Assembly: GCA_020697375.1 (NCBI GenBank)
Contig: JAJFBJ010000002.1
Coordinates: 1 to 64,000, forward strand
Source: Nitrospira sp.
GTDB taxonomy: Bacteria; Nitrospirota; Nitrospiria; Nitrospirales; Nitrospiraceae
Direction of reading: 5' to 3'
DNA length: 64,000 bases
Shown: one piece after another, positions 1 to 64,000 of the stretch
How positions within the stretch are numbered: the first letter of the stretch is position 1
Layout of the letters: each line of letters starts with the position of its first letter
The notes under the pieces: generated by a model
What the model was told of the DNA's origin: nothing
The model's input: only the letters and a program-made list of their open reading frames with translations
The model's database searches: none
Program-made: the position numbers and the translations under genes

Positions 1-764
1 GGCGTACATTGATATTCCCGTTTGCCCATCAGAAATTCCAAAAACAGCGGCGATTGATTGAACTGCCACCCGCGCTTCCGATTGCTCAGGATCTTCGAAA
101 ACAGCTCCATGGTTCGGCTGCGCTTGAGGAAATGCTGCTGGTCCGGAGCCTTTTGATAGCTATACCCGGGAGAAATCATCATGCCTTCGACGCCGAGCGC
201 CATCATTTCATCGAAGAACTTCCGCACGCGTTCCGGGTTGGCGTCATCGAACAGCGTCGTGTTGGTCGTCACCCGGTGGCCACGTTTGAGGGCGGCCTTG
301 ATGGCCTTGATCGCCACATCGTAGACCCCGTCGCGGCAGACCGCCAGATCGTGCTCGTCCCGCAGACCGTCCATGTGCACGCTGAAGGTGAGAAACTTGG
401 ACGCCTGATACTCGTCGAGCTTCCGCTCCATCAAAATCGCATTCGTGCAAAGGTACACGTACTTCTGACGGGCGACCAGCCCGCGCACGATCTCGGACAT
501 TTCGGGATGAATCAGCGGTTCTCCACCGGGGATGCTGATGATCGGCGCCGCGCATTCGTCGGCCGCGGCCCAACATTGTTCCGGCGTCAACCGCTTATCG
601 AGAACATGATCCGGATATTGAATCTTGCCGCAACCGGCGCAAGCGAGGTTACAACGAAACAGCGGCTCGAGCATGAGTACGAGCGGATACCGTTTGACCC
701 CCCTGAGTTTCTGGGTCAACACGTACTTGCTCACGGTATACATCTGGGAGACTGGAACAGCCAT
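1..764 (-). CDS. hpnH: HpnH, hopanoid radical SAM protein (3' end outside window)
   Basis: HpnH is the radical SAM enzyme that joins an adenosyl group to the hopene C30 skeleton, the first step of side-chain extension. The first 254 residues are visible; the C-terminus lies before base 1. The ATG at 762-764 follows a GAGGAG-type ribosome binding site. The [4Fe-4S] motif CNLACAGC is at residues 38-45, followed by a GGEPL motif, both typical of the family. Squalene-hopene cyclase and HpnG lie 34 kb away, so the hopanoid genes are split. The reading frame is open to the window edge. Identification is by remembered family sequence, and the match is strong. Confidence 0.9.
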   Translation of the reverse strand, partial: MAVPVSQMYTVSKYVLTQKLRGVKRYPLVLMLEPLFRCNLACAGCGKIQYPDHVLDKRLTPEQCWAAADECAAPIISIPGGEPLIHPEMSEIVRGLVARQKYVYLCTNAILMERKLDEYQASKFLTFSVHMDGLRDEHDLAVCRDGVYDVAIKAIKAALKRGHRVTTNTTLFDDANPERVRKFFDEMMALGVEGMMISPGYSYQKAPDQQHFLKRSRTMELFSKILSNRKRGWQFNQSPLFLEFLMGKREYQCT

Positions 765-882
765 CCCCTTCTCCTCTGTGAATGTGTATGGTAGACGGCC
801 GAGATATTCGGCCCGATGCCAAGACAGGCGACAGCATTCTAGCACCAGCCTTTTGAAGTCGTCAATTTGAACAAGGCCGCAC

Positions 883-2103
883 CTAGGGCCGGTCCATCCG
901 AACGGCACGAGCCTCCAACCAATATGCTACGACGATGGCGGCGCACAATCCCACCAGTCCGGCCGAGAGCGTATTGAAAAGGATGCGCGGTTTGATGTTC
1001 TTGTCGGCCGGCACGGGCTGGTCCAGGATCTGAACGGTGGGGGTATCGCGAGCCTCGGTAATCTTCGCCTGCTCATACTGAGACGTCAGCATGGCATAGA
1101 GAGTTTCCTGCACTTTCAACTCCCGGAACAACCGTCCATATTGCAAGGCCAACTCCGGCACCGTAATCATCGCCGGATGGAGCCGGTCGCCGGGCAACTG
1201 CCCCTTCCCGCCCTTGCCGAACTCGAGCAGGCCCAGTTGTTTCTTCAATTCCTCAATGCTGGAACGGACGCGTGAGAGATCAGGATTGTCCGGTGAGAGA
1301 TAGGTGCTCATGACCTGCAACTGCACTTCTTGGCCCGTGATCTGCCCCTGAATCAATGCCGCCGCTTCGATCATGGCCTTCGACTGCGCCTCGACGGCCA
1401 CCGCCTTGTTCTTTCTCTGAAAGTCTCGCAGATCCTCTTCCGCCTTGATGAGTCCCGCATGAGTCTCCGTGAGACGCCGCCCGATGAATTCGCGATTGTG
1501 GCCGGCCTTGCTGACGTTCAACGTCCGATTCAGGCGGTCCAGATTGGCCACGAAGTAGGCGGCGATATCAGCGGCCCTCTCGGGATCAGCATCCTCGACC
1601 GTCAGCTTGATGACCTTTTCCTTCGACAGGGTCACGCGGACCCGTTCCGCGAGTTCGGCGCGGGTCTCATGCATTGTCTGTTCATCATAGACCGCCATCA
1701 GATTGAATTTAGCGATCACCTCGTCGGCCATCACGCGAGATTTCAGGATGGCAACGAACACATCGGTTGGTGTCGTGGGCATACTGGGTAACCCGACGCC
1801 GAGATTCTGCGCCATGCCACCGGCTCCAGTTGCCGTCAACAGTGCCGCGAGATTCCCGCCTTCCTTGGAGTCCAGCTGCGGCAAGAGGGTCGCCGTCGAT
1901 TCATAGGCTTTAGGGAGAAGAAGGCTACTGACGCCGAACGTTCCCAACAACGAGATGAACAGAATCGTCGCGATCAGGTTCCGCCGCCGAGACAACAGCC
2001 CCCAAAAGTCCGGCTGCCCGATCCTGTCAGATGGAGGCACGGTCACGCCGTTGCCTTGCGAGGGATTCATCACAGCCTGAGCAACATCCGACAACCGTTT
2101 CAT
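883..2103 (-). CDS. Wzz/GNVR-type polysaccharide chain-length determinant
   Basis: Inner-membrane polysaccharide co-polymerase that should set glycan chain length together with the Wzy-like protein and the SLBB export protein of this cluster. An N-terminal membrane segment (about residues 40-60), a long periplasmic region with coiled-coil and GNVR-like features, and a second membrane segment near the C-terminus give the Wzz topology. No C-terminal tyrosine kinase domain follows, so it is not a full Wzc. I chose the ATG at 2103, 16 bases after the upstream stop; an ATG at 2139 would overlap that gene by 20 bases. It is the last gene of the cluster before hpnH. Confidence 0.85.
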   Translation of the reverse strand: MKRLSDVAQAVMNPSQGNGVTVPPSDRIGQPDFWGLLSRRRNLIATILFISLLGTFGVSSLLLPKAYESTATLLPQLDSKEGGNLAALLTATGAGGMAQNLGVGLPSMPTTPTDVFVAILKSRVMADEVIAKFNLMAVYDEQTMHETRAELAERVRVTLSKEKVIKLTVEDADPERAADIAAYFVANLDRLNRTLNVSKAGHNREFIGRRLTETHAGLIKAEEDLRDFQRKNKAVAVEAQSKAMIEAAALIQGQITGQEVQLQVMSTYLSPDNPDLSRVRSSIEELKKQLGLLEFGKGGKGQLPGDRLHPAMITVPELALQYGRLFRELKVQETLYAMLTSQYEQAKITEARDTPTVQILDQPVPADKNIKPRILFNTLSAGLVGLCAAIVVAYWLEARAVRMDRP

Positions 2104-2119
2104 GTTGCATGACCGACGT

Positions 2120-4759
2120 TCATCGGCCGACGACGGCAATGCCGGCGGCGGTCAAGGCGACACTGCCGATGATGCTGGCCACCGTCTGCCACAGCGCGAG
2201 CTGCGGCGTACGAGCTTCAATTTTCTGCGGGACCACGATCGTATCGCCGGCACGCAACTCCTTGACGGCCAGGTATGCCGAGTCGGTGGTGCCGTTGGCC
2301 CGCATCACGTACATTTCCCGCTTATTGGCATCCTCCGCCAAGCCGCCCGCTTGCCGCAAATACTCATCGAGCCCAAGGGTCGGCCGATACACCACCGTGC
2401 TGGGGTTCTTCACCGACCCGATGATGCTGACCGTCTGCGACGGCGTCGGGATCATGATCCGGTCACGCGCCTCCAGAATGATGTCGTCCTCGGTGCCTTC
2501 GAGTTGATCGATGGATTCCATGCGGATCACCACACGCCCCAGCTCCAGCCGTGAGGTGATGGCTTCCAGCTGCTGGAGACGCAGATTCAGCACCTGTTGC
2601 TCCGCAAGTCCCCCGGCGCCGGAAAAAACCGCCGACGCGTTCAGTCCGGTGGCGCCTGCCGCCATCCCGGCCGACTGGGCCGTCAGGCGCTGGCGTTCCG
2701 AGGCCACAAACCGCTCCAATTCCGCCTGTTGTCGAAGCTTGACGGATTCCCGCGTGAGGACCAATCCGGCGGGGAAGGCATTAGGAGTCACGCCGCCGGC
2801 CCGCCTCAGCACCGAGCTCAATCGCTCGCCCATTTCAATCGTGAAATACCCCGGCCGCTTCAATTCCCCCTCCACCAATACGAGATTAGGCGGCCGATGC
2901 TGGCTCGCGACGACGACTTGATCCAAACGGTGGAGCGCATGGTTCTCGCCGTTGTCGCCTTCGAGCAACGCCTTGGGGCTGAATTGAATCACCCTGGTTT
3001 GATAGGTCACGGGGTCCGTCCGGATGATTTCAGCACGATCCGCATAGGCATCTACCGTCAGCTGATCATGTATCAGCAGATCCTTCACCTTCATGCCGGG
3101 ACGATATTCATAGGGCCCCGGGCTTTTCACCGCCCCGACGAGACTCACGACATTCGTGATCTGCGTCGGAAGCATGCCGATGCGCACGTAATCGCCGTCC
3201 AGGATGTACGGATCGCCTCCCGCCACGCCGGGCCGGCTTTTCTCATGCTCCGAGGAAGCCAATGCCCCGACCAGATCCACGTCGACCATAATGCGGCCCC
3301 GCTCAGGATCGAGCCGGAAGAGATGGCAGCGCTGACGGTCCGACAGCGGGGTGAGACCGCCCGCTAAGCCGAGCAGCTCCGTCAATCGCACGCCGGGTTT
3401 GATTTCATAGATCGCCGGTCGCTTGATCGATCCGCTGACCGCCACGACGGGACCGAGCGGCGGTACCAGCACCACATCGCCGGATTGCAGCCGCTGGTCG
3501 AAGCGCCGGTCACCCCGCAATAGAAAATCGTAGAGGTCCAATTCGGCCACCGTCTTGCCTTCGCGCATGACCTTGACCTGGCGCAATGATCCTGAACGGG
3601 CCGGTCCGCAGGCGGCATAGAGCGCATTGGACGTCGTCGCCAGCGCGCTCACTTCATAGGCCCCGGGGCGGACGACTTCGCCCACGACAAACACCTTGAT
3701 CGTCCGGATCCGTGCCATTGAGACATGCAATTCAAATCGCTTCAGAAGGGTGCCCAGTCTGGCCCGCACCGTTCGCTCCACCTGAGAGAACGATTGCCCG
3801 CCCACGGGAATCGCCCCAACCTGCGGGATAACGATCATGCCGTCGCGTTCGACCGGCACGATGAAGCTGCGATTGAAAGTGGGGTCGGGCACGTTCCAGA
3901 TATGCACGGCGAGCGAGTCTTGCGGTCCGACGATGAAGTCCGGCCCGACCGGAATATCTTGAATCGGTGAAAAGGTATTGGCTTGGGAGTCGAAGAAATC
4001 ATAGCCGAATTGGCGCAGGCGGCTCTTCACCCCATGGAGCACGGAAAATTCAGCGAAGGCCTCTTCGATGCCAAAGTCCTGCTGTCGCAGGAGTTCAGCC
4101 GTGAATACTTTTTTTTCAGGCAACGGACGCGCCCCTCCCGGTTGTTGCGTTCCGGGCTGACTTCCCGGCTGGGGCTGAATTTGACCGGCGGACGGTTGGA
4201 TGGTTCTGGAACCACCCTGTCCGAACGGCAATTGCGCCACACCGACCTTCTCACGTTCGGCTTGAACCTGATATTCGATGCTCAATTTTTCCTTGTCGGC
4301 TTGCAGTTTCTCCTGCCGGCGATCGAGTTCTTCCTGCTCTTGCTTCATCCGTTGCTCGATCGAACTCGGCAGGAGGCTGCTCGGCTCGACCGGCCAGTAG
4401 TCGTTTAAGTTGGGAACCGTTCCCTTCGGGCTGAGGTCAGGCTGCAAGGGGATCGGACAAGGAGTTTGGGCCGGCACGATCGGCTGTAACGCGCTCGGGT
4501 TCGTCAGGATGGCTTGGCCCAGATTTGCGCCCATCCCAGGAATATTGAATCCTCCGGGCGGCAATCCGCCGGCTGCCCCATGTCCCGGCTGCTGCATCAT
4601 CCCCGGAGGCGACTGTTGCGGTAGGTTCTGGGCCAGGAGCGAGGGAGGAAGGACGAAGGACAGGATCAAGATCCAGATGAGCAAGCGTGCCCAAGCGGCC
4701 GAGCCCGAATGAAAGTGGGAACGGTGAAGAAGGGTCACATGGTCACCCGGTCCGGCCAT
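2120..4759 (-). CDS. Polysaccharide export protein, Wza-like, with five SLBB domains
   Basis: Probable outer-membrane/periplasmic export channel component for the glycan. After a hydrophobic N-terminal signal segment comes a Pro/Gln/Gly-rich region of about 200 residues, then a polysaccharide-export domain (about residues 250-330). Five SLBB-like repeats follow, each opening with a pattern like VVGEVVRPGAY, VSGSIKRPAIY, LVGAVKSPGPY, VEGELKRPGYF or IIGSVKNPST. A hydrophobic segment ends the protein. At about 880 residues it is more than twice the length of E. coli Wza (about 380), which has fewer SLBB domains. A TTG at 4774 is an alternative start. It sits between the Wzi-like and Wzz-like genes with short gaps. 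Confidence 0.88.
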   Translation of the reverse strand: MAGPGDHVTLLHRSHFHSGSAAWARLLIWILILSFVLPPSLLAQNLPQQSPPGMMQQPGHGAAGGLPPGGFNIPGMGANLGQAILTNPSALQPIVPAQTPCPIPLQPDLSPKGTVPNLNDYWPVEPSSLLPSSIEQRMKQEQEELDRRQEKLQADKEKLSIEYQVQAEREKVGVAQLPFGQGGSRTIQPSAGQIQPQPGSQPGTQQPGGARPLPEKKVFTAELLRQQDFGIEEAFAEFSVLHGVKSRLRQFGYDFFDSQANTFSPIQDIPVGPDFIVGPQDSLAVHIWNVPDPTFNRSFIVPVERDGMIVIPQVGAIPVGGQSFSQVERTVRARLGTLLKRFELHVSMARIRTIKVFVVGEVVRPGAYEVSALATTSNALYAACGPARSGSLRQVKVMREGKTVAELDLYDFLLRGDRRFDQRLQSGDVVLVPPLGPVVAVSGSIKRPAIYEIKPGVRLTELLGLAGGLTPLSDRQRCHLFRLDPERGRIMVDVDLVGALASSEHEKSRPGVAGGDPYILDGDYVRIGMLPTQITNVVSLVGAVKSPGPYEYRPGMKVKDLLIHDQLTVDAYADRAEIIRTDPVTYQTRVIQFSPKALLEGDNGENHALHRLDQVVVASQHRPPNLVLVEGELKRPGYFTIEMGERLSSVLRRAGGVTPNAFPAGLVLTRESVKLRQQAELERFVASERQRLTAQSAGMAAGATGLNASAVFSGAGGLAEQQVLNLRLQQLEAITSRLELGRVVIRMESIDQLEGTEDDIILEARDRIMIPTPSQTVSIIGSVKNPSTVVYRPTLGLDEYLRQAGGLAEDANKREMYVMRANGTTDSAYLAVKELRAGDTIVVPQKIEARTPQLALWQTVASIIGSVALTAAGIAVVGR

Positions 4760-4783
4760 AAAGCGCACGATCAAGTCGGTAGC

Positions 4784-6424
4784 CTAAAACTGCATGGCTA
4801 GAGAAGTCCAGAACAAATGGTTCCGCGCCTCGACCCCGGCCGCGAACGTTTCGGCGAAGGGCGTTATCGCGGAGATCTGCCCAGGGTTCTTGAGGCGCTG
4901 AAAAGTATACCCGACGGTGAACTGCGTTCGGCTCGACCACCACCAGGTCAGGTCGATGGCCGCTTCCCGTTTCGTCTCATGGACCGGTTGTCCCCGGTCC
5001 CGTTCCTGTAAATTGAAGTTTGCGCCCAGCTGCAATGTGTCGGTCAAGTACCGGGTGGAGCGCACGAATAAATCGATTCCATCGGTCCCCATATGATGCC
5101 CGATAGGAAATCCGCGAAAGCGCATGCCGCTGACATAGGGCGAGTTGTTGTACCACACTTGCCTCAGCTCGGGATGCCTCCGGCGGCCGAAATCCGTATC
5201 GGCATATTCGATGCGCAGATCCATGGTATCGCCCTCGAACACTTGCGGGATATAGATGCCGGCCAGGAATGCCGTCCGACTGGGGATGGGAAGTTGGGAC
5301 CATTTATCTTCTGTCCCGATCTCTCCATACAGTTGCAGGCCGGCTGGAAACGGAATCAGATAGGGCAGAGAAGGAATGCGGAGTCGGAAGTCCGCCATGG
5401 CCTGCTCATTGACATCCCGATCACCGGTTTGGTTCGACTCATGGATGTAGGCATCCACCACCACGCCAGGAAACGATTGATCACGCCCGCGACCGCCGAA
5501 CTGAGTCAGACGTGTGAGGCCGAGTTCCAGCCACGAAGCCGGCAGATAGCTGATGCGCAGACCGAAGATCTTGGCGCGTGAAAAATCGCGATCGCGTTCC
5601 AATTGAGCGAGGAACGAATTCACTTTCCAGTCGCCGAGTCCGCCGAGAAACCCCGGCAATCGAAACGGACGCTCGGTTCCCAACTTGATCATGTCCATGG
5701 GAAAGGCATGGTCGGTCAGCAACAGGGACCCGTGATACCCGCGGCCCCACCATTGCGTGCCTCGCCCGGCTTCCAGCGCTATGTTCGCGTAGATCAACTT
5801 GAGGCTGAATTCCCGCAGGTAAAAATTGTCGCTGTTACTGGTGGCTCCGATGCCCAGGATATGGCGATCGCTGATGAACTTCGGTTGCACCATCAACGCC
5901 GCCCAGTCGCTCAGTTCGACCCATCCGCGCACATCGGTTTGGTTCTGGACGCCGTTCACATAATATTCGCCGCCGCGGTTCTCACGGAACCGGACGGTCT
6001 GGCCGCCCCCGATCGACGACGCGTCGAACTCGGTAGTGACCAGGGCGCCGGCACGCAATAGACCGGTTTTATCGCCGGCTTTGGCGCGTACGGTCCCCAA
6101 ACGGATGAGTTCCGGACGAAACTCCGCGAGCAATCGTTCGAGTAACGGTTCGGCAATCGCTTCCCGACCATCTAACGGCACCTGATCGGCGCGGACACGT
6201 TCGATGGCGTCGGCTACGAATCGAGCCGCCTGCATCCTGCTGAAAGGCTTGACGCCGGTCAGGGCACGATCGATCACTCCCAGCGCGACCAACCGCTCGA
6301 TGGCCTCGTAGCTCCAGTGGTGAAGCGGCACGTTACTGGACGCGAGGGCAACCCCGCTTAGGATCAGCCAGATGGCAGGGACAAGGCAAAGGCGAAAACC
6401 GCATGAGACGAGAGTTGATTTCAC
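4784..6424 (-). CDS. Capsule assembly Wzi-family outer-membrane protein
   Basis: Predicted outer-membrane beta-barrel that helps attach or assemble the exported polysaccharide at the cell surface. It has a signal peptide (cleavage likely after about residue 29, ALA-SS). An SLH-like stretch follows (HHWSYEAIERLVALGVIDR and about 30 more residues), and then about 400 residues rich in alternating aromatic strands, as in the Wzi family. The start is a GTG at 6422-6424 without a strong ribosome binding site. It lies 24 bases upstream of the SLBB export gene, which supports a joint role. The assignment rests on overall pattern and context rather than a catalytic motif. Confidence 0.78.
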   Translation of the reverse strand: MKSTLVSCGFRLCLVPAIWLILSGVALASSNVPLHHWSYEAIERLVALGVIDRALTGVKPFSRMQAARFVADAIERVRADQVPLDGREAIAEPLLERLLAEFRPELIRLGTVRAKAGDKTGLLRAGALVTTEFDASSIGGGQTVRFRENRGGEYYVNGVQNQTDVRGWVELSDWAALMVQPKFISDRHILGIGATSNSDNFYLREFSLKLIYANIALEAGRGTQWWGRGYHGSLLLTDHAFPMDMIKLGTERPFRLPGFLGGLGDWKVNSFLAQLERDRDFSRAKIFGLRISYLPASWLELGLTRLTQFGGRGRDQSFPGVVVDAYIHESNQTGDRDVNEQAMADFRLRIPSLPYLIPFPAGLQLYGEIGTEDKWSQLPIPSRTAFLAGIYIPQVFEGDTMDLRIEYADTDFGRRRHPELRQVWYNNSPYVSGMRFRGFPIGHHMGTDGIDLFVRSTRYLTDTLQLGANFNLQERDRGQPVHETKREAAIDLTWWWSSRTQFTVGYTFQRLKNPGQISAITPFAETFAAGVEARNHLFWTSLAMQF

Positions 6425-6512
6425 AAGTCAGGCCGGATTCCATCGGGCAGCGGGATCTCGTGACTCAGGAGGCAATGACGGGGCCATCTGTCCTGAGGAC
6501 AACAGGGGACCA

Positions 6513-8483
6513 TCATCGCCGCCTGTGCGGACCTATGGGCGAAAGCCGGGCGACAGGCCGGTCTCCGGCAGGGTACGAGAGAGTATCCTCGGACAAGCCG
6601 CCATCCCCATCCCCCGCCGCCTCTCGGACAGTGGATAACCCGGACGAGCGGTACGTGGGAAGAATGTCACTCAGGACGGCCAGCACCTCCGGCACGTTTC
6701 CTTCCGCGGCGCACTGCTCCAGCCGGATGATGAGACCTGGCAGGCGGGAGAGATCATACGCCTGGTCGGGATGCACGCAGAGAACTTTTGGAACGGATGT
6801 CGTTTCCACCGCTTCGTGACAGGTCACCAGTTCCTCGACCAACTTCTCGCCGGGCCTGCGGCCAAGGTAGGCCAGAACAATGTCCTTGTCCGGAACGAAT
6901 CCGGACAAGCGAATCAGATTTCGCGCCATATCGACCACGCTGATCTGTTCCCCCATCTCGAGCACGAACAGCTCCCCGCCCCGAGCCAGGCGGGCCGCCT
7001 GCAGCACCAGATGGACGGCTTCGCTGATCAGCATAAAATAGCGGCGCATGCCCGGGTCCGTGATGGTCACCGGGCCGCCCGCCCTGATCTGTTCGAGAAA
7101 CAGCGGAACTACGCTGCCGTTGCTTCCCAGGACATTGCCGAACCGCACCGCGGAAAAGATAGTTTTGGAAGAACGGCCCAGTTCCTGGAGGAACAGCTCC
7201 GCAACCCCTTTAGTCGCCCCCATCACACTGACGGGGTTGACGGCTTTATCCGTCGAAATGAGGATGAATCGATCGACCTCATGGCGATGTGCCGCTTCCG
7301 CCACAACGCGGGTGCCCCCGACATTGTTCAGCACCGCTTCACAGAGGTTTTCCTCCATCAGCGGAACATGTTTATGCGCGGCGCTATGGAACACGAGCGT
7401 GGGACGGTATTCGGCAAACAACCGGTTCATCTGGCCGACATGGGTGATGTCTCCGATCAGCGGGGACAGGAAATCATGTCCCGCGGTCGACAGTTCGTTG
7501 GCAACGGCAAAGAGTCCGTTTTCATATCGATCGAGGAGCACCAGCGCTTGGGGAGACAGCCTGGCAACCTGCCGGCATAACTCCGCCCCGATCGACCCTC
7601 CGGCTCCGGTCACAAGCACACGTTGGCCCTGCACCAGTTTTCGCAGCGGCTCGGGGTTCAGATCGACCGGAACACGATCGAGCAGGTCCTCGATGGAAAG
7701 GTTGCGAATCTGGCTGACCTTGACCCGGCACTGCAACAGATCTCGCAAGTTCGGCAGGGTTTGAATGGGAAGATCGAACGGCTCCAGGGCCTTCACCACC
7801 TCCCGGACAACGGCCGGAGCCGCACTCGGCATGGCGACAAGAACCACGTCGGGACCTTGTTCGGCAACGATGCGTGGCAGGCCGCCCCTGGCCCCGAGCA
7901 CCTTCACGCCGTGAATCCTATGGCCGATTTTACCGGGGTTGTCATCGATGAATCCGATCGGGCAATAGCCGTACGAGGGATTGTTCCGCATTTCCCGTAC
8001 GATCAAAGCTCCGGCGTCGCCCGCCCCGACAATGAGAACCCGTTTACGGCCGGTCATCATCCATCCTGACTCCCGAATCAGCCGTGGCGCCACGCGCAAG
8101 CCGGTCAACAGACACAGGAGCAGCAAGGCATCGATGATGAAAACGGATGACGGATAGGACCAAGCCCCCATCCCGAACCGGACCAGCGCGGCAAATGCCA
8201 GCGTGCTCAACGCGATACTCAGGGCCAGATCCCGGACATCCCAGAGGCCCGTGTATCGCCACAGGCTGTCATAGAGCCGGAATGGATAGAAGGCGAGCGC
8301 CCGAAGGGTCAACAGCAGCGGCAGCAGGGAGATAAAGAGGTCCCACTGTTCGGCGGGAATGTTTTCATCGAACCGCAAAAGAAACGCCAGCCAATTCGCC
8401 AGGGCCGCAAGCCCCAGGTGAGCGGCAGATAACAGGAAGCGCCGTTGCCCTGCCGTGAATGTGAGAGGGTGCCGAGTCGGCAT
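6513..8483 (-). CDS. Membrane-bound nucleotide-sugar 4,6-dehydratase, CapD/PglF/WbpM type
   Basis: Predicted to convert a UDP-HexNAc to its 4-keto-6-deoxy form, the branch point to rare amino sugars. Four N-terminal membrane segments (about residues 10-130) precede a first Rossmann-like domain (VLIVGAGDAGALIVREM) and a second one with the NAD motif VTGAGGSIGAE. The usual SDR Tyr-x3-Lys is replaced by Met-x3-Lys (VMGATK), as in the PglF/WbpM group. The ATG at 8483 is preferred; a GTG at 8567 would add 28 residues. Its product would be a fitting substrate for the two DegT aminotransferases encoded upstream. Confidence 0.9.
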   Translation of the reverse strand: MPTRHPLTFTAGQRRFLLSAAHLGLAALANWLAFLLRFDENIPAEQWDLFISLLPLLLTLRALAFYPFRLYDSLWRYTGLWDVRDLALSIALSTLAFAALVRFGMGAWSYPSSVFIIDALLLLCLLTGLRVAPRLIRESGWMMTGRKRVLIVGAGDAGALIVREMRNNPSYGYCPIGFIDDNPGKIGHRIHGVKVLGARGGLPRIVAEQGPDVVLVAMPSAAPAVVREVVKALEPFDLPIQTLPNLRDLLQCRVKVSQIRNLSIEDLLDRVPVDLNPEPLRKLVQGQRVLVTGAGGSIGAELCRQVARLSPQALVLLDRYENGLFAVANELSTAGHDFLSPLIGDITHVGQMNRLFAEYRPTLVFHSAAHKHVPLMEENLCEAVLNNVGGTRVVAEAAHRHEVDRFILISTDKAVNPVSVMGATKGVAELFLQELGRSSKTIFSAVRFGNVLGSNGSVVPLFLEQIRAGGPVTITDPGMRRYFMLISEAVHLVLQAARLARGGELFVLEMGEQISVVDMARNLIRLSGFVPDKDIVLAYLGRRPGEKLVEELVTCHEAVETTSVPKVLCVHPDQAYDLSRLPGLIIRLEQCAAEGNVPEVLAVLSDILPTYRSSGLSTVREAAGDGDGGLSEDTLSYPAGDRPVARLSPIGPHRRR

Positions 8484-8658
8484 GATGTATCCCGTACAAC
8501 GAATACCGGGGCGGTTGCCTCCGGTGGACAGGTAAGAACATACCTTGTCTGCAATCCTCGAATCCACTCCTAGGACCGACCTCGGGTGAGGCCTAGGTTC
8601 TTTTGATCAAAAACGTTGCCGGTAAAACGGCGCCCGAACGTAGTGAGCCGGCCACAGG

Positions 8659-9432
8659 TCAGGCAGGCCGGCAGACGGCGTACAGGATTTTGTACCCGGT
8701 GACTTCTCGGCCAAGGGAGATCGGCAGGGGGGGGCGATAGTCCGCCATTCCATCCGCAATGGTTGAGGGAAACGGCAGCAACTTGCCGAAAAAAAGGCGC
8801 TTGAGAAATCGCTTCCCTTCCATGGTGGAGGGAATCATGCGGAGGACGACTGCAGCGCGCTTGACACAAGACAAAAGATAATCACGAGGCGACGATTTCG
8901 TGGCGGGAAAGGCGCCAAGGATGTCTGTCTGAAAACCGGTTTCTTGCAGCAATGTCGAGAGCCGTCGAGCCGAAAAATACTGCCGACTGTAAGGACTTGG
9001 ATTGAAGTCCGGCCACTCCGGGTTCACCAGGCACAGGAGGAGCAGCCCCCGAGGTGTCAGGATTCGGCGGCACTCCTGTAAGAATGCGAGTGGTTGCTCC
9101 ACAAAGTAGATCGCCTCATAACAGAGGATCACATCTCGGCTTGCCGCGCGCAGCGGCAGCGCTTCGGCTCTCAACCTCAGCAACGGAATCTTTGTCGAGT
9201 ATGCACGCGCCCTCGCGAGCAATTCTTCGGTGATATCTCCTCCCACCGTATGCCGCGCCTGCTTGGCGAGATATTCCAGCCCGACAGCTTGCCCGCAGGC
9301 CACCTCCAATAGCCGCTTGTCCCGGCAGAATTCCGCCGCATAACGATAACGCGTATAGAGCATGGATAACGCTTCTTGCGTGACCCAATCGCCTGCCTTT
9401 TCAGTCACGTGGCTGTAGTCGAGGAGTGTCAC
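8659..9432 (-). CDS. Class I SAM-dependent methyltransferase
   Basis: About 257 residues. Motif I reads LLEVACGQAVG near residue 40, and a post-motif stretch (VILCYEAIYFVEQP) matches the Methyltransf_11 style. It probably methylates a sugar or glycan of this cluster. The start is a GTG at 9430-9432 that overlaps the TGA of the upstream aminotransferase (GTGA), a sign of translational coupling. The frame stays open further upstream, but that part reads as antisense-like sequence inside the aminotransferase gene and I excluded it. The substrate cannot be read from the sequence. Confidence 0.85.
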   Translation of the reverse strand: MTLLDYSHVTEKAGDWVTQEALSMLYTRYRYAAEFCRDKRLLEVACGQAVGLEYLAKQARHTVGGDITEELLARARAYSTKIPLLRLRAEALPLRAASRDVILCYEAIYFVEQPLAFLQECRRILTPRGLLLLCLVNPEWPDFNPSPYSRQYFSARRLSTLLQETGFQTDILGAFPATKSSPRDYLLSCVKRAAVVLRMIPSTMEGKRFLKRLFFGKLLPFPSTIADGMADYRPPLPISLGREVTGYKILYAVCRPA

Positions 9433-10541
9433 GGCTGCTTCGAAAAGAACGCTTGAAGACAGGCAACGGTCGCGGCGACATGGTCTTCCGTGGTCTCTGC
9501 GCTCATCGGCAGAGACAGCACTTCCCGGCAGAGGGATTGGGTTTCCGGAACATTCGGGATAGCCAACCCCAAGCCCTGATGCTCCCACATGGGTTTGGGC
9601 CAATGAACCAGCGTCTCGACGCCCTGCTCCTTCAGGTATGAGCGTACCTGACCTCGTACGCTCGTGCGGATGACGTAGTTTTGGTAGATGTCGCTGCGGC
9701 GGGTCTGATCGAAACGAGGCAGGCGCAACTGCCGGATCCCGGCAAGGCCCTGGTGATAGAGATCCGCAATCCTGCGCCGGTGGGCAATCCATTCGGGCAG
9801 ATAGCGAAGTTTGACATCCAGCACGGCAGCTTGCACGTTGTCCAAAAGCGCCGTCTGACCATGGTAGTGGTACTCGCCCGTTTCCCGGTCTTCGCCGTTA
9901 TAACGAAGGAGCGTGGCCATCCGCGCGATCTGCGGATCATTCGTCGTGATTGCCCCGCCGTCCCCGAATCCACCGAGAACCTTGAAGGGGTAGAAACTGA
10001 AACAGCCGGCCCGTCCCTGGCTTCCTGCGCATTGTCCGTCAAACGTCGCCCCAAGTGCCTGCGCCGCATCCTCGATGACGGCCAATCCTTGCTTGTCGGC
10101 GAGCGCCAGGATCGCCTCCATGTCGCACATCCGTCCGTTGAGATGGACCGGCAACAGGGCTTTGGTCCTCGGCGTGATGGCGCGCTCGATCGATCCCACA
10201 TCCATGTTGAAGTCGGATCCCACATCGACCAGGACCGGTTGCGCCCCGCAATGGACGATGGCAGAGACTGTCGCGACGAACGTATGGGCCACTGTAATCA
10301 CTTCATGGCCGGGTCCGACACCGGCTCCGAGGAGGGCGAAATACAGGGCATGATACCCGCTGTTGACGCCGACGGCGTACTTCACTCCCACGAATTCCGC
10401 CAGGTGCTGTTCGAAATCCCTGAGGTGACGCCGATTGATCAGATCGCCGTTCGTCAAACAGTCGATGATCGCGCGATCGATCTCCGGCTTGATGGTCGCA
10501 TAGTGACGGCGCGGGTCGATGAATGGAACGTAGTAGGCCAT
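9429..10541 (-). CDS. DegT/DnrJ/EryC1/StrS sugar aminotransferase (copy 1)
   Basis: PLP-dependent aminotransferase of 370 residues acting on keto-sugar nucleotides. The Schiff-base lysine is K187 in FYPFKVLGGFGDGG, and the phosphate-binding region GVNSGYHAL is near residue 58. It aligns without a gap over at least the first 190 residues with the second copy at 12665-13780, with roughly half the residues identical by eye, so the two are paralogs. The sequence HTFVATVSAI near residue 86 resembles 3-keto-sugar aminotransferases of the QdtB/FdtB kind, but 3- versus 4-keto preference cannot be settled here. The ATG is at 10541, 17 bases after the E1-beta stop. Confidence 0.9.
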   Translation of the reverse strand: MAYYVPFIDPRRHYATIKPEIDRAIIDCLTNGDLINRRHLRDFEQHLAEFVGVKYAVGVNSGYHALYFALLGAGVGPGHEVITVAHTFVATVSAIVHCGAQPVLVDVGSDFNMDVGSIERAITPRTKALLPVHLNGRMCDMEAILALADKQGLAVIEDAAQALGATFDGQCAGSQGRAGCFSFYPFKVLGGFGDGGAITTNDPQIARMATLLRYNGEDRETGEYHYHGQTALLDNVQAAVLDVKLRYLPEWIAHRRRIADLYHQGLAGIRQLRLPRFDQTRRSDIYQNYVIRTSVRGQVRSYLKEQGVETLVHWPKPMWEHQGLGLAIPNVPETQSLCREVLSLPMSAETTEDHVAATVACLQAFFSKQP

Positions 10542-10558
10542 ACGCAAGGGCCGGCGCC

Positions 10559-11533
10559 CTATGACAGCACCTTCTCCACCGCTGCGACAATGTTGCCGGC
10601 GCCGATATAATAGGCTCGCTCGAGCGCGGCGGAGGTCGGCGCCGGAGCATCCGGCAGACAGACGCGGACAATCGGGGCCTTGAGCGTATGAAAAATTTCC
10701 CCCGCGACCGCGGCGGCTATTTCGGCCGCGATGCCGCCGCTCATCCATGCGGCATCGGCGATGACCAGGCGACCGGTTTTCCCCACGGAAGAATAAATGA
10801 GGTCGCGATCCCAGGGCTTGATCGACCGCAAGTCGATCGATTCCACATCGATACCCCGCCCCGCCAGCATCTCGACCGCCTTGACCGCCTCAGCCGCCAT
10901 GTACGACGTGGCGACCAGCGTGACGTCATTCCCGCTGCGGCGAAGCGCCGCCGTTCCGATCGGCACTTCATAGAGGCCATCCGGCACGTCTCCCTCCAAG
11001 TCATAGAGCCAGCGGTCATCGAGATAGAGCACCGGATTCCCGTCCCGGACGGCGGCGATGAGCAGACCCTTCGCATCAAAGGGAGTGCTGGGCATGATTA
11101 CCTTCAAACCAGGCACATGGGCAAACAGCGCCTGTAATGCTTGGGAATGCTGAGCTCCCTGCTCGCCTCCCCGGTTGATGACCGCGCGAATGACGACGGG
11201 AACATTGACCTGCCCTCCAAAAAGATAGGACCAGTTGGCCGCCTGATTCACGATCGGATCGACCGCCAGAAGCATGAAGTCCATCCGCGCGTGGAACACG
11301 ATCGGTCGCATGCCGACGATCGCGGCCCCGATGGCGGCTCCCGTCGTCGCGTTTTCCGATACCGGGCAGTCGAGCACCCGTTCGCGGCCGAACTCCTTGT
11401 CCAGGTCTTGAAGGCTGGCCCCTGCATACCAGGGGTTCCATACGCCTTGGCCGCACACGAAGACCCGAGAATCATGCCGCAAGAGATCGGCATGCGCTTC
11501 TCGTATTGCCTGAGCATAGGAAATACGGCGCAT
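10559..11533 (-). CDS. TPP-dependent dehydrogenase E1-beta-like (transketolase pyrimidine-binding) subunit
   Basis: 324 residues with the E1-beta layout of pyruvate/acetoin/branched-chain keto-acid dehydrogenases. The activating glutamate is E60 in CPVSENATTG, AQHSQALQALFAHVPGLKV is the conserved central stretch, and a transketolase C-terminal domain follows. It pairs with the E1-alpha gene directly upstream. No E2 lipoyl acyltransferase or E3 gene is nearby, so a classical dehydrogenase complex is unlikely. Placed between two sugar aminotransferases, it more likely serves a ligase-type reaction that adds a keto-acid-derived acyl carbon unit to a sugar. A GGAGG site lies about 11 bases before the ATG. 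Confidence 0.88.
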   Translation of the reverse strand: MRRISYAQAIREAHADLLRHDSRVFVCGQGVWNPWYAGASLQDLDKEFGRERVLDCPVSENATTGAAIGAAIVGMRPIVFHARMDFMLLAVDPIVNQAANWSYLFGGQVNVPVVIRAVINRGGEQGAQHSQALQALFAHVPGLKVIMPSTPFDAKGLLIAAVRDGNPVLYLDDRWLYDLEGDVPDGLYEVPIGTAALRRSGNDVTLVATSYMAAEAVKAVEMLAGRGIDVESIDLRSIKPWDRDLIYSSVGKTGRLVIADAAWMSGGIAAEIAAAVAGEIFHTLKAPIVRVCLPDAPAPTSAALERAYYIGAGNIVAAVEKVLS

Positions 11534-11542
11534 TCTGTAGAA

Positions 11543-12550
11543 CTACCTCCGCATAACATGGACATGCCGGAGAAGATCGCTCCCATCCGGAAGGGGCGAG
11601 GCGCGCGCGAACGCGACGGCCGACTCGACCTCATCCTTGATGGCGCGTTCCACGGCATCCACCTCCCGGTCGGAGATACCCTCCACCATCAAATGCCGTT
11701 TCAGGCGCATGATGGGATCTTTCGGCAACCATTCATCCAGTTCACGACGCCGATTCTCACCGACCATGAGATCCAATCCAGGACCAACATGGCCGCGCCA
11801 CCGATAGGTCCGACACTCCAGGAAGGACGGTCCTTCACCGGCCCTCGCCCTTCCGACTGCCTTCACCGCCCCGTCGAAGACCGCCATCACATCGTTTCCG
11901 TCCAGACGGACAGCCGGCATTCCGACCGGCTCTGCGATGTGGGCGAGGTTGTCGTTCAGCCGGCGATCCGAGAGGGCCATGTGCGTGGAGTAAAAATTGT
12001 TCTCGCATACGAACAGCACGGGGAGCCGATAGAGGGCAGCGAGATTCAGGGACTCGTGAAAATGGCCTTCCTCCGTGGCGCCGTCTCCGAAAAATGCGAC
12101 GGCCACGCGCGACTCATGACGAAGTTTCGAAGCCAGCCCCGCGCCGACGGCGAGAGGAATCGTCGCTCCCACCAGGGGCACTGTCCCGTACAGGCCACAG
12201 GCGGGTGCCACGAGATGCATGGAGCCTCCGCGTCCTTTGGAGCACCCTGTCGCTTTGCCGAAAATCTCCGCCATCATTTCAGCCAACCCTCCGCCCTTCG
12301 CCAGGTAATGGCCGTGCGAGCGATGCCCGCCCCAGACGGTATCTTGCTGCTCCAACGCCGCACAGACGCCGGCGGCAATGGCCTCCTGTCCGATCGACAG
12401 GTGGCAGGGGGTTTTGATCTCGGTTGCTTCCACAAGCGTTGCGATACGTTCTTCGGCAAGGCGGATCAGCAGCATCATTCGGTACAGGTTCAAAAGAAAG
12501 GGAACGGAGCCCCTTCCATGCTCTGGTCCTATCCGGTCTGTCGAATTCAT
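11543..12550 (-). CDS. TPP-dependent dehydrogenase E1-alpha-like subunit
   Basis: 335 residues. The thiamine-diphosphate motif starts at GDG (residues 155-157) and ends at NN (184-185), and H77/H80 of GGHRSHGHYL and RGGSMH are typical of E1-alpha. AGGA lies a few bases before the ATG at 12550. The E1-beta gene follows 9 bases downstream, so the two should form an alpha2beta2 enzyme. The family normally decarboxylates pyruvate or a branched keto acid and passes the acyl group to lipoyl-E2. Lacking a local E2, this pair may pass an acyl carbanion to a keto-sugar, as I recall for the AviB1/AviB2 pair of avilamycin. That role is an inference. Confidence 0.88.
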   Translation of the reverse strand: MNSTDRIGPEHGRGSVPFLLNLYRMMLLIRLAEERIATLVEATEIKTPCHLSIGQEAIAAGVCAALEQQDTVWGGHRSHGHYLAKGGGLAEMMAEIFGKATGCSKGRGGSMHLVAPACGLYGTVPLVGATIPLAVGAGLASKLRHESRVAVAFFGDGATEEGHFHESLNLAALYRLPVLFVCENNFYSTHMALSDRRLNDNLAHIAEPVGMPAVRLDGNDVMAVFDGAVKAVGRARAGEGPSFLECRTYRWRGHVGPGLDLMVGENRRRELDEWLPKDPIMRLKRHLMVEGISDREVDAVERAIKDEVESAVAFARASPLPDGSDLLRHVHVMRR

Positions 12551-12664
12551 GGATTCCTATTGGTAAGAGAGCTGCCTGGTACGGTTCATTCGCCGTACCA
12601 TGTGCCCCATGGAACGCGAAACGAGCCGCCGGCAACACAGTACCACCTAACAGGCACCCAGGCC

Positions 12665-13780
12665 TTAGGTCTCACGATAGAAATCATGCATGCAAGCTAT
12701 GACGTACCGGATCTGATCATCTCCGAGTTCCGGACCAATCGGCAGGTAGAGAAATTCCTTGGCGATGGTTTCGGTCATGGGCAACGACAGATGGTCCAGG
12801 CGCAACGCCTTATGCCGATGGACCGGCGTCACCAGCGAAAGCGGCGTCAACGGCTCGATGCCGCGCTTCTTCAGGAATGTGACCAGTTCATCCCGGCGTT
12901 CCGCCCGCACCGCATAGTTCAGAAAAACATCGAAATGCTTCTCATCAGGAAAGTATGGCAGCCGCAGCTGAGGGATATCCGCCAATCCCTTATGGTAGGC
13001 CTCGGCGATGCAACGACGTCGTTGGATCCAGCCTGAAAAATGCTTCAATTTGACGTTCAAGATGGCGGCCTGCAGGTTGTCCAAACGCGAATTGTAGCCA
13101 TGACAGAGGACTTCTCCGGTCTCCCTGTCTTCGCCATAATCCCTCAGCACGGCAACCTGCCGGGCGATTGCCTGATCGTCGGTGGTCACAATCCCCCCGT
13201 CTCCGAACGCCCCGAGCATTTTGAAGGGATACAGGCTGAAGCATCCGGCGACGCCGAACGAACCCACTTTTCGGCCCTCGTATTCCGCTCCCAGCGCCTG
13301 GGCCGCATCCTCCACGACATACAGCTCGTGGCTTCGTGCGATGTCCATGAGCCTTCTCATATCGCAGGAACGGCCGTTCAAGTGAACGGGAACGATGGCG
13401 CGCGTGCGCGACGTGATGGCCCGTTCGAGTCTCGACAGGTCCATATTGAAATCATCGGCGACATCCATGAGAACCGGAGCGGCGCCCGTATGCACGATAG
13501 CCGAGATGGTGGCCACGCAAGTGTGCGAAACCGAAATCACTTCGTCGCCCGGCCCGACGCCCAGGGCTTTGAAGGTCAAGTGGAGCGCATCGGAACCGCT
13601 GTTCACACCGACGGCGTACCGCGTGCCGACGAAGGCTGCGAGGTTGCGCTCAAAGTCGCGCAGCTCATCCCGCAAAATGAGGTTGCCCCGCTTCAAGACG
13701 TTCGTCACAGCCTCCAAGATTTCGTCCTGGATGCCGGCGAAATGATCGGGCACATTCACGAAGGGAACTTGGTATGGCAT
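12665..13780 (-). CDS. DegT/DnrJ/EryC1/StrS sugar aminotransferase (copy 2)
   Basis: 371 residues, paralogous to the copy at 9429-10541, with the PLP lysine at the same position (K187, LYPFKMLGAFGDGG). It should transfer an amino group from glutamate to a keto-sugar nucleotide. The ATG at 13780 has only a weak ribosome binding site. The frame is open upstream, but that part is low in family similarity and was excluded. The second half diverges more from copy 1, including the region after residue 300 that contacts the sugar, so the two enzymes may use different substrates. The E1-alpha gene follows after 114 bases. Confidence 0.9.
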   Translation of the reverse strand: MPYQVPFVNVPDHFAGIQDEILEAVTNVLKRGNLILRDELRDFERNLAAFVGTRYAVGVNSGSDALHLTFKALGVGPGDEVISVSHTCVATISAIVHTGAAPVLMDVADDFNMDLSRLERAITSRTRAIVPVHLNGRSCDMRRLMDIARSHELYVVEDAAQALGAEYEGRKVGSFGVAGCFSLYPFKMLGAFGDGGIVTTDDQAIARQVAVLRDYGEDRETGEVLCHGYNSRLDNLQAAILNVKLKHFSGWIQRRRCIAEAYHKGLADIPQLRLPYFPDEKHFDVFLNYAVRAERRDELVTFLKKRGIEPLTPLSLVTPVHRHKALRLDHLSLPMTETIAKEFLYLPIGPELGDDQIRYVIACMHDFYRET

Positions 13781-13977
13781 AAGCTGACGCTGAAGCGAAC
13801 AGTCAGTGGTCCGTTCCATTAGGCTGCGACCGGCCTTGCATGTTTTCTCCCAGCAGGATGGGGGAAAAGGCCGCCAGCGGCGTTCTCGCACCGCTCGGAG
13901 ACTCAATGTACTCCCGAAGTATGTAGTCGCCTCTTCGCTCGCTGGGGCCTTGCCGGACGGTCTTTTGCGCATCCTGC

Positions 13978-15660
13978 CTAGGCCGCGGGCAGACCGGTTC
14001 GATGCGGTTTCATCCTGGTTGTGACGATGGTCGCCACCGTCCTGAGAATGATCTTGAGGTCGGTCATCAGCGACTGCTCGCGGATATACCGCAACTGCTC
14101 GCGGACTTTTTCCTGTCGTATCCGATCCACATAGAACTGCACGGGATCGGATGAGCCGGCGAGAAGTGCCCCTTCATCATGAAAACGCAATGAGCCATAA
14201 TCGGTCATACCGGGGCGTACCGAATGAACGAGGCGCTTTTCCTCAGCGCTATAGTATTGGAAATAAAATTCACATTCCGGCCGCGGGCCGACAAGACTCA
14301 TGTCTCCCTTGAGCACATTGAGGAGTTGAGGCAACTCGTCCAGCTTGTATTTTCTCAAGAACCTTCCGACTCTGGTCACCCGGCGGTCGCCTTCGGGGGT
14401 GATGGGCGCGCCCTGCTCCGCGGCAAGACACATCGTTCTGAACTTGATCATGCGAAATGGCTTTCCATATTTACCGAGACGGTCGCCTCGATACAAGACC
14501 GGCCCCCGGGAGTCTAATTTTATAAGGAGCGTTAGGACCGGAGCCAACGGGGCGAACAGGAGCAGCCCGGCCAAGGCTCCCAACAGATCGAATGCTCTCC
14601 GGCCAGGGTACTCCTGTCTATCGGCGTCCGCCCGCCTGCCTCGCCACGATACCCCGGGCAGTGCGGCAAGAACGAGCCCGTACATGGCGCCACAGCCATG
14701 GGCAACATGCCTGACGGCAAACACAAGCGGCAATGTCCACAGATATCTGGCATTTTTCCTACGGACGGCAAACTGAACAGACAATGCCAAAGCGACAAAG
14801 GCATATGACGCCACGGCGGCTGCAAGCGCCCAGGCGAAACGCCAGTCGAGAAACATACCCATTCCCAGCACAACCAACAGGACGACCCACGCGAATGGAA
14901 TCCAGTGCCTCCAGGAACTGGCCTGCTTGCCGAACTTCAAGACATAGGTGGTCCAGACTCCATCGCTGAAATTATGCGCCCAGAATGATTTCAAATCCGC
15001 ATCTGCGTAATAGGTCACTCGAATCTGAGGCGCCAGCAGGATTTTTCCTCCACTGCTTCGAAGCCTCCTGTTCAAGTCCATATCGGAACTTCCGGCTAAT
15101 CTCTCATCGAACGATCCGAGGCGCTCCAGCGTGTCTCTTCTCCAACAGCCGAACGCCGCCGCGTCGGCCCAGCGCGGCTCGCCTGCGCCGATCTTGATAT
15201 AGGCATTTCCCGAAGCGAACCGATGGGACAAGGAGGCGGCAATCGCCTCCGCCATGAACGTCCCGTTCCTGGGAGTGATGGAACAGACTCCGCCTACCAT
15301 GTCCGCGGGATAGGCAAACAAATAGCGGACGCAGGCTTCGATGTAATCCGGAGGATAGGTGGAATGCGCGTCCACCTTCATGACCACCTGGCTGGACGAC
15401 CGACGGATGCCGAGGTTCATCGCCGCCGGAATTGTACCGGCCGGATTATCGATGAGCCGGATATGCGGATGTGATTCGGCGAATCGTTCGACGACTGCCC
15501 TTGTGCCATCCTGGCTGACACCGTCCAGCACGAGGATGTCGAGGCGATCCGCGGGATACGGGTTCGCGACGATCGAGCCGAGACAGCGGCCGATAAACGC
15601 TGCCTCATTCCGGCATGGGATGATGACCGCAACGGAAGGGTGTTGTTCCTTATTCAGCAT
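13978..15660 (-). CDS. Fused GT2 glycosyltransferase and undecaprenyl-phosphate sugar-1-phosphate transferase
   Basis: 560 residues in two modules. Residues 8-240 form a GT2 domain (VAVIIPCRNEAAFIG, a DxD-like MKVDAHS at 94-100, and SDMDLNRRL). Two or three membrane segments span about 255-335. Residues 356-550 form a bacterial sugar transferase of the PglC/WcaJ monotopic type, with KFRTM at 406-410, the catalytic Asp-Glu at 441-442 (KLDELPQ) and GDMSLVGPRPE. The second module should start glycan assembly on undecaprenyl phosphate and the first may add a following sugar. The ATG at 15660 lies 8 bases after the upstream stop. No break in the frame suggests a sequencing fusion. Confidence 0.9.
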   Translation of the reverse strand: MLNKEQHPSVAVIIPCRNEAAFIGRCLGSIVANPYPADRLDILVLDGVSQDGTRAVVERFAESHPHIRLIDNPAGTIPAAMNLGIRRSSSQVVMKVDAHSTYPPDYIEACVRYLFAYPADMVGGVCSITPRNGTFMAEAIAASLSHRFASGNAYIKIGAGEPRWADAAAFGCWRRDTLERLGSFDERLAGSSDMDLNRRLRSSGGKILLAPQIRVTYYADADLKSFWAHNFSDGVWTTYVLKFGKQASSWRHWIPFAWVVLLVVLGMGMFLDWRFAWALAAAVASYAFVALALSVQFAVRRKNARYLWTLPLVFAVRHVAHGCGAMYGLVLAALPGVSWRGRRADADRQEYPGRRAFDLLGALAGLLLFAPLAPVLTLLIKLDSRGPVLYRGDRLGKYGKPFRMIKFRTMCLAAEQGAPITPEGDRRVTRVGRFLRKYKLDELPQLLNVLKGDMSLVGPRPECEFYFQYYSAEEKRLVHSVRPGMTDYGSLRFHDEGALLAGSSDPVQFYVDRIRQEKVREQLRYIREQSLMTDLKIILRTVATIVTTRMKPHRTGLPAA

Positions 15661-15667
15661 CGAATCT

Positions 15668-17065
15668 TTAACGCAGGGGCTTCGGCACACCCAACAACTG
15701 TCCCCAACGAATTGAAGCCAGCCATACGATCATGGTGGGTATGAGGAAGGCCTCGATGATCATGCCCTTGTAGGCTTCGGGGCCCGCGCGAACCAGCGGA
15801 GGGATGAATGAGACGAACCCTGCCGGAGCCACGATGGCCAAGACGTTCGTCCATCGGCGGTCGCCACATGTGGCCCGGCGGTGAGCGTTATAACACTTGG
15901 CCCACACGAAGCCCAACAGAAGCGCGCCGATGATCAGCCCCCCGATTCCAAAGTTCAAGTACCATCCGGTCGCATGATGCACCGTATACCCCTGTCCCGT
16001 CGCACCCTCATAGATACCGAGATTTTCCGCATACTGCACATACGTGCCCTCGGGTCTTTCAGGCCAAAACATGCGGGGGACGATTGAAGTCACGAATGCG
16101 ATCAAACTCGCTCCATAGGTGTAGGCAGCGTTGAAATGGAATACGCCGTAGAGAGAAAAATGTGCGGCAAAGGCTTCGTTGCTCGACCGAATTTCAGGAG
16201 CCCAGGCAAAGGCGTCCCACCAACTCCCGCTCTCCAACAGGGCGAACATCGAAAGCCCCCTCAAAAAATCGATCGCCGCGATGGCAATAAATGCCAGCAT
16301 CCCGATCGGCGCCACGAGCGCCCACTTGACCGGCCTTGCATTGGCCAAATAGAAAAGCCCTCCCAAGATGAAGGCAGAAAACAGTTCGTTCTTATTGCCC
16401 AGCATGGCAAGAAATCCGAATGTGCCCAACATCGAACCGATATACGCCAATCCTATCGTGAGACCTTTGCTTCCTACCAGGAATCGGCTTGCGTCGCCCG
16501 TGACATACACCGCAAACCCGATCGCCAAGGCGAACAACGCGACCCGGTTCAGCACCTGATGCAGAGTGAACCATTCGTTGTACTCTCCCAGCCCGCCTCT
16601 CGTCGCATAGTAGGCCGACATGTTGAGCTGAGCAGCAGCCAGTAATTGATCTTGCATGATCAAGAAGCTGGTCACAATAGCCGCAGCGGACAGAAGGAGT
16701 ATGAAGACATGGGAGATGGAAGCCGGAGCGGAACCCTGGGCAAAGGCAATGCCTTGGCGCCCCCGTGGCAGCAAACACAAGATCGTCAGTTCGACCAGGA
16801 TAATGAAAGTCGCATACAACAATAAGGACCACAGATAGTTTTCATCCAATTCGACAGGAAACATTTTTGCGAGTAAATAGTCATATCGTTTTCCACTGTC
16901 TCCACCGAGTTGATCGGTGACGATCGACCAGGCCCCATAGAGCGACCAGAAGTATAAGAATCCGATGCCTACTGGAAATCCCACGTGGCCCGTCTTAAGC
17001 CAGAGGAGAAGGGCCAATGCGGCAATGACCGACGTTTGCAGCAATAGCAGTAGATAAAACTCCAT
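15668..17065 (-). CDS. Wzy-like O-antigen/exopolysaccharide polymerase
   Basis: Polytopic membrane protein of about 465 residues with 11 or 12 hydrophobic segments and one large loop (about residues 290-370, with several Arg, Tyr and His). This is the layout of oligosaccharide repeat-unit polymerases. It should polymerise undecaprenyl-linked repeat units in the periplasm. The ATG at 17065 is preferred over the upstream ATG at 17098, because the first 11 residues of the longer form are charged and precede the first membrane helix. Wzy proteins share little sequence, so the call rests on topology and on its place between a GT4 gene and the GT2/sugar-transferase gene. Confidence 0.78.
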   Translation of the reverse strand: MEFYLLLLLQTSVIAALALLLWLKTGHVGFPVGIGFLYFWSLYGAWSIVTDQLGGDSGKRYDYLLAKMFPVELDENYLWSLLLYATFIILVELTILCLLPRGRQGIAFAQGSAPASISHVFILLLSAAAIVTSFLIMQDQLLAAAQLNMSAYYATRGGLGEYNEWFTLHQVLNRVALFALAIGFAVYVTGDASRFLVGSKGLTIGLAYIGSMLGTFGFLAMLGNKNELFSAFILGGLFYLANARPVKWALVAPIGMLAFIAIAAIDFLRGLSMFALLESGSWWDAFAWAPEIRSSNEAFAAHFSLYGVFHFNAAYTYGASLIAFVTSIVPRMFWPERPEGTYVQYAENLGIYEGATGQGYTVHHATGWYLNFGIGGLIIGALLLGFVWAKCYNAHRRATCGDRRWTNVLAIVAPAGFVSFIPPLVRAGPEAYKGMIIEAFLIPTMIVWLASIRWGQLLGVPKPLR

Positions 17066-17166
17066 GGAACCTCGTCCACATCTCCTTCGACCGACCATCA
17101 GAGGCGTCGTCCGGACTATATTGCGACCCGCAACGGCGTCAAAGCCGGTGGCTGAAGGACACCTTC

Positions 17167-18201
17167 CTACCTGTCCATCACTTCACGATAGAGCGCCAAC
17201 ACTTTAGAAGCCATCCGTTCTGCGGTCAGATCAAGGCGTATGGCCTGGCTTCCATTCGATCGTGCCGGCATCCGCAATATCTCGCTCAAGGCTGCTCCAA
17301 GTTTCTGCGGGTCGTCGCCGATAATTTTAGACGGATGGACATCTCGAAGCCGCTCGCGCACATCCCCCACATCCACGGACACTACCGGAAGATCGCAGGC
17401 CATGGCTTCCTTGATCACGTTGGGAGATCCTTCCGCCATACTGGTCAGCAGAAAGCAGTCCGCCGCATTGAACATGGTCGCCACTGACTCCTGATCCTTA
17501 CTGCCGTCCAACACAACGAACCGAATCTTACCGCACAACGATTCGGCGACGCGAACGGCCGCTTGAGCCAGGTCAAGACGCTTGTGGACCGGACCGGTCC
17601 CTGCGCTGGATATGACCACCTTCTCACCATCCAGCCAACCGCAACTCGCTCTCGCTTCGTGTTTCGGAACGGGGTGAAAGACCGCCATATCCACTCCGGA
17701 CGGAATAACCTTGGCTTTTCCCGCCTTCCACCACAGCCTGCCCTTCAGTTGCCGGCTGACGCAGATGATGCCGGCTGCCCGAAGGGCGGCAAGTTGGGAC
17801 ATCACCCGGCCTGCCGGCGGTCTCAGCGGATGCCTATCCCAGAAACGATTGAGATCGCTTCCTTGAAAGGTGATCACGAGGGGCAGGCGAGTCAGCGCGG
17901 CACAGAACAACGCGGTCACCGTGCCATAATGCGCGTGAACGAGATCCGGTCGAAAACCGGCGACTTCACGGCGAAACCTCGCTGCTTCAGAAAGCAGAAT
18001 GCCGGGGGAAGTGCGGGAGTGCAAAAAAAACGATCGGCTGATCACGCCCAGTTGCTCAAGAGCGGCGATCTGATTTCTGGCGAAGATCATGTTGAAACCG
18101 ATCGGTAAACCGGGAACGACCGATAAGACACGCGGTGTGAAGTTAGCCATAGACAAACCCGGAACGGCCGGCAGCCGACGGCGATCGCTCGGCATCATCA
18201 T
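17167..18201 (-). CDS. GT4-family glycosyltransferase
   Basis: 344 residues with a GT-B fold layout. The N-terminal acceptor domain has the HAHYG stretch, and FQGSD follows. The C-terminal donor domain has SAGTGPVHKRLDL, a nucleotide-sugar site, and the E-x7-E motif in EGSPNVIKEAM followed by DLPVVS. It should add a sugar to the lipid-linked repeat unit at the cytoplasmic face. An ATG at 18150 that gives MANFTPRVLSVVPGLP as N-terminus may be the true start; neither has a clear ribosome binding site. The SGNH gene ends 12 bases upstream. Confidence 0.85.
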   Translation of the reverse strand: MMMPSDRRRLPAVPGLSMANFTPRVLSVVPGLPIGFNMIFARNQIAALEQLGVISRSFFLHSRTSPGILLSEAARFRREVAGFRPDLVHAHYGTVTALFCAALTRLPLVITFQGSDLNRFWDRHPLRPPAGRVMSQLAALRAAGIICVSRQLKGRLWWKAGKAKVIPSGVDMAVFHPVPKHEARASCGWLDGEKVVISSAGTGPVHKRLDLAQAAVRVAESLCGKIRFVVLDGSKDQESVATMFNAADCFLLTSMAEGSPNVIKEAMACDLPVVSVDVGDVRERLRDVHPSKIIGDDPQKLGAALSEILRMPARSNGSQAIRLDLTAERMASKVLALYREVMDR

Positions 18202-18213
18202 ATTGAGCGCACG

Positions 18214-19350
18214 CTATTGCCTGTTCGTAGAGGCAAATACCTCGTGATAGACGGAGGACCTCCGTACGGCCTCCGCCACGACTTCATGGCCGGTGGCATT
18301 CCAATGATAGTCATTCCGGTGCTCAAACGGCATGCCTCTCTCTTGATAATCCTGCACGAATATTTTCTCCAGATCTATAATCTCAAACCCCTTGGCGAAA
18401 GCCTGGTCGATGAGATACCGCCGCATCTCACCAAAGAAGCTTTTCTGCGCCGCATGCAATCGATTCGGGAAATAAATTTCAGGTCTTGGCGCGTCAACGA
18501 CCAACGCAATCCGGCGGGGCGCAAGCCGGGACATGGACGGCAAGAGCGCCAAGAATGCATCCACCGCTCTGCGTGAATCGATGAGGCGGGCGGTTTCTAC
18601 TTCGGCCTTCACATTGCCGATGAATGGCTGATCGCTCCCAAAATACAGGGCTATTTTGTGCTCAAGTCGTTCCACTACGTTTCCCGCCTCCAGGTTCATC
18701 ACGAGATAGCGACCCACCGCGCTGCTGACCAACAGGTCTTTCCAGAGAGGAACCGATCTGTCGAGACGCGTCAATTGGAGGTCGCCCTCCGCAGTCTCGG
18801 CGAAATAATGGAAGCCCGGATAACGTCGATATTTCATCAGGCTCTCATCAAAATCATTGCCGACAATCACGATGATCATGCCGGCAGGATTGAATTCATG
18901 CGCAGCATAGGAGGCATAAGCCAAATACTGGCTTAGCGCCGCCCCCGACGCTCCGAACGAATATACCCTGCCACGGCCGTTCACGGATGTATTGAGCAGG
19001 CCTGCGATCGTCTTGCCATAGGGCACCAGGGCGGCTTCCACGAAACTATCGCCGATGACCGACAGCAGAGGAAACGTTCCCGAGGGATCATAGTCCAGAT
19101 TGCTGATGAAGCCGTAATTGTTGGTTCTGAGTTCATTGACCAGCGAGAAATTCCATCCTTTGGACCATCGTACAAGCCGATTCGGTTCGAACCGATAGAT
19201 CGGATTGTCGGCGCTCACGAGCCCCCCTCGAAGCCCGTCGCTCACAGGCATAAACCGCAGGACTGTCTCCAGTCCAAGGACGGTCATCACAAAGGTCAGT
19301 CCGATTGAGGTGGCAGCAAGGAGCCATCGTCTGCTGATAGGCCTGGCCAT
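18214..19350 (-). CDS. Membrane-anchored SGNH/GDSL hydrolase-like protein
   Basis: 378 residues with one N-terminal membrane segment (about 10-30) and a periplasmic SGNH domain. Block I is IGDSFVEA, a glycine block is FGASGAAL, block III is VIVGNDFDE, and block V has the Asp-x-His pair in NDYHWNATGH. The catalytic Ser, Asn, Asp and His of the fold therefore appear to be present. Relatives act as O-acetyl esterases or O-acyltransferases on polysaccharides (AlgJ/AlgX-like). Inside this cluster it probably adds or removes acyl groups from the glycan. Which of these it does cannot be told from sequence. Confidence 0.8.
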   Translation of the reverse strand: MARPISRRWLLAATSIGLTFVMTVLGLETVLRFMPVSDGLRGGLVSADNPIYRFEPNRLVRWSKGWNFSLVNELRTNNYGFISNLDYDPSGTFPLLSVIGDSFVEAALVPYGKTIAGLLNTSVNGRGRVYSFGASGAALSQYLAYASYAAHEFNPAGMIIVIVGNDFDESLMKYRRYPGFHYFAETAEGDLQLTRLDRSVPLWKDLLVSSAVGRYLVMNLEAGNVVERLEHKIALYFGSDQPFIGNVKAEVETARLIDSRRAVDAFLALLPSMSRLAPRRIALVVDAPRPEIYFPNRLHAAQKSFFGEMRRYLIDQAFAKGFEIIDLEKIFVQDYQERGMPFEHRNDYHWNATGHEVVAEAVRRSSVYHEVFASTNRQ

Positions 19351-19377
19351 GAACGATTCGACTCCTGACGCCTGTGC

Positions 19378-20754
19378 TTACAGGCTGGGTGGCGGCGCCT
19401 TCGCGCTCAGAAGAGGAAATGGATTCATGGATGTCCGTGGTAGCCCGCGGCTCTTCAGCTTTCGGGCAAGGGCGGCCGCGAGCACTAGGGTATTGAGCAG
19501 ATAGAACAGACTGATGGCCAAGGCAATACCGATCAATCCCCCCAGCATCATTCCCACCGCCTTCATGACCAGTCCCACCGTGCTGGTGATCATCTCTATC
19601 CGCGCCGGAAGCGATGTATCTCCTTCACTGTAAAAGGCGCTGAGCAGCATATTATGGATCCCCCCGCACAGCAATATCCCGGAACCGCACGTCAGAATCA
19701 TCCATAGGCCGTGAAGATCATGCGGGCCCAGTGCGCTACCGAGCGTTCGACTCCACATGGCCCATACCTCTTCGGAGACCCACAAGGCTGGCGCCGCACC
19801 TACGGCCAGGAACAACAGCGTACTGCCCCCCCCCATCCAGTAGAGCCGCTGCAGCAATAGCTTCCTGTGCTGGTCCCATTGTCCATTCACAGCTAAACCG
19901 GTCAACCTCGGCAGAATAGGTGTGACAATGCCTTGGTTGAGAACACGCACCAATGCCGTCAAGGTGCGCCATACGAGCTCGAGCATGACGAGACTTCCTT
20001 GGTCGAGAAATGAGGTCAGAAAGCGATCGACCACGAATCCACTTCTGATGTAGGCAGAAGACAAGACGAGCGGCCGAACGCGTCTCCCTAGTTGCCGAAC
20101 ATGTCCGATGCCGTCGCTCAAAGAGAGAACCGGCACAGGCCGCATCGAGGGTAACAAAAGGAGGGCGGGTCCCCCAAGGACAAACACCTGAATCCAGGCG
20201 GCAAACCTGACCCCCCAACGGTCCAGGCCGACCATGAGGAATCCCCATCCAACCAGGCAGCAGAACAGGGCCGCCAACGCCGTCCGTACGAATCGGTGAC
20301 CGGACTGATGAAAACATGCCAAAACCGCGAAGCAAGCAGCGCCGATCACTCCGAGCGACTGGATCCTTGCCAACTCCACGGTCAAATTGAGTGCCTCGGT
20401 GGAGAACCCGGGAACAAACCAAGGCATGAGACCCGGCGCCGCGATGAATATCACTCCGGCGGCGAGGCTGGATAGCAGGAGACCGCCCATCAGCAAGAAC
20501 CAGGCACATGTTTTTCGGTCTTGGTACCCCAATGCGGAAAAATAGGGAACCAGAGCGAAGATCAAAGGATCGAGAACTAGGGTGGACAGGATTTGAGGCA
20601 GGGTCGCGCCCGCATAGAAGGCGTCCGTCTGTATGCCGATCCCCAGGCGCGATACCGTCAACCATTGGATGCCGAATGATGCCGCAATGTTGCTCGCCGC
20701 GATGATGGAGAGCAGCGTCCCGAGCCATATCGCATTGCGGCGGGGCTCAGTCAT
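19378..20754 (-). CDS. Wzx/MurJ-like lipid-linked oligosaccharide flippase
   Basis: About 458 residues with 12-14 predicted membrane helices and the MVN/MATE-like layout of MurJ-type flippases. It should turn undecaprenyl-linked repeat units to the periplasmic side for the Wzy-like polymerase. The ATG at 20754 follows GGAGGG, while the longer open frame back to 20889 lacks such a site and encodes a polar, non-membrane stretch. It is the first gene of the minus-strand polysaccharide cluster and is divergent from the duplicated outer-membrane protein gene. Its promoter should lie in 20755-20910. Confidence 0.85.
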   Translation of the reverse strand: MTEPRRNAIWLGTLLSIIAASNIAASFGIQWLTVSRLGIGIQTDAFYAGATLPQILSTLVLDPLIFALVPYFSALGYQDRKTCAWFLLMGGLLLSSLAAGVIFIAAPGLMPWFVPGFSTEALNLTVELARIQSLGVIGAACFAVLACFHQSGHRFVRTALAALFCCLVGWGFLMVGLDRWGVRFAAWIQVFVLGGPALLLLPSMRPVPVLSLSDGIGHVRQLGRRVRPLVLSSAYIRSGFVVDRFLTSFLDQGSLVMLELVWRTLTALVRVLNQGIVTPILPRLTGLAVNGQWDQHRKLLLQRLYWMGGGSTLLFLAVGAAPALWVSEEVWAMWSRTLGSALGPHDLHGLWMILTCGSGILLCGGIHNMLLSAFYSEGDTSLPARIEMITSTVGLVMKAVGMMLGGLIGIALAISLFYLLNTLVLAAALARKLKSRGLPRTSMNPFPLLSAKAPPPSL

Positions 20755-20875
20755 GGACGTCCCTCCGCCGGGTGCACTTGCCTGTTCGGAATCGATTGCA
20801 TGGCCGGCGGGCCTTTCATGGTTCGTTACAATGGTTCCTTGAGAAAATGGACGGCATCTGGCAAAAAAACCAGCG

Positions 20876-20905
20876 TTGACGCCCCGCATGCCATCCTTTT
20901 ATGAT
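20876..20905 (+). promoter_or_regulatory. Putative sigma-70-type promoter for the duplicated OMP gene
   Basis: TTGACG at 20876-20881 and TATGAT at 20900-20905 are separated by 18 bases, each one mismatch from consensus. The expected transcription start near 20912-20914 is only 3-5 bases before the GTG at 20917. There is no Shine-Dalgarno sequence, so the mRNA may be leaderless. Confidence 0.5.
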
Positions 20906-20916
20906 CCGCTCCCACT

Positions 20917-23184
20917 GTGCAGCAGCTTATCTCCCTTACATGGCGCGAGCTTTCACTAATCCTCGCATGGACGTTGCTGGGGCTTCTCCAACCACTCATT
21001 GCCTCGGCGGACAATGCTGCGCCCTCGGCGCCTCGCCATGGTCCGGACCTGCGGCTGGAGACCACGACATTTGTGCTCAATATGGAGAAACAGGGCCTGG
21101 AAGACAACACCTTCACCAACGGCCTTGGGCGGGATACGACGCTCATCGGCAACCTGCTGAATGTCTACCTTCGGAAACGCCTCCTTTCATCCCTGGACCT
21201 GGATCTCGGCCTCTTCGCCAACATGCCCTTCGGCCATGACCGGGAATTTTCGCGGGTCCGGCCGATTATCCGCCTTCAGTATAAGCCGACCGACGAAATA
21301 ACTGCATTGGCGGGAACGCTGGCAGTCCCGCACCGGGACTTTCATGATGCCCTGTTCGACAACGCCAACCGGTTCGTGCGGCCGTTCGAGCAGGGCGCGC
21401 AGGTCCTGGTGAATTCACGCTATTACCGGCAGGACCTGTTCATCAACTGGGAGCAGGCCTTCGGCGGTTCCACCATGAATCGATATGATGTCGGATACGC
21501 GGGGCAGCTTCGAGCGGGGCCCTTCCGGTTCAACGGTCAGGCTCACTGGGTTCATAACGGCCAAGCCCTGTTGAAGCTGGATCGCTCGTTCGATACGGAG
21601 GACAATCTCGTGACGGCCGTCGGGCCGGAACTCGTGCTTGAACCCTTCGCATATTTCCCGGCCTTAACCTGGTGGAACCAGCTGGGCGTTCGGGCCACTT
21701 ACCTCACGTCGTTCAATGAGCCGGCGGTCGGCGGTCCGGCCGTTCGCGGACGCGGCTACGAATTGAGCGTTTGGCTCGATCTCGCCGGATGGCGGCCCTC
21801 CGTCTCCTTTTGGAAAGGGCGACAATTCATAAGCCAGCAGGGCGATCCGGAATACGCCGCAAGCAACTTCCCGGAATTCGGCCTGTCAAAGGTAATCCCC
21901 TTGGGGGATTCCGCCTCGATCGAGTTCGGGTTGCAGGCCCGGCGGATCCGCGCCTTTTTTACCGAAGACGGGGTCAATTATCAAAACCGGGATACGTTCA
22001 AGTGGGTCAACCAGCAATATCTTCTCTTCAATTGGAATTGGGATACCGCAGACGGCAGATTCCTGAAGGATCTCTTCCCTTCCCTCGATGACTCTCCATC
22101 AACGGATCCCACGATGGGAGGCGCGCGCCGGTTCACGCCCAAGATCGATGCGTTGACCTACGTCTACCACATAGGCTATTCCGGCCTCACGCAGATCGGC
22201 GGGCAACCGATCGAGAACAGCATGTTCGCCGGGCAATATCTCGCCCCCGTCCTGCGATACAGTCCGTCGCCCCGGCTGAATTTCGATATCGGTGTCTTCG
22301 CCGGTTTACCGATTGCGGACATCCAACGCTTTCACACGGTCCAACCGATCCTGTCCGCCGAATACGAGCTCTGGCCCGCTGTATCGCTGATCGCCGGTAC
22401 CATTAAGCGTAATCATCCGTTCGTGGACGCCCTCTTCAACGATGCCTTGCTCTTTTCGCGTCCAATCGAGCAAGGCTTCCAATTACTCGTCAACCGGGAA
22501 CATTACCAGCAAGACCTGTTCATCAACTGGAACCAGCTGGAGACATTCCAAAAGCCGGAGCGATTCGATGTGGGCTATGCAGGGCGGGTGAGCGCCGGAT
22601 TGTTTTCCTTCAACGGCCAAGTCTACTGGACCCACAGCGGCGGCGCGCAGTACTCGGAATCCCGCACCTTTTTTGGAGCAGGTTTGCCACGGGACCGGCC
22701 CGCCTCGAACAATTTTCTGACGGCGTTCGGGCCGCAGTTTACCTTTCAGCCCCACCGGTATTGGTCCGCCTTGTCGTGGTTTCGCGAGGTCGATGTCATG
22801 GCCCTCTATCTCACGAGTCAACACGAGCCGACGCAAAGCGGATTGCCGATTGTCCGCGGCCGTGGCTATCAATTGACGGCCGGAGTGAATCTGGAAGGGT
22901 GGCGGCCCTACGTCACCCTGTGGCGCGGCGAGCACTTCATCAATGAGCAGGGGGACCCGGCCTACTACGCGGGCAGTTTTACGGAATTCGGGCTCCTCAA
23001 GGATGTTGCGCTCCCGGCCGGCTTCTCCTTGCGGATCGGTGGATTCGGACGGGCGATGGAGCATCGCATAACGCACACCGGATATGCCTTGCTGAACTGG
23101 TCATGGGATCAATCGCCCTGGCGCGGATTCTGCCTACGACCGACGTTGCTCCATCGAAGCGAGGCAGCCTGCAGTCCCTTCTAG
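20917..23184 (+). CDS. Tandemly duplicated putative outer-membrane beta-barrel protein, unknown function
   Basis: 755 residues: a signal peptide (about 1-31) followed by two homologous halves of about 330 residues. Matching blocks include YYRQDLFINW (169-178) with HYQQDLFINW (529-538), RYDVGYAG (189-196) with RFDVGYAG (549-556), RGRGYEL (277-283) with RGRGYQL (647-653), and NWNWD with NWSWD. The period is about 360-370 residues. Many alternating Tyr, Trp and Phe residues suggest beta strands. I do not recognise the family. It is divergent from the polysaccharide cluster, so a part in glycan export or anchoring is possible but unproven. GTG at 20917 is the only credible start; an in-frame TGA lies at 20902. 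Confidence 0.75.
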   Translation: MQQLISLTWRELSLILAWTLLGLLQPLIASADNAAPSAPRHGPDLRLETTTFVLNMEKQGLEDNTFTNGLGRDTTLIGNLLNVYLRKRLLSSLDLDLGLFANMPFGHDREFSRVRPIIRLQYKPTDEITALAGTLAVPHRDFHDALFDNANRFVRPFEQGAQVLVNSRYYRQDLFINWEQAFGGSTMNRYDVGYAGQLRAGPFRFNGQAHWVHNGQALLKLDRSFDTEDNLVTAVGPELVLEPFAYFPALTWWNQLGVRATYLTSFNEPAVGGPAVRGRGYELSVWLDLAGWRPSVSFWKGRQFISQQGDPEYAASNFPEFGLSKVIPLGDSASIEFGLQARRIRAFFTEDGVNYQNRDTFKWVNQQYLLFNWNWDTADGRFLKDLFPSLDDSPSTDPTMGGARRFTPKIDALTYVYHIGYSGLTQIGGQPIENSMFAGQYLAPVLRYSPSPRLNFDIGVFAGLPIADIQRFHTVQPILSAEYELWPAVSLIAGTIKRNHPFVDALFNDALLFSRPIEQGFQLLVNREHYQQDLFINWNQLETFQKPERFDVGYAGRVSAGLFSFNGQVYWTHSGGAQYSESRTFFGAGLPRDRPASNNFLTAFGPQFTFQPHRYWSALSWFREVDVMALYLTSQHEPTQSGLPIVRGRGYQLTAGVNLEGWRPYVTLWRGEHFINEQGDPAYYAGSFTEFGLLKDVALPAGFSLRIGGFGRAMEHRITHTGYALLNWSWDQSPWRGFCLRPTLLHRSEAACSPF

Positions 23185-23279
23185 GCCACACTTCTCTCTT
23201 GCCACCTCGCACGAGGCCCGTTAGAGTAGCGCTCAACAAGGCATACAGAGGACGTCGGTTCTACCGGGGTGGAGGGGCT

Positions 23280-23909
23280 ATGTTTCGCGGATCGGTCGGC
23301 ATCTTGGCAGGAATCGTCATGTTATGTGCTCCCGTGCTTGCCCATGCTGAGAACTACATCGCGTTCGCGATAGGACCAAACGTGGCCAGCGTGGATACCA
23401 CCGACGTCGGAAAGCTGGATTTGAGCAACAATCTGGCATTCGGCGGGAAAATCGGTCATTACTTCGATGATCGAGGCTTTAATTGGTTCGGCGTCGAAAT
23501 CGACATGTATCGATCCGCTCCCGATATCAAAGCGCAAAACCTACCGCGGCAAGGCACCAATCTGCGTCTTTCGGGGCCGATTCCAGGGAGCGACTTCCTT
23601 GTCCATTCCCTCGCGTTTAACGCGTTGGTTCGCGTCACTGGTTATCAATACAAGGTCGAGCCCTACGCGGGACTGGGTATCGGTCTCAACATGGGGAATG
23701 TTTCGGACGGGAATTTCAGACCGGAGGCTTCGTTCGCGCCAAGCTTCAATGTGCTGGCGGGCGTCAAATATTACGTGACCCCGAAGATCGCACCCTTTAT
23801 CGAATACAAATATAACTTTGCCCATTTCACCTTCGACCGCAGCAATCTCACCGCGGATTACCGCGCCAACCTCTTCATGTTCGGCGTCGCCTTCCATTTC
23901 GGCCGCTAA
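23280..23909 (+). CDS. Small outer-membrane beta-barrel protein (OmpA/porin-like)
   Basis: 209 residues. The signal peptide ends near HAEN (about residue 23). The mature part has an eight-strand-like pattern with GLGIGLNMG, VLAGVKYYV, PFIEYKYNF and a C-terminal LFMFGVAFHFGR strand, as in the OMP beta-barrel family. It is 95 bases downstream of the duplicated outer-membrane gene and may be co-transcribed with it. GGAGGGG lies just before the ATG at 23280; the frame is open upstream but without similarity. A structural envelope role is likely; no ligand can be named. Confidence 0.8.
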   Translation: MFRGSVGILAGIVMLCAPVLAHAENYIAFAIGPNVASVDTTDVGKLDLSNNLAFGGKIGHYFDDRGFNWFGVEIDMYRSAPDIKAQNLPRQGTNLRLSGPIPGSDFLVHSLAFNALVRVTGYQYKVEPYAGLGIGLNMGNVSDGNFRPEASFAPSFNVLAGVKYYVTPKIAPFIEYKYNFAHFTFDRSNLTADYRANLFMFGVAFHFGR

Positions 23910-24310
23910 AACGGACCATGTAGGCCAGGGTTTTAAAGCCCAAACTTTGCTTTATCCGGCTAGGAGGCGTACACTTCCAACTGGCTCTCCTCCTACTTTC
24001 CCACGCTTCGTTGTATGCGGCCTGCCACCGCCAGTAATGTTTTGAAAGGCGGTCTACCATGCTGACATGCCGGAATGAAGTCAGGGTATGCGAATGCGCT
24101 GCCGCAAACCGTTCCTCCTCATCAGGCAAAATCCCATTCGATCCAGTGGGTGCGTAGGGACAGATCGGCAGCTGAGCCCTGCAATACCGTCAAGGCTCAG
24201 CGCGCTCTTTCCCCTCGATCCGTCCAGAATCGAGAAGGCCAGTAACGGTCCACTAGCAGCGGTGCGGCATCACAACGTGTATCGATCAGGCGTCACTGGG
24301 GAGGTGTTCC
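23910..24310. other. Intergenic region, 401 bases, no gene seen
   Basis: No convincing reading frame, RNA gene or strong terminator was found. The last bases carry GGGGAGGTGTTCC, the ribosome binding site of the lipoprotein gene. The region probably holds its promoter, but I could not pick a clear -35/-10 pair. Confidence 0.5.
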
Positions 24311-24802
24311 ATGGATTCGAGAACATGCGTACAGGGTCTATTGGGAATACTCCTGATTGTGGCATTGGGAGGGTGCGCCGGCGCATCAGGCTCGTCTAAG
24401 GCATTGCCGAGCAGTGCCTTTTTTGCCGCTACCCAGGAAGAACGGGCCGCGCTCCAAGCCCTGAGCCGCTCCCAGGAATCGCGAATGGGCAGTTGTCAAA
24501 AATCCTTATCCTGCGAGGATGCCACCTACGCAAGGGGCCTGTTTGCCCTATTCCAAAATCGCGAGGATGCGATCAACATTTTCCAAGAACTGCGCACGAC
24601 CCTGCCGAATGGCCGATATGCCGCCTCAAGCACACGCTGGCTCTTTCTGTTGCAAGACAGTCAGCCTGTCTCAGCCCACCAAAGCGCCCTGTTCACTCAG
24701 TTGAGAGAAGAGATTCTCCATAGTTTGCTGGATCAGGATAATCTTGTCGCCAACCGCCGGCTGAGAGAACAGGAACGGCGAATGGCCGAACTGAGCCGCT
24801 GA
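24311..24802 (+). CDS. Hypothetical lipoprotein
   Basis: 163 residues. A type II signal peptide with lipobox LGGC (cysteine near residue 22) predicts lipid anchoring to the outer or inner membrane. The mature part is mostly helical and charged, with a Cys pair at CQKSLSC and an Arg/Glu-rich C-terminus (RRLREQERRMAELSR). I do not recognise a family. GGGGAGG stands before the ATG, which supports a real gene. It stands alone, downstream of the outer-membrane genes and upstream of a long gene-free stretch. Confidence 0.72.
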   Translation: MDSRTCVQGLLGILLIVALGGCAGASGSSKALPSSAFFAATQEERAALQALSRSQESRMGSCQKSLSCEDATYARGLFALFQNREDAINIFQELRTTLPNGRYAASSTRWLFLLQDSQPVSAHQSALFTQLREEILHSLLDQDNLVANRRLREQERRMAELSR

Positions 24803-25251
24803 GGGATCCGTTACAATAGAAGGCCACATCAGCGCCTACCCATAGATGCCACCCATCCTGTGCTTCATCCGGCAGAGGCGGACTCTCACGCCGTCTTGTC
24901 GCTGGATGCTGCCTCTGTGAATTCGTAGATTGCCTAAGCGAAAAAACCTGCGTCTCGGTTTTTCTGCTCGCCCTGCCTAACGCGCCCCTGCTAAAGAAAA
25001 CACTGTGGCTCCAGACGAGCGAGGCGCGGAACGAACATAGAGGCTTCTCTCCGCCGCATTCATCGCGCTGAACCGCCGACGGAAGCACGGAAGGTATTGG
25101 GTTGAGAGCGATCGGATGCACACACTCATTCGAGGCGAAGAGTCGAGCGAGCTTTGGAAGGAACTTACCGGCAAGAGCTTCTCCGTGCGCTTCATTACAC
25201 TCCAGCACGCTACAGCGATAAAGAGCTCGGCGGGTACCGCGAAGGCTGGTT
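24803..25251. other. Intergenic region, 449 bases, no gene seen
   Basis: Between the lipoprotein gene and tRNA-Cys. A weak A-rich/T-rich hairpin near 24941-24965 could end lipoprotein transcription, but its stem is mostly A-T. Long frames cross this region on both strands, yet they overlap the tRNA and show no domain. Confidence 0.4.
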
Positions 25252-25327
25252 TGGAGGCGCCGGGCGGGTTCGAACCGCCGCATCGCAGTTTTGCAGACTG
25301 CTCCCTTAGCCACTTGGGTACGGCGCC
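25252..25327 (-). tRNA. tRNA-Cys (anticodon GCA), CCA encoded
   Basis: A full cloverleaf can be drawn: acceptor GGCGCCG/CGGCGCC, anticodon stem GCAGT/ACTGC around the loop CTGCAAA (anticodon GCA), and T stem GGCGG/CCGCC with TTCGAAC. The discriminator base is U, the identity element of tRNA-Cys. The genome encodes the CCA end (25252-25254 on the complement). It lies downstream of ispG on the same strand. Confidence 0.95.
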
Positions 25328-25429
25328 ACGCGTCGGATTATAGAAGGGGGACTGTCAGGAACTCAACCGCGAAGAGCGAGGAAGAAACAATATTCAGAGC
25401 CGGTACGTTCCTGGTCGAAATTCCGCAGA

Positions 25430-26632
25430 CTAGCGCTTCGTCGGCAGAACGGGAATGTCGCGAACGATGGTTGAGGGTAAATCCGCTTCCTGACCGATTA
25501 GCTCCCAACCTGGCTCGGCATGTTCATTCAGTGATGCCGGCGCGGCCTGGGGCGCTGCAGCCTCGGCTTCTTTCTCCTTGGCCAGGAGCTCCACTTCGTA
25601 AATGAGCGTGTCCATGAGATCTTCGATGGGCACTTTACGCATCAGCTTGCCCTTCTTGAAGAGAATGCCTTTGCCCTCCCCGCCGGCAATGCCGATGTCC
25701 GCTTCTTTGCCTTCCCCGATGCCGTTCACGACACAGCCGAGCACGGAAACGTTGAGCGGCGTCTTGATATGGCCCAATTTCTTTTCCAGCTCATTCGCCA
25801 TCCGCACGACATCGATTTCGACCCGGCCGCAGGTGGGGCAGGCAATCACATTGATGCCGCGATGGCGCAACTCCAGCGACTTCAGGATCTCAAATCCGAC
25901 TTTGACCTCTTCCACCGGGTCGGCCGCGAGCGAAACACGCAACGTATCGCCGATGCCTTGTGACAGGAGCCACCCGAGACCGATGGCGGACTTGACCGCG
26001 CCGGTCATGGCGGTTCCGGCCTCCGTGATTCCGATATGCAGCGGATAATTCGCCTGAGTCGAAAACAAGTAATAGGCATCGATGGCGTGATGCACATCGG
26101 AAGCTTTGAGCGACACCTTCATATTGGTGAAGCCTTCGTCCTCCAAGGCATGGACCGCATTCAAGGCAGACTCAGACAAGGCTTCCGGCGAGGGCCACCC
26201 ATACTTATCCAACAAAGGCCGTTCGAGCGAGCCCCCGTTGACTCCTACACGCAAGGGAATGCCCCGCTCATTGACGGCCTTGAGGACCTCCTGCACTTTC
26301 CACCAGGCTCCGATGTTGCCTGGGTTGATGCGGACGCAATCCACGACTTCCGCCGCCTTGAGGGCGAGGCGATGGTCGAAGTGAATATCTGCGATCAACG
26401 GGACCGTCATCGCCGCCTTGATCTGCGGAAGCACGGCGGCCGCCGCTTCATCGGGCACGGCGACACGAATGATCTCACAGCCGACTGCTTCCAACTCACG
26501 AATCTGGGCCACCGTGGCCTTCACATCGCGCGTGTCGGTCGAACACATCGACTGAACCGAAATCGGCGCATCGCCGCCGATTTTCACTGATCCCGCCTTG
26601 ATCTGCCTGGTTTTTCGCCTCGTGATATGCAT
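25430..26632 (-). CDS. ispG: IspG, 4-hydroxy-3-methylbut-2-enyl diphosphate synthase
   Basis: Catalyses the reductive dehydration of MEcPP to HMBPP, the second-last step of the MEP isoprenoid pathway. The N-terminal TIM-barrel part and the C-terminal [4Fe-4S] domain are complete. Cluster ligands are in IACPTCGR and VLGCVVNGIGEGKEAD. At 400 residues it is somewhat longer than usual because of an Ala/Glu-rich C-terminal tail of about 50 residues. The gene follows dxs after 55 bases, so two steps of the same pathway are probably co-transcribed. Confidence 0.96.
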   Translation of the reverse strand: MHITRRKTRQIKAGSVKIGGDAPISVQSMCSTDTRDVKATVAQIRELEAVGCEIIRVAVPDEAAAAVLPQIKAAMTVPLIADIHFDHRLALKAAEVVDCVRINPGNIGAWWKVQEVLKAVNERGIPLRVGVNGGSLERPLLDKYGWPSPEALSESALNAVHALEDEGFTNMKVSLKASDVHHAIDAYYLFSTQANYPLHIGITEAGTAMTGAVKSAIGLGWLLSQGIGDTLRVSLAADPVEEVKVGFEILKSLELRHRGINVIACPTCGRVEIDVVRMANELEKKLGHIKTPLNVSVLGCVVNGIGEGKEADIGIAGGEGKGILFKKGKLMRKVPIEDLMDTLIYEVELLAKEKEAEAAAPQAAPASLNEHAEPGWELIGQEADLPSTIVRDIPVLPTKR

Positions 26633-26687
26633 CCGGTTCGAGTCCCTGCTTCGTCCTGTTTTCTGTTACCTTTTTACTTCTCCCAGC

Positions 26688-28634
26688 CTAACTGCCCTGC
26701 TCATCTCCATGCGGCAGACTCCCCGCGAAAGAGGCCAACCGGTTCGCTTCGTCTGTGGCGACCGCAGCTCCCAGCAATGCCTTTACATTCGTATAGATTC
26801 CGTCTGCCGTCAAGCCGTACCGTTCGCGCAACAAATCCTGCGGGCCCTGTTCGATGTACCTATCCGGAAGGCCCATGATCTTCGTGCGCAAGTGGGTAAT
26901 CCCCTCCTCGGACAGGACTTCCAGGACGGCCGAGCCGAACCCTCCCATCTTGCAGCCTTCCTCGACGGTCACGAGACAACGCACGTCCTTCGCCGTCTTG
27001 GTAATCAACTCGGTGTCCAGCGGCTTCGCAAATCGAGCATTGATCACGGCCGCGGAAATTCCCTCCTGCGCCAAACGCTCTGCCGCCTTGACGGCAGGCC
27101 AGACGGTCACCCCGATCGCGACGATCGCCACATCGGTGCCTTCACGCAGCAATTCACCCTTGCCGATCGGCAACGCTGTGGGTTCCGGGTCCATCGACAC
27201 GCCGAGGCTTACGCCGCGGGCATAACGCACCGAGGCTGGTCCATTGTAACTCACGCAGGTCTTCAACAAATGCTGCAATTCGTTTTCATCCTTCGGCGCC
27301 GTGACCACCATGTTCGGCACATGGCGCAAAAAGGCGAAGTCGAAGGCGCCATGATGAGTTGTTCCATCCTCCGCGACGAGTCCGCCACGGTCGATACAGA
27401 AGGTGACCGGCAAGTTCTGTGTGGCGACATCATGCACAACCTGATCGTAGGCCCGTTGCAGGAAAGTCGAATAGAGGGCGACCACCGGTTTCATTCCCTG
27501 CGCAGCCATTCCGGCGGCAAAGGTCACGGCATGCTGCTCGGCGATACCGACGTCGTAAATACGATCCGGGAACGCCTTTTCAAAGGCAGTGAGGCCCGTG
27601 CCTTCGCACATGGCAGCGGTAATCGCGACGATCCGCTTGTCCTGGCGAGCCACCTTGATAAGCGCTTCGACAGCCATGCTGGTATAGCTGGGCCTTGATG
27701 CTTTCTTTGCGGGAACACCAGTCTCCCGCACAAATGGAGGGCAGGCATGGAACCAGACGGGATTCTCTATTGCCGGTTCATAGCCCAAGCCCTTTTTTGT
27801 GATGACATGGAGCAGAACAGGCCCTTTCATTTTCAGTACATTCTCCAATGTCGGCAGGAGATGTTCGAAGTTATGCCCGTCGATCGGACCCGCATATTGA
27901 AAACCGAGTTCCTCAAACAACAGGCCGGGAAGAATCGCCCCCTTGGCCAACTCCTCAGCACGCCGCGCAATCTTCTGCACCTCAAGACCAATGTGGGGAA
28001 TCTTGCGCAAGAGTTGTCCGGTTTCTTCACGCATGCGCGCATAGAATTCTCCGGTGAAGGTCCGATTCAGATAAGCGGATATCGCCCCGACGTTCTTGGA
28101 GATCGACATCTGGTTGTCGTTCAGGATGACGATGAAATCCTGATTCGTTCCTCCGGCATGGTGCAGCCCTTCAAGGGTCATCCCGGCCGTCATGGCACCG
28201 TCTCCGACGACGCACATGACTTTATGTTTTTCCTGTCGCTGTTCACGAGCTTCCACCATCCCGAAGGCAGCGGACACTCCCGTTCCGGCATGCCCGGCAT
28301 TGAACGTATCGTACAGGCTTTCTTCGCGCTTGCAGAACCCGCTCAGTCCGCCGTATTGCCGGAGGGTGTGGAATTGTTCCCGGCGTCCGGTCAACAGCTT
28401 GTGGGTATAGGCTTGATTACTGGTGTCCCATACGATTTTGTCCTTCGGCGTATCCAAAAGGTACTGCAACGCAACGGTCAGCTCCACCACCCCAAGATTG
28501 GAGGCCAGATGTCCTCCGACATTCGAGACCACAGAAAGGATCTGTTCACGAATCTCCTGACAGAGTGCGGGAAACTGTTCAGGGGAAAGGCGTTTCAAAT
28601 CAGCCGGACTGTGGATTTTTTTCAGCAGCGACAT
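26688..28634 (-). CDS. dxs: Dxs, 1-deoxy-D-xylulose-5-phosphate synthase
   Basis: First enzyme of the MEP pathway; it condenses pyruvate with glyceraldehyde 3-phosphate using thiamine diphosphate. 648 residues is the normal length. The TPP motif runs from GDGAMTAGM to NDNQMS, and DRGGLVAEDGTTHHG and the C-terminal transketolase domain are complete. AAGGAG is well placed before the ATG at 28634. It starts 185 bases after the end of the DUF3187 gene and leads into ispG, so it may have its own promoter in that gap. Confidence 0.97.
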   Translation of the reverse strand: MSLLKKIHSPADLKRLSPEQFPALCQEIREQILSVVSNVGGHLASNLGVVELTVALQYLLDTPKDKIVWDTSNQAYTHKLLTGRREQFHTLRQYGGLSGFCKREESLYDTFNAGHAGTGVSAAFGMVEAREQRQEKHKVMCVVGDGAMTAGMTLEGLHHAGGTNQDFIVILNDNQMSISKNVGAISAYLNRTFTGEFYARMREETGQLLRKIPHIGLEVQKIARRAEELAKGAILPGLLFEELGFQYAGPIDGHNFEHLLPTLENVLKMKGPVLLHVITKKGLGYEPAIENPVWFHACPPFVRETGVPAKKASRPSYTSMAVEALIKVARQDKRIVAITAAMCEGTGLTAFEKAFPDRIYDVGIAEQHAVTFAAGMAAQGMKPVVALYSTFLQRAYDQVVHDVATQNLPVTFCIDRGGLVAEDGTTHHGAFDFAFLRHVPNMVVTAPKDENELQHLLKTCVSYNGPASVRYARGVSLGVSMDPEPTALPIGKGELLREGTDVAIVAIGVTVWPAVKAAERLAQEGISAAVINARFAKPLDTELITKTAKDVRCLVTVEEGCKMGGFGSAVLEVLSEEGITHLRTKIMGLPDRYIEQGPQDLLRERYGLTADGIYTNVKALLGAAVATDEANRLASFAGSLPHGDEQGS

Positions 28635-28818
28635 TGCACAATCTCCTTGTCAATCATGACAACTGCACGCAGGTACATATTCAAAGGGAATTATTCGTAA
28701 TTGAGAAGGTCGCGGCGAAGCAGCGAAGCAGTTTGGTACAAGTCGTCTCATCCTCACATATGCAATCTTCAGTGTCAAGGTTTCACTCATGCCTGCTAGG
28801 AAAGAATGATTCATTTTG

Positions 28819-29826
28819 CTACGAACGAAACCGGTAGGTCAGTACGGTAGACAGAGTGAAGTCCGCCGCGCTCCCGGTGATGAAGTCCAGATTCTCTACT
28901 CCATAGAGCTGCCACAGTATACTAGGTAGAACCCGATAGCTCACGCCCACCACCGATTCCGTCACACCCTTGTCCAGGATCCTCGTCCCAGTCCCGTGAA
29001 ACGGCGGCGAGTAATAATCGAACTGGGCGGTGAATGAAAGATTCTCCGACCAGAGGTATTCCACGGCAACCAATCCGCTCACCACGGGCTGCAGCGAAAG
29101 CCCGGCGATTCGTCCAGTAGGAAAGACGCCATTGACGTTCGCATAAACAATCCAACCGGGCGCGACAGTCTTCTCCAACGCCATCCCGATACCGGCATCG
29201 GGATGGCCGCTTCCGAATACCTGTCCCGTATCTCCGGTCGGCGCTTTGACGGCCACCCGAATCGCCAAGGCCGGCAGACTGGATGTCTCACGGAAGGCCA
29301 GGAATTTGCCGAACAGCGACACATCCCCCAAGCCTGTCGCCCCTTCCGATCCCTGAAACAGCGTTCGGTCCCGGTTGGCGATGTTGAAGGCATAGCCTGT
29401 ATCCCGCAAAGCCTTTCGTGCCGGAGCAACCCCGGTCGTCGCGTTCTCCACGCCGAGGATCGGGCTCTCCATGAATCCACTGTAGCGGTGCAAGGCGGGG
29501 ATTTCGACACTGAGTTCCAATCGGTCGGTCAGGCCGTACCGGAGAAAGAGGCCCGCGCGGACCGTTTCGAATTTCATCGTGGCGCGGGCTTGCTCCGTGC
29601 TGTCGTTGGCAATGCTGGCGCTATTGGCCATCTCAAGACGCACGTCGAAATCGCCCTGGCGGAGCACCGAGGCGCGCTCTCCCGGCATGCCTAAAACGAG
29701 CTGATCGAGTGCTTGAAAATTCCTGGTCGGGAAGGGACCGAACCCTTCGGCCCTGAGCGGGGACGCATTTCCCCCGCAGAGCAGCAGACTACACAAGATA
29801 ATCAACGTCCGGCACAAGATCGCCAC
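28819..29826 (-). CDS. DUF3187 family putative outer-membrane protein
   Basis: 335 residues with a signal peptide (about 1-26, ending near LRAEG). The mature part is a beta-strand-rich sequence that fits DUF3187 as I recall it (GPFPTRNFQALDQLVLGMP, YGLTDRLELSVEIP, and a C-terminal LSTVLTYRFRS). The function of the family is unknown to me. It starts 20 bases after the stop of the BamA-like gene and ends the operon that begins with squalene-hopene cyclase. A role in envelope lipid handling is suggested only by that position. Confidence 0.75.
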   Translation of the reverse strand: MAILCRTLIILCSLLLCGGNASPLRAEGFGPFPTRNFQALDQLVLGMPGERASVLRQGDFDVRLEMANSASIANDSTEQARATMKFETVRAGLFLRYGLTDRLELSVEIPALHRYSGFMESPILGVENATTGVAPARKALRDTGYAFNIANRDRTLFQGSEGATGLGDVSLFGKFLAFRETSSLPALAIRVAVKAPTGDTGQVFGSGHPDAGIGMALEKTVAPGWIVYANVNGVFPTGRIAGLSLQPVVSGLVAVEYLWSENLSFTAQFDYYSPPFHGTGTRILDKGVTESVVGVSYRVLPSILWQLYGVENLDFITGSAADFTLSTVLTYRFRS

Positions 29827-29846
29827 CGAGAGTCATCCACAGGTTC

Positions 29847-31055
29847 CTAATAGGGGAAATCCAATCCCGCAAAAATGGCCCCGCCTTCGCGGCTGTAACC
29901 ATAATCCACCCGGCCGACGACATTGGGACGGACGATCGCGCGGAATCCGAGCCCCGGAGTCATACGATAGTCATCGAAATTCACGTCCTTGAACGTATTG
30001 AACACCTGACCGGTATCCAGGAAGGGCGCGACCTCGAAATCCGCCGTCACGCCGGCCACTTTGGCTCGCAGCACATGAATCCGCTCTTCGATGCTGAAGG
30101 CGATCAAGTGCTTGTCTATATAGCGGTCCAGCCCGAATCCCCGCAGGTTATTCTGCCCCCCAAGGGAGGACTGTTCGAAAAACGGCACCTGGGAACCGAG
30201 TGTCGCCTGCAAGTTTGCGCGGACGACCAGAATGGCGCGTTTCGATTCACTCGGGAATAGCTTTTTGACTTCGATTTCATATCGCGAATAAACGGGATGA
30301 TCGCTGTTTCTCACGTTTTGATTCAGCTCGGCATAGGCGGTGATGGCCACGCCGTCGGTGGGGGTGACCAAGCTATCCCTTGTATCGTAATAAAAGGACA
30401 GGCGATGGCCCACGATGATGGACTCGCCCTGCATGCCATCGACCGCGGGGAACTGCTCAGCCGAAAAGGGAAGATCCGTGGCGCCCCGTTGCAGCCGGAC
30501 TTGGCGGACACGCTGGCCTACCGAGATCTGTGTGACTTCGTTCGCATGCAGGCCGAGCCGCCAGTATGCCCGCCCTTCCCTGGCCGTGTAATTCGTTTCG
30601 TCGGCTTGAACCGTCTCCTGTCCGATCCCGAAGAAGCGCGATGTGGCGTTCTTGAAGAAGGTGCCGCCGAAGTTGAGCGAATATTGGCCGTTACCGAATG
30701 CCGGATCGATATAATCCAACAGTACTTTGCGTTCGATCCGCTCGGTGAGCGATGCAATGAACCGCATCTGGCGCCCGCCTGGCTCGTATTTGAATAGATT
30801 GAACACCCCGCGAGACCCTACGATCGAATTTTGAATGAGCATGGGCGCCATGAGGTATTTCAATTCACCATCCGGATCGGCGATTAGAATCGGCGCGATC
30901 AAGCCGACATCGCTGCCGTCGTTCTTACTGGTAGAGACCGAGGGGATGGGGAAAATTTGCGTGTCAGCGCGGGCTTGATCGGGAAGACTCAGGAGTAGAA
31001 TTCCGGCCAACGCCAGCAATAGTGCACGGATCGAGTACAGATAGTCTCGCTGCAT
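29847..31055 (-). CDS. BamA/TamA-like outer-membrane barrel without POTRA domains
   Basis: 402 residues: a signal peptide (about 1-30), about 75 residues of strand-rich sequence, then a surface-antigen (BamA barrel) domain. Family hallmarks include the SSLGGQNNLRGFGLDRY stretch near residue 300, an AP-F-DTGQVF block, and a C-terminal strand ending in FPY. There is no room for the POTRA repeats of true BamA or TamA. It follows mlaC by 32 bases. It might form the outer-membrane exit or entry of the lipid-transport system; this is an inference from context. Confidence 0.85.
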   Translation of the reverse strand: MQRDYLYSIRALLLALAGILLLSLPDQARADTQIFPIPSVSTSKNDGSDVGLIAPILIADPDGELKYLMAPMLIQNSIVGSRGVFNLFKYEPGGRQMRFIASLTERIERKVLLDYIDPAFGNGQYSLNFGGTFFKNATSRFFGIGQETVQADETNYTAREGRAYWRLGLHANEVTQISVGQRVRQVRLQRGATDLPFSAEQFPAVDGMQGESIIVGHRLSFYYDTRDSLVTPTDGVAITAYAELNQNVRNSDHPVYSRYEIEVKKLFPSESKRAILVVRANLQATLGSQVPFFEQSSLGGQNNLRGFGLDRYIDKHLIAFSIEERIHVLRAKVAGVTADFEVAPFLDTGQVFNTFKDVNFDDYRMTPGLGFRAIVRPNVVGRVDYGYSREGGAIFAGLDFPY

Positions 31056-31087
31056 GGCGCTTGTCGGATCGCTCGCCCCGTAACAGA

Positions 31088-31786
31088 TTACGGGGCCTTG
31101 ATCTTGTCGGATTTCTTGCGGAGTTGTTCCACGAGGCCGGGATACGAGGAGGTGTGAAGGATCTTCGTAAATTGCCCTCGGTAATTGTTCACCAGACTGA
31201 CGCCATCGACCACCACGTCATACACACGCCAATCGTTATCCTTGTGCAGTAACCGGTAATCCATGGGAATTTCGGTTTTTCCCGACAGCACCTTGGTGCG
31301 CACCTCCGCATATTCCTTCTCGGTCCGCTCGTTGAGATATTGCACGCCGTCGCCGGAATAGGTCTCCACTCGATCAGCGTAGGTATTGGTCAACAGGGTT
31401 CTGAACAGATCGACAAACTCCTGTTTATCCTTGTCGGATAGTTGATTCCATGGGGCGCCCAGCGACCGCCGAGACATTTCTGTGTAATCGAATCGGGCTC
31501 CGACGGCTTTTTCCAACTGCTGCCGGCGATCATTTTGACGACCCGGCCCCTTCAGTTCCTTGTCGCCCAATATCTTAAGCACCTCATCAATCGTGCCCTT
31601 GACGGAGTCGGTCGCCGACGCCGCCATGGCGGACGACGGCCCGCCCATGAACAGTTGCAGCATCAGCATCAGACCAACCATCGCCCATCGCCTGCCGTTC
31701 AAGTCCAGATCTCTTCCATGAAAGGAGTTACGCATGCCCTGCCCGCTTGTCACGTTGCCGCCCGCCATTCGATGCATGTGCCGCAT
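31088..31786 (-). CDS. mlaC: MlaC-like periplasmic lipid-binding protein
   Basis: Soluble periplasmic carrier of the Mla (maintenance of lipid asymmetry) pathway. 232 residues with a hydrophobic export segment (about 35-56) and the MlaC/Ttg2D domain. Key stretches are FDYTEMSRRSLG, FVDLFRTLLTNTYADRV and WRVYDVVVDGVSLVNNYR. The start at 31786 lies 2 bases after the mlaD stop with AAGG upstream; an ATG at 31735 would shorten the export signal to a more usual size. Together with MlaE, F and D encoded upstream it should shuttle a lipid between membranes. Confidence 0.92.
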   Translation of the reverse strand: MRHMHRMAGGNVTSGQGMRNSFHGRDLDLNGRRWAMVGLMLMLQLFMGGPSSAMAASATDSVKGTIDEVLKILGDKELKGPGRQNDRRQQLEKAVGARFDYTEMSRRSLGAPWNQLSDKDKQEFVDLFRTLLTNTYADRVETYSGDGVQYLNERTEKEYAEVRTKVLSGKTEIPMDYRLLHKDNDWRVYDVVVDGVSLVNNYRGQFTKILHTSSYPGLVEQLRKKSDKIKAP

Positions 31787-31788
31787 GG

Positions 31789-32232
31789 TTAATTGACCTT
31801 TCCATGTACATACTGGCTGACCAATTCCTCTAGATCAAGTCCGGATTCGGTGTCGCGGATTTTATTACCCGGCTTCAGCGGATCGCCTCCCCCGCCGATC
31901 GACAGCGCCAGGTATTTATCCCCGATGATCCCGCGCGTTTTGATCGATGCGATGGTATCCGTATACAGTTTCACGCCGTCTTGAATCGCGAGATCCACCA
32001 GCGCGCGGTCGCTGTTCAGGCCGATAGTCCGCACACGTCCCACTTCCACACCGGCTATTTCCACCGAGGCGCCGGGCTTCAATCCGGAGGCTGACATAAA
32101 CTCCGCCTCGACCGAATAGTTGTTTCCCCCGATGACCTCCAACTTGCCCAGCTTGATGGATAGATAGCCAAGGCAAGCCAACCCGATGATGACGAATACT
32201 CCGACCGTCAATTCCACCTTTGCGCGTTCCAT
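31789..32232 (-). CDS. mlaD: MlaD-like MCE-domain protein
   Basis: 147 residues with one N-terminal membrane helix (about 8-26) and one MCE domain. Typical stretches are ASGLKPGASVEIAGVEVGRV and TRGIIGDKYLALS. In E. coli MlaD forms a hexameric ring on the MlaFE transporter and passes lipids to MlaC. This protein is shorter than E. coli MlaD by about 35 residues at the C-terminus. The gene starts 8 bases after mlaF and ends 2 bases before mlaC. Confidence 0.93.
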   Translation of the reverse strand: MERAKVELTVGVFVIIGLACLGYLSIKLGKLEVIGGNNYSVEAEFMSASGLKPGASVEIAGVEVGRVRTIGLNSDRALVDLAIQDGVKLYTDTIASIKTRGIIGDKYLALSIGGGGDPLKPGNKIRDTESGLDLEELVSQYVHGKVN

Positions 32233-32240
32233 AGCGTCTC

Positions 32241-33005
32241 CTATAAGAGGGATGCGGGCGACCGGCCTTTCGCCGTGACGGTGCCTCCGACAAAAATGAA
32301 CTCCTGAATCTCCTTATCCGTGGTCTTCACAAACTCTTCGGACGTCGCCATCTCGGCAATCCGCCCACGTTTGATCATCGCCACCCAATCTGAAATCTCG
32401 AAGATCTCCGGAATTTCATGACTGACCATGACCGCGGTAAAACCGAACTGCTTCTGCATCGCGACGATCAGATCGTGAATGGACTTCGCCATCAGCGGAT
32501 CGAGGCCCGTCGTCGGTTCATCGAACAGGATAATCTCCGGCTCCATCACCAACGCGCGGGCCAAGCCGGCCCGCTTTCGCATTCCTCCGCTGAGTTCCGA
32601 CGGGAATTTGTGACCCATATCGCCCAATCCCACCTGGTTCAGCTTCTCCTGCACCCGGCGGGTCACCTGTTCGCCCTTCAAGCGAAGCTTTTCCCGCAGG
32701 GGAAAGGCGACGTTCTCAAATACCGACATTGAATCGAACAGCGCCGCGCTCTGGAACAACATGGCGAACTTCTTCCGGACTTCGTTGAGCGCTCTCCCTT
32801 TCAGATGGGCAATGTCCGTCCCATCGATCCAGATCTCGCCCCGGTCGGGCGGCATGAGACCGATCATGTGCTTCAGCAGCACACTCTTTCCCGAACCGCT
32901 TCCCCCGATGATGGTGGTGATCTTTCCGGCGGGAATCGTCAGATCCACTCCGCGCAAGACCGGTTGACCGCCCAATGTCTTTTCGACTCCCACCAGTTTA
33001 ATCAT
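32241..33005 (-). CDS. mlaF: MlaF-like ABC transporter ATPase
   Basis: 254-residue ATPase of the lipid ABC transporter. Walker A is GGSGSGKSVLLK, the signature is LSGGMRKRAGLARAL, Walker B is IILFDEPTTGLDP, and the switch His is in MVSHE. The ATG at 33005 has GGAGA upstream and gives the normal MlaF N-terminus; a longer frame to 33047 lacks support. It lies between mlaE and mlaD, the usual gene order. Confidence 0.94.
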   Translation of the reverse strand: MIKLVGVEKTLGGQPVLRGVDLTIPAGKITTIIGGSGSGKSVLLKHMIGLMPPDRGEIWIDGTDIAHLKGRALNEVRKKFAMLFQSAALFDSMSVFENVAFPLREKLRLKGEQVTRRVQEKLNQVGLGDMGHKFPSELSGGMRKRAGLARALVMEPEIILFDEPTTGLDPLMAKSIHDLIVAMQKQFGFTAVMVSHEIPEIFEISDWVAMIKRGRIAEMATSEEFVKTTDKEIQEFIFVGGTVTAKGRSPASLL

Positions 33006-33059
33006 GCGTTCTCCGCCAGGCGCAGGGACTGCCTTCTGGGCCCTCACGTCTCGCGATCC

Positions 33060-33827
33060 TTACAGAAGTACCGACGTCAGGAAATAGTCCCACACGAGGA
33101 TCAAGACCGCAGACAGGACGACCGCCTCGGTCGTAGCGGATCCCAACCCTTCCGCGCTGTGCCTGGTATGAAATCCCTTATAGCAACAAATCCAACTGAT
33201 GATCAGACCGAAGCTGATGGATTTCAGAATGCCTCCATAGACATCCTTCCACTCCACTGCCGACTCGATCGAACTCCAATAGGCCCCGGCGTTGCCATTC
33301 AGCAACTGCACGCCGACGACATACCCGCCGTAGATTCCCACCACGTCGAACAGGGCGACCAGCAGAGGCACGGCGATCACGCTCGCGATGAGCTTGGGTG
33401 CAATCAAGTATTGCAACGGATTGATCGCCATCGTGTCCAACGCATCGATCTGCTCCGTGATCCGCATAATGCCGATTTCAGCCGTCATAGCGGACCCCGC
33501 CCTGGCCGTGACCATGAGCGCCGCCAGCACCGGCCCCAGTTCCCGGATGATGCTGAGCGCCACCGCGGAGCCGAGCACGGCTTCCGAGCCGAACTTGCGC
33601 AGCGTGTAATGTCCTTGAAGGGCCAAGACCATTCCTGTGAATACAGCCGTGAGGACGACCACGAATGTGGATTTGTACCCGATAAAATTGAGCTGCTTGA
33701 CGATCTGGTAGAAGCGGAAGGGCGGACGGGTCAACCAGGCAAAGGAGGACAAGACGAACAGAAACATTCGTCCCATCTGCTCGGTGAGGTCGAGCGTATA
33801 CCGTCCGATTCGAGCAATGCCTTCCAC
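33060..33827 (-). CDS. mlaE: MlaE-like ABC transporter permease
   Basis: 255 residues with five or six membrane segments and the permease (DUF140) family stretch ELGPVLAALMVTARAGSAMTAEIG, including the conserved glutamate that opens it. It forms the membrane part of MlaFEDB-type lipid transporters. The start is the GTG at 33827 preceded by AAGGAGGAG; a nearby ATG at 33832 is in another frame. It follows hpnG by 56 bases. No mlaB (STAS) gene is present in the operon. Confidence 0.94.
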   Translation of the reverse strand: MEGIARIGRYTLDLTEQMGRMFLFVLSSFAWLTRPPFRFYQIVKQLNFIGYKSTFVVVLTAVFTGMVLALQGHYTLRKFGSEAVLGSAVALSIIRELGPVLAALMVTARAGSAMTAEIGIMRITEQIDALDTMAINPLQYLIAPKLIASVIAVPLLVALFDVVGIYGGYVVGVQLLNGNAGAYWSSIESAVEWKDVYGGILKSISFGLIISWICCYKGFHTRHSAEGLGSATTEAVVLSAVLILVWDYFLTSVLL

Positions 33828-33883
33828 GCCATCTCCTCCTTCATCCGTCGATCACATGCAGAACCTGCGTCCCGCCGAATCGT

Positions 33884-34636
33884 TCAGGCCAGTCCCGCAG
33901 GCAGAGCTTGATCGGCAAAGGCCCGATACAGTGCCGTGAGTTTGATTCCCGCCACACGGCTTTGGACACGCAGGCGGTTGAGTCCGATGAGGCTTGTCGG
34001 ATGAGCCAGACAGGCCGCGGCACCCCTGGCCCACCCAGATGGCCTGAGAAACAAGTTGAAGTCAAGCGGAAGATCTTCATCGACAAGGTCTGATACGGTG
34101 CGAACGATGCCGAATGGAATCTGCCGTTTCGATGCGACCAAGCCCAGCGCCCCGCTCTCCATGTCGAGACCGATTCCTGCCGTGCGGCCGGCAATCTTCT
34201 GCTTGTCTGCCGCAAGGTACAGCACTTGCGGAATGGTGATGAAACATCCGGCCTGAACCGTGAATGATGGTTGAATGACCTGTCGTGCCCATTCAACCAT
34301 CGCCGGAGCACATATGACCGGCTGCTCCGCATCTACCCCTCCCTCCATGGTCACCTGAGTGCCGAGCAACACGTCGCCGATACGAGCCGGCCGCAACGCG
34401 CAGGCAAAACCGGCCGACCACACGAAGGAGAATCTGTGCTCCCCAAGGAGAATCCCAGCTGTGGCTGCCGCCCGCTCGGGACCGACGCCCATCGGAATGA
34501 TCCACCAATCGACCTCAGCTTTCCGCGCCACCATGCAACGAATTCCCCTCACCGACCGGATGTCGATCACCGGAAAAGCCCGGCGAACGGCGTCCAACTC
34601 CCATCGAGTGGCCACGAAGATTCCGACCGCGGTCAC
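33884..34636 (-). CDS. hpnG: HpnG-like hopanoid-associated nucleoside phosphorylase
   Basis: 250 residues of the PNP/UDP phosphorylase superfamily. The MGVGPERAAA stretch and the base/ribose-binding LDMESGALG are present. HpnG removes adenine from adenosylhopane, the product of HpnH, to give ribosylhopane. The GTG start at 34636 has AGGAG seven bases upstream. The gene lies 54 bases downstream of squalene-hopene cyclase, which supports the hopanoid role over a general salvage role. A gene for its partner HpnH is at the left end of the window. Confidence 0.85.
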   Translation of the reverse strand: MTAVGIFVATRWELDAVRRAFPVIDIRSVRGIRCMVARKAEVDWWIIPMGVGPERAAATAGILLGEHRFSFVWSAGFACALRPARIGDVLLGTQVTMEGGVDAEQPVICAPAMVEWARQVIQPSFTVQAGCFITIPQVLYLAADKQKIAGRTAGIGLDMESGALGLVASKRQIPFGIVRTVSDLVDEDLPLDFNLFLRPSGWARGAAACLAHPTSLIGLNRLRVQSRVAGIKLTALYRAFADQALPAGLA

Positions 34637-34690
34637 GGATGCTCCTGAAAAAAGCCGGAGAGAAACGTTGGAACAGATCGACCCACAGGG

Positions 34691-36922
34691 TCAGCGTGGC
34701 GACCGAAACTGTCCTGCTTGATAAGCCTGTTGGCGCAACTCATCGGCTCTCGTCGTTCCACGAGTTTTGAGATTGCGGTACATGGCGAGGGCCCAGAGGG
34801 GGAAGTACTGACAGTACCAATGGTACCGAAGATAGAATACACGAGGAAAACCAGTCCCGGTATGGCGCACCTCTTCCCACGAGCCATCCTTCCGCTGATT
34901 CCGAATGAGGTAATGGATACCGCGCGCCAGGCTGAAGGAATCGGTGACGCCGCCCGACATGAGAGCCAGTAGAGCCCAGGCGGTTTGCGAGGGGGTACTC
35001 TCGCCGCGTCCGCACTGCGAAATATCGCCGTAGGACTGGCACGACTCACCCCATCCGCCATCCGGGTTTTGTTTGGACTCCACCCAATTGACCGCGCGGC
35101 GAATATAGGGAGACGAGACATCTTCTCCGATAGCGCGCAGACCGGCCAGCACCGACCAAGTGCCGTATATGTAATTCACCCCCCACCGGCCATACCAGCT
35201 CCCGTCCTCCTCCTGATCCGACTTCACAAAGGCCAGCGCAGATGCCACGGCGGGATGGGTCCAGTCATAACCCAGCGTGGCAAGCATTTCCAGGCAACGC
35301 CCGGCGAGGTCGGCCGTGCTGGGGTCCAGCAAGGCCCGATGGTCCGCAAACGGGATGTAGTTGAACACGATCCGGTTATTGTCGACATCGTAGGCGCCCC
35401 AGCCTCCGTCGGAACCCTGCATGGAGACCACCCATCGGCAACCGCGAAGGATGGCCTCCGCCTGCTGCCGTTCATCGGGAAGACGGACTTTCGCCAAGGC
35501 CATCAACACGACCGCCGAATCGTCCACATCGGGATACAGCTCGTTCTCAAACTGAAAGTACCATCCGCCAGGCTCGGCGCCGGGTGAGGAAATGATCCAA
35601 TCTCCGACGGTCTTCGTTTGCTTCGACAGCAACCAGGCGGCCGCTTTCTGCAGAGCGGGATGGTCCTGCGGCATGCCCGCTTCTGAAAGCGCGTTGATCA
35701 GTAACGAGGTATCCCAAACCGGAGAATGACAGGGTTGCAGGTGCATCGCATCGACGCATTGACCGCTCTCATGCACCGTGTCGTACATTTCAAGCTCTTC
35801 GATTTCATGCATGGCCTTCATGACCAGAGGATCGTCATCCTTGTATCCGAGACAATGCAGAGCGATGACGGAATTGGCCATCGCGGGATAAATGGCGCCC
35901 AGACCGCCGCTCCCCTTCATGTGATCCAGCATCCAAACGGCCGCGCACTTGAGGGCCTTTTGCCGGACCCACTCGACCGGCGAACGATCATAGATTTTGA
36001 GCAGCGCGTCGAGGTTGATAAAAAAGTTTCTGGCCGTCAGCCAGGTCCGATCCTTTTTGAAAGGCGGCGCCATGCCGTAGTCGATCCGATCAGGGGGTTC
36101 CGTATACAGTTCGTCGATTCCCAGCTCCTTCGGAATTTCGCACAATGGCCGTTTCGCAAAAATAATCAACAGAGGAATCACCACCGCCCGCGACCAATAG
36201 GAGATGGCATAGATGCTGAAATAAAATCGTTTGGGCAGCAGCATGATTTCAGGCGGCATGCTGGGGACGCCTCGCCAATCATATTGACCGAAGAGCGCCA
36301 AGGCGATTTTGGTGAACACGTTGGCCGCCACGACTCCCCCCTTGTCGAGGATGCATTCTCTGGCAGTCACCATGCAGGGTTCATCCGGCGAGACACCGGA
36401 CAACTTCAAGGCGAAATAGGCTTTCACCGAGGCGCTGATCTCGACAGGTCCGCCATGATAGATGGGCCAGCCGCCGCCCGGCAGCTGCGCGGATTTCAAA
36501 TATCGCACCGCCTTGCGCTCCCGCTCGGGATCGACGCAATTCATGAAGCGGCGCAACATCAGATATTCGGATGTGAGTGTGGTATCGGCTTCCAGTTCGG
36601 CGACCCAGTAGCCTTCGGAGGTATCCTGCCGGGCGAGAAACCAGGATTGGCTTTTCCGGAGCGCTTCTTCAAGCGCTTCCAGCTGGCCCGTTGAATGCGA
36701 CGGAGCCCTCTTCAAACTGTCGGCGGAACTCGAAACGGCCCTTCTGTTGGAAACCAGTCGGAGCACCGGCGCAGTGGCATATTCCCGCGCAGCCCTGATC
36801 CGGCTCGGCACCGAGACCAAGAGACTGTCGGACAGACGATTGAACAGGTTCTTCAAATGTCGCATAAGGTTATGCCGTGAATCGGAAAAAGACGGCGGGA
36901 TCGAAAGTCGAGACGGTTCCAT
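34691..36922 (-). CDS. shc: Squalene-hopene cyclase
   Basis: Cyclises squalene to hopene and hopanol, the entry to hopanoids; a monotopic membrane enzyme. 743 residues is slightly longer than usual because of an N-terminal extension of about 75 residues. The protonating DXDD motif is DVDD at 465-468, and QW repeats such as QNPDGGWGESCQSY are present near the C-terminus. I chose the ATG at 36922 over an adjacent TTG; there is no clear ribosome binding site. It begins the minus-strand run to hpnG, mlaEFDC, the BamA-like gene and the DUF3187 gene. Confidence 0.95.
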   Translation of the reverse strand: MEPSRLSIPPSFSDSRHNLMRHLKNLFNRLSDSLLVSVPSRIRAAREYATAPVLRLVSNRRAVSSSADSLKRAPSHSTGQLEALEEALRKSQSWFLARQDTSEGYWVAELEADTTLTSEYLMLRRFMNCVDPERERKAVRYLKSAQLPGGGWPIYHGGPVEISASVKAYFALKLSGVSPDEPCMVTARECILDKGGVVAANVFTKIALALFGQYDWRGVPSMPPEIMLLPKRFYFSIYAISYWSRAVVIPLLIIFAKRPLCEIPKELGIDELYTEPPDRIDYGMAPPFKKDRTWLTARNFFINLDALLKIYDRSPVEWVRQKALKCAAVWMLDHMKGSGGLGAIYPAMANSVIALHCLGYKDDDPLVMKAMHEIEELEMYDTVHESGQCVDAMHLQPCHSPVWDTSLLINALSEAGMPQDHPALQKAAAWLLSKQTKTVGDWIISSPGAEPGGWYFQFENELYPDVDDSAVVLMALAKVRLPDERQQAEAILRGCRWVVSMQGSDGGWGAYDVDNNRIVFNYIPFADHRALLDPSTADLAGRCLEMLATLGYDWTHPAVASALAFVKSDQEEDGSWYGRWGVNYIYGTWSVLAGLRAIGEDVSSPYIRRAVNWVESKQNPDGGWGESCQSYGDISQCGRGESTPSQTAWALLALMSGGVTDSFSLARGIHYLIRNQRKDGSWEEVRHTGTGFPRVFYLRYHWYCQYFPLWALAMYRNLKTRGTTRADELRQQAYQAGQFRSPR

Positions 36923-37053
36923 CAATCAGTGAGGATCATACGAAGCCTACAGTACTAGTTGTAACCATTAGTAGAACTGTATAACAAACTGATCCAGGGC
37001 AGTCAAGGGACAGGACTGCCGGCAGGCGTTCTGAAAGCTGCCTGATCGGCATT

Positions 37054-40000
37054 CTACGCCGGCTGCAAATCCCCGAGCTTGACTGAAATCAATGTCGACA
37101 CGCCCGGCTCTTCCATCGTCACCCCGAACAACGAATCCGCCATCGCCATCGTCCGTTTGTTGTGGGTAATGACGAGGAATTGCGCCGTGGCCGAGAGGCC
37201 GCGCAGGACGGCCGTGAACCGTCCGATGTTTTCTTCGTCCAGCGGCGCATCGATCTCGTCCAAGATACAGAACGGGGTGGGACGAATCAGGAAGCTGGCG
37301 ATCAGGAGAGCCATCGCGGTAAGCGTTTTTTCACCACCGGACAGCATCGTGATGCTTTTTAACCGTTTGCCGGGCGGCTGCGCGACGATTTCCACGCCGG
37401 GCTCGCGCGCGCCGTTATCGTCCGTGCCTTCCTCCAACGGCTCCTCGACCATTTGCAGCTCGGCGCGGCCACCGGGAAAGAATTGCGCAAAAACTTCCCG
37501 GAACTTTTGCTGCAGCTCATTGAAGGTTTCCACGAACATGTCCTTGGTCGTCCGGTTGATCCGTTGAATGATTTCCTTCAGCGAGGCGATGGACGCGGAC
37601 AAATCCTGCTCCTGCGTCGTGAGGAACAGGTAGCGCTCCTCCAATTCGCGATGTTCGTCGATCGCCGCCAAATTGATCGCGCCCATGCGATCCAGCCGCT
37701 CGCGAATTCTTTGAATCTGCTCCCGCAACTGATCGGTCTCAAGGACCGATGCGGAGGCCTGCAGCGGCTCATCTCCTTCCACCGGCTGATCATCGGCCGG
37801 TGATGCGAGGAGCATGTCGGGATCGATTTGATAGGTGCCGATCAGCGTGCTCTCGGTCGTTGAAAGATGCGCCTTCACTTCCGCCTTCCGCACCTCCGCC
37901 GTCATCCGTCGATCGTGCAAAACGGACAGGCTCTGCCGCACCGCCGTGAGGGATTCCTCAATCGCATGCAGCCCGGCCATTTCCTGGGCCTGCCGTTCCT
38001 GCGCTGCCACCAGCTGCGCCTTGACTCCATCCGCCTCGGCCCCCAATTCCCGGCACAAGGTTTCCTGCCTGGTTTGTTCTTCCCGGCTTTGCTCGAGAGC
38101 CTCCACCAACCCGGCTGCCTGTTCCTCCAAATGGATAGCCCGCTGCGTAGCCCCATCCAGCCGTTGAGTGAAGCGCGCGATGTCGCTGATTCCATGGTCC
38201 CGACGCCCGCGCATGCTCTCCAGGGCCAGTCGGACTTCGGTCAACCGCTGCTGAACAGCCATGCCCTGGCTTTCCATGGCCGTCAACCGCTCCCGCACCT
38301 GGACCAGACAGGCTTCTTGTCCGGTCTTTTCGGCCGTCCATTGTCCCAGTTGCGCCTGGCTCGTTTGAAGTTCCTCCTGCAAGCGTGTCTGCTCCGCCAG
38401 TCCCCGCTGCAGCTCTTCCGCCAACAGATCGACCCGCCGGTGCAATTCTCCACACTGGCGCTCCAGGCCAGCATCGTCTTTCTGAAGCGATAATTCCAAC
38501 ATCTCCGCTTCGCGGATGGCTCCGGCAAGGTCCTGCTCATCCTCGCGCGCAACGACCGATTGCGCAGAGGCTTCATCACGGGCCTGCCTGGTTAATTCCA
38601 AAGCCTGAGCCGCTTCGGCGCGCCTTGCTTCCAACTCCAATACTTCGCGCCGGCGCTGGAGCAATCCGCCGCTCGTGCCGCTGCCGCCGCCGGTAATCAC
38701 GCCGGCGGCATCCAGAATTTCGCCGGATAACGTCACGCAGGTCGGACCGGACGGAGCCGACCACTGGTTCTGCTGCCAGAGGTGCAGAGCCACGGTCAGC
38801 GATTCGACGATCACGATCCCGTCGAACAAATATCCCAACACGGGCGCGGACTCTTCCTGGGCCTGAATCACATCCAGCGCGCGGCCCACCACTCCGGGCT
38901 GCCCTTCGAGGGCCGGCCACCAGGAAGCCGACGCATCGACCGCCCGATCGGACATCCATCGCAACTGCCGCGGGAAGAAGGCCCCACGTCCAAGTTGTTT
39001 GCCGTTCAAAAACTCCACGGCCTGGCGACCGGCCAGCGGTTCATCGACCAGCCAACCCCGCACACGATCGCCGAGAATCGTCTCGACGGCGCGGTCCAAT
39101 CCCGGAGGAATCACCAGCCATTCGGCCAGCGCCTCTCGTACCCCATCGCACGCTTTCAGCGCCGTATCTTCTTCCTCGCCCTCCCGCCCGTATCCCATTT
39201 CTTCCCTGACGATGCCTTGCAGGGCGCCGAGCCGAGATTCCACCCCGGCGACATCCTCCGACAAGCGGACGATATCGCGATCCAGGCCGGCGATCTGTCC
39301 GCCCAGTCCTTCAATCCGTTCAATCGCCGTCCGGCGTTCGGCCATGAGATCCTGAATGCGCTGGGCCGCTTCTTCTCTCTGCGCGCTAAGGAGATGGCGT
39401 TGTTCATCCAATCCTGCGACTTGCTCCACCAGTGATTCACGTTCCCGCGACACCCGCTCGGATCGGGCAACCGTTTCCTGCCGGCGGGCCGTGACCTGCT
39501 CGAGGCTCTGCTCCGTATTGCCGACGAGGACGGCCAGATTCAACACATCCCGCCTGGCCCGCTCTTCTTCCGCGACCGCCGCCGCACGATGGCCGGACAA
39601 TGATTTTGCCTCGGCATCCAACTCCTGGAACCGTTTCTCCTGCTGCGCGATGTCACCTTCCAGCTGCAGCGACATCCCGCGTAGCTCTTCAATCTCTGTC
39701 CGCGCCTGTTCCCGGTCCGCCGCCAACCGGTCCATCTCCTGCGCGGCCTGGACGCGCTGGCGCTCGAACAGTTCTGTCCGATTCCGCTCGACTTCGGCGG
39801 CGGTCAACGCCTGTGACTGCCGCTGCTCGATGGCAGTCAACTGTTCTCGCACTTGCGAAATCGCCTCCGCCGCGTCGTTCATACGCAGCCGGATGGATTC
39901 CTGTTCAGAATCCAAGCGGGCCTGCTCGGCCATCTGTTCGGTTTCATGCGATTCCACTTCGCGCGCTTCCCGTTCGACGGTCTCCAGATCAGTCCGCATA

Positions 40001-40734
40001 GCGCGATAGTCGCGGGACAGGAGCTCGATTTCGAGTCCGCGGGCTTCCTGCTGCAAGGTTTGATAGGAACGCGCCTGACGAGCCTGGCGTTCAAGGGAAT
40101 TCAGCTGCTTCTTGACCTCAGCCACAATGTCGCGCACCCGCAATAAGTTCTGTTGAGTGGACTCCAGTTTGCGAAGCGCTTCACCCTTTTGCTTTTTGTA
40201 GCGGACGATACCGGCGGTTTCCTCGATCAACTCCCGACGGTCTTGCGGCGACGCTTGTAAAATTTGTTCGATCCGTCCCTGCTCGATGACGGTATGGCCT
40301 TTGGACCCGGCTCTGGTTTCGATTAAGACACTCCGAATATCCTTGAGCCGGCAGGCCGTTTTATTTATGAGATATTCGCTGTCGCCGTTCCGATAGAGTC
40401 GACGGGTAATCATCAATTCCTGATACTCACTCAGCTGACTCGGCAATCCGGAAATACCCTCCAGCCGCAATTCGCCCAACCCGCCGATGACGAGCGAGAC
40501 CTCGACCAAACCCACCGGCTTCCGAACTTCGGTGCCGTTGAAGATCACGTCTTCCATGCGCTCGCTCCGAAGCGTCTTGGTACTTTGCTCGCCCAGGACC
40601 CAGAGGATGGCATCGACGACGTTACTTTTGCCGCTGCCGTTCGGCCCGACGATGGCCGTGATCCCTTTTGGAAATTGAATCTTCGCCTCTGCAAACGATT
40701 TAAAGCCGAGCATGTCCAATGACTTTAGATACAC
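37054..40734 (-). CDS. smc: SMC, chromosome segregation ATPase
   Basis: 1226 residues with the full SMC architecture. Walker A is [14 protein letters not shown] near residue 32. Long coiled coils flank a hinge domain at about 510-680. The ABC signature [14 protein letters not shown] and Walker [14 protein letters not shown] are near the C-terminus. It condenses and segregates chromosomes with ScpA and ScpB, which are not encoded in this window. Its length is usual for the family. Confidence 0.97.
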
Positions 40735-40913
40735 CGGCGACCTCCAGACGAGAAGGTTGGATGGGACGGATTGCTGAAAGTAAATCGGAAAATTTTTATC
40801 ACAGCGATGAAGTCAAAGCAAAGAAAAACACAGGATATGGGAGGGACGAGAAACCGGCCCCCAAGATATGGATGGAAAGCTGCGCAAGATTAAACAGGCA
40901 AGGAGATGCGACT

Positions 40914-40936
40914 CCCGGCGAACTCAGTTCGCCGGG
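40914..40936 (-). terminator. Perfect hairpin whose loop is the ispH stop codon
   Basis: CCCGGCGAAC and GTTCGCCGGG form a 10-base-pair stem with TCA between them, which is the TGA stop codon of ispH on the minus strand. No uninterrupted T-run follows, so it may be a weak terminator or an RNA-stabilising or translation-affecting structure. Confidence 0.45.
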
Positions 40937-41886
40937 GCTGTCGCGCGAGCAGCCGACTCGATCGTGACCAATTCTTTCGGAAGGAGAAACTCCACATCCT
41001 CTTCGATGACAGTGAGTTCCTCGACCTCTTCTGAAGACCCGAGGCGCTTGAGATAGGCCACCACTTCCGTGACCAGTACTTCCGGCGCAGAGGCCCCGGC
41101 CGAGAGCCCGACACTCTTGGCATTTTTCAACCAATCCGGGTTGATGTCCGACGCCGCATCGATGAGGTAGGAGGGAATGCCACAATGCTCGCCCAGCTCG
41201 CGAAGCCGGTTCGAGTTCGAGCTGTTCGGAGAGCCGATCACGAGGATCACATCGACCAGTTTCGACAGCGACTTGACCGCGTTTTGACGATTCTGCGTGG
41301 CATAACAAATGTCTTCCTGATGCGGCCCCTTGATATTGGGAAACCGCAAATGCAGGGCCTCCACGATGTCCCGGCATTCATCGACGCTCAGCGTGGTCTG
41401 GGTCACGTACGACAGATTCTGCGTCTTCTCGACATGTAGCTTTTCCACGTCTTCCACCGAGGACACCAGGTGAAACTTATCCGGGATCTGGCCCAATGTC
41501 CCAATGACTTCCGGATGTCCCGCATGACCGATGAGAATCAGTTCATAGCCTTGCGTATAGTCGCGATTGACTTCGTTATGGACCTTGATGACCAGCGGGC
41601 AGGTGGCGTCGATGACGTGCAAGCGGCGGCTCTGCGCTTCCTCCCATACCGATTTTGCCACGCCATGGGCGCTGAAAATGACCACCGATCCTTCCGGCAC
41701 TTCGTTCAATTCCTCCACGAACACCGCCCCCTTATGCCGGAGCGAGTTCACGACATGCCGGCTATGGACGATCTCATGGCGCACATAAATCGGCGCCCCA
41801 TATTTCTTGAGCGAGAGATCGACGATGTCGATGGCGCGATCGACGCCTGCGCAAAACCCACGAGGATTAGCTAAATAAATTTTCAT
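40924..41886 (-). CDS. ispH: IspH (LytB), HMBPP reductase
   Basis: Last enzyme of the MEP pathway; it makes IPP and DMAPP. 320 residues with the three [4Fe-4S] cysteines in [21 protein letters not shown] and [22 protein letters not shown] and SAGASAPE are further family signatures. The ATG is at 41886, divergent from phoB. The smc gene follows on the same strand after about 190 bases. With dxs and ispG at 25-29 kb, three MEP genes fall in this window. Confidence 0.96.
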
Positions 41887-42059
41887 ATCCGGTCTTTCCC
41901 CCTCATGATCACCGAGCCGCCATCGGCCTGCCGGGAAAGTAGCTTCGCTTCGTCACAGGTCACCTTACGTCACGCTCGCCCTTGCCGTCAACAAAATCGT
42001 CTCCGCACCTGTGAGGCGATGGGGTTGAGGCGGCTCAGCTGATGTGGGAGAATCCGCCC

Positions 42060-42776
42060 ATGCCGCCCCACGCGACCAACCACAAGAAAATTCTGATCGT
42101 CGAGGATGAGAAGGACATTCTCCATCTCGTCAAACTCTACCTGGAAAAGGAGGGATTTCGCACGGTCTCCGCGATGACCGGCACTGAAGGACTTCGTCAG
42201 GTCAAGGCCGAGCGCCCGGATCTGATCATCCTCGACCTGATGTTGCCTGAACTGGACGGCTTGGAAGTCTGTAAGAGGATCAGGCTGAATCAAGATACGG
42301 CGCTCCTTCCCGTTCTCATGCTGACCGCCAAGGCGGAAGAGTCCGACACCGTGATCGGGCTTGAGTTGGGGGCCGACGACTACGTGACCAAGCCCTTCAG
42401 CCCCAAGGCACTGGTGGCGCGCGTCAAAGCCCTGCTGCGGCGGCTGGAACGAAACGTCGCCAATCCTCAAACGCTGTACCACTACGGGACCCTGACCGTC
42501 GATCTCTCCAGACATGAAGTCCGCCTGCAAGGACAGGAAGTGATGCTCACCGCCAAGGAGTTCGGCCTGCTGGAACATCTGCTGCGCAATATCGGACGCG
42601 TACTCACACGCGATGTTCTACTCAACGCCGTCTGGGGCTATGATTACTACGGCACCACCCGCACGGTCGACGTCCACGTCCGCCGGCTCAAGCAAAAACT
42701 TCCGCTCTTGAACGACGCCATCATTTCGGTCAAATCGCTCGGATACAAATTGCGCGAATCCGACATGCCCGCATGA
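42060..42776 (+). CDS. phoB: PhoB-like response regulator
   Basis: 238 residues: a receiver domain (about 10-125) with the phosphorylated aspartate D59 in IILDLMLPELDG and the acidic pair EDE, then a winged-helix OmpR/PhoB DNA-binding domain ending in RTVDVHVRRLKQKL and SLGYKL. The ATG at 42060 has GGGAG nine bases upstream. The stop overlaps the start of the kinase gene by four bases (ATGA). With pit and a DUF47 gene convergent next door, control of phosphate uptake is the likely role. Confidence 0.9.
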   Translation: MPPHATNHKKILIVEDEKDILHLVKLYLEKEGFRTVSAMTGTEGLRQVKAERPDLIILDLMLPELDGLEVCKRIRLNQDTALLPVLMLTAKAEESDTVIGLELGADDYVTKPFSPKALVARVKALLRRLERNVANPQTLYHYGTLTVDLSRHEVRLQGQEVMLTAKEFGLLEHLLRNIGRVLTRDVLLNAVWGYDYYGTTRTVDVHVRRLKQKLPLLNDAIISVKSLGYKLRESDMPA

Positions 42777-44611
42777 ACCTCGGCATCCGGTGGAAAGTTA
42801 CCCTCGGCACCCTCGCGGCGGTCATCGTCGGCCTCGCCGTGGCGGGCTGGCTGGTCATCCGCTCCGTGGAACGCACCGAACTCAGCCGCATGGCGGACAT
42901 GCTGGAGGCCCGCGGCGGCTTGGCCGCCATGTCGCTCACACCGCTGTTCGACCAATCCGGCCCGACCGTATCTTCGCCTCAGCTCCACTCGACTGTCCTT
43001 GAACTGAGCCGGCATGCCCGCGTCCGCATCACGGTGATCCGGCAGGACGGCGCCGTGCTGACCGACAGCGCTGTCCCTCCGGACGGACTGGCCGGCGTCG
43101 AGAATCATCTTTCCCGCCCGGAAGTCGCACAGGCTCTGGCATCGGGACGCGGCATGGATATCAGGGCCAGCCAAACCACCGGAGAGCGCACCTATTACGT
43201 CGCGCTCTTGCTGTCGGATCCAACCCTGCGCGATCAGGGCATCCCGATTATCCGGCTCGGATTGCCCCTGACGGCGATCGATGAACGTGTACGGCACATT
43301 CAGCAGGACTTGGCGGCCGCCTTCGGAGTCGCCTTTCTACTCGCCATGGCCCTCAGCCTTTGGGTATCGCGCAATCTCACGAAACCGCTGTCGGAGATGG
43401 CCGCTACCGCGCGGCAACTCGCAGGTGGCACCCCCGGCATCCGCATTGCCGTCTCGTCGACGGACGAGGTCGGACTGCTCGCCCAAACGCTCAACCAGAT
43501 GACCGATCAGTTGGAAACCAAAATCAAGGAAGTGTCCGACGACCGCGCGCAACTCCTGGCCATGTTGATTGCGATGGTGGAAGGCGTCATGGTGCTGGAC
43601 TATCGCGGTACGGTCGTGCAGGTGAATCCCGCGCTGGAACGCATGTTTGCCTTCGGGCTGACAGAATCGCGCGGACGCCACTATGCCGACCTCATCCGGC
43701 ACGAAGGACTCAACGCGATCGTATCCTCGGTGCTTGCGACCCGCACGGGCCAAGGCGGCGAAATCACGCTTTCACCGAGCGGGCGGTGCCTGCGCGTCGA
43801 AGCGTCGATCGCCGGAGGAAGCCGTGAACTGGAAGCCTGTGCGGTGTTCGTGTTCCACGACATGACGGAACTTCGCCGGCTGGAAAAAATTCGCAAGGAT
43901 TTCGTCGCCAACGTCTCGCACGAACTCCGCACTCCCCTCACTTCCATCAAGGGTTACGTAGAGGCGCTCCTGGATGGAGGGAAGGACGAACCGGAAACGG
44001 CCATCGCGTTTTTGGAAATCATCATGCGGCAGAGCAACCGGCTCAATCTCATTCTGGACGATTTGCTGCAGTTGTCCCAGATCGAGTCCGGGCAGGTATT
44101 GTTCCGGCAGGAGCCGGTGGATGTACGCGCATTGCTCGAACGGACGGTCGCCGTCATCAAACCCTTGGCGGACAAAAAACATCACAGTATCGGGTTGTCA
44201 CTTCCGAATGCGTTCCTGATGACCGAAGGCGATGAGGAACGCCTGGCGCAGGTCTTCATCAACCTGCTGGAAAACGCCGTGAAATACACGCCGGATCACG
44301 GCCGGATTTCGGTGGACCTCCGCAGCGCCGCACCGGGCCCGAGGACAGGGCAACGGACCATGATCGAGATCGTCGTGGCAGACTCGGGAATCGGCATTCC
44401 GGAGGCAGACAGGCCGCGGGTATTCGAGCGATTCTACCGCGTGGATAAAGCCCGCTCGCGCGAACTCGGCGGGACCGGCCTTGGTCTCGCCATCGTGAAA
44501 CATATCGTCGAAGCGCACAACGGGTACGTGTGGGCCGAAGGCAATGTTCCCAGGGGCAGCCGGTTTGTGGTCCAGTTGCCCGTTCCAGCGAAATCCCTAC
44601 AGCAGTTGTGA
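42773..44611 (+). CDS. phoR: PhoR-like sensor histidine kinase
   Basis: 612 residues. Two membrane helices (about 9-31 and 180-200) enclose an extracytoplasmic region of about 150 residues. HAMP (about 200-255), PAS (about 260-360), HisKA with the phospho-accepting His in VSHELRTPLTSIKGY (near 380), and a HATPase domain with N and G boxes (NLLENAVKYTPDHG, ADSGIGIPEADRPRVFERFYR, GGTGLGLAIVKHIV) follow. The large sensor domain is unlike the short periplasmic part of E. coli PhoR and resembles Gram-positive PhoR. The 3' end overlaps the pit gene by 15 bases, tail to tail. Confidence 0.9.
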   Translation: MNLGIRWKVTLGTLAAVIVGLAVAGWLVIRSVERTELSRMADMLEARGGLAAMSLTPLFDQSGPTVSSPQLHSTVLELSRHARVRITVIRQDGAVLTDSAVPPDGLAGVENHLSRPEVAQALASGRGMDIRASQTTGERTYYVALLLSDPTLRDQGIPIIRLGLPLTAIDERVRHIQQDLAAAFGVAFLLAMALSLWVSRNLTKPLSEMAATARQLAGGTPGIRIAVSSTDEVGLLAQTLNQMTDQLETKIKEVSDDRAQLLAMLIAMVEGVMVLDYRGTVVQVNPALERMFAFGLTESRGRHYADLIRHEGLNAIVSSVLATRTGQGGEITLSPSGRCLRVEASIAGGSRELEACAVFVFHDMTELRRLEKIRKDFVANVSHELRTPLTSIKGYVEALLDGGKDEPETAIAFLEIIMRQSNRLNLILDDLLQLSQIESGQVLFRQEPVDVRALLERTVAVIKPLADKKHHSIGLSLPNAFLMTEGDEERLAQVFINLLENAVKYTPDHGRISVDLRSAAPGPRTGQRTMIEIVVADSGIGIPEADRPRVFERFYRVDKARSRELGGTGLGLAIVKHIVEAHNGYVWAEGNVPRGSRFVVQLPVPAKSLQQL

Positions 44612-45589
44612 CAAGAGCAGGTAAAAAACGGTCGCGAGCAGCGCGGCGCCCGGCAGGGTGAAGAGCCAGGCCGAAAGAATTCGCGTCGTCACGCCCCAAC
44701 GAACCGCGGAGAGTCGTTTCACCGCCCCCACTCCCATCACTGTGGACGTAATGGTATGGGTCGTGCTGACAGGAAGCCCGATATGGGCCGTGACGAGCAA
44801 GACCGCCGCCGCCCCGGTTTCCGCGGCAAATCCATGGACCGGTTCGAGCTTCACGATTCGCATCCCGAGCGTCCGCACGATCCGCCATCCGCCCACCGCC
44901 GTGCCCAGTCCCATGGCCAGGGCGCAGGAGGTGATGACCCATGTGGGGACCTCGGCCGTCTGAATCACCCCTCCGGACACGAGCGACAGCGTAATGATTC
45001 CCATGGCTTTCTGGGCATCATTGGCTCCATGGCTGAAGGCCATAAAACTGGCGGATACCAGCTGCAGCCGTGAGAACAGCCGCAATGCCAGCGTGCGCGG
45101 CACTCGAAAAAACATCCAGCTCAGCGCAATCATCAGTATCAGCCCGATGGCGAAACCAAAAAACGGAGACAACACCATTGCCTCCAATACGGCTCGCAGA
45201 CCCGAAAATTTGACGGCCGCCACACCGCCATGGGTAAGCGCGGCGCCGACCAATCCGCCGATGAGCGCGTGTGAAGAGCTGGTCGGAAGGCCCAACATCA
45301 AGGTGATAAAATTCCACACGATCGCGCCGGCCAACGCCGATGCCACCACCACCTGCGTCACCGACTGAGGATCGACGATCCCCGTCCCGACCATCTTGGC
45401 GACCGCTGTCGACATGAAGGCGCCGGCCACATTGAGCACACCCGCCACCAATACCGCCGTGGAAGGACTCACTACCCGGGTCGAAACGACCGTCGCGATG
45501 GCATTGGCGCTGTCATGCCATCCATTGGAAAAGTCAAAGAGCAGCGCCAGGGCGACCACTACCAACAACAACCCGCTCATTTCAGCCAT
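44597..45589 (-). CDS. pit: PiT-family inorganic phosphate transporter
   Basis: 330 residues with 9 or 10 membrane helices and the two inverted family signatures: DFSNGWHDSANAIAT at the N-terminus and AFSHGANDAQKAMGI in the second half. It imports metal-phosphate coupled to a cation gradient. It is encoded 62 bases after the DUF47 accessory gene. Its tail overlaps phoR by 15 bases on the other strand. Confidence 0.94.
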   Translation of the reverse strand: MAEMSGLLLVVVALALLFDFSNGWHDSANAIATVVSTRVVSPSTAVLVAGVLNVAGAFMSTAVAKMVGTGIVDPQSVTQVVVASALAGAIVWNFITLMLGLPTSSSHALIGGLVGAALTHGGVAAVKFSGLRAVLEAMVLSPFFGFAIGLILMIALSWMFFRVPRTLALRLFSRLQLVSASFMAFSHGANDAQKAMGIITLSLVSGGVIQTAEVPTWVITSCALAMGLGTAVGGWRIVRTLGMRIVKLEPVHGFAAETGAAAVLLVTAHIGLPVSTTHTITSTVMGVGAVKRLSAVRWGVTTRILSAWLFTLPGAALLATVFYLLLSQLL

Positions 45590-45651
45590 GAATACCGGTT
45601 CCTACTTTGGACATTGCTCTGATTGGGGGTCGAAGGAGACCTGGAAGGTAC

Positions 45652-46269
45652 TCACGTGTGTTTCAGGGCGATACGCTCGAGAATGTTCGCGACATCTTCA
45701 CAACGATCGGTTCCCGCTTCGAAATTCTCGTAGATCTCTTTCCATTTGATGACGGCGATCGGGTCCGTTTCTTTCTCGAAGAGCAGTGAGATGGCCTCGC
45801 GGGAGATCCGGTCCGCTTCGTTTTCCAAACTATTGACCCGCACACTGCATTCGATGACGGCCGGATGGGACTTGCCCAGCAGATCCACCGTGGCGCCCAC
45901 TTCCACCGAGGCCTGGTAGAGCACATTTGCGAGCCGGATCGCATGCTCCGTGGCCGTCGTCACCTTATAGAGGACGAACCGGTCGGCGATCGCCTCCACC
46001 ACATCCAAAATATCATCAAGCGCGCTCGCCAGGTCATGGATGTCTTCCCGATCGATGGGCGTGATGAACGTCAGGTTGAGTTTTCGTGCAATCTCATGAG
46101 TGATCCCGTCCCCGATATGTTCCACATCTTTGATGCGCTTCGCTTTCTCAACCGGATTCCGGAAGTCCTCGGTCATATCCTTGAGGAGACGACTCCCTTC
46201 GATCATGTTGTGCGCCGCATTCTTGAATAAGTCGAAAAAAGCTTCGTCCCGGGGAATGAGGCCGAACAT
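45652..46269 (-). CDS. DUF47 (PhoU-like) accessory protein of the phosphate transporter
   Basis: 205 residues, all-helical, of the DUF47/PhoU-like family. Key stretches are DVEHIGDGITHEIARKLN and REDIHDLASALDDILDVVEAIADR, which carry the acidic metal-binding repeats. Such proteins are paired with PiT transporters and probably gate or regulate them. AAAGGA lies before the ATG at 46269. fabH ends 24 bases upstream, so fabH, this gene and pit may share a transcript. Confidence 0.92.
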   Translation of the reverse strand: MFGLIPRDEAFFDLFKNAAHNMIEGSRLLKDMTEDFRNPVEKAKRIKDVEHIGDGITHEIARKLNLTFITPIDREDIHDLASALDDILDVVEAIADRFVLYKVTTATEHAIRLANVLYQASVEVGATVDLLGKSHPAVIECSVRVNSLENEADRISREAISLLFEKETDPIAVIKWKEIYENFEAGTDRCEDVANILERIALKHT

Positions 46270-46293
46270 AACGTCCTTTCTAGCCGAGAAGGA

Positions 46294-47286
46294 TTACCAC
46301 CGCACCAATCCAGTGCCCCAAGTCAGGCCGCCGCCGAATGCGCCGAGCAACAGGAGATCGCCTGCCGCGACTCGTTGCGCCCGCACGGCATGGTCCAACG
46401 CAATCGGCAAGGAAGCCGATGAAGTATTCCCGTAGCGCTCGATGACCGAGTAGACGGTTTCATTCGACAGTCCGAGACGCCGCCTGAGCTGTTCCATAAT
46501 CCGCGCATTCGCTTGATGCACGATGACCTGAGCCAGTTCATCCGCCGTGAGACCGAACTCCTTCAGCAAGGCGGTAATGGCCTGTTCCAGCCGGCGTATC
46601 GCCGATCGAAACACCGCGCTGCCTCGCATGCGCAATGTATGTTCTTTGGCCAGTATGGTCCCCACCCCCCCAGGCATTCGTGACCCACCGGCTGGAATGG
46701 TAATGAGATCGTGGCCCGCGCCTTCCGCATAGAGGCGTATCCCGAGGATGCCGGGCTCGTGCGGCCGAACCGCCTCTTCCTGGACCACCAGCACGGCGCC
46801 GGCCCCATCGCCAAAAAGTATGGCGGTTTCCTTGTCCGTGGAATCCAGGGATCTCGATTTCACTTCTGCTGCAATGACGAGGCACGAGCCGATCTGCCCG
46901 CTCCGGATCATGACGTCGGCCATCGACAATCCGTAGAGAAACCCCGAACAGGAGGCCGACAGGTCGAAGGCCAAGACCGTTTTGGCGCCCAAGGCTCGCT
47001 GAACATGGCAGGCTGTGGAAGGAAAGACACTATCGGGCGACGTCGTCGAAACCACAATCGCTTCAATGGACGCGGGAGATTTTCCTGCCGCTTCGCAAGC
47101 TCGTAGCCCAGCCGCCAACGCCAGATCCGAAGTGGCTTGTCCCGGCTCTGCCCAATGTCTGGTCTGAATTCCGGTCAGCGCCACGATGTCCTTTGGGTCC
47201 AGCCCAAGCGGCGCTGCCACTTCCTCGTTGCCGACAACCCTGGAAGGGAGGAATGAACCGGTTCCGACAATGCGACTGCGCTTCAC
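46294..47286 (-). CDS. fabH: FabH, beta-ketoacyl-ACP synthase III
   Basis: Starts fatty-acid synthesis by condensing acetyl-CoA (or another acyl-CoA) with malonyl-ACP. 330 residues. The catalytic triad is visible: Cys in LSASCSGFLYG, His in VIVHQANARI and Asn in YGNTSSASLP. The GTG at 47286 gives the normal N-terminus (KRSRIVGTGSFLP) and has AGGGA upstream; the open frame continues further but without similarity. No other fab gene is adjacent, so it could also serve a special acyl primer. Confidence 0.92.
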   Translation of the reverse strand: MKRSRIVGTGSFLPSRVVGNEEVAAPLGLDPKDIVALTGIQTRHWAEPGQATSDLALAAGLRACEAAGKSPASIEAIVVSTTSPDSVFPSTACHVQRALGAKTVLAFDLSASCSGFLYGLSMADVMIRSGQIGSCLVIAAEVKSRSLDSTDKETAILFGDGAGAVLVVQEEAVRPHEPGILGIRLYAEGAGHDLITIPAGGSRMPGGVGTILAKEHTLRMRGSAVFRSAIRRLEQAITALLKEFGLTADELAQVIVHQANARIMEQLRRRLGLSNETVYSVIERYGNTSSASLPIALDHAVRAQRVAAGDLLLLGAFGGGLTWGTGLVRW

Positions 47287-47485
47287 GGGGTCCCTACTGG
47301 AGCATCGTTGAGGTTCGTCTGCTGCAACGGTTCGCACCACCTCACGAGGTGCGGCGCGATTATAGGACCCACGCCGAAATGGGTCAACCACCAGATGCCG
47401 AATCCGTTGCTTTCTGCCCATTGATCTGCTAGAAAAATTCTGCATTTACGATTCATCAGCCATCTACAACCGAGGAGTGATTTGG

Positions 47486-48403
47486 ATGCGGACGCATTCA
47501 AGCGGGTTGTGTGTTGTTCTCGCGTTGCTCACCGGAGTGCTTGGGCTTGCCGGCGGGTGCTCGAGCGCACCCAAGGCCGGTGCTCAGGGTAAACCTGTCA
47601 GCGGAACCGACGAGCAAATCTTCCTCGGTGACACCATTGAAAAAAACTATGACCCAAACGTGATCATGAAACGCGGCGAAGCGTTTTTCGACAAGGAAGA
47701 GTTTCCAGAGGCCATCGTCGAATACCAGCATTTCCTGGAACTGCATCGATCTCATCAACTTGCTGTTTACGCCCAATTTCGATTGTCGGAGAGCCATTTG
47801 CGGATGGCCAAGTCTATCGACCGAGACCCGGAGCCGATACAAAAGGCCATTGTCGCCTTTGAGAAATTGCGGAAAGAATTTCCTGGCAGCAAGTATGAGG
47901 GGCAAGCCCTTCAACGGTTGGCGGATTGCCATGACTGGCTCGCTCAGACCCATCTGTTCGTCGGCCAGTTTTACTACCGCCGCGCCTCGTACCTTGCCGC
48001 AGCCCATCGATTCGATCAGATCATGAAGGACTACCCGGACAAGAAGGTGGCGCCTGAGGCCTTATACTATCTAGCCTTGACCTATCAGGAATTGGGCGCG
48101 AATGATTGGGCTGCTGAGAAGCTGACCATACTGGCAGAGAAATATCCGGATAGCGATGTCGCATCGAGTGGCCGACGCTTGCTGGCCACATTGGAGAAGA
48201 AACTTCCGTCGCCTCCTCCGCAGGCGGTGGCCAAGAAAGAAGAAGCGCCTCCGACTCAATCGGCCGCTGATCTACTTGCCGCCACGGCCGCGGCGCCAGA
48301 CTTCGATGGCGTTTCGTCGGCCACTATTCCAAACCTGCAAAGTTCACCCAACCTATCCCTTCGACAGCCGTTCGTCTCCTGCAGGCTCGGCGCATGGTGC
48401 TGA
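47486..48403 (+). CDS. bamD: BamD-like outer-membrane assembly lipoprotein (YfiO family)
   Basis: 305 residues. A lipobox (LAGGC) after a hydrophobic signal predicts an outer-membrane lipoprotein. Residues about 60-240 contain TPR-like helices with the BamD pattern (GEAFFDKEEFPEAIVEYQHF, FRLSESHLRMA, ALYYLALTYQELG). The last 65 residues are Pro/Ala-rich and end in an atypical SCRLGAWC. GAGGAG lies eight bases before the ATG at 47486. It should work with BamA in inserting barrel proteins; true bamA is not in the window. Confidence 0.87.
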   Translation: MRTHSSGLCVVLALLTGVLGLAGGCSSAPKAGAQGKPVSGTDEQIFLGDTIEKNYDPNVIMKRGEAFFDKEEFPEAIVEYQHFLELHRSHQLAVYAQFRLSESHLRMAKSIDRDPEPIQKAIVAFEKLRKEFPGSKYEGQALQRLADCHDWLAQTHLFVGQFYYRRASYLAAAHRFDQIMKDYPDKKVAPEALYYLALTYQELGANDWAAEKLTILAEKYPDSDVASSGRRLLATLEKKLPSPPPQAVAKKEEAPPTQSAADLLAATAAAPDFDGVSSATIPNLQSSPNLSLRQPFVSCRLGAWC

Positions 48404-48439
48404 GCGGCAACGGACTCCTGCTCTGGGTCCCATCAGCTT

Positions 48440-49621
48440 CTACCGCAAATGTAAGGCTTCGAGCAGCAGGTCATTGACCGAAGCCTTGAGGCGTTTTTTC
48501 GCATGGACGAGAAATTGTTCGGCAGTGGTACGCCCCTGTAGCACCTCATAATAAGACTGCACCACGTCCTGATATCGACGAAGGAGTTTGAAGCTCAGGC
48601 GGGGAAAGGTGTACATCACGCGAGCCATGCGAGCAGTGGCTCGAAAATCAGGCAAGATATCCCGTTCTAGCGCGGAAGCATATGCGGCAAGCGACAAGCG
48701 GTGATCCTGTACGTTTGCCAGAATGGCCCGGGCAGCCAGCTGCCCCGAACGAACCGCGTAATAAATTCCCTCGCCGAACAGCGGGTCGACCAAATGTGCC
48801 GCATCGCCGATCAGCAATGCCCGGCCGTTGGCGAAATGAGAGACGCTCCCACCTCCGCTTGGACGATTCTCAGAAAAAGCGGGAATCGGATGCCCGGTAG
48901 GACGAGGCACGTTCCATCCGGTCAGGCCAGGCACGCCCCGTATGAAGCGATCGAACGTCGCACGGAGGCTTGTCGATTTATGGCTGAACTCTCCCACACC
49001 GACGGACAGGCGCCCTCGTTTGGGAAAGATCCATCCATATCCTTGACGAGCCGCACCGACATCGACAAGGATGGTCGTCGGCCCTGGAAAATGTTGGCCA
49101 TCCGTGATGAGAATCTCGCTTTCGAGCGCCGGGGATCGACAGTGAGAACGATCCGGAAAGAGCTGCCGGGCCACGATACTATTGGCCCCATCTGCGCCGA
49201 TCACGATCTTCGCTCGATATCTGCCCTGCCCGGTGACTACCTCTGCATGGTCTGGTCCTTGGCAAATGTCGATGACCCCTTCTCCGTTTCGAATCTCCGC
49301 CCCCGCCTGCATCGCCTGCTGCACGAGATAATGGTCAAATCGATCGCGCATGACCATATAGGCGATGGGCCGTGATGATTCGATGAGCAGGGGCTCCTGA
49401 CCGCAATAGACAAACTGTACCCCATTGACCGTATGCTCAACGATCGATCGAAACGCCGGCTCTAAAACCTGCTCGATTCGTGCCGACAATCCCCCGCCGC
49501 AGACTTTGTAACGTGGATGAGCCTCTTTGTCGAAGCCCAGCACGGCTAAGCCCCCGCGGCTCAGTTCAGCTGCGGCAATCGCGCCCGCCGGCCCCGTTCC
49601 TATAATCACTACGTCGTACAT
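48440..49621 (-). CDS. Geranylgeranyl-reductase-family FAD oxidoreductase
   Basis: 393 residues with an N-terminal FAD Rossmann motif (VVIIGTGPAGAIAAAE), the family signature RYKVCGGGLSARI, and a second FAD block with GDAAHLVDPLFGEGIYYA. Relatives saturate isoprenoid chains of quinones or lipids, or hydroxylate aromatic substrates. In an organism that makes hopanoids, an isoprenoid substrate such as a quinone or polyprenyl chain is plausible. The ATG is at 49621. It is convergent with the bamD-like gene. Confidence 0.85.
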   Translation of the reverse strand: MYDVVIIGTGPAGAIAAAELSRGGLAVLGFDKEAHPRYKVCGGGLSARIEQVLEPAFRSIVEHTVNGVQFVYCGQEPLLIESSRPIAYMVMRDRFDHYLVQQAMQAGAEIRNGEGVIDICQGPDHAEVVTGQGRYRAKIVIGADGANSIVARQLFPDRSHCRSPALESEILITDGQHFPGPTTILVDVGAARQGYGWIFPKRGRLSVGVGEFSHKSTSLRATFDRFIRGVPGLTGWNVPRPTGHPIPAFSENRPSGGGSVSHFANGRALLIGDAAHLVDPLFGEGIYYAVRSGQLAARAILANVQDHRLSLAAYASALERDILPDFRATARMARVMYTFPRLSFKLLRRYQDVVQSYYEVLQGRTTAEQFLVHAKKRLKASVNDLLLEALHLR

Positions 49622-49741
49622 TGTGCCTGCTTGCCTGCTGTCATGCTCCGCACGCCGATGTTGGAGAAAATCCCTCCGTACGATCTTCAATCGACCGGGA
49701 GCTGAGAGTACCATTGAGAGGAGGTCACAGTGGAGAGAGGA

Positions 49742-50488
49742 TTATTGCCCGAGATACCAGCCAATGCCATACCGTTCGAGAAAGCTCGTGATCATAGTCA
49801 GTGAGTTGGCGTAGATCATCACACCCACCGTAACGAGCAACAGCCCGCTCACGGTCGAGACGCCCCAGAGATACGCACGTACTTCTTTGAAATAGCTCAG
49901 AAAGCGATCCACCCCCAGCGCGGTCAAAAACAACGGTAGGCCCAATCCCAACGAGTAACAGGTGAGCAGCACCACACCGCTGAACAACGAATCGGTCGTA
50001 CTGGCATAGAGCAAAATCGTTCCCAGGACAGGCCCGACACAAGGCGTCCAGCCTGCCGCAAATGCGATGCCGATCAGGAATGAACCGAGAAGCCCGGCCG
50101 GCCGGTTGCGAAACTGGTACCGATGTTCCATTTTAAGGAAATTCAAGTTCAGGATGCCGAGCAGATAGAGGCCAAATAGGATCACCACGATTCCACCAAT
50201 ACGCCGAACGTGGTCTTGATAGGTGATCAAGACCTGGCCCAGCAGGCTGGCCGATGCCCCGAAGGCCACGAATACCGAGGTGAACCCTGCGATGAACAGC
50301 AGAGAATTCACAATGATCGCTTTCCGGAACCGGCTCCGTTCCGAAACATCAGTCAACTGTTCGACCGACAGGCCCGTGATATAGGAGATGTAAGACGGGA
50401 CCAACGGCAAGACGCAAGGAGACACGAAGGACAGCAGGCCTGCGGAAAATGCGGCGATCAATGAGATCGACTGTACTGAGTCGGTCAT
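49742..50488 (-). CDS. ccdA: CcdA, thiol-disulfide membrane transporter for cytochrome c maturation
   Basis: 248 residues with six membrane helices. The redox cysteines are in FVSPCVLPLVPSY and GWTPCVGPVLG. It carries electrons from cytoplasmic thioredoxin to the extracytoplasmic thioredoxin-like proteins encoded just upstream. The ATG at 50488 follows the stop of the TlpA-like gene by two bases, and the operon order supports the function. It is the last gene of the cytochrome c maturation operon. Confidence 0.94.
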   Translation of the reverse strand: MTDSVQSISLIAAFSAGLLSFVSPCVLPLVPSYISYITGLSVEQLTDVSERSRFRKAIIVNSLLFIAGFTSVFVAFGASASLLGQVLITYQDHVRRIGGIVVILFGLYLLGILNLNFLKMEHRYQFRNRPAGLLGSFLIGIAFAAGWTPCVGPVLGTILLYASTTDSLFSGVVLLTCYSLGLGLPLFLTALGVDRFLSYFKEVRAYLWGVSTVSGLLLVTVGVMIYANSLTMITSFLERYGIGWYLGQ

Positions 50489-50490
50489 GC

Positions 50491-51051
50491 TTAGAACCCC
50501 TGCAGGAGCGATTCGACCAGCCGTTTCCCCTCCGGCGTATTCCAATCCCGGGCGCCGGGAATACGGTTTCGAATGATCCCCTTGCGATCGATGAGAAACG
50601 TCATCGGCAGCGTACGTGCACCATATCGGAGACCGATCCGAAAATCCGCGTCATGAAGCACGGGAAAGGTAAAGCCGGCCTCCCGTTGAAAAGGACGGGT
50701 CACAGCGGCACCCTGAGCATCCGTTGAGACCGCCAGTATTTCAAACTCCCTGCGGGGAAACGATCGATACAAGCGCTCCATCGCCGGCATCTCGACCTTA
50801 CAAGGACCGCACCAGGTCGCCCAAAAGTTCAGGAGGACCACCTTTCCGCGAAACTGATCAAGGGTGACATTGAACCCTTCGGAGTCCTTCAATAAAAAAT
50901 TGGGCGCTTCCTCATTGATCTGAGGAATCCGCTCGGCAATCACAAGTGGAGAGGCGGGCTGTGAGAAGAAGACCTCATGGGCGTGGGCCGAGACAAGTCC
51001 GCCGGTCATCATCCCGGCAATGATCAAGAAGCGCGCCGACCAGCGGTTCAT
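50491..51051 (-). CDS. TlpA/ResA-like thioredoxin-fold protein (second copy)
   Basis: 186 residues with an N-terminal signal (about 1-25, ending in the HAHE region) and a periplasmic thioredoxin domain. The active site is WCGPC in NFWATWCGPCKVEMP. It should reduce the disulfide of apocytochromes c or of another periplasmic partner, fed by CcdA. It differs from the next gene upstream (WCKPC), which suggests divided roles. The ATG at 51051 is nine bases after that gene. Confidence 0.9.
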   Translation of the reverse strand: MNRWSARFLIIAGMMTGGLVSAHAHEVFFSQPASPLVIAERIPQINEEAPNFLLKDSEGFNVTLDQFRGKVVLLNFWATWCGPCKVEMPAMERLYRSFPRREFEILAVSTDAQGAAVTRPFQREAGFTFPVLHDADFRIGLRYGARTLPMTFLIDRKGIIRNRIPGARDWNTPEGKRLVESLLQGF

Positions 51052-51060
51052 AGTCTCACT

Positions 51061-51684
51061 TCACAGCACAGGGGCATGTAACGCGGAGGAGGCTTGCGCG
51101 GCCTTCTCACCCGGCTTCAACAGGTGGGTCAAGACCTTTAGATTATCCAACCTTGTCCAATCGCGAGGACCGATGACCTTTTCGCGAAGGATTCCCTGTT
51201 GGTCGATGATGTAGGTCTCGGGGACTCCCATCAACTTGTAGCGTTTGTCCGTCTGGCCCCAGGAATCGACCAGCACAGGGAATGTAAGGTTGAGGCCTTT
51301 GACGAACGGCGGAATATCCTTCTTCGTCGTCACACGATCGATACTCACCGCGAGAATCACCAACCCGTCCTTTTCGAAACTTTTGTACAAGACTTCCATA
51401 GATGGCATCTCTTCACGACAGGGCTTGCACCAGGTGGCCCAGAAATTCAAAAAAACGACCTTACCCCGGTAGTCCGATAGACGCAGTTCCTTGTCGTTCA
51501 AATCAGGCAATTGAAAATCCGGGGCTTCTTTCCCGACCACCAATGGTTCGTATTTCGAGCTCTGCAGCCAGACAACCAGGAACATCACGGCAAAAATGGC
51601 GGCAGCAGCGAGCACGACGATCGTTCGAGAGAGACCTGTGCGCGGTACCGCCCCGGCTGGATTCTGTATCAATTGATCAGCCAT
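51061..51684 (-). CDS. resA: ResA-like thioredoxin-fold protein
   Basis: 207 residues: one membrane anchor (about 20-42) and a periplasmic thioredoxin domain with the active site WCKPC in NFWATWCKPCREEMPSM. ResA reduces the CXXCH cysteines of apocytochrome c in System II maturation. It begins three bases after ccsA, an arrangement typical of res operons. Confidence 0.92.
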   Translation of the reverse strand: MADQLIQNPAGAVPRTGLSRTIVVLAAAAIFAVMFLVVWLQSSKYEPLVVGKEAPDFQLPDLNDKELRLSDYRGKVVFLNFWATWCKPCREEMPSMEVLYKSFEKDGLVILAVSIDRVTTKKDIPPFVKGLNLTFPVLVDSWGQTDKRYKLMGVPETYIIDQQGILREKVIGPRDWTRLDNLKVLTHLLKPGEKAAQASSALHAPVL

Positions 51685-51687
51685 CGG

Positions 51688-52602
51688 TTAGGCGTACGCG
51701 TGCAAGCCGGAGAGCAGAAAATTCACTCCCCAGAAACAGAACACGACCATGAGAAATCCGAAAATCGCATAGATGGCGGCCTTGTGCCCCTCCCATCCTC
51801 GCGTCATGCGGGCGTGAATGTACGCACCGTAAATGAGCCAGACAATCAACGACCAGGTTTCCTTTGGATCCCAGCTCCAGTATCCTCCCCAGGCATAGTT
51901 CGCCCACATCGCCCCGAGAATGATCCCGAAGGCCAATAGCGGGAAACCCAGCATGATCGCCTTATATCCGAGTTCATCGATCGTTTCGAGGTCGGGAAAG
52001 GCGGCGTAAAACCGCGACTTGCTTCCACGATTCACAGCGCGCTCTTTGAACAGATACATCAGCCCGAGTCCTCCCGCCATTGCGAAGGCGGCGTAACTGG
52101 TCAACGTGACCGAGACATGGATGTAAATCCAGTAGCTGTTTAAGGCCGGCACGAGCGGCTCTGCTGTTTGGTACCGATAGGGCAAGAGGGACGCCGCGCC
52201 CATGGCGATAAATCCGATGCCGACCACAAAAGCCCCCACGGCTTTGATCCGATACCGGAACTCCAAGAGCACATAGCCTAGGATAATCGCCCAGGAAACA
52301 TAGGCCATCGCTTCAAACTGATTCGACCAAGGCGCAAACGTGCCGGAATGTTCCATCCGCTCGAATGCGCGCGTCGTCAGGGCAAGGGTATTCAGCACCC
52401 ACCCGAAGACCGTAACCAGCGTCGCGACCTGTCCTAATTGAGTCGCCCAGGCACCATCGCGTTCTTCGATGTTGTCGGTCGGATGTCCGGCGGGGGCTAA
52501 TTGCATGGCTGGGCGCTTGGCAAAAAGATAGGCCACATACAAACCAAGCGCGGCCAGATAGAGCCAGAATGTCATATCGAAAAGAAACAACGATCGCATC
52601 AT
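51688..52602 (-). CDS. ccsA: CcsA/ResC, heme export and ligation subunit of System II
   Basis: 304 residues with about eight membrane helices. The WWD heme-binding motif is in WGGYWSWDPKETWSL, with flanking His residues. With ResB it forms the cytochrome c synthase that moves heme across the membrane and attaches it to CXXCH. GGAGG lies just before the ATG at 52602. It follows resB by 72 bases. Confidence 0.95.
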   Translation of the reverse strand: MMRSLFLFDMTFWLYLAALGLYVAYLFAKRPAMQLAPAGHPTDNIEERDGAWATQLGQVATLVTVFGWVLNTLALTTRAFERMEHSGTFAPWSNQFEAMAYVSWAIILGYVLLEFRYRIKAVGAFVVGIGFIAMGAASLLPYRYQTAEPLVPALNSYWIYIHVSVTLTSYAAFAMAGGLGLMYLFKERAVNRGSKSRFYAAFPDLETIDELGYKAIMLGFPLLAFGIILGAMWANYAWGGYWSWDPKETWSLIVWLIYGAYIHARMTRGWEGHKAAIYAIFGFLMVVFCFWGVNFLLSGLHAYA

Positions 52603-52674
52603 ACGGGCCTCCGTCTATCGTCGACTGCAGCGTCGACCGGGCATACGCTCCCCACAGTCGCCTGCGTCTGTCTT

Positions 52675-54111
52675 TTAAGAGAGGGTCTTGGATTGAATCT
52701 TCTCCGTCAATTTTTTGAATTCCTTTTGAAAGTCGATCTGGCTCTTGTGTGTGGTCCCACCCAGATGAACGGTAACGCCGGACTGGCTTGGTATGATTTT
52801 AGCCCATAGACGGCGATGGTAGATCACGGACGAGAGCGTCATTCCCACCACCAACATCGTACACCCGATCCATACCATATTGATGCCTGGATTTCTGGCG
52901 ATCTGCAGACCGGTGAACTTTTTGGGCTGGTACCCGACGAACTCGAATTGGTAGGCAGAATCTTTGATCTCGAACAGGTCAGGGTAATGATAAAATACCC
53001 AGGGAGTGGACTGTACGTCGCTCCGTTCATCCACCGCCAGCCTGATCGCCGGATTGGCATGTTCGGCGGTTTTGGAAAAGACCTTTTTTTCGGTCGAGTT
53101 GAACGCAAAATCCGCCACGAAATCGGTCATTTTCATCTTGAGTGGAAGTCCGTCGACGGCCTTTTCTTTGTTCCATTCCAAATCGACCGTGGCAATGACT
53201 TTGTCGCCGGCTTTTTCCTTGATGTTGATCCTCGCAGCTTCGATTTGATCCCAGGCGTCACCATAACTTGATTGGTAGAACCAGATGCCTTTATAGACCA
53301 ACGGATCATTGACGGTGATCGTCTTCGTCGCGGTCGGAGCTCCCTGGTCAAGAACGGTCAGCGTACTGTTGTAGGATTTTACCGATCCATTTTCGTGGTA
53401 GTCGATCCAGAACTTATCTATTCGAAGGTCAAAATTACCCCGAGGAATATGGTAAGTTTGGCCTTCCAGGCATACGCCGAATTCCTGAAATCCATAATAA
53501 CTTCCCAGCAGACCACCGAGAACGATCACCGTCGCGCTCAGGTGGGCCACATGCGCGCCAACCCGGCCCATGATTCCCTTCGTCGCGTAAACGGTTACCT
53601 CTCCGGGGTCGCTTTTGGTCAGTACCCGATAGCCCTTTTCAGCCAGGAGCCGCACTAAATGCTCCGCAACGGGTTCTTTAGGCTGGTTGAGTGAAACAGT
53701 CGTCTGCTGTTTCATTCCCTGGATGAACGCCAGCGGCACACTGACCTTATCCTGACGCATGGACCGCCACACGCTGGGAAACCGTTTATGAAAGCAGGTG
53801 AGAGAATTCACACAAAGGAGTCCCAACAGGCTGGTGAACCACCATGTATGGTAGACATCCGTAAATCCCAGGCGAAGAAACCAGCGGTACGCCTCTTCTC
53901 CATATTCTTGCACATAGGTTTCCGGTCGCTCGCCTTGCTGAATGACCGTTCCAATCGTCGCGGTCATGGCAAGCACGATGAACAGGAACATCGCTAGTTT
54001 GATGGAGGCGAAAAACTCCACCACTTCGCGTGAAAACTCTTCCCAGCCCAGGCCGGACGTGGAAGGCCCGGTTGCACTCGGATCAGATACTACGTCGGGT
54101 TTGCCGTTCAT
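52675..54111 (-). CDS. resB: ResB/CcsB-type cytochrome c synthase subunit
   Basis: 478 residues with membrane helices near 35-55, 85-105 and 185-205, a large periplasmic domain (about 215-405), and one helix near 410-430. The family pattern includes FFASIKLAMFLFIVLA at the start. It is the partner of CcsA in System II heme ligation. It is the first gene of the five-gene operon resB-ccsA-resA-tlpA-ccdA, and its promoter must lie upstream of 54111 in the divergent region shared with metK. Confidence 0.95.
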   Translation of the reverse strand: MNGKPDVVSDPSATGPSTSGLGWEEFSREVVEFFASIKLAMFLFIVLAMTATIGTVIQQGERPETYVQEYGEEAYRWFLRLGFTDVYHTWWFTSLLGLLCVNSLTCFHKRFPSVWRSMRQDKVSVPLAFIQGMKQQTTVSLNQPKEPVAEHLVRLLAEKGYRVLTKSDPGEVTVYATKGIMGRVGAHVAHLSATVIVLGGLLGSYYGFQEFGVCLEGQTYHIPRGNFDLRIDKFWIDYHENGSVKSYNSTLTVLDQGAPTATKTITVNDPLVYKGIWFYQSSYGDAWDQIEAARINIKEKAGDKVIATVDLEWNKEKAVDGLPLKMKMTDFVADFAFNSTEKKVFSKTAEHANPAIRLAVDERSDVQSTPWVFYHYPDLFEIKDSAYQFEFVGYQPKKFTGLQIARNPGINMVWIGCTMLVVGMTLSSVIYHRRLWAKIIPSQSGVTVHLGGTTHKSQIDFQKEFKKLTEKIQSKTLS

Positions 54112-54509
54112 GAATTTGGAGAACCTACCTGCTTCGACCTGGCCGCCATGCAGACTTCATCATCATAAAGAATGATGAACTGCTGATGTGATCCTGCGCC
54201 AATGGAGGCCGGTACCACGAGGTTGGAATAGCCGGGGCAGAGCGTTTATAATGAAAAACGTTCCAAACGCGCGAAAAGTAAGCTATCTTACAAGTCGACT
54301 TCAAGAGCTGTCAAGCAAGACGTCTGTCACTCGCCGAACGCGATCGATTCCTACAGAACGGGTAGACAAACCTAGACTAGTCAGCTACTATTGCTTCAGT
54401 TTTCTGCGGAGTTACCCAATCATTCTGAGCAGCGTCTACCACGTTCAGCTACCAGACTACCTGAGCTCAACCGCCGGATCCTCGAATCACTTCAATTCCA
54501 GGGGGAACA
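54112..54509. other. Divergent intergenic region between resB and metK, 398 bases
   Basis: It holds a good promoter for metK (54223-54252), followed by a leader of about 250 bases with no credible gene. A small hairpin (GTAAG-CTAT-CTTAC near 54278) is present. I found no SAM-I type riboswitch core. The resB promoter should also lie here, but I could not place it. Confidence 0.5.
54223..54252 (+). promoter_or_regulatory. Putative sigma-70-type promoter for metK
   Basis: TTGGAA at 54223-54228 and a perfect TATAAT at 54247-54252, 18 bases apart. It would give a 5' leader of about 250 bases before the metK start. Confidence 0.5.
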
Positions 54510-55658
54510 ATGCGACACAACTACCTGTTCACGTCAGAGTCGGTCACCGAAGGGCATCCGGATAAAATTGCCGATCAAATCTCCGACGGAATCCTCGACG
54601 CAATCATCTCGCAAGATAAGTTTTCGCGAGTGGCGTGCGAAACTATCTTGACCACCGGCATAGCATTCGTCGCCGGCGAAATTTCTACGAAAGCCTACGT
54701 GGAAATTCCTGATATCATCCGTGAAGTCATTAAAGATGTCGGTTACACTGACGCGTCCTGGGGATTCGATTGCACCACTTGCTCAGTGCTCACATCCATA
54801 CATCAGCAGTCGGGCGATATCGCGATGGGAGTGGATTCCGGCGGAGCCGGTGATCAAGGACTCATGTTCGGTTACGCGACCAACGAGACGGCGGAGCTTA
54901 TGCCGATGCCCATCGTGCTGGCCCACCGGTTGACGAAACGTCTGGCCGAAGTACGAAAGAAAAAGCTTCTCAAGTGGGTGCGACCGGACGGCAAGTCTCA
55001 GGTGACGGTCGAATACAAAGACGGCAAACCCTTCCGCATCGACACCATCGTTGTTTCTACACAGCACAGTCCCGATGTGACCAACAAGCAAATCGAGAAA
55101 GATTTAATGGAGCAGGTCATCAGACCCGTCATGCCCAAAGGGCTGTATGATCCGACGAGCGTCAAACACCATATCAACCCGACTGGTCGGTTCGTCGTTG
55201 GCGGCCCTATGGGCGATACCGGACTCACCGGTCGCAAGATTATCGTCGATACCTATGGTGGTCACGGCAGTCACGGTGGAGGCGCCTTCTCCGGAAAGGA
55301 TCCTTCTAAGGTCGATCGCTCAGCCTCATACATGGCTCGCTATATCGCAAAAAATATCGTGGCCGCCGGCTTAGCCGCGAAATGCGAAGTGCAATTAGCC
55401 TATGCCATCGGGGTGGCGGACCCTGTCTCTGTGTTGGTCGACACCAAAGACACCGAGGAGGTGGCTCCGGAAAGCCTCGACAAGTTGGTCCGAAAGCATT
55501 TTCCGCTGACACCGCGTGGCATCATTGACCATCTGAAGCTCCGCCGGCCCATCTTCAAGAAGACTGCCGCTTATGGACATTTCGGCCGCAATGAACCGGA
55601 ATTCACATGGGAAAAGACAGATAAGGCAAAGGCATTGCGCAAGGACGCTGGCCTCTAG
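54510..55658 (+). CDS. metK: MetK, S-adenosylmethionine synthetase
   Basis: 382 residues, the normal bacterial length. It makes SAM from methionine and ATP. Signatures [18 protein letters not shown] near the N-terminus, [12 protein letters not shown], and the glycine-rich [15 protein letters not shown] are present. AGGGGGAAC stands just before the ATG. A terminator follows, then ahcY, so the genes for making SAM and recycling its product are side by side. Confidence 0.98.
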
Positions 55659-55684
55659 AGTTTCACAGCGCGTCGCACCAGCCT

Positions 55685-57015
<1,331 letters not shown>

Positions 57016-57044
57016 GTCTACATCTTGCTCTAAGCAGTTCATCA

Positions 57045-57084
57045 AGCGGCCGGTCGCAAGTTCGCACCGGCCGCTTTTCTTTTT
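57045..57084 (+). terminator. Rho-independent terminator after ahcY
   Basis: AGCGGCCGGT and ACCGGCCGCT form a perfect 10-base-pair stem with an 11-base loop, followed by a T-rich tail. Confidence 0.9.
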
Positions 57085-57397
57085 CTTCTCGGGATCGTTC
57101 GACTGGCCACCCCACTCTACTCGCTGCTGCTTTCTACAGCAGAAACTCGGGGTTCGAATATCACAAGTTCATCCCTCGTCCCACTTCCATGGGGCGAATC
57201 TCGTTAGCTGTTTCATTAATGTATATCAGCCTTACCCGCCTCTTGGCTTCGTACAAAGCCCAAAGGTGCAACTTTCTGTGCGTTCCGCTTAGATCGACCC
57301 ACATTCATTGCTCAGTCTTCGATATAATCTCATTGACAGGATCATGGTCGATCAGTTGGAGAGACACCTTCTGGACAGTACCGTTTAGGTTCTTCTT
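57085..57397. other. Intergenic region, 313 bases, no gene seen
   Basis: Between the ahcY terminator and the DUF72 gene. It is less GC-rich than the genes. A TATAAT lies in GATATAATCTC near 57320, but no -35 box stands at the right distance. No RNA gene was recognised. Confidence 0.4.
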
Positions 57398-58147
57398 ATG
57401 GCTTCTATTCACATCGGACTGTCCGGCTTTTCGTATAAACCATGGCAGGGACCGAAACGCTTTTATCCATCAGAGCTCAAGCAATCCGATTTTCTGAAAC
57501 ATTACGCGACGCGATATGGCACCGTGGAATTGGACGGATTGTGGTATCGACTCCCCACCCTATCGTCAGTAACGAAGTGGATCGATCAAACACCGGATCA
57601 TTTTGTCTTCTCCGCCAAAGCCCATCGCACGATCACTCACTTGAATCGGCTGCGTCCCGAAGCGATTCCTTTCCTCCATACCATGCTGGACCATTTAGCT
57701 CCCCTTGCCGCGAAGGGGAAACTGGGTGCGATTCTTCTTCAGTTACCTCCCAATCTCAAACGGGACAATGACCGGCTCGCCGACTTCTTGCCTTCTCTCT
57801 CCCACTCTTACCGCTGGGCGATAGAATTTCGCCACAACAGCTGGAACAATTCTGAAGTGGAAGACCTCCTACGTCGCTTTCACGTCGCCTGGGCGGCGGT
57901 CGAGACAGATGATTGCCATGCGGAACATCGAGACACGGCTGATTTTTGCTATGCTCGTCTTCGGCGCAGTCAATACTCAATCAAGGACTTAGAGAAATGG
58001 GCAGAATACTTCGTAGAGGCGAGAGCGAATGGAAAGAATTGCTATGTGTATTGCAAACATGAGGATGAGGGATCGCCGTGGGTCTGGGCGGATCACCTAT
58101 TGAAAATGACGACAACCATCGCTCTACCGGGTGGAAATCATCGGTAG
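57398..58147 (+). CDS. DUF72 family protein (YecE-like)
   Basis: 249 residues with the TIM-barrel-like DUF72 pattern: HIGLSGFSYKPWQG at the start, FSAKAHRTITH, LGAILLQLPPNLK, and WAIEFRHNSW in the middle. The biochemical role of the family is not established. The ATG at 57398 has no clear ribosome binding site. The 3' end overlaps the radical SAM gene on the other strand by 24 bases. Confidence 0.9.
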   Translation: MASIHIGLSGFSYKPWQGPKRFYPSELKQSDFLKHYATRYGTVELDGLWYRLPTLSSVTKWIDQTPDHFVFSAKAHRTITHLNRLRPEAIPFLHTMLDHLAPLAAKGKLGAILLQLPPNLKRDNDRLADFLPSLSHSYRWAIEFRHNSWNNSEVEDLLRRFHVAWAAVETDDCHAEHRDTADFCYARLRRSQYSIKDLEKWAEYFVEARANGKNCYVYCKHEDEGSPWVWADHLLKMTTTIALPGGNHR

Positions 58148-59758
58148 CTCCCGCGATCCTTCGGCTTCCTGTTGAATCCGCTGACGCTCCGCTTTCGACT
58201 CTTCCAACACGCTATGCAATAGATCATCGCTGAGCTGCGTAAGTTGCGCAGCAGCATCCTTCATCTCCGCATGCTCGACCGCCCTGGACAGTACCTCAGC
58301 CTTTGTCGCGCCCTTCTTCTGTCCTAAGAACGGCTTGATGATGAGATAGGCGACATCCCGAAAAGGCATGTAGCGCAAAAAGCGCCGGAGCAATTTGAAA
58401 GTCTGAATGGGATAACGGGTGAGCTTGTAGATGAATAGCTTCCTCAATCCCTCCTGTCGTACAGTATTGATGACCGCTCCCGGCAAACAGGTGGGATCGA
58501 TCTCCGAACATTTAAAATATTTGTACCAATCCTTGGAATCTGTGACCAGACCCCGCTTGAGATATTCCTGCCACAGCGGCGTTCCCCGGTAGACACAGAG
58601 CCGGTTGAATCCGAATGTGTCCAACGGCAATTTCGAAGCGAAATCGAATGTCTTCTGCATATCTTCGATGGTTTCGTCCGGGTTGCCCACGGTGAAAAAT
58701 CCGTGAACGATTTCGATTCCGGCCTTCTTGGCATTTTTAACAGCAGTTTCGACCTCTGCAAGCGTCTGTTCCTTTTGAAGGCGATCCAGAATTTTCTGGC
58801 TGCCACTTTCGATGCCGAACATAACCGTCCGGCAATGCGCCTTGGCCATAGCAGGGAAAAGATGCTGTGCGACCGAGTCAACGCGACCCTCGATCCCCCA
58901 CTGGATGGAGAGCTTGGCATCGATCACACCATTGCAGATCGCGTCAATTCGCTTCGGCTGCAATAGAAAGTGGTCATCAACGAAATAGACGGAGCCATAT
59001 CCATTGGCTTCAAGATGGGTGAGTTCTTCAACGACGTGCTGGGCGCTCCGTGCACGCCATTTGCCTTCGTTGAAGATCGGGATATCGCAGAACACGCATG
59101 GCCACGGACATCCGCGTGATGTCTGCATGGTTGTAAATCGTTCCATCGACAAGACCGCCGGCACATCCAGGGGCATGGATTCGACAAAATCCAACTCCAG
59201 GCTTTCCCGGTCCGGGAAAGGCCACTGATCCAGATGCCGCTCCATGGTCCGATTGGGATTGTTGATGACCTGACCATCCTTCGCCCAGGTCACTCCGCCG
59301 ACATCCTGCGGATCATCGATGCGATCGAGCAAATCAAGCAGCAGTTGCTCCCCGTCTCCCCGACAGATGAAATCCACTTCCGGACATTGCAGTTTGATCA
59401 GCCCGGCGTTGAGAGTGGCAAATACCCCGCCGAACGCCAGCTTTACGTGACTATCAGTGGCCCGAATCTGACGGGCGAGGATCTTCGCATAGGGATAGCT
59501 GGTGGTGCTGAGAAAACTCATGCCAACCAGAGCCGGCTTCCGGCATTTTATTTGGTCGACAATAAATTCGTTAGGCGTCTCCGGATTGGCCTGATCGAAC
59601 ATCACGCATTCATGGCCTGCCCGCTTCAATACGGACGACAAGGACATGATGCCGATCGGCGGGAAACCCATCACTCTGATGCGCCCGTTCTTGGCACGGG
59701 TCTTTGCAGGGAGCGCGTAAAACTGGGGATCACGCACATGTATAAGAAACACGAGCAT
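58124..59758 (-). CDS. B12-binding-domain radical SAM protein, substrate unknown
   Basis: 544 residues in three parts: an N-terminal cobalamin-binding-like domain (about 1-150), a radical SAM domain (about 205-420) with the cluster motif TSRGCPWPCVFCDIP, and a C-terminal region (about 430-544) that ends in a charged helix. This is class B radical SAM architecture, which includes C-methylases and ring-forming enzymes of lipids, hopanoids (HpnP, HpnR) and tetrapyrroles (BchE). I cannot assign it to one of these. Hopanoid genes elsewhere in the window make a lipid substrate plausible. It is monocistronic. Confidence 0.85.
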   Translation of the reverse strand: MLVFLIHVRDPQFYALPAKTRAKNGRIRVMGFPPIGIMSLSSVLKRAGHECVMFDQANPETPNEFIVDQIKCRKPALVGMSFLSTTSYPYAKILARQIRATDSHVKLAFGGVFATLNAGLIKLQCPEVDFICRGDGEQLLLDLLDRIDDPQDVGGVTWAKDGQVINNPNRTMERHLDQWPFPDRESLELDFVESMPLDVPAVLSMERFTTMQTSRGCPWPCVFCDIPIFNEGKWRARSAQHVVEELTHLEANGYGSVYFVDDHFLLQPKRIDAICNGVIDAKLSIQWGIEGRVDSVAQHLFPAMAKAHCRTVMFGIESGSQKILDRLQKEQTLAEVETAVKNAKKAGIEIVHGFFTVGNPDETIEDMQKTFDFASKLPLDTFGFNRLCVYRGTPLWQEYLKRGLVTDSKDWYKYFKCSEIDPTCLPGAVINTVRQEGLRKLFIYKLTRYPIQTFKLLRRFLRYMPFRDVAYLIIKPFLGQKKGATKAEVLSRAVEHAEMKDAAAQLTQLSDDLLHSVLEESKAERQRIQQEAEGSRELPMISTR

Positions 59759-60187
59759 AGTGGCGTCCTTTCATGCGGACAATAACCGGGAATCTTCTAA
59801 ATCCCACTGCATCTCCCGGAGAGGGCGATCCTAACTCGGGTTATTGGCAAACAGACCAAACATCTACAATTGCTTACAGTAACACGTCCTAGGCGGCGAG
59901 GGGAAAAGGAAAGATTCAGGCACACCTGGCTGTTGGTGGTACACAAGATGCATTTTCAAGCAGGTCACGGTCTTTCGAGGTCCAATTGGGATTTCGTCAC
60001 TTCGCTCTTTGGTGCGCATCAGCCATAGGGTAAGCACAGCGAAAATAGCGGCAGGATGGCATCGTGATTCGGTCTGGCCTCCGTTGCTACTGCAGAAGCG
60101 GCGGCCTGTGTCGCGCGTAGCCTGCCGTGGCGACGAAGTATGGCGGTTCCATTAAGCTGGAGTTGTCTACTGGTCGCCTCCTACACG
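59759..60187. other. Intergenic region, 429 bases, no gene seen
   Basis: Between the radical SAM gene start and the sucD terminator. No convincing frame, RNA gene or insertion remnant was found. The promoter of the radical SAM gene should lie near 59760-59850 on the minus strand. Confidence 0.4.
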
Positions 60188-60232
60188 CAAAAATACAAAG
60201 AGGGCGTCGGTTGGGATCCGACGCCCTCTTTG
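60188..60232 (-). terminator. Rho-independent terminator after sucD
   Basis: CAAAGAGGGCGTCGG and CCGACGCCCTCTTTG form a 15-base-pair stem with a 7-base loop. On the minus strand it is followed by TATTTTTG. It is well placed 18 bases after the sucD stop. Confidence 0.93.
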
Positions 60233-60249
60233 TGAAACAATGTTTGCTA

Positions 60250-61122
60250 TCAGCGCCCGAGGGCCGCCTTGACGGCATGACCGATTTCCGCTGGATTCTG
60301 GACGACGCGAACTCCAGCCGATTCGAGCGCCTTCATCTTTTCAGTCGCGGTGCCTTTGCCACCAGAAATGATCGCACCAGCGTGGCCCATACGGCGTCCG
60401 GGAGGCGCGGTAATGCCGGCGATAAAACTTATGACCGGTTTTTTGACATGCTGTTTGATATATTCAGCGGCCTTTTCTTCAGCATCGCCGCCGATTTCCC
60501 CGATCATGACGATGGCTTGCGTTTCAGAATCTTTTTCGAATAGCGGCAAGACATCGACGAAGCCGGTGCCGTTGACCGGATCGCCGCCGATGCCTACACA
60601 GGTCGTTTCTCCGAGTCCCAGCGTCGAGAGTTGGTGCACCGCTTCATACGTCAAGGTGCCGCTGCGTGACACGACTCCGACGACGCCGCGCTTGTGAATA
60701 AAGCCCGGCATGATGCCGATCTTGGCTTCATCGACCGTAATGACACCGGGACAGTTTGGTCCGATCAACCGCACGTCGCGGCCGTGAAGCGCGCGCTTGA
60801 CCTTCACCATGTCGTTGACCGGAATGCCTTCGGTGATGCAAATGATCAATTTGACCCCGGCATCTGCTGCTTCAAGGATGGCATCGGCGGCAAATGGAGG
60901 CGGCACGAAGATGAGTGAGGTATCACAATCCGTTTTCTTGACGGCCTCACACACCGTATTGAATACGGGAATACCTTCCACTTCCTGTCCAGCCTTGCCA
61001 GGAGTGACCCCGGCGACCATCTTGGTGCCATACGCTTTGCACTGCGTCGCATGGAATGAGCCTTCCTTGCCCGTAATCCCCTGTACCACCACCCGTGTGT
61101 TCTTATTGACGAGAATGCTCAT
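60250..61122 (-). CDS. sucD: SucD, succinyl-CoA synthetase alpha subunit
   Basis: 290 residues, normal length. It carries the CoA-binding Rossmann domain ([15 protein letters not shown]), [11 protein letters not shown], and the phosphorylated active-site histidine in [17 protein letters not shown] near residue 245. It acts with SucC to interconvert succinyl-CoA and succinate with NTP formation, in the TCA cycle or its reverse. It ends at a strong terminator. Unusually it is separated from sucC by 585 bases. Confidence 0.97.
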
Positions 61123-61125
61123 CTC

Positions 61126-61437
61126 TCAGTCGCCTTTCATAGTAGGTGACATTTCAAATATGACTCGTTGAATTAAGCCACCGTGACCAGAACTGCGCCG
61201 CGACGATATCCCGGATAAAGTTTCCCCCGGGTACTCTGGCGGATTAGTCTTGTACCAAAACGAACCAGCACAACGCTTCCACAGCAGCGGCGAGAAGCCC
61301 CGTAAGTGCACGTTCTCCAACCAGTATGCAACCTGATTACTTAAGTTGTACTCTTGCAGTAACTTGCAATCCTTCGAGAACCAACTCCATCCTTTGTATA
61401 GAGGTCTGGGTGGAAGAATGCCTTTCGTTAACCGCAT
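61126..61437 (-). CDS. Possible small protein of 103 residues, unknown
   Basis: An open frame with AAGGGG five bases before its ATG, ending three bases before the sucD start (TGAGATG). It encodes a Trp/Tyr-rich sequence (LYKGWSWFSKDCK, CAGSFWYKTNPPEYPGE) without a signal peptide. Third codon positions are poorer in GC than in neighbours, so it may be an insertion remnant or a chance frame. No family is recognised. I report it because position and ribosome binding site fit a gene coupled to sucD. Confidence 0.22.
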   Translation of the reverse strand: MRLTKGILPPRPLYKGWSWFSKDCKLLQEYNLSNQVAYWLENVHLRGFSPLLWKRCAGSFWYKTNPPEYPGETLSGISSRRSSGHGGLIQRVIFEMSPTMKGD

Positions 61438-61601
61438 ACAACCCCTTACTGGTCAAGGCTTCGTTCCGGACATCTCAATAAACGCCAGGGGCTACTACGG
61501 GATAGCTGGATCTGCCGTCGCGACATACGCGTAGGCTCGGTCACTGCATTTGCCGAACAGCTGCGGCGCGCGTCGCGCACCGGCGAGGACTGTCTGAAGT
61601 T

Positions 61602-61624
61602 CCGTCGAGCGAAGCTCGAGACGG
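61602..61624. repeat. REP-like palindrome in the sucC-sucD spacer
   Basis: TCGAGC and GCTCGA are inverted around a three-base loop, with CCG/CGG outer pairs (CCGTCGAGCGAAGCTCGAGA plus three bases). It resembles repetitive extragenic palindromes; other copies would have to be found in the genome to confirm that. Confidence 0.35.
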
Positions 61625-61707
61625 ACCGAGTTCCGCAGCCGGGCAGCTGAGAGGCGTAGTGCGGTCGAGCCGGAGCGTCGAAGCCGTGCAGATCCGGCCA
61701 TCCCATC

Positions 61708-62886
61708 TCATGCCGCCTTCGCAGTCATTTTTACAATCTTCTGCGCCGCTTCCCACAAATCATCGGCTACGTCCAGCTTCAGCTCTGAGCGCTGAAGGAG
61801 CAAACGACCTTCTTCCGCGTTCGTTCCTTGCAGGCGGACTACCAGAGGAACAGTAATTTTCACTTCTTTGGCCGCTTCGATCACACCCTGCGCGATCCGT
61901 TCGCAACGGACAATCCCGCCGAAAATATTGATGAAGATTCCTTTGACGTTTGGATCTTTCAACAAAATGCGAAATCCGGCTGCCACAGTTTCCTTCGTTG
62001 CTCCACCGCCGACGTCGAGGAAGTTCGCCGGTTCGCTGCCTGCCAGTTTGATGACATCCATGGTGGCCATGGCGAGGCCGGCGCCGTTCACCATGCAACC
62101 GATGTTGCCGTCGAGCTTTACGTAGTTCAGATTATTTGCCGTGGCTTCGATTTCAAGTGGATCTTCCTCATTGAGATCACGCATCTTCTGCACGTCGTCA
62201 TGCTTGAAAAGACCGTTGTCGTCGAAGGACACCTTGCCGTCCAACGCAACCAGCGTCTTTTCCTTCGTGATAATCAGCGGATTAATTTCGACCAGTGCGG
62301 CATGCTTCTCCATAAAGAGCCGATAGAGATTGCCGAGCATCTGCACGAACGGATTGATGACGGCCGGTTCCATATTCTGAAGCCCTAACGCGAAAGCCAC
62401 ATTGCGCCCATTGTGACCTTGGAATCCGGCGGCTGGGTCGATCGCTTCCTTGATGATCTTTTCTGGCGTCTTCTCTGCCACCTCTTCGATTTCCATTCCT
62501 CCTTCAGTACTGGCAATAAACGTAGGCCAGCCGCTGTCGCGATCCACCAGAATGCTCAAATAGAGTTCCTTGGCGATGTTCGCACCCTCCTCAAGAAGCA
62601 GCCGATGGACTTTTCGTCCTTTGGGTCCGGTCTGGTGGGTGATCAAGGTCTTGCCGATCAACTCCTTGGCGAGGCCGGCCACAGCAGCCTTGTCCTTTGT
62701 GATCTTGACCCCACCGGCTTTTCCACGACCACCGGCGTGGATCTGGGCCTTGATAACGAAGACAGGCGTATTCAACTGAGCCGCCCACTCAGTCGCTCCT
62801 TCGGCAGAGGTGATTTCTTTCCCTCGCGGTACCGGCACGCCGAACTGCGCAAACAACGACTTCGCCTGAAACTCATGAACGTTCAT
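61708..62886 (-). CDS. sucC: SucC, succinyl-CoA synthetase beta subunit
   Basis: 392 residues with the ATP-grasp domain at the N-terminus (VPRGKEITSAEGATEWA, KAQIHAGGRGKAGGVK) and the CoA-ligase domain at the C-terminus (ANFLDVGGGATKETV, INIFGGIVRCERIAQGV). It works with SucD. GAGGT lies before the ATG at 62886. The flavoprotein gene ends 85 bases upstream on the same strand, so the three genes form a dicarboxylate segment of the TCA or reductive TCA cycle. Confidence 0.97.
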   Translation of the reverse strand: MNVHEFQAKSLFAQFGVPVPRGKEITSAEGATEWAAQLNTPVFVIKAQIHAGGRGKAGGVKITKDKAAVAGLAKELIGKTLITHQTGPKGRKVHRLLLEEGANIAKELYLSILVDRDSGWPTFIASTEGGMEIEEVAEKTPEKIIKEAIDPAAGFQGHNGRNVAFALGLQNMEPAVINPFVQMLGNLYRLFMEKHAALVEINPLIITKEKTLVALDGKVSFDDNGLFKHDDVQKMRDLNEEDPLEIEATANNLNYVKLDGNIGCMVNGAGLAMATMDVIKLAGSEPANFLDVGGGATKETVAAGFRILLKDPNVKGIFINIFGGIVRCERIAQGVIEAAKEVKITVPLVVRLQGTNAEEGRLLLQRSELKLDVADDLWEAAQKIVKMTAKAA

Positions 62887-62971
62887 CGTTACCTCTAGAA
62901 GCTAATGGCTGATGGCATAGGGTGAATGGTACATGACTGACGGCAGGGTTGTCTCGTCTGACCATCAGCCG

Positions 62972-64000
62972 TCAGGTAGTGACCATGCGTTCCGATTCTT
63001 TTCTCGTGTAGGCTGGAAGCACCATCGGAGAAACCACTCCGCTGAGACTCCCATGTAGCCTGGCCTCGGCGCGGAAACGGGTGAGATGCTGCAAGGTGAG
63101 CTTTCCTTGCGTCATTGACTGCGCGCGGGAAGCCGCAGTGAGACCCGAGCGCTTGCCGAACACCATCAGGTCGAGCAGCGAATTTCCCATCAAACGATTA
63201 CGCCCATGCAATCCGCCGGACGCTTCACCGGAGACGAATAGGTTTTTCACTTCGGTTTCCGAGTTCGTATCGATCTTCACTCCGCCGTTTTGATAATGCA
63301 GAGTCGGATAGATCAGGACCGGATCCTTGCTGATGTCGATTCCAAACCGCTCGAACTGCAGCATCATGGCCGGGAAATGCTTCTCGACCGTACCAGGCCC
63401 ATGTTCGGCATCCAGTAGCGGGGTATCGAGCCAGACCCCAACTCGACCAGACATCGTACGAATACCGCGACCTTCTTCGCATTCGCGAATGATCGAGGAG
63501 GACACCACATCTCGCGTATCCAGCTCATTGACGAATCGTTCGCCCTTGGCGTTCACCAATTGACCGCCCTCAGATCGAATGCCTTCAGTTACCAAGGCTC
63601 CGATCAATTGCTCAGGATAGACTGCGCCGGAGGGATGGTATTGGAACGTATCGACATGGGCCAGCTTCGCTCCGATTCGGTAAGAAAGGCAAAGCCCATC
63701 GCCGGTGGCCCCATAGTGGTTGCTGGTTGGGAACCCTTGAATATGCAGCCGGCCGATGCCCCCCGTGGCGAGGATCACGGATTTGGCCGCCACCACCACC
63801 AAGCGGTGATTGTCCATATCTTTGAAAATCGCACCGGTGCAATGACCCTGGTCATCGCTGAGCAATTCCACCGCGGCACAGAATTCGAGCAGTTGGATCT
63901 TTTGATTGAGCACCTCATCCTTGAGCACACGCATGATCTCCAGACCGGTATAGTCGGAACAGGTCAGGAGTCGAGGTTTGGAGCTACCGCCCCCCTTCTT
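62972..64000 (-). CDS. Fumarate reductase/succinate dehydrogenase flavoprotein subunit (5' end outside window)
   Basis: The last 342 residues are visible; the frame stays open to base 64000. The capping domain and active site match the SdhA/FrdA family: DTFQYHPSGA with the catalytic His, LVTEGIRSEGG, RDVV with the catalytic Arg, and LHYQNGGVKI with a second His. The FAD-binding block is GEASGGLHGRNRLMGNSLLDLMVFG. After this block only about 65 residues remain, so the usual C-terminal helical domain is missing or much reduced. I therefore did not choose between sdhA and frdA. It may belong to a reductive TCA cycle or a TfrA-like branch. Confidence 0.88.
   Translation of the reverse strand, partial: KKGGGSSKPRLLTCSDYTGLEIMRVLKDEVLNQKIQLLEFCAAVELLSDDQGHCTGAIFKDMDNHRLVVVAAKSVILATGGIGRLHIQGFPTSNHYGATGDGLCLSYRIGAKLAHVDTFQYHPSGAVYPEQLIGALVTEGIRSEGGQLVNAKGERFVNELDTRDVVSSSIIRECEEGRGIRTMSGRVGVWLDTPLLDAEHGPGTVEKHFPAMMLQFERFGIDISKDPVLIYPTLHYQNGGVKIDTNSETEVKNLFVSGEASGGLHGRNRLMGNSLLDLMVFGKRSGLTAASRAQSMTQGKLTLQHLTRFRAEARLHGSLSGVVSPMVLPAYTRKESERMVTT

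Follow-up and report, generated by a model that had tools for sequence, protein, structure and literature searches.

The E1-alpha/E1-beta pair encoded here probably builds an unusual branched cell-surface sugar, given that its closest named relatives are C2-branching enzymes of antibiotics. Judging from the sequence comparisons, we lean towards a reading in which the pair would act, without E2, as an alpha-KADH2-type carboligase and add the C2 unit of pyruvate to UDP-4-keto-6-deoxy-GlcNAc, with the neighbouring aminotransferase AT2 aminating the branch and the product being methylated and loaded onto a lipid. The carboligase assignment is based on the absence of E2, a clade shared with the trioxacarcin protein TxnB3, an altered E2-contact loop and a recurrent glycan cassette, and it is from these that we infer the chemistry.

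The window, meaning the whole 64 kb stretch of DNA that was analysed, is Nitrospira-like, the best genome locus being at 82%. On its minus strand, the genes follow each other in the order AT1, E1-alpha, E1-beta, AT2, methyltransferase, PglF-type 4,6-dehydratase, Wzi, Wza and Wzz, where AT1 and AT2 are both DegT aminotransferases. Gene calls and domain matches bore out the DegT, E1-alpha, E1-beta, DegT order of the original prediction, and the residues that it cited are all correct (E1-alpha GDG 155 and NN 184-185; E1-beta E60; K187, in a PFK motif, in both DegT proteins), so that the TPP motifs of the pair are intact. The features are as follows:

883..2139, minus strand: Wzz-like chain-length protein (named by eye; adjoins Wza)
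2120..4774, minus strand: Wza-like polysaccharide export protein (TIGR03027 and TIGR03028 matches, both under their cut-offs)
4784..6424, minus strand: Wzi capsule-assembly outer-membrane protein (PF14052, 235.7 bits)
6513..8483, minus strand: membrane-bound PglF/WbpM-type UDP-GlcNAc 4,6-dehydratase (Polysacc_synt_2 and CoA_binding_3)
8659..9432, minus strand: SAM-dependent methyltransferase (Methyltransf_11; the start codon is our choice)
9429..10541, minus strand: AT2, DegT aminotransferase, 370 aa, the aminotransferase conserved alongside the E1 pair (WbpE, QdtB and 2oga are among its nearest named solved relatives)
10559..11533, minus strand: E1-beta, 324 aa (Transket_pyr and Transketolase_C; E60 and H129 of QHSQ intact)
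11543..12550, minus strand: E1-alpha, 335 aa, TPP-binding, alpha-KADH2-like (PF00676, 222.5 bits; in a clade with TxnB3)
11714..11815, minus strand: loop A of E1-alpha, residues 246-279, CRTYRWRGHVGPGLD...R, in place of HSxxD...YR
12665..13780, minus strand: AT1, DegT aminotransferase, 371 aa, an extra gene ahead of E1-alpha
13978..15690, minus strand: glycosyltransferase 2 fused to a phosphoglycosyltransferase (Bac_transf)
15668..17098, minus strand: Wzy-like repeat-unit polymerase candidate (weak TIGR04370 match, 23.4 bits against a cut-off of 40; no Pfam match)
17167..18201, minus strand: GT4 glycosyltransferase
18214..19350, minus strand: GDSL-like protein (PF00657, 25.2 bits; no single stretch passes alone)
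19378..20889, minus strand: MurJ/Wzx-like flippase candidate (TIGR01695, 88.6 bits, under the cut-off of 235.55)

The Wzz-like gene has relatives in the same place in the related loci L001, L003 and L014, and relatives of the Wzy-like candidate were found at 52-53% in L001 and L014. The glycosyltransferase 2 and the phosphoglycosyltransferase, fused in the window, are separate genes in L001, L014 and L146. For the dehydratase, the best solved relative was WlaL (5bju, 256 bits), which we take to be PglF, and this PglF/WbpM-type enzyme is the likely source of a 4-ketosugar. Pairs of a dehydratase and a phosphoglycosyltransferase are common in polysaccharide loci, and their presence nearby is no proof that the dehydratase product is what E1 uses. 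A search for phage kin of region 8659-15690 gave no match.

In line with the original prediction, no E2 gene was found near the pair. By tblastn, probes that detect E2 in four control loci found none in the 64 kb window and none in 99 related loci, and the sole E3-like match in the window (49151-49618) was weak, at 25%, with an E3 probe that had no positive control. Among genomes of the Nitrospira-like family, an E2 gene was located within 4 kb of the pair's ortholog in 0/16 cases, compared with 43/43 for the other two-subunit E1-alpha genes; this tally omits G008 (where the ortholog's contig is 3.6 kb long), weak transketolase-like matches and two single-chain E1 genes (in G047 and G048), each of which has an E2 nearby. 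On chromosome-sized contigs, the E2 nearest to the ortholog was 710 (G033), 982 (G047) and 687 kb (G048) away. The relatives' genomes carry between two and four E2 genes or gene fragments each. Of the two outcomes that would have counted against the original prediction, neither was found: no E2 set co-evolving with the pair was seen, and separate E2-linked E1s are present in these genomes.

The region that would contact E2 is also altered. In E1-alpha, loop A reads HVGPGLD...NR (HVGPxxD), compared with HSxxD...YR in E2-linked E1-alpha proteins (references 1um9 and 1ni4). We tabulated this loop in 125 of 157 E1-alpha rows after removal of near-duplicates, pieces shorter than 250 aa having been excluded beforehand. 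HS or HT was present in 15 of the 16 E2-linked rows, the odd one being L095 (HHEGD), which was counted as E2-linked on account of an E2 about 1.6 kb away (G011:C61). An HVGP-type loop occurred in 104 of the 109 rows with no E2 seen, a label limited in part of these rows by short contigs and short loci; the remaining five were L088, L142, L108, L060 and L056. TxnB3 likewise carries an HVGP-type loop. For mitochondrial PDH, the phosphorylation loop is described as required for binding of the E2 lipoyl-domain (excerpt of PMC3397410).

With loop columns masked, E1-alpha fell in a 56-row clade with TxnB3 (support 100/98) in a tree of 72 hand-picked rows, in which TxnB3, so named in its protein record, is the named alpha-KADH2 member. 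This clade comprises 45 rows from glycan loci, six from actinobacteria (TxnB3 among them) and five others, and all 13 rows labelled E2-linked lie outside it, as does L095, here labelled OTHER. Of the five rows with neither E2 nor HVGP-type motif, L142 and L060 are inside the clade, L088 and L108 outside, and L056 is absent from the tree. The glycan loci of group A formed a single clade with weak support (90/55). In the E1-beta tree, one branch with a support of 100 separated the E2-linked rows from the rest; the single actinobacterial row there, L141, sits on a long branch, and TxnB4 was not included. What the trees support of the original prediction is the separation from E2-linked E1s, together with the grouping of the alpha subunit with TxnB3. 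L141, whose E1-alpha belongs to the same clade, comes from a plasmid region in which 0/22 annotated features are sugar genes, and the targets of C-C ligation by members of the clade are therefore not necessarily sugars. Related genes are often annotated as pyruvate dehydrogenase or acetoin oxidoreductase. The window's E1-alpha scored below the NCBIfam PDH equivalog cut-offs (TIGR03182, 315 vs 393.85; TIGR03181, 204.6 vs 411.35), in a scan run without an E2-linked E1 alongside.

The same set of genes (sugar-phosphate transferase, E1 pair, aminotransferase, methyltransferase, dehydratase) turns up as a cassette in several phyla. Among 16 family relatives, AT2 followed the E1 pair in 15, while 14 had the methyltransferase and 15 the dehydratase, an arrangement beyond chance. 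Across 39 group-A loci (42 minus L016, L021 and L023, which are of group-B type), a phosphoglycosyltransferase lay within about 3 kb in 33, a dehydratase within 9 kb in 26 and a same-strand DegT gene within 9 kb in 34, while 13, including L150, had no dehydratase in the available 9 kb. A methyltransferase was present in 24 of the 39, all of which also have DegT; in L025, the methyltransferase matches sit upstream. L003 retains the E1 pair and dehydratase without AT2 and methyltransferase. An aldo-keto reductase was found in three of the five loci without same-strand DegT, compared with two of the 34 with DegT, an alternation that involves few loci, is uncorrected for kinship and includes L013 and L057, which end soon after E1-beta. 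In P0005, the phosphoglycosyltransferase and E1-alpha are fused in one protein of 542 aa.

The conserved block is not exactly the one predicted: the E1 pair followed by AT2 is kept, the leading DegT gene is not. No DegT gene preceded E1-alpha in any of the 15 family loci (out of 16) with at least 5 kb of upstream sequence. The claim that the sugar is aminated twice is consequently weak, since the relatives' cassette has one DegT and AT1 is an extra gene. AT1 and AT2 share 51% identity over 370 aa and are thus paralogs rather than a recent duplication. AT2 scored best with 2oga (257 bits), followed by WbpE (229), QdtB (220), perosamine synthetase (194), 2fn6 (99.5) and 4ztc (84.8). We take 2oga, 4ztc and 2fn6 to be DesV, PglE and PseC, respectively; WbpE, QdtB and DesV act on C3 ketones. 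By nearest solved relatives, AT2 is thus not of the PglE/PseC type of 4-aminotransferase, 4ztc and 2fn6 scoring far below 2oga, WbpE, QdtB and perosamine synthetase. Given that perosamine synthetase, itself a 4-aminotransferase, comes close to WbpE, AT2 could nevertheless aminate a sugar ring.

In the pathway that we favour, the PglF-type dehydratase would produce UDP-4-keto-6-deoxy-GlcNAc, and the E1 pair would decarboxylate pyruvate and place the C2 unit on the C4 ketone, yielding a tertiary alcohol that bears an acetyl branch. Amination of the branch ketone by AT2 would leave a 1-aminoethyl group, and the methyltransferase would methylate the product, perhaps on the branch nitrogen. Once complete, the branched amino sugar would be loaded by the phosphoglycosyltransferase onto the lipid carrier, where it would form the first unit of the exported polysaccharide.

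This proposal has precedents among antibiotics, where alpha-KADH2 pairs attach acetyl branches to ketosugars (PMC12247030), trioxacarcin being an acetyl-branch case (PMC12247030; excerpt of PMC10338323). Like these pairs, ours is an E1 pair near a sugar 4,6-dehydratase and without a nearby E2, and it shares the E1-alpha clade and HVGP loop of TxnB3; unlike them, it sits in a Wza/Wzi export-type cluster and adjoins a phosphoglycosyltransferase and DegT genes. Pau11/Pau12 (paulomycin), AviB1/AviB2 (avilamycin) and KbDH (kibdelomycin) are likened to it by description, not by sequence. For a surface polysaccharide, the pair would form the kind of bond between the pyruvate C2 unit and a 4-ketosugar that YerE (yersiniose A of Yersinia pseudotuberculosis LPS) forms, but YerE belongs to another superfamily, as a TPP-dependent flavoprotein of one chain (PMC12247030; excerpt of PMC4753412). 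The E1_dh and transketolase domains of our pair are on two chains, which sets it apart from a single-chain, acetolactate-synthase-like enzyme of the YerE type. Acetoin dehydrogenase E1 / Ao:DCPIP OR, also an E1-type enzyme, can form tertiary alpha-hydroxy ketones in vitro (PMC12247030), yet works physiologically with an E2. With the E1 of the PDH complex (alpha2beta2), the pair has in common the family, the TPP motifs, Glu60 of E1-beta and the QHSQ His; it differs in lacking a nearby E2, in its HVGPxxD loop, in its separate grouping and in its scores under the NCBIfam PDH cut-offs.

It is on this homology to PDH E1, and on the several E2 genes of the same genomes, that a different reading could build: the pair might work as an ordinary dehydrogenase E1, with the E2/E3 of another complex as partners, and supply acetyl-CoA or a different acyl-CoA with which the glycan is N-acylated. 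We regard this as very improbable, as an E2 lies within 4 kb of each of the 43 other two-subunit E1-alpha genes, the lipoyl-contact loop is replaced in the pair, and the pair clusters apart from E2-linked E1s. An improbable variant of the carboligase is one whose donor is a longer or hydroxylated 2-oxo acid instead of pyruvate and which would accordingly transfer another branch. The YerE-like enzyme ErwE takes longer donors (PMC12247030), and a class I/II aminotransferase that could make a special 2-oxo acid is found in the cassettes of five loci (L005, L006, L011, L015 and L019; one profile-scanned, the rest by similarity). None adjoins the window pair, the probe's single match being weak and inside AT2; moreover, only C2 branches have been described for alpha-KADH2 enzymes, and KbDH is restricted to pyruvate (PMC12247030).

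Less easily set aside, though still unlikely, is an E2-independent carboligase with another acceptor, for example an aldehyde or another ketosugar, with AT2 aminating C4 of the dehydratase product to give a bacillosamine-like sugar. In the Pgl pathway, a dehydratase, an aminotransferase and a phosphoglycosyltransferase suffice to make and load a 4-amino sugar; the perosamine synthetase score of AT2 and the L141 region, with no annotated sugar gene, fit such a view as well. The distance of AT2 from 4ztc compared with 2oga argues against it, as does L003, where the E1 pair and dehydratase occur without AT2.

Returning to acetyl transfer from pyruvate followed by amination of the branch, the chemistry itself would not be 'a new route', as had been claimed: a C2 branch laid down by an E1 pair and then transaminated has been reported for kibdelomycin (PMC12247030). 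The idea of a branched-sugar E1 pair as such found support in the missing E2, the distance from E2-linked E1s and the TxnB3 grouping; the double amination and the novelty of the route did not find any. What looks new is how widely surface-glycan clusters employ enzymes of this type. According to a 2025 review, surface-glycan branching is primarily due to YerE-like enzymes, and alpha-KADH2 branching is found mainly in antimicrobial natural products (PMC12247030). In the open-licence PMC literature, nothing relevant on E1 genes in polysaccharide clusters appeared among the matches listed (reports in print elsewhere are possible), and no aminoethyl-branched surface sugar in the titles and abstract starts among the matches listed; a lead on Coxiella LPS (virenose) was dropped.

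If the pair acts as proposed, E1-pair branching would be a common feature of the envelope in environmental bacteria as well. The HVGP loop offers a simple sequence test to tell likely C-C ligases from dehydrogenase E1s. More tentatively, the cross-phyla cassette may make an undescribed 6-deoxy-HexNAc with a C-(1-aminoethyl) branch, possibly N-methylated, as the starting sugar of the surface polysaccharide in Nitrospira and in members of several other phyla, and the HVGP E1 clade may also work in heptose-type LPS clusters. Were that so, E2-less E1 pairs would represent a major way of making the branched sugars of bacterial envelopes, and one that has been overlooked.

A Wzy/Wza-type polysaccharide cluster spans approximately 20.9 to 0.9 kb on the minus strand of the window, with the following genes at its centre:

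Genes at the cluster centre
12665-13780, minus strand, DegT aminotransferase AT1
11543-12550, minus strand, E1-alpha
10559-11533, minus strand, E1-beta
9429-10541, minus strand, DegT aminotransferase AT2
8659-9432, minus strand, methyltransferase
6513-8483, minus strand, PglF/WbpM-type 4,6-dehydratase

All the residues cited in the original prediction for the E1 pair and the aminotransferases are present. The nearest genome locus, L014, comes from a Nitrospira MAG, with an 82% identical E1-alpha. GT2 and phosphoglycosyltransferase form one fused 570-aa protein in the window (13978-15690); three close relatives (L001, L014, L146) encode each as a gene of its own. Also on the minus strand, ispG- and dxs-like ORFs (MEP pathway, judged by eye) lie side by side at 25430-28634, which is ordinary.

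The pair had been described as lacking a nearby E2, and this was borne out, as tblastn probes matched no E2 in the window. Orthologs at 64-82% identity were found in 17 of the 175 genomes of the family search (relatives at 45-50% in a further 12). We catalogued all two-subunit E1-alpha and E2 genes in 16 ortholog-carrying genomes from the family of L014's genome, four of which are titled Nitrospira or Nitrospiraceae (G008, one of the 17, was excluded from this count). An E2 lay within 4 kb of none of the 16 orthologs, compared with 43 of the 43 remaining two-subunit E1-alpha genes. Where the ortholog sits on a contig of chromosome size, as in three genomes, 687-982 kb separate it from the closest E2. 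None of 99 related loci gave a hit with the E2 or E3 probes; the E2 probes recovered the E2 of each of four control loci, one of which had supplied a probe, and the E3 probe was run without a control.

Loop A of E1-alpha aligns with the phosphorylation loop of human PDH. It read HS or HT in 15 of 16 E2-linked rows, the sole exception being L095 (1501-2391, G011:C61; HHEGD), and was HVGP-type in 104 of 109 rows in which no E2 was seen. A further check agreed with this rule: the E2/E3-linked Sinorhizobium E1 L165 carried HSKSD, and three more Azospirillum E1s (L166-L168), each followed by a DegT gene, carried HCGP or HVGP. The loop reads TYRWREHVGP in TxnB3, the trioxacarcin member of alpha-KADH2, a group of E1 pairs that put acetyl branches on ketosugars in antibiotics. 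HVGP or HVGA occurred in 118 of the best 120 of 7999 scored homologs of the window protein (itself included; two unparsed), and among the best 120 homologs of a Streptomyces plasmid protein 119 carried HVGP and one HAGP. Disorder of the phosphorylation loop in mitochondrial PDH is reported to hinder lipoyl-domain binding and reductive acetylation (PMC3397410). We infer that the HVGP form would abolish the use of E2.

With the loop columns masked, a tree of 72 selected E1-alpha rows contained a 56-row clade (support 100/98) comprising the window, 44 other glycan-locus rows, six actinobacterial rows, including TxnB3 and P0123 (the protein of L141), and five others; Solidesulfovibrio L142, a member, has the loop HAGC. 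All 13 rows labelled E2-linked and the E2-linked L095 fall outside. The E1-beta tree separates the E2-linked rows by a single branch (support 100). The pair does not sit firmly inside housekeeping PDH, a placement that the original prediction had named as refuting it. That the window encodes an E2-less, alpha-KADH2-like E1 pair of a surface-glycan cassette is well supported.

Group A, the glycan-locus type, was tallied in 39 loci, several on contigs that end early, with titles from Nitrospirota, Chloroflexota, Planctomycetota, Acidobacteriota, Patescibacteria, deltaproteobacterial, Legionellaceae, Coxiellaceae and other MAGs; its monophyly is weak in the E1-alpha tree (90/55). Of these loci, 33 have a phosphoglycosyltransferase gene no more than about 3 kb away, 34 a same-strand DegT gene within 9 kb (immediately after E1-beta in 26), 26 a dehydratase within 9 kb and 24 a methyltransferase, all 24 of which also carry DegT. 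Of the 16 family loci, 15 contain AT2, 14 the methyltransferase and 15 the dehydratase. L003 retains the E1 pair and dehydratase without AT2 or the methyltransferase, and its genome contains no AT2 ortholog (best match 43%). Five group A loci have no same-strand DegT (L003, L008, L013, L034, L057), two of them on contigs ending soon after E1-beta. An aldo-keto reductase gene lies near E1 in three of these five (L008, L034, L057) versus two of the 34 with DegT (L009, L024), small numbers uncorrected for kinship; this alternation is consistent with a ketone on the branch that undergoes either amination or reduction. A class I/II aminotransferase gene adjoins the DegT gene within the cassettes of L005, L006, L011, L015 and L019, and may provide the 2-oxo acid that serves as donor or regenerate the amino donor. 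In L018, a 595-aa ORF of DUF262-type appearance, judged by eye, lies between E1-beta and the DegT gene (12006-13790). P0005, a single sequence from one contig, fuses phosphoglycosyltransferase and E1-alpha in one 542-aa protein; the fusion may be genuine or an artefact of assembly, and hints that the product of the pair is the first sugar loaded.

The leading aminotransferase, AT1, shares 51% identity with AT2; its closest relative within the compared set is the likewise E1-linked DegT of L022 (59%). The exact DegT-E1-alpha-E1-beta-DegT order was not observed among the 39 group A loci, with looser versions in L039 and L078. The original prediction that the sugar is aminated twice is not supported, since no AT1 counterpart precedes E1-alpha in any of the 15 family loci whose upstream region was available; AT1 may work on another sugar.

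Group B accounts for 42 of 101 loci (four others, without E1-beta, were not assessable) in Nitrospirota, deltaproteobacterial, Omnitrophota and other MAGs, and is dispersed over the E1-alpha tree (four changes). Here radical SAM or B12-radical SAM genes adjoin the E1 pair, in the order radical SAM, E1-alpha, E1-beta, GT2, B12-radical SAM, often with HldE-like and SIS (GmhA-like) genes (e.g. L051, L033, L158, L161). Most tested members have the same kind of loop, and probes found no E2 in the tested loci. L166, from Azospirillum oryzae, combines both settings, with HldE-like and SIS genes, the E1 pair, two DegT genes and a radical SAM gene. The HVGP-type pair of L141 (11989-14035; Streptomyces griseofuscus plasmid pSGRIFU1) has surroundings that resemble a secondary-metabolite region, including gamma-butyrolactone regulators and a condensation-domain protein but no annotated sugar gene, which suggests that part of the clade uses non-sugar acceptors.

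PglF/WbpM-type enzymes make a ketone at C4. The dehydratase would thus provide a single ketone, at C4 of the sugar; if the E1 pair takes this as its acceptor, the new acetyl branch would hold the only ketone remaining for AT2. Alpha-KADH2 pairs branch ketosugars in antibiotics before reduction, methylation or, for kibdelomycin, transamination (PMC12247030), with such branching described for paulomycin (PMC4425429, PMC4753412) and proposed for everninomicin (PMC10338323). It is likely that the window pair puts a two-carbon branch on a ketosugar. The closest solved relatives of AT2 are 7b0d (scyllo-inositol transaminase per its entry title), 2oga (DesV), WbpE and QdtB; perosamine synthetase ranks a little below these and the PglE entry a long way below, an order that argues against PglE-like amination and does not prove amination of the branch. 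A 1-aminoethyl-branched sugar is a plausible product of the cassette.
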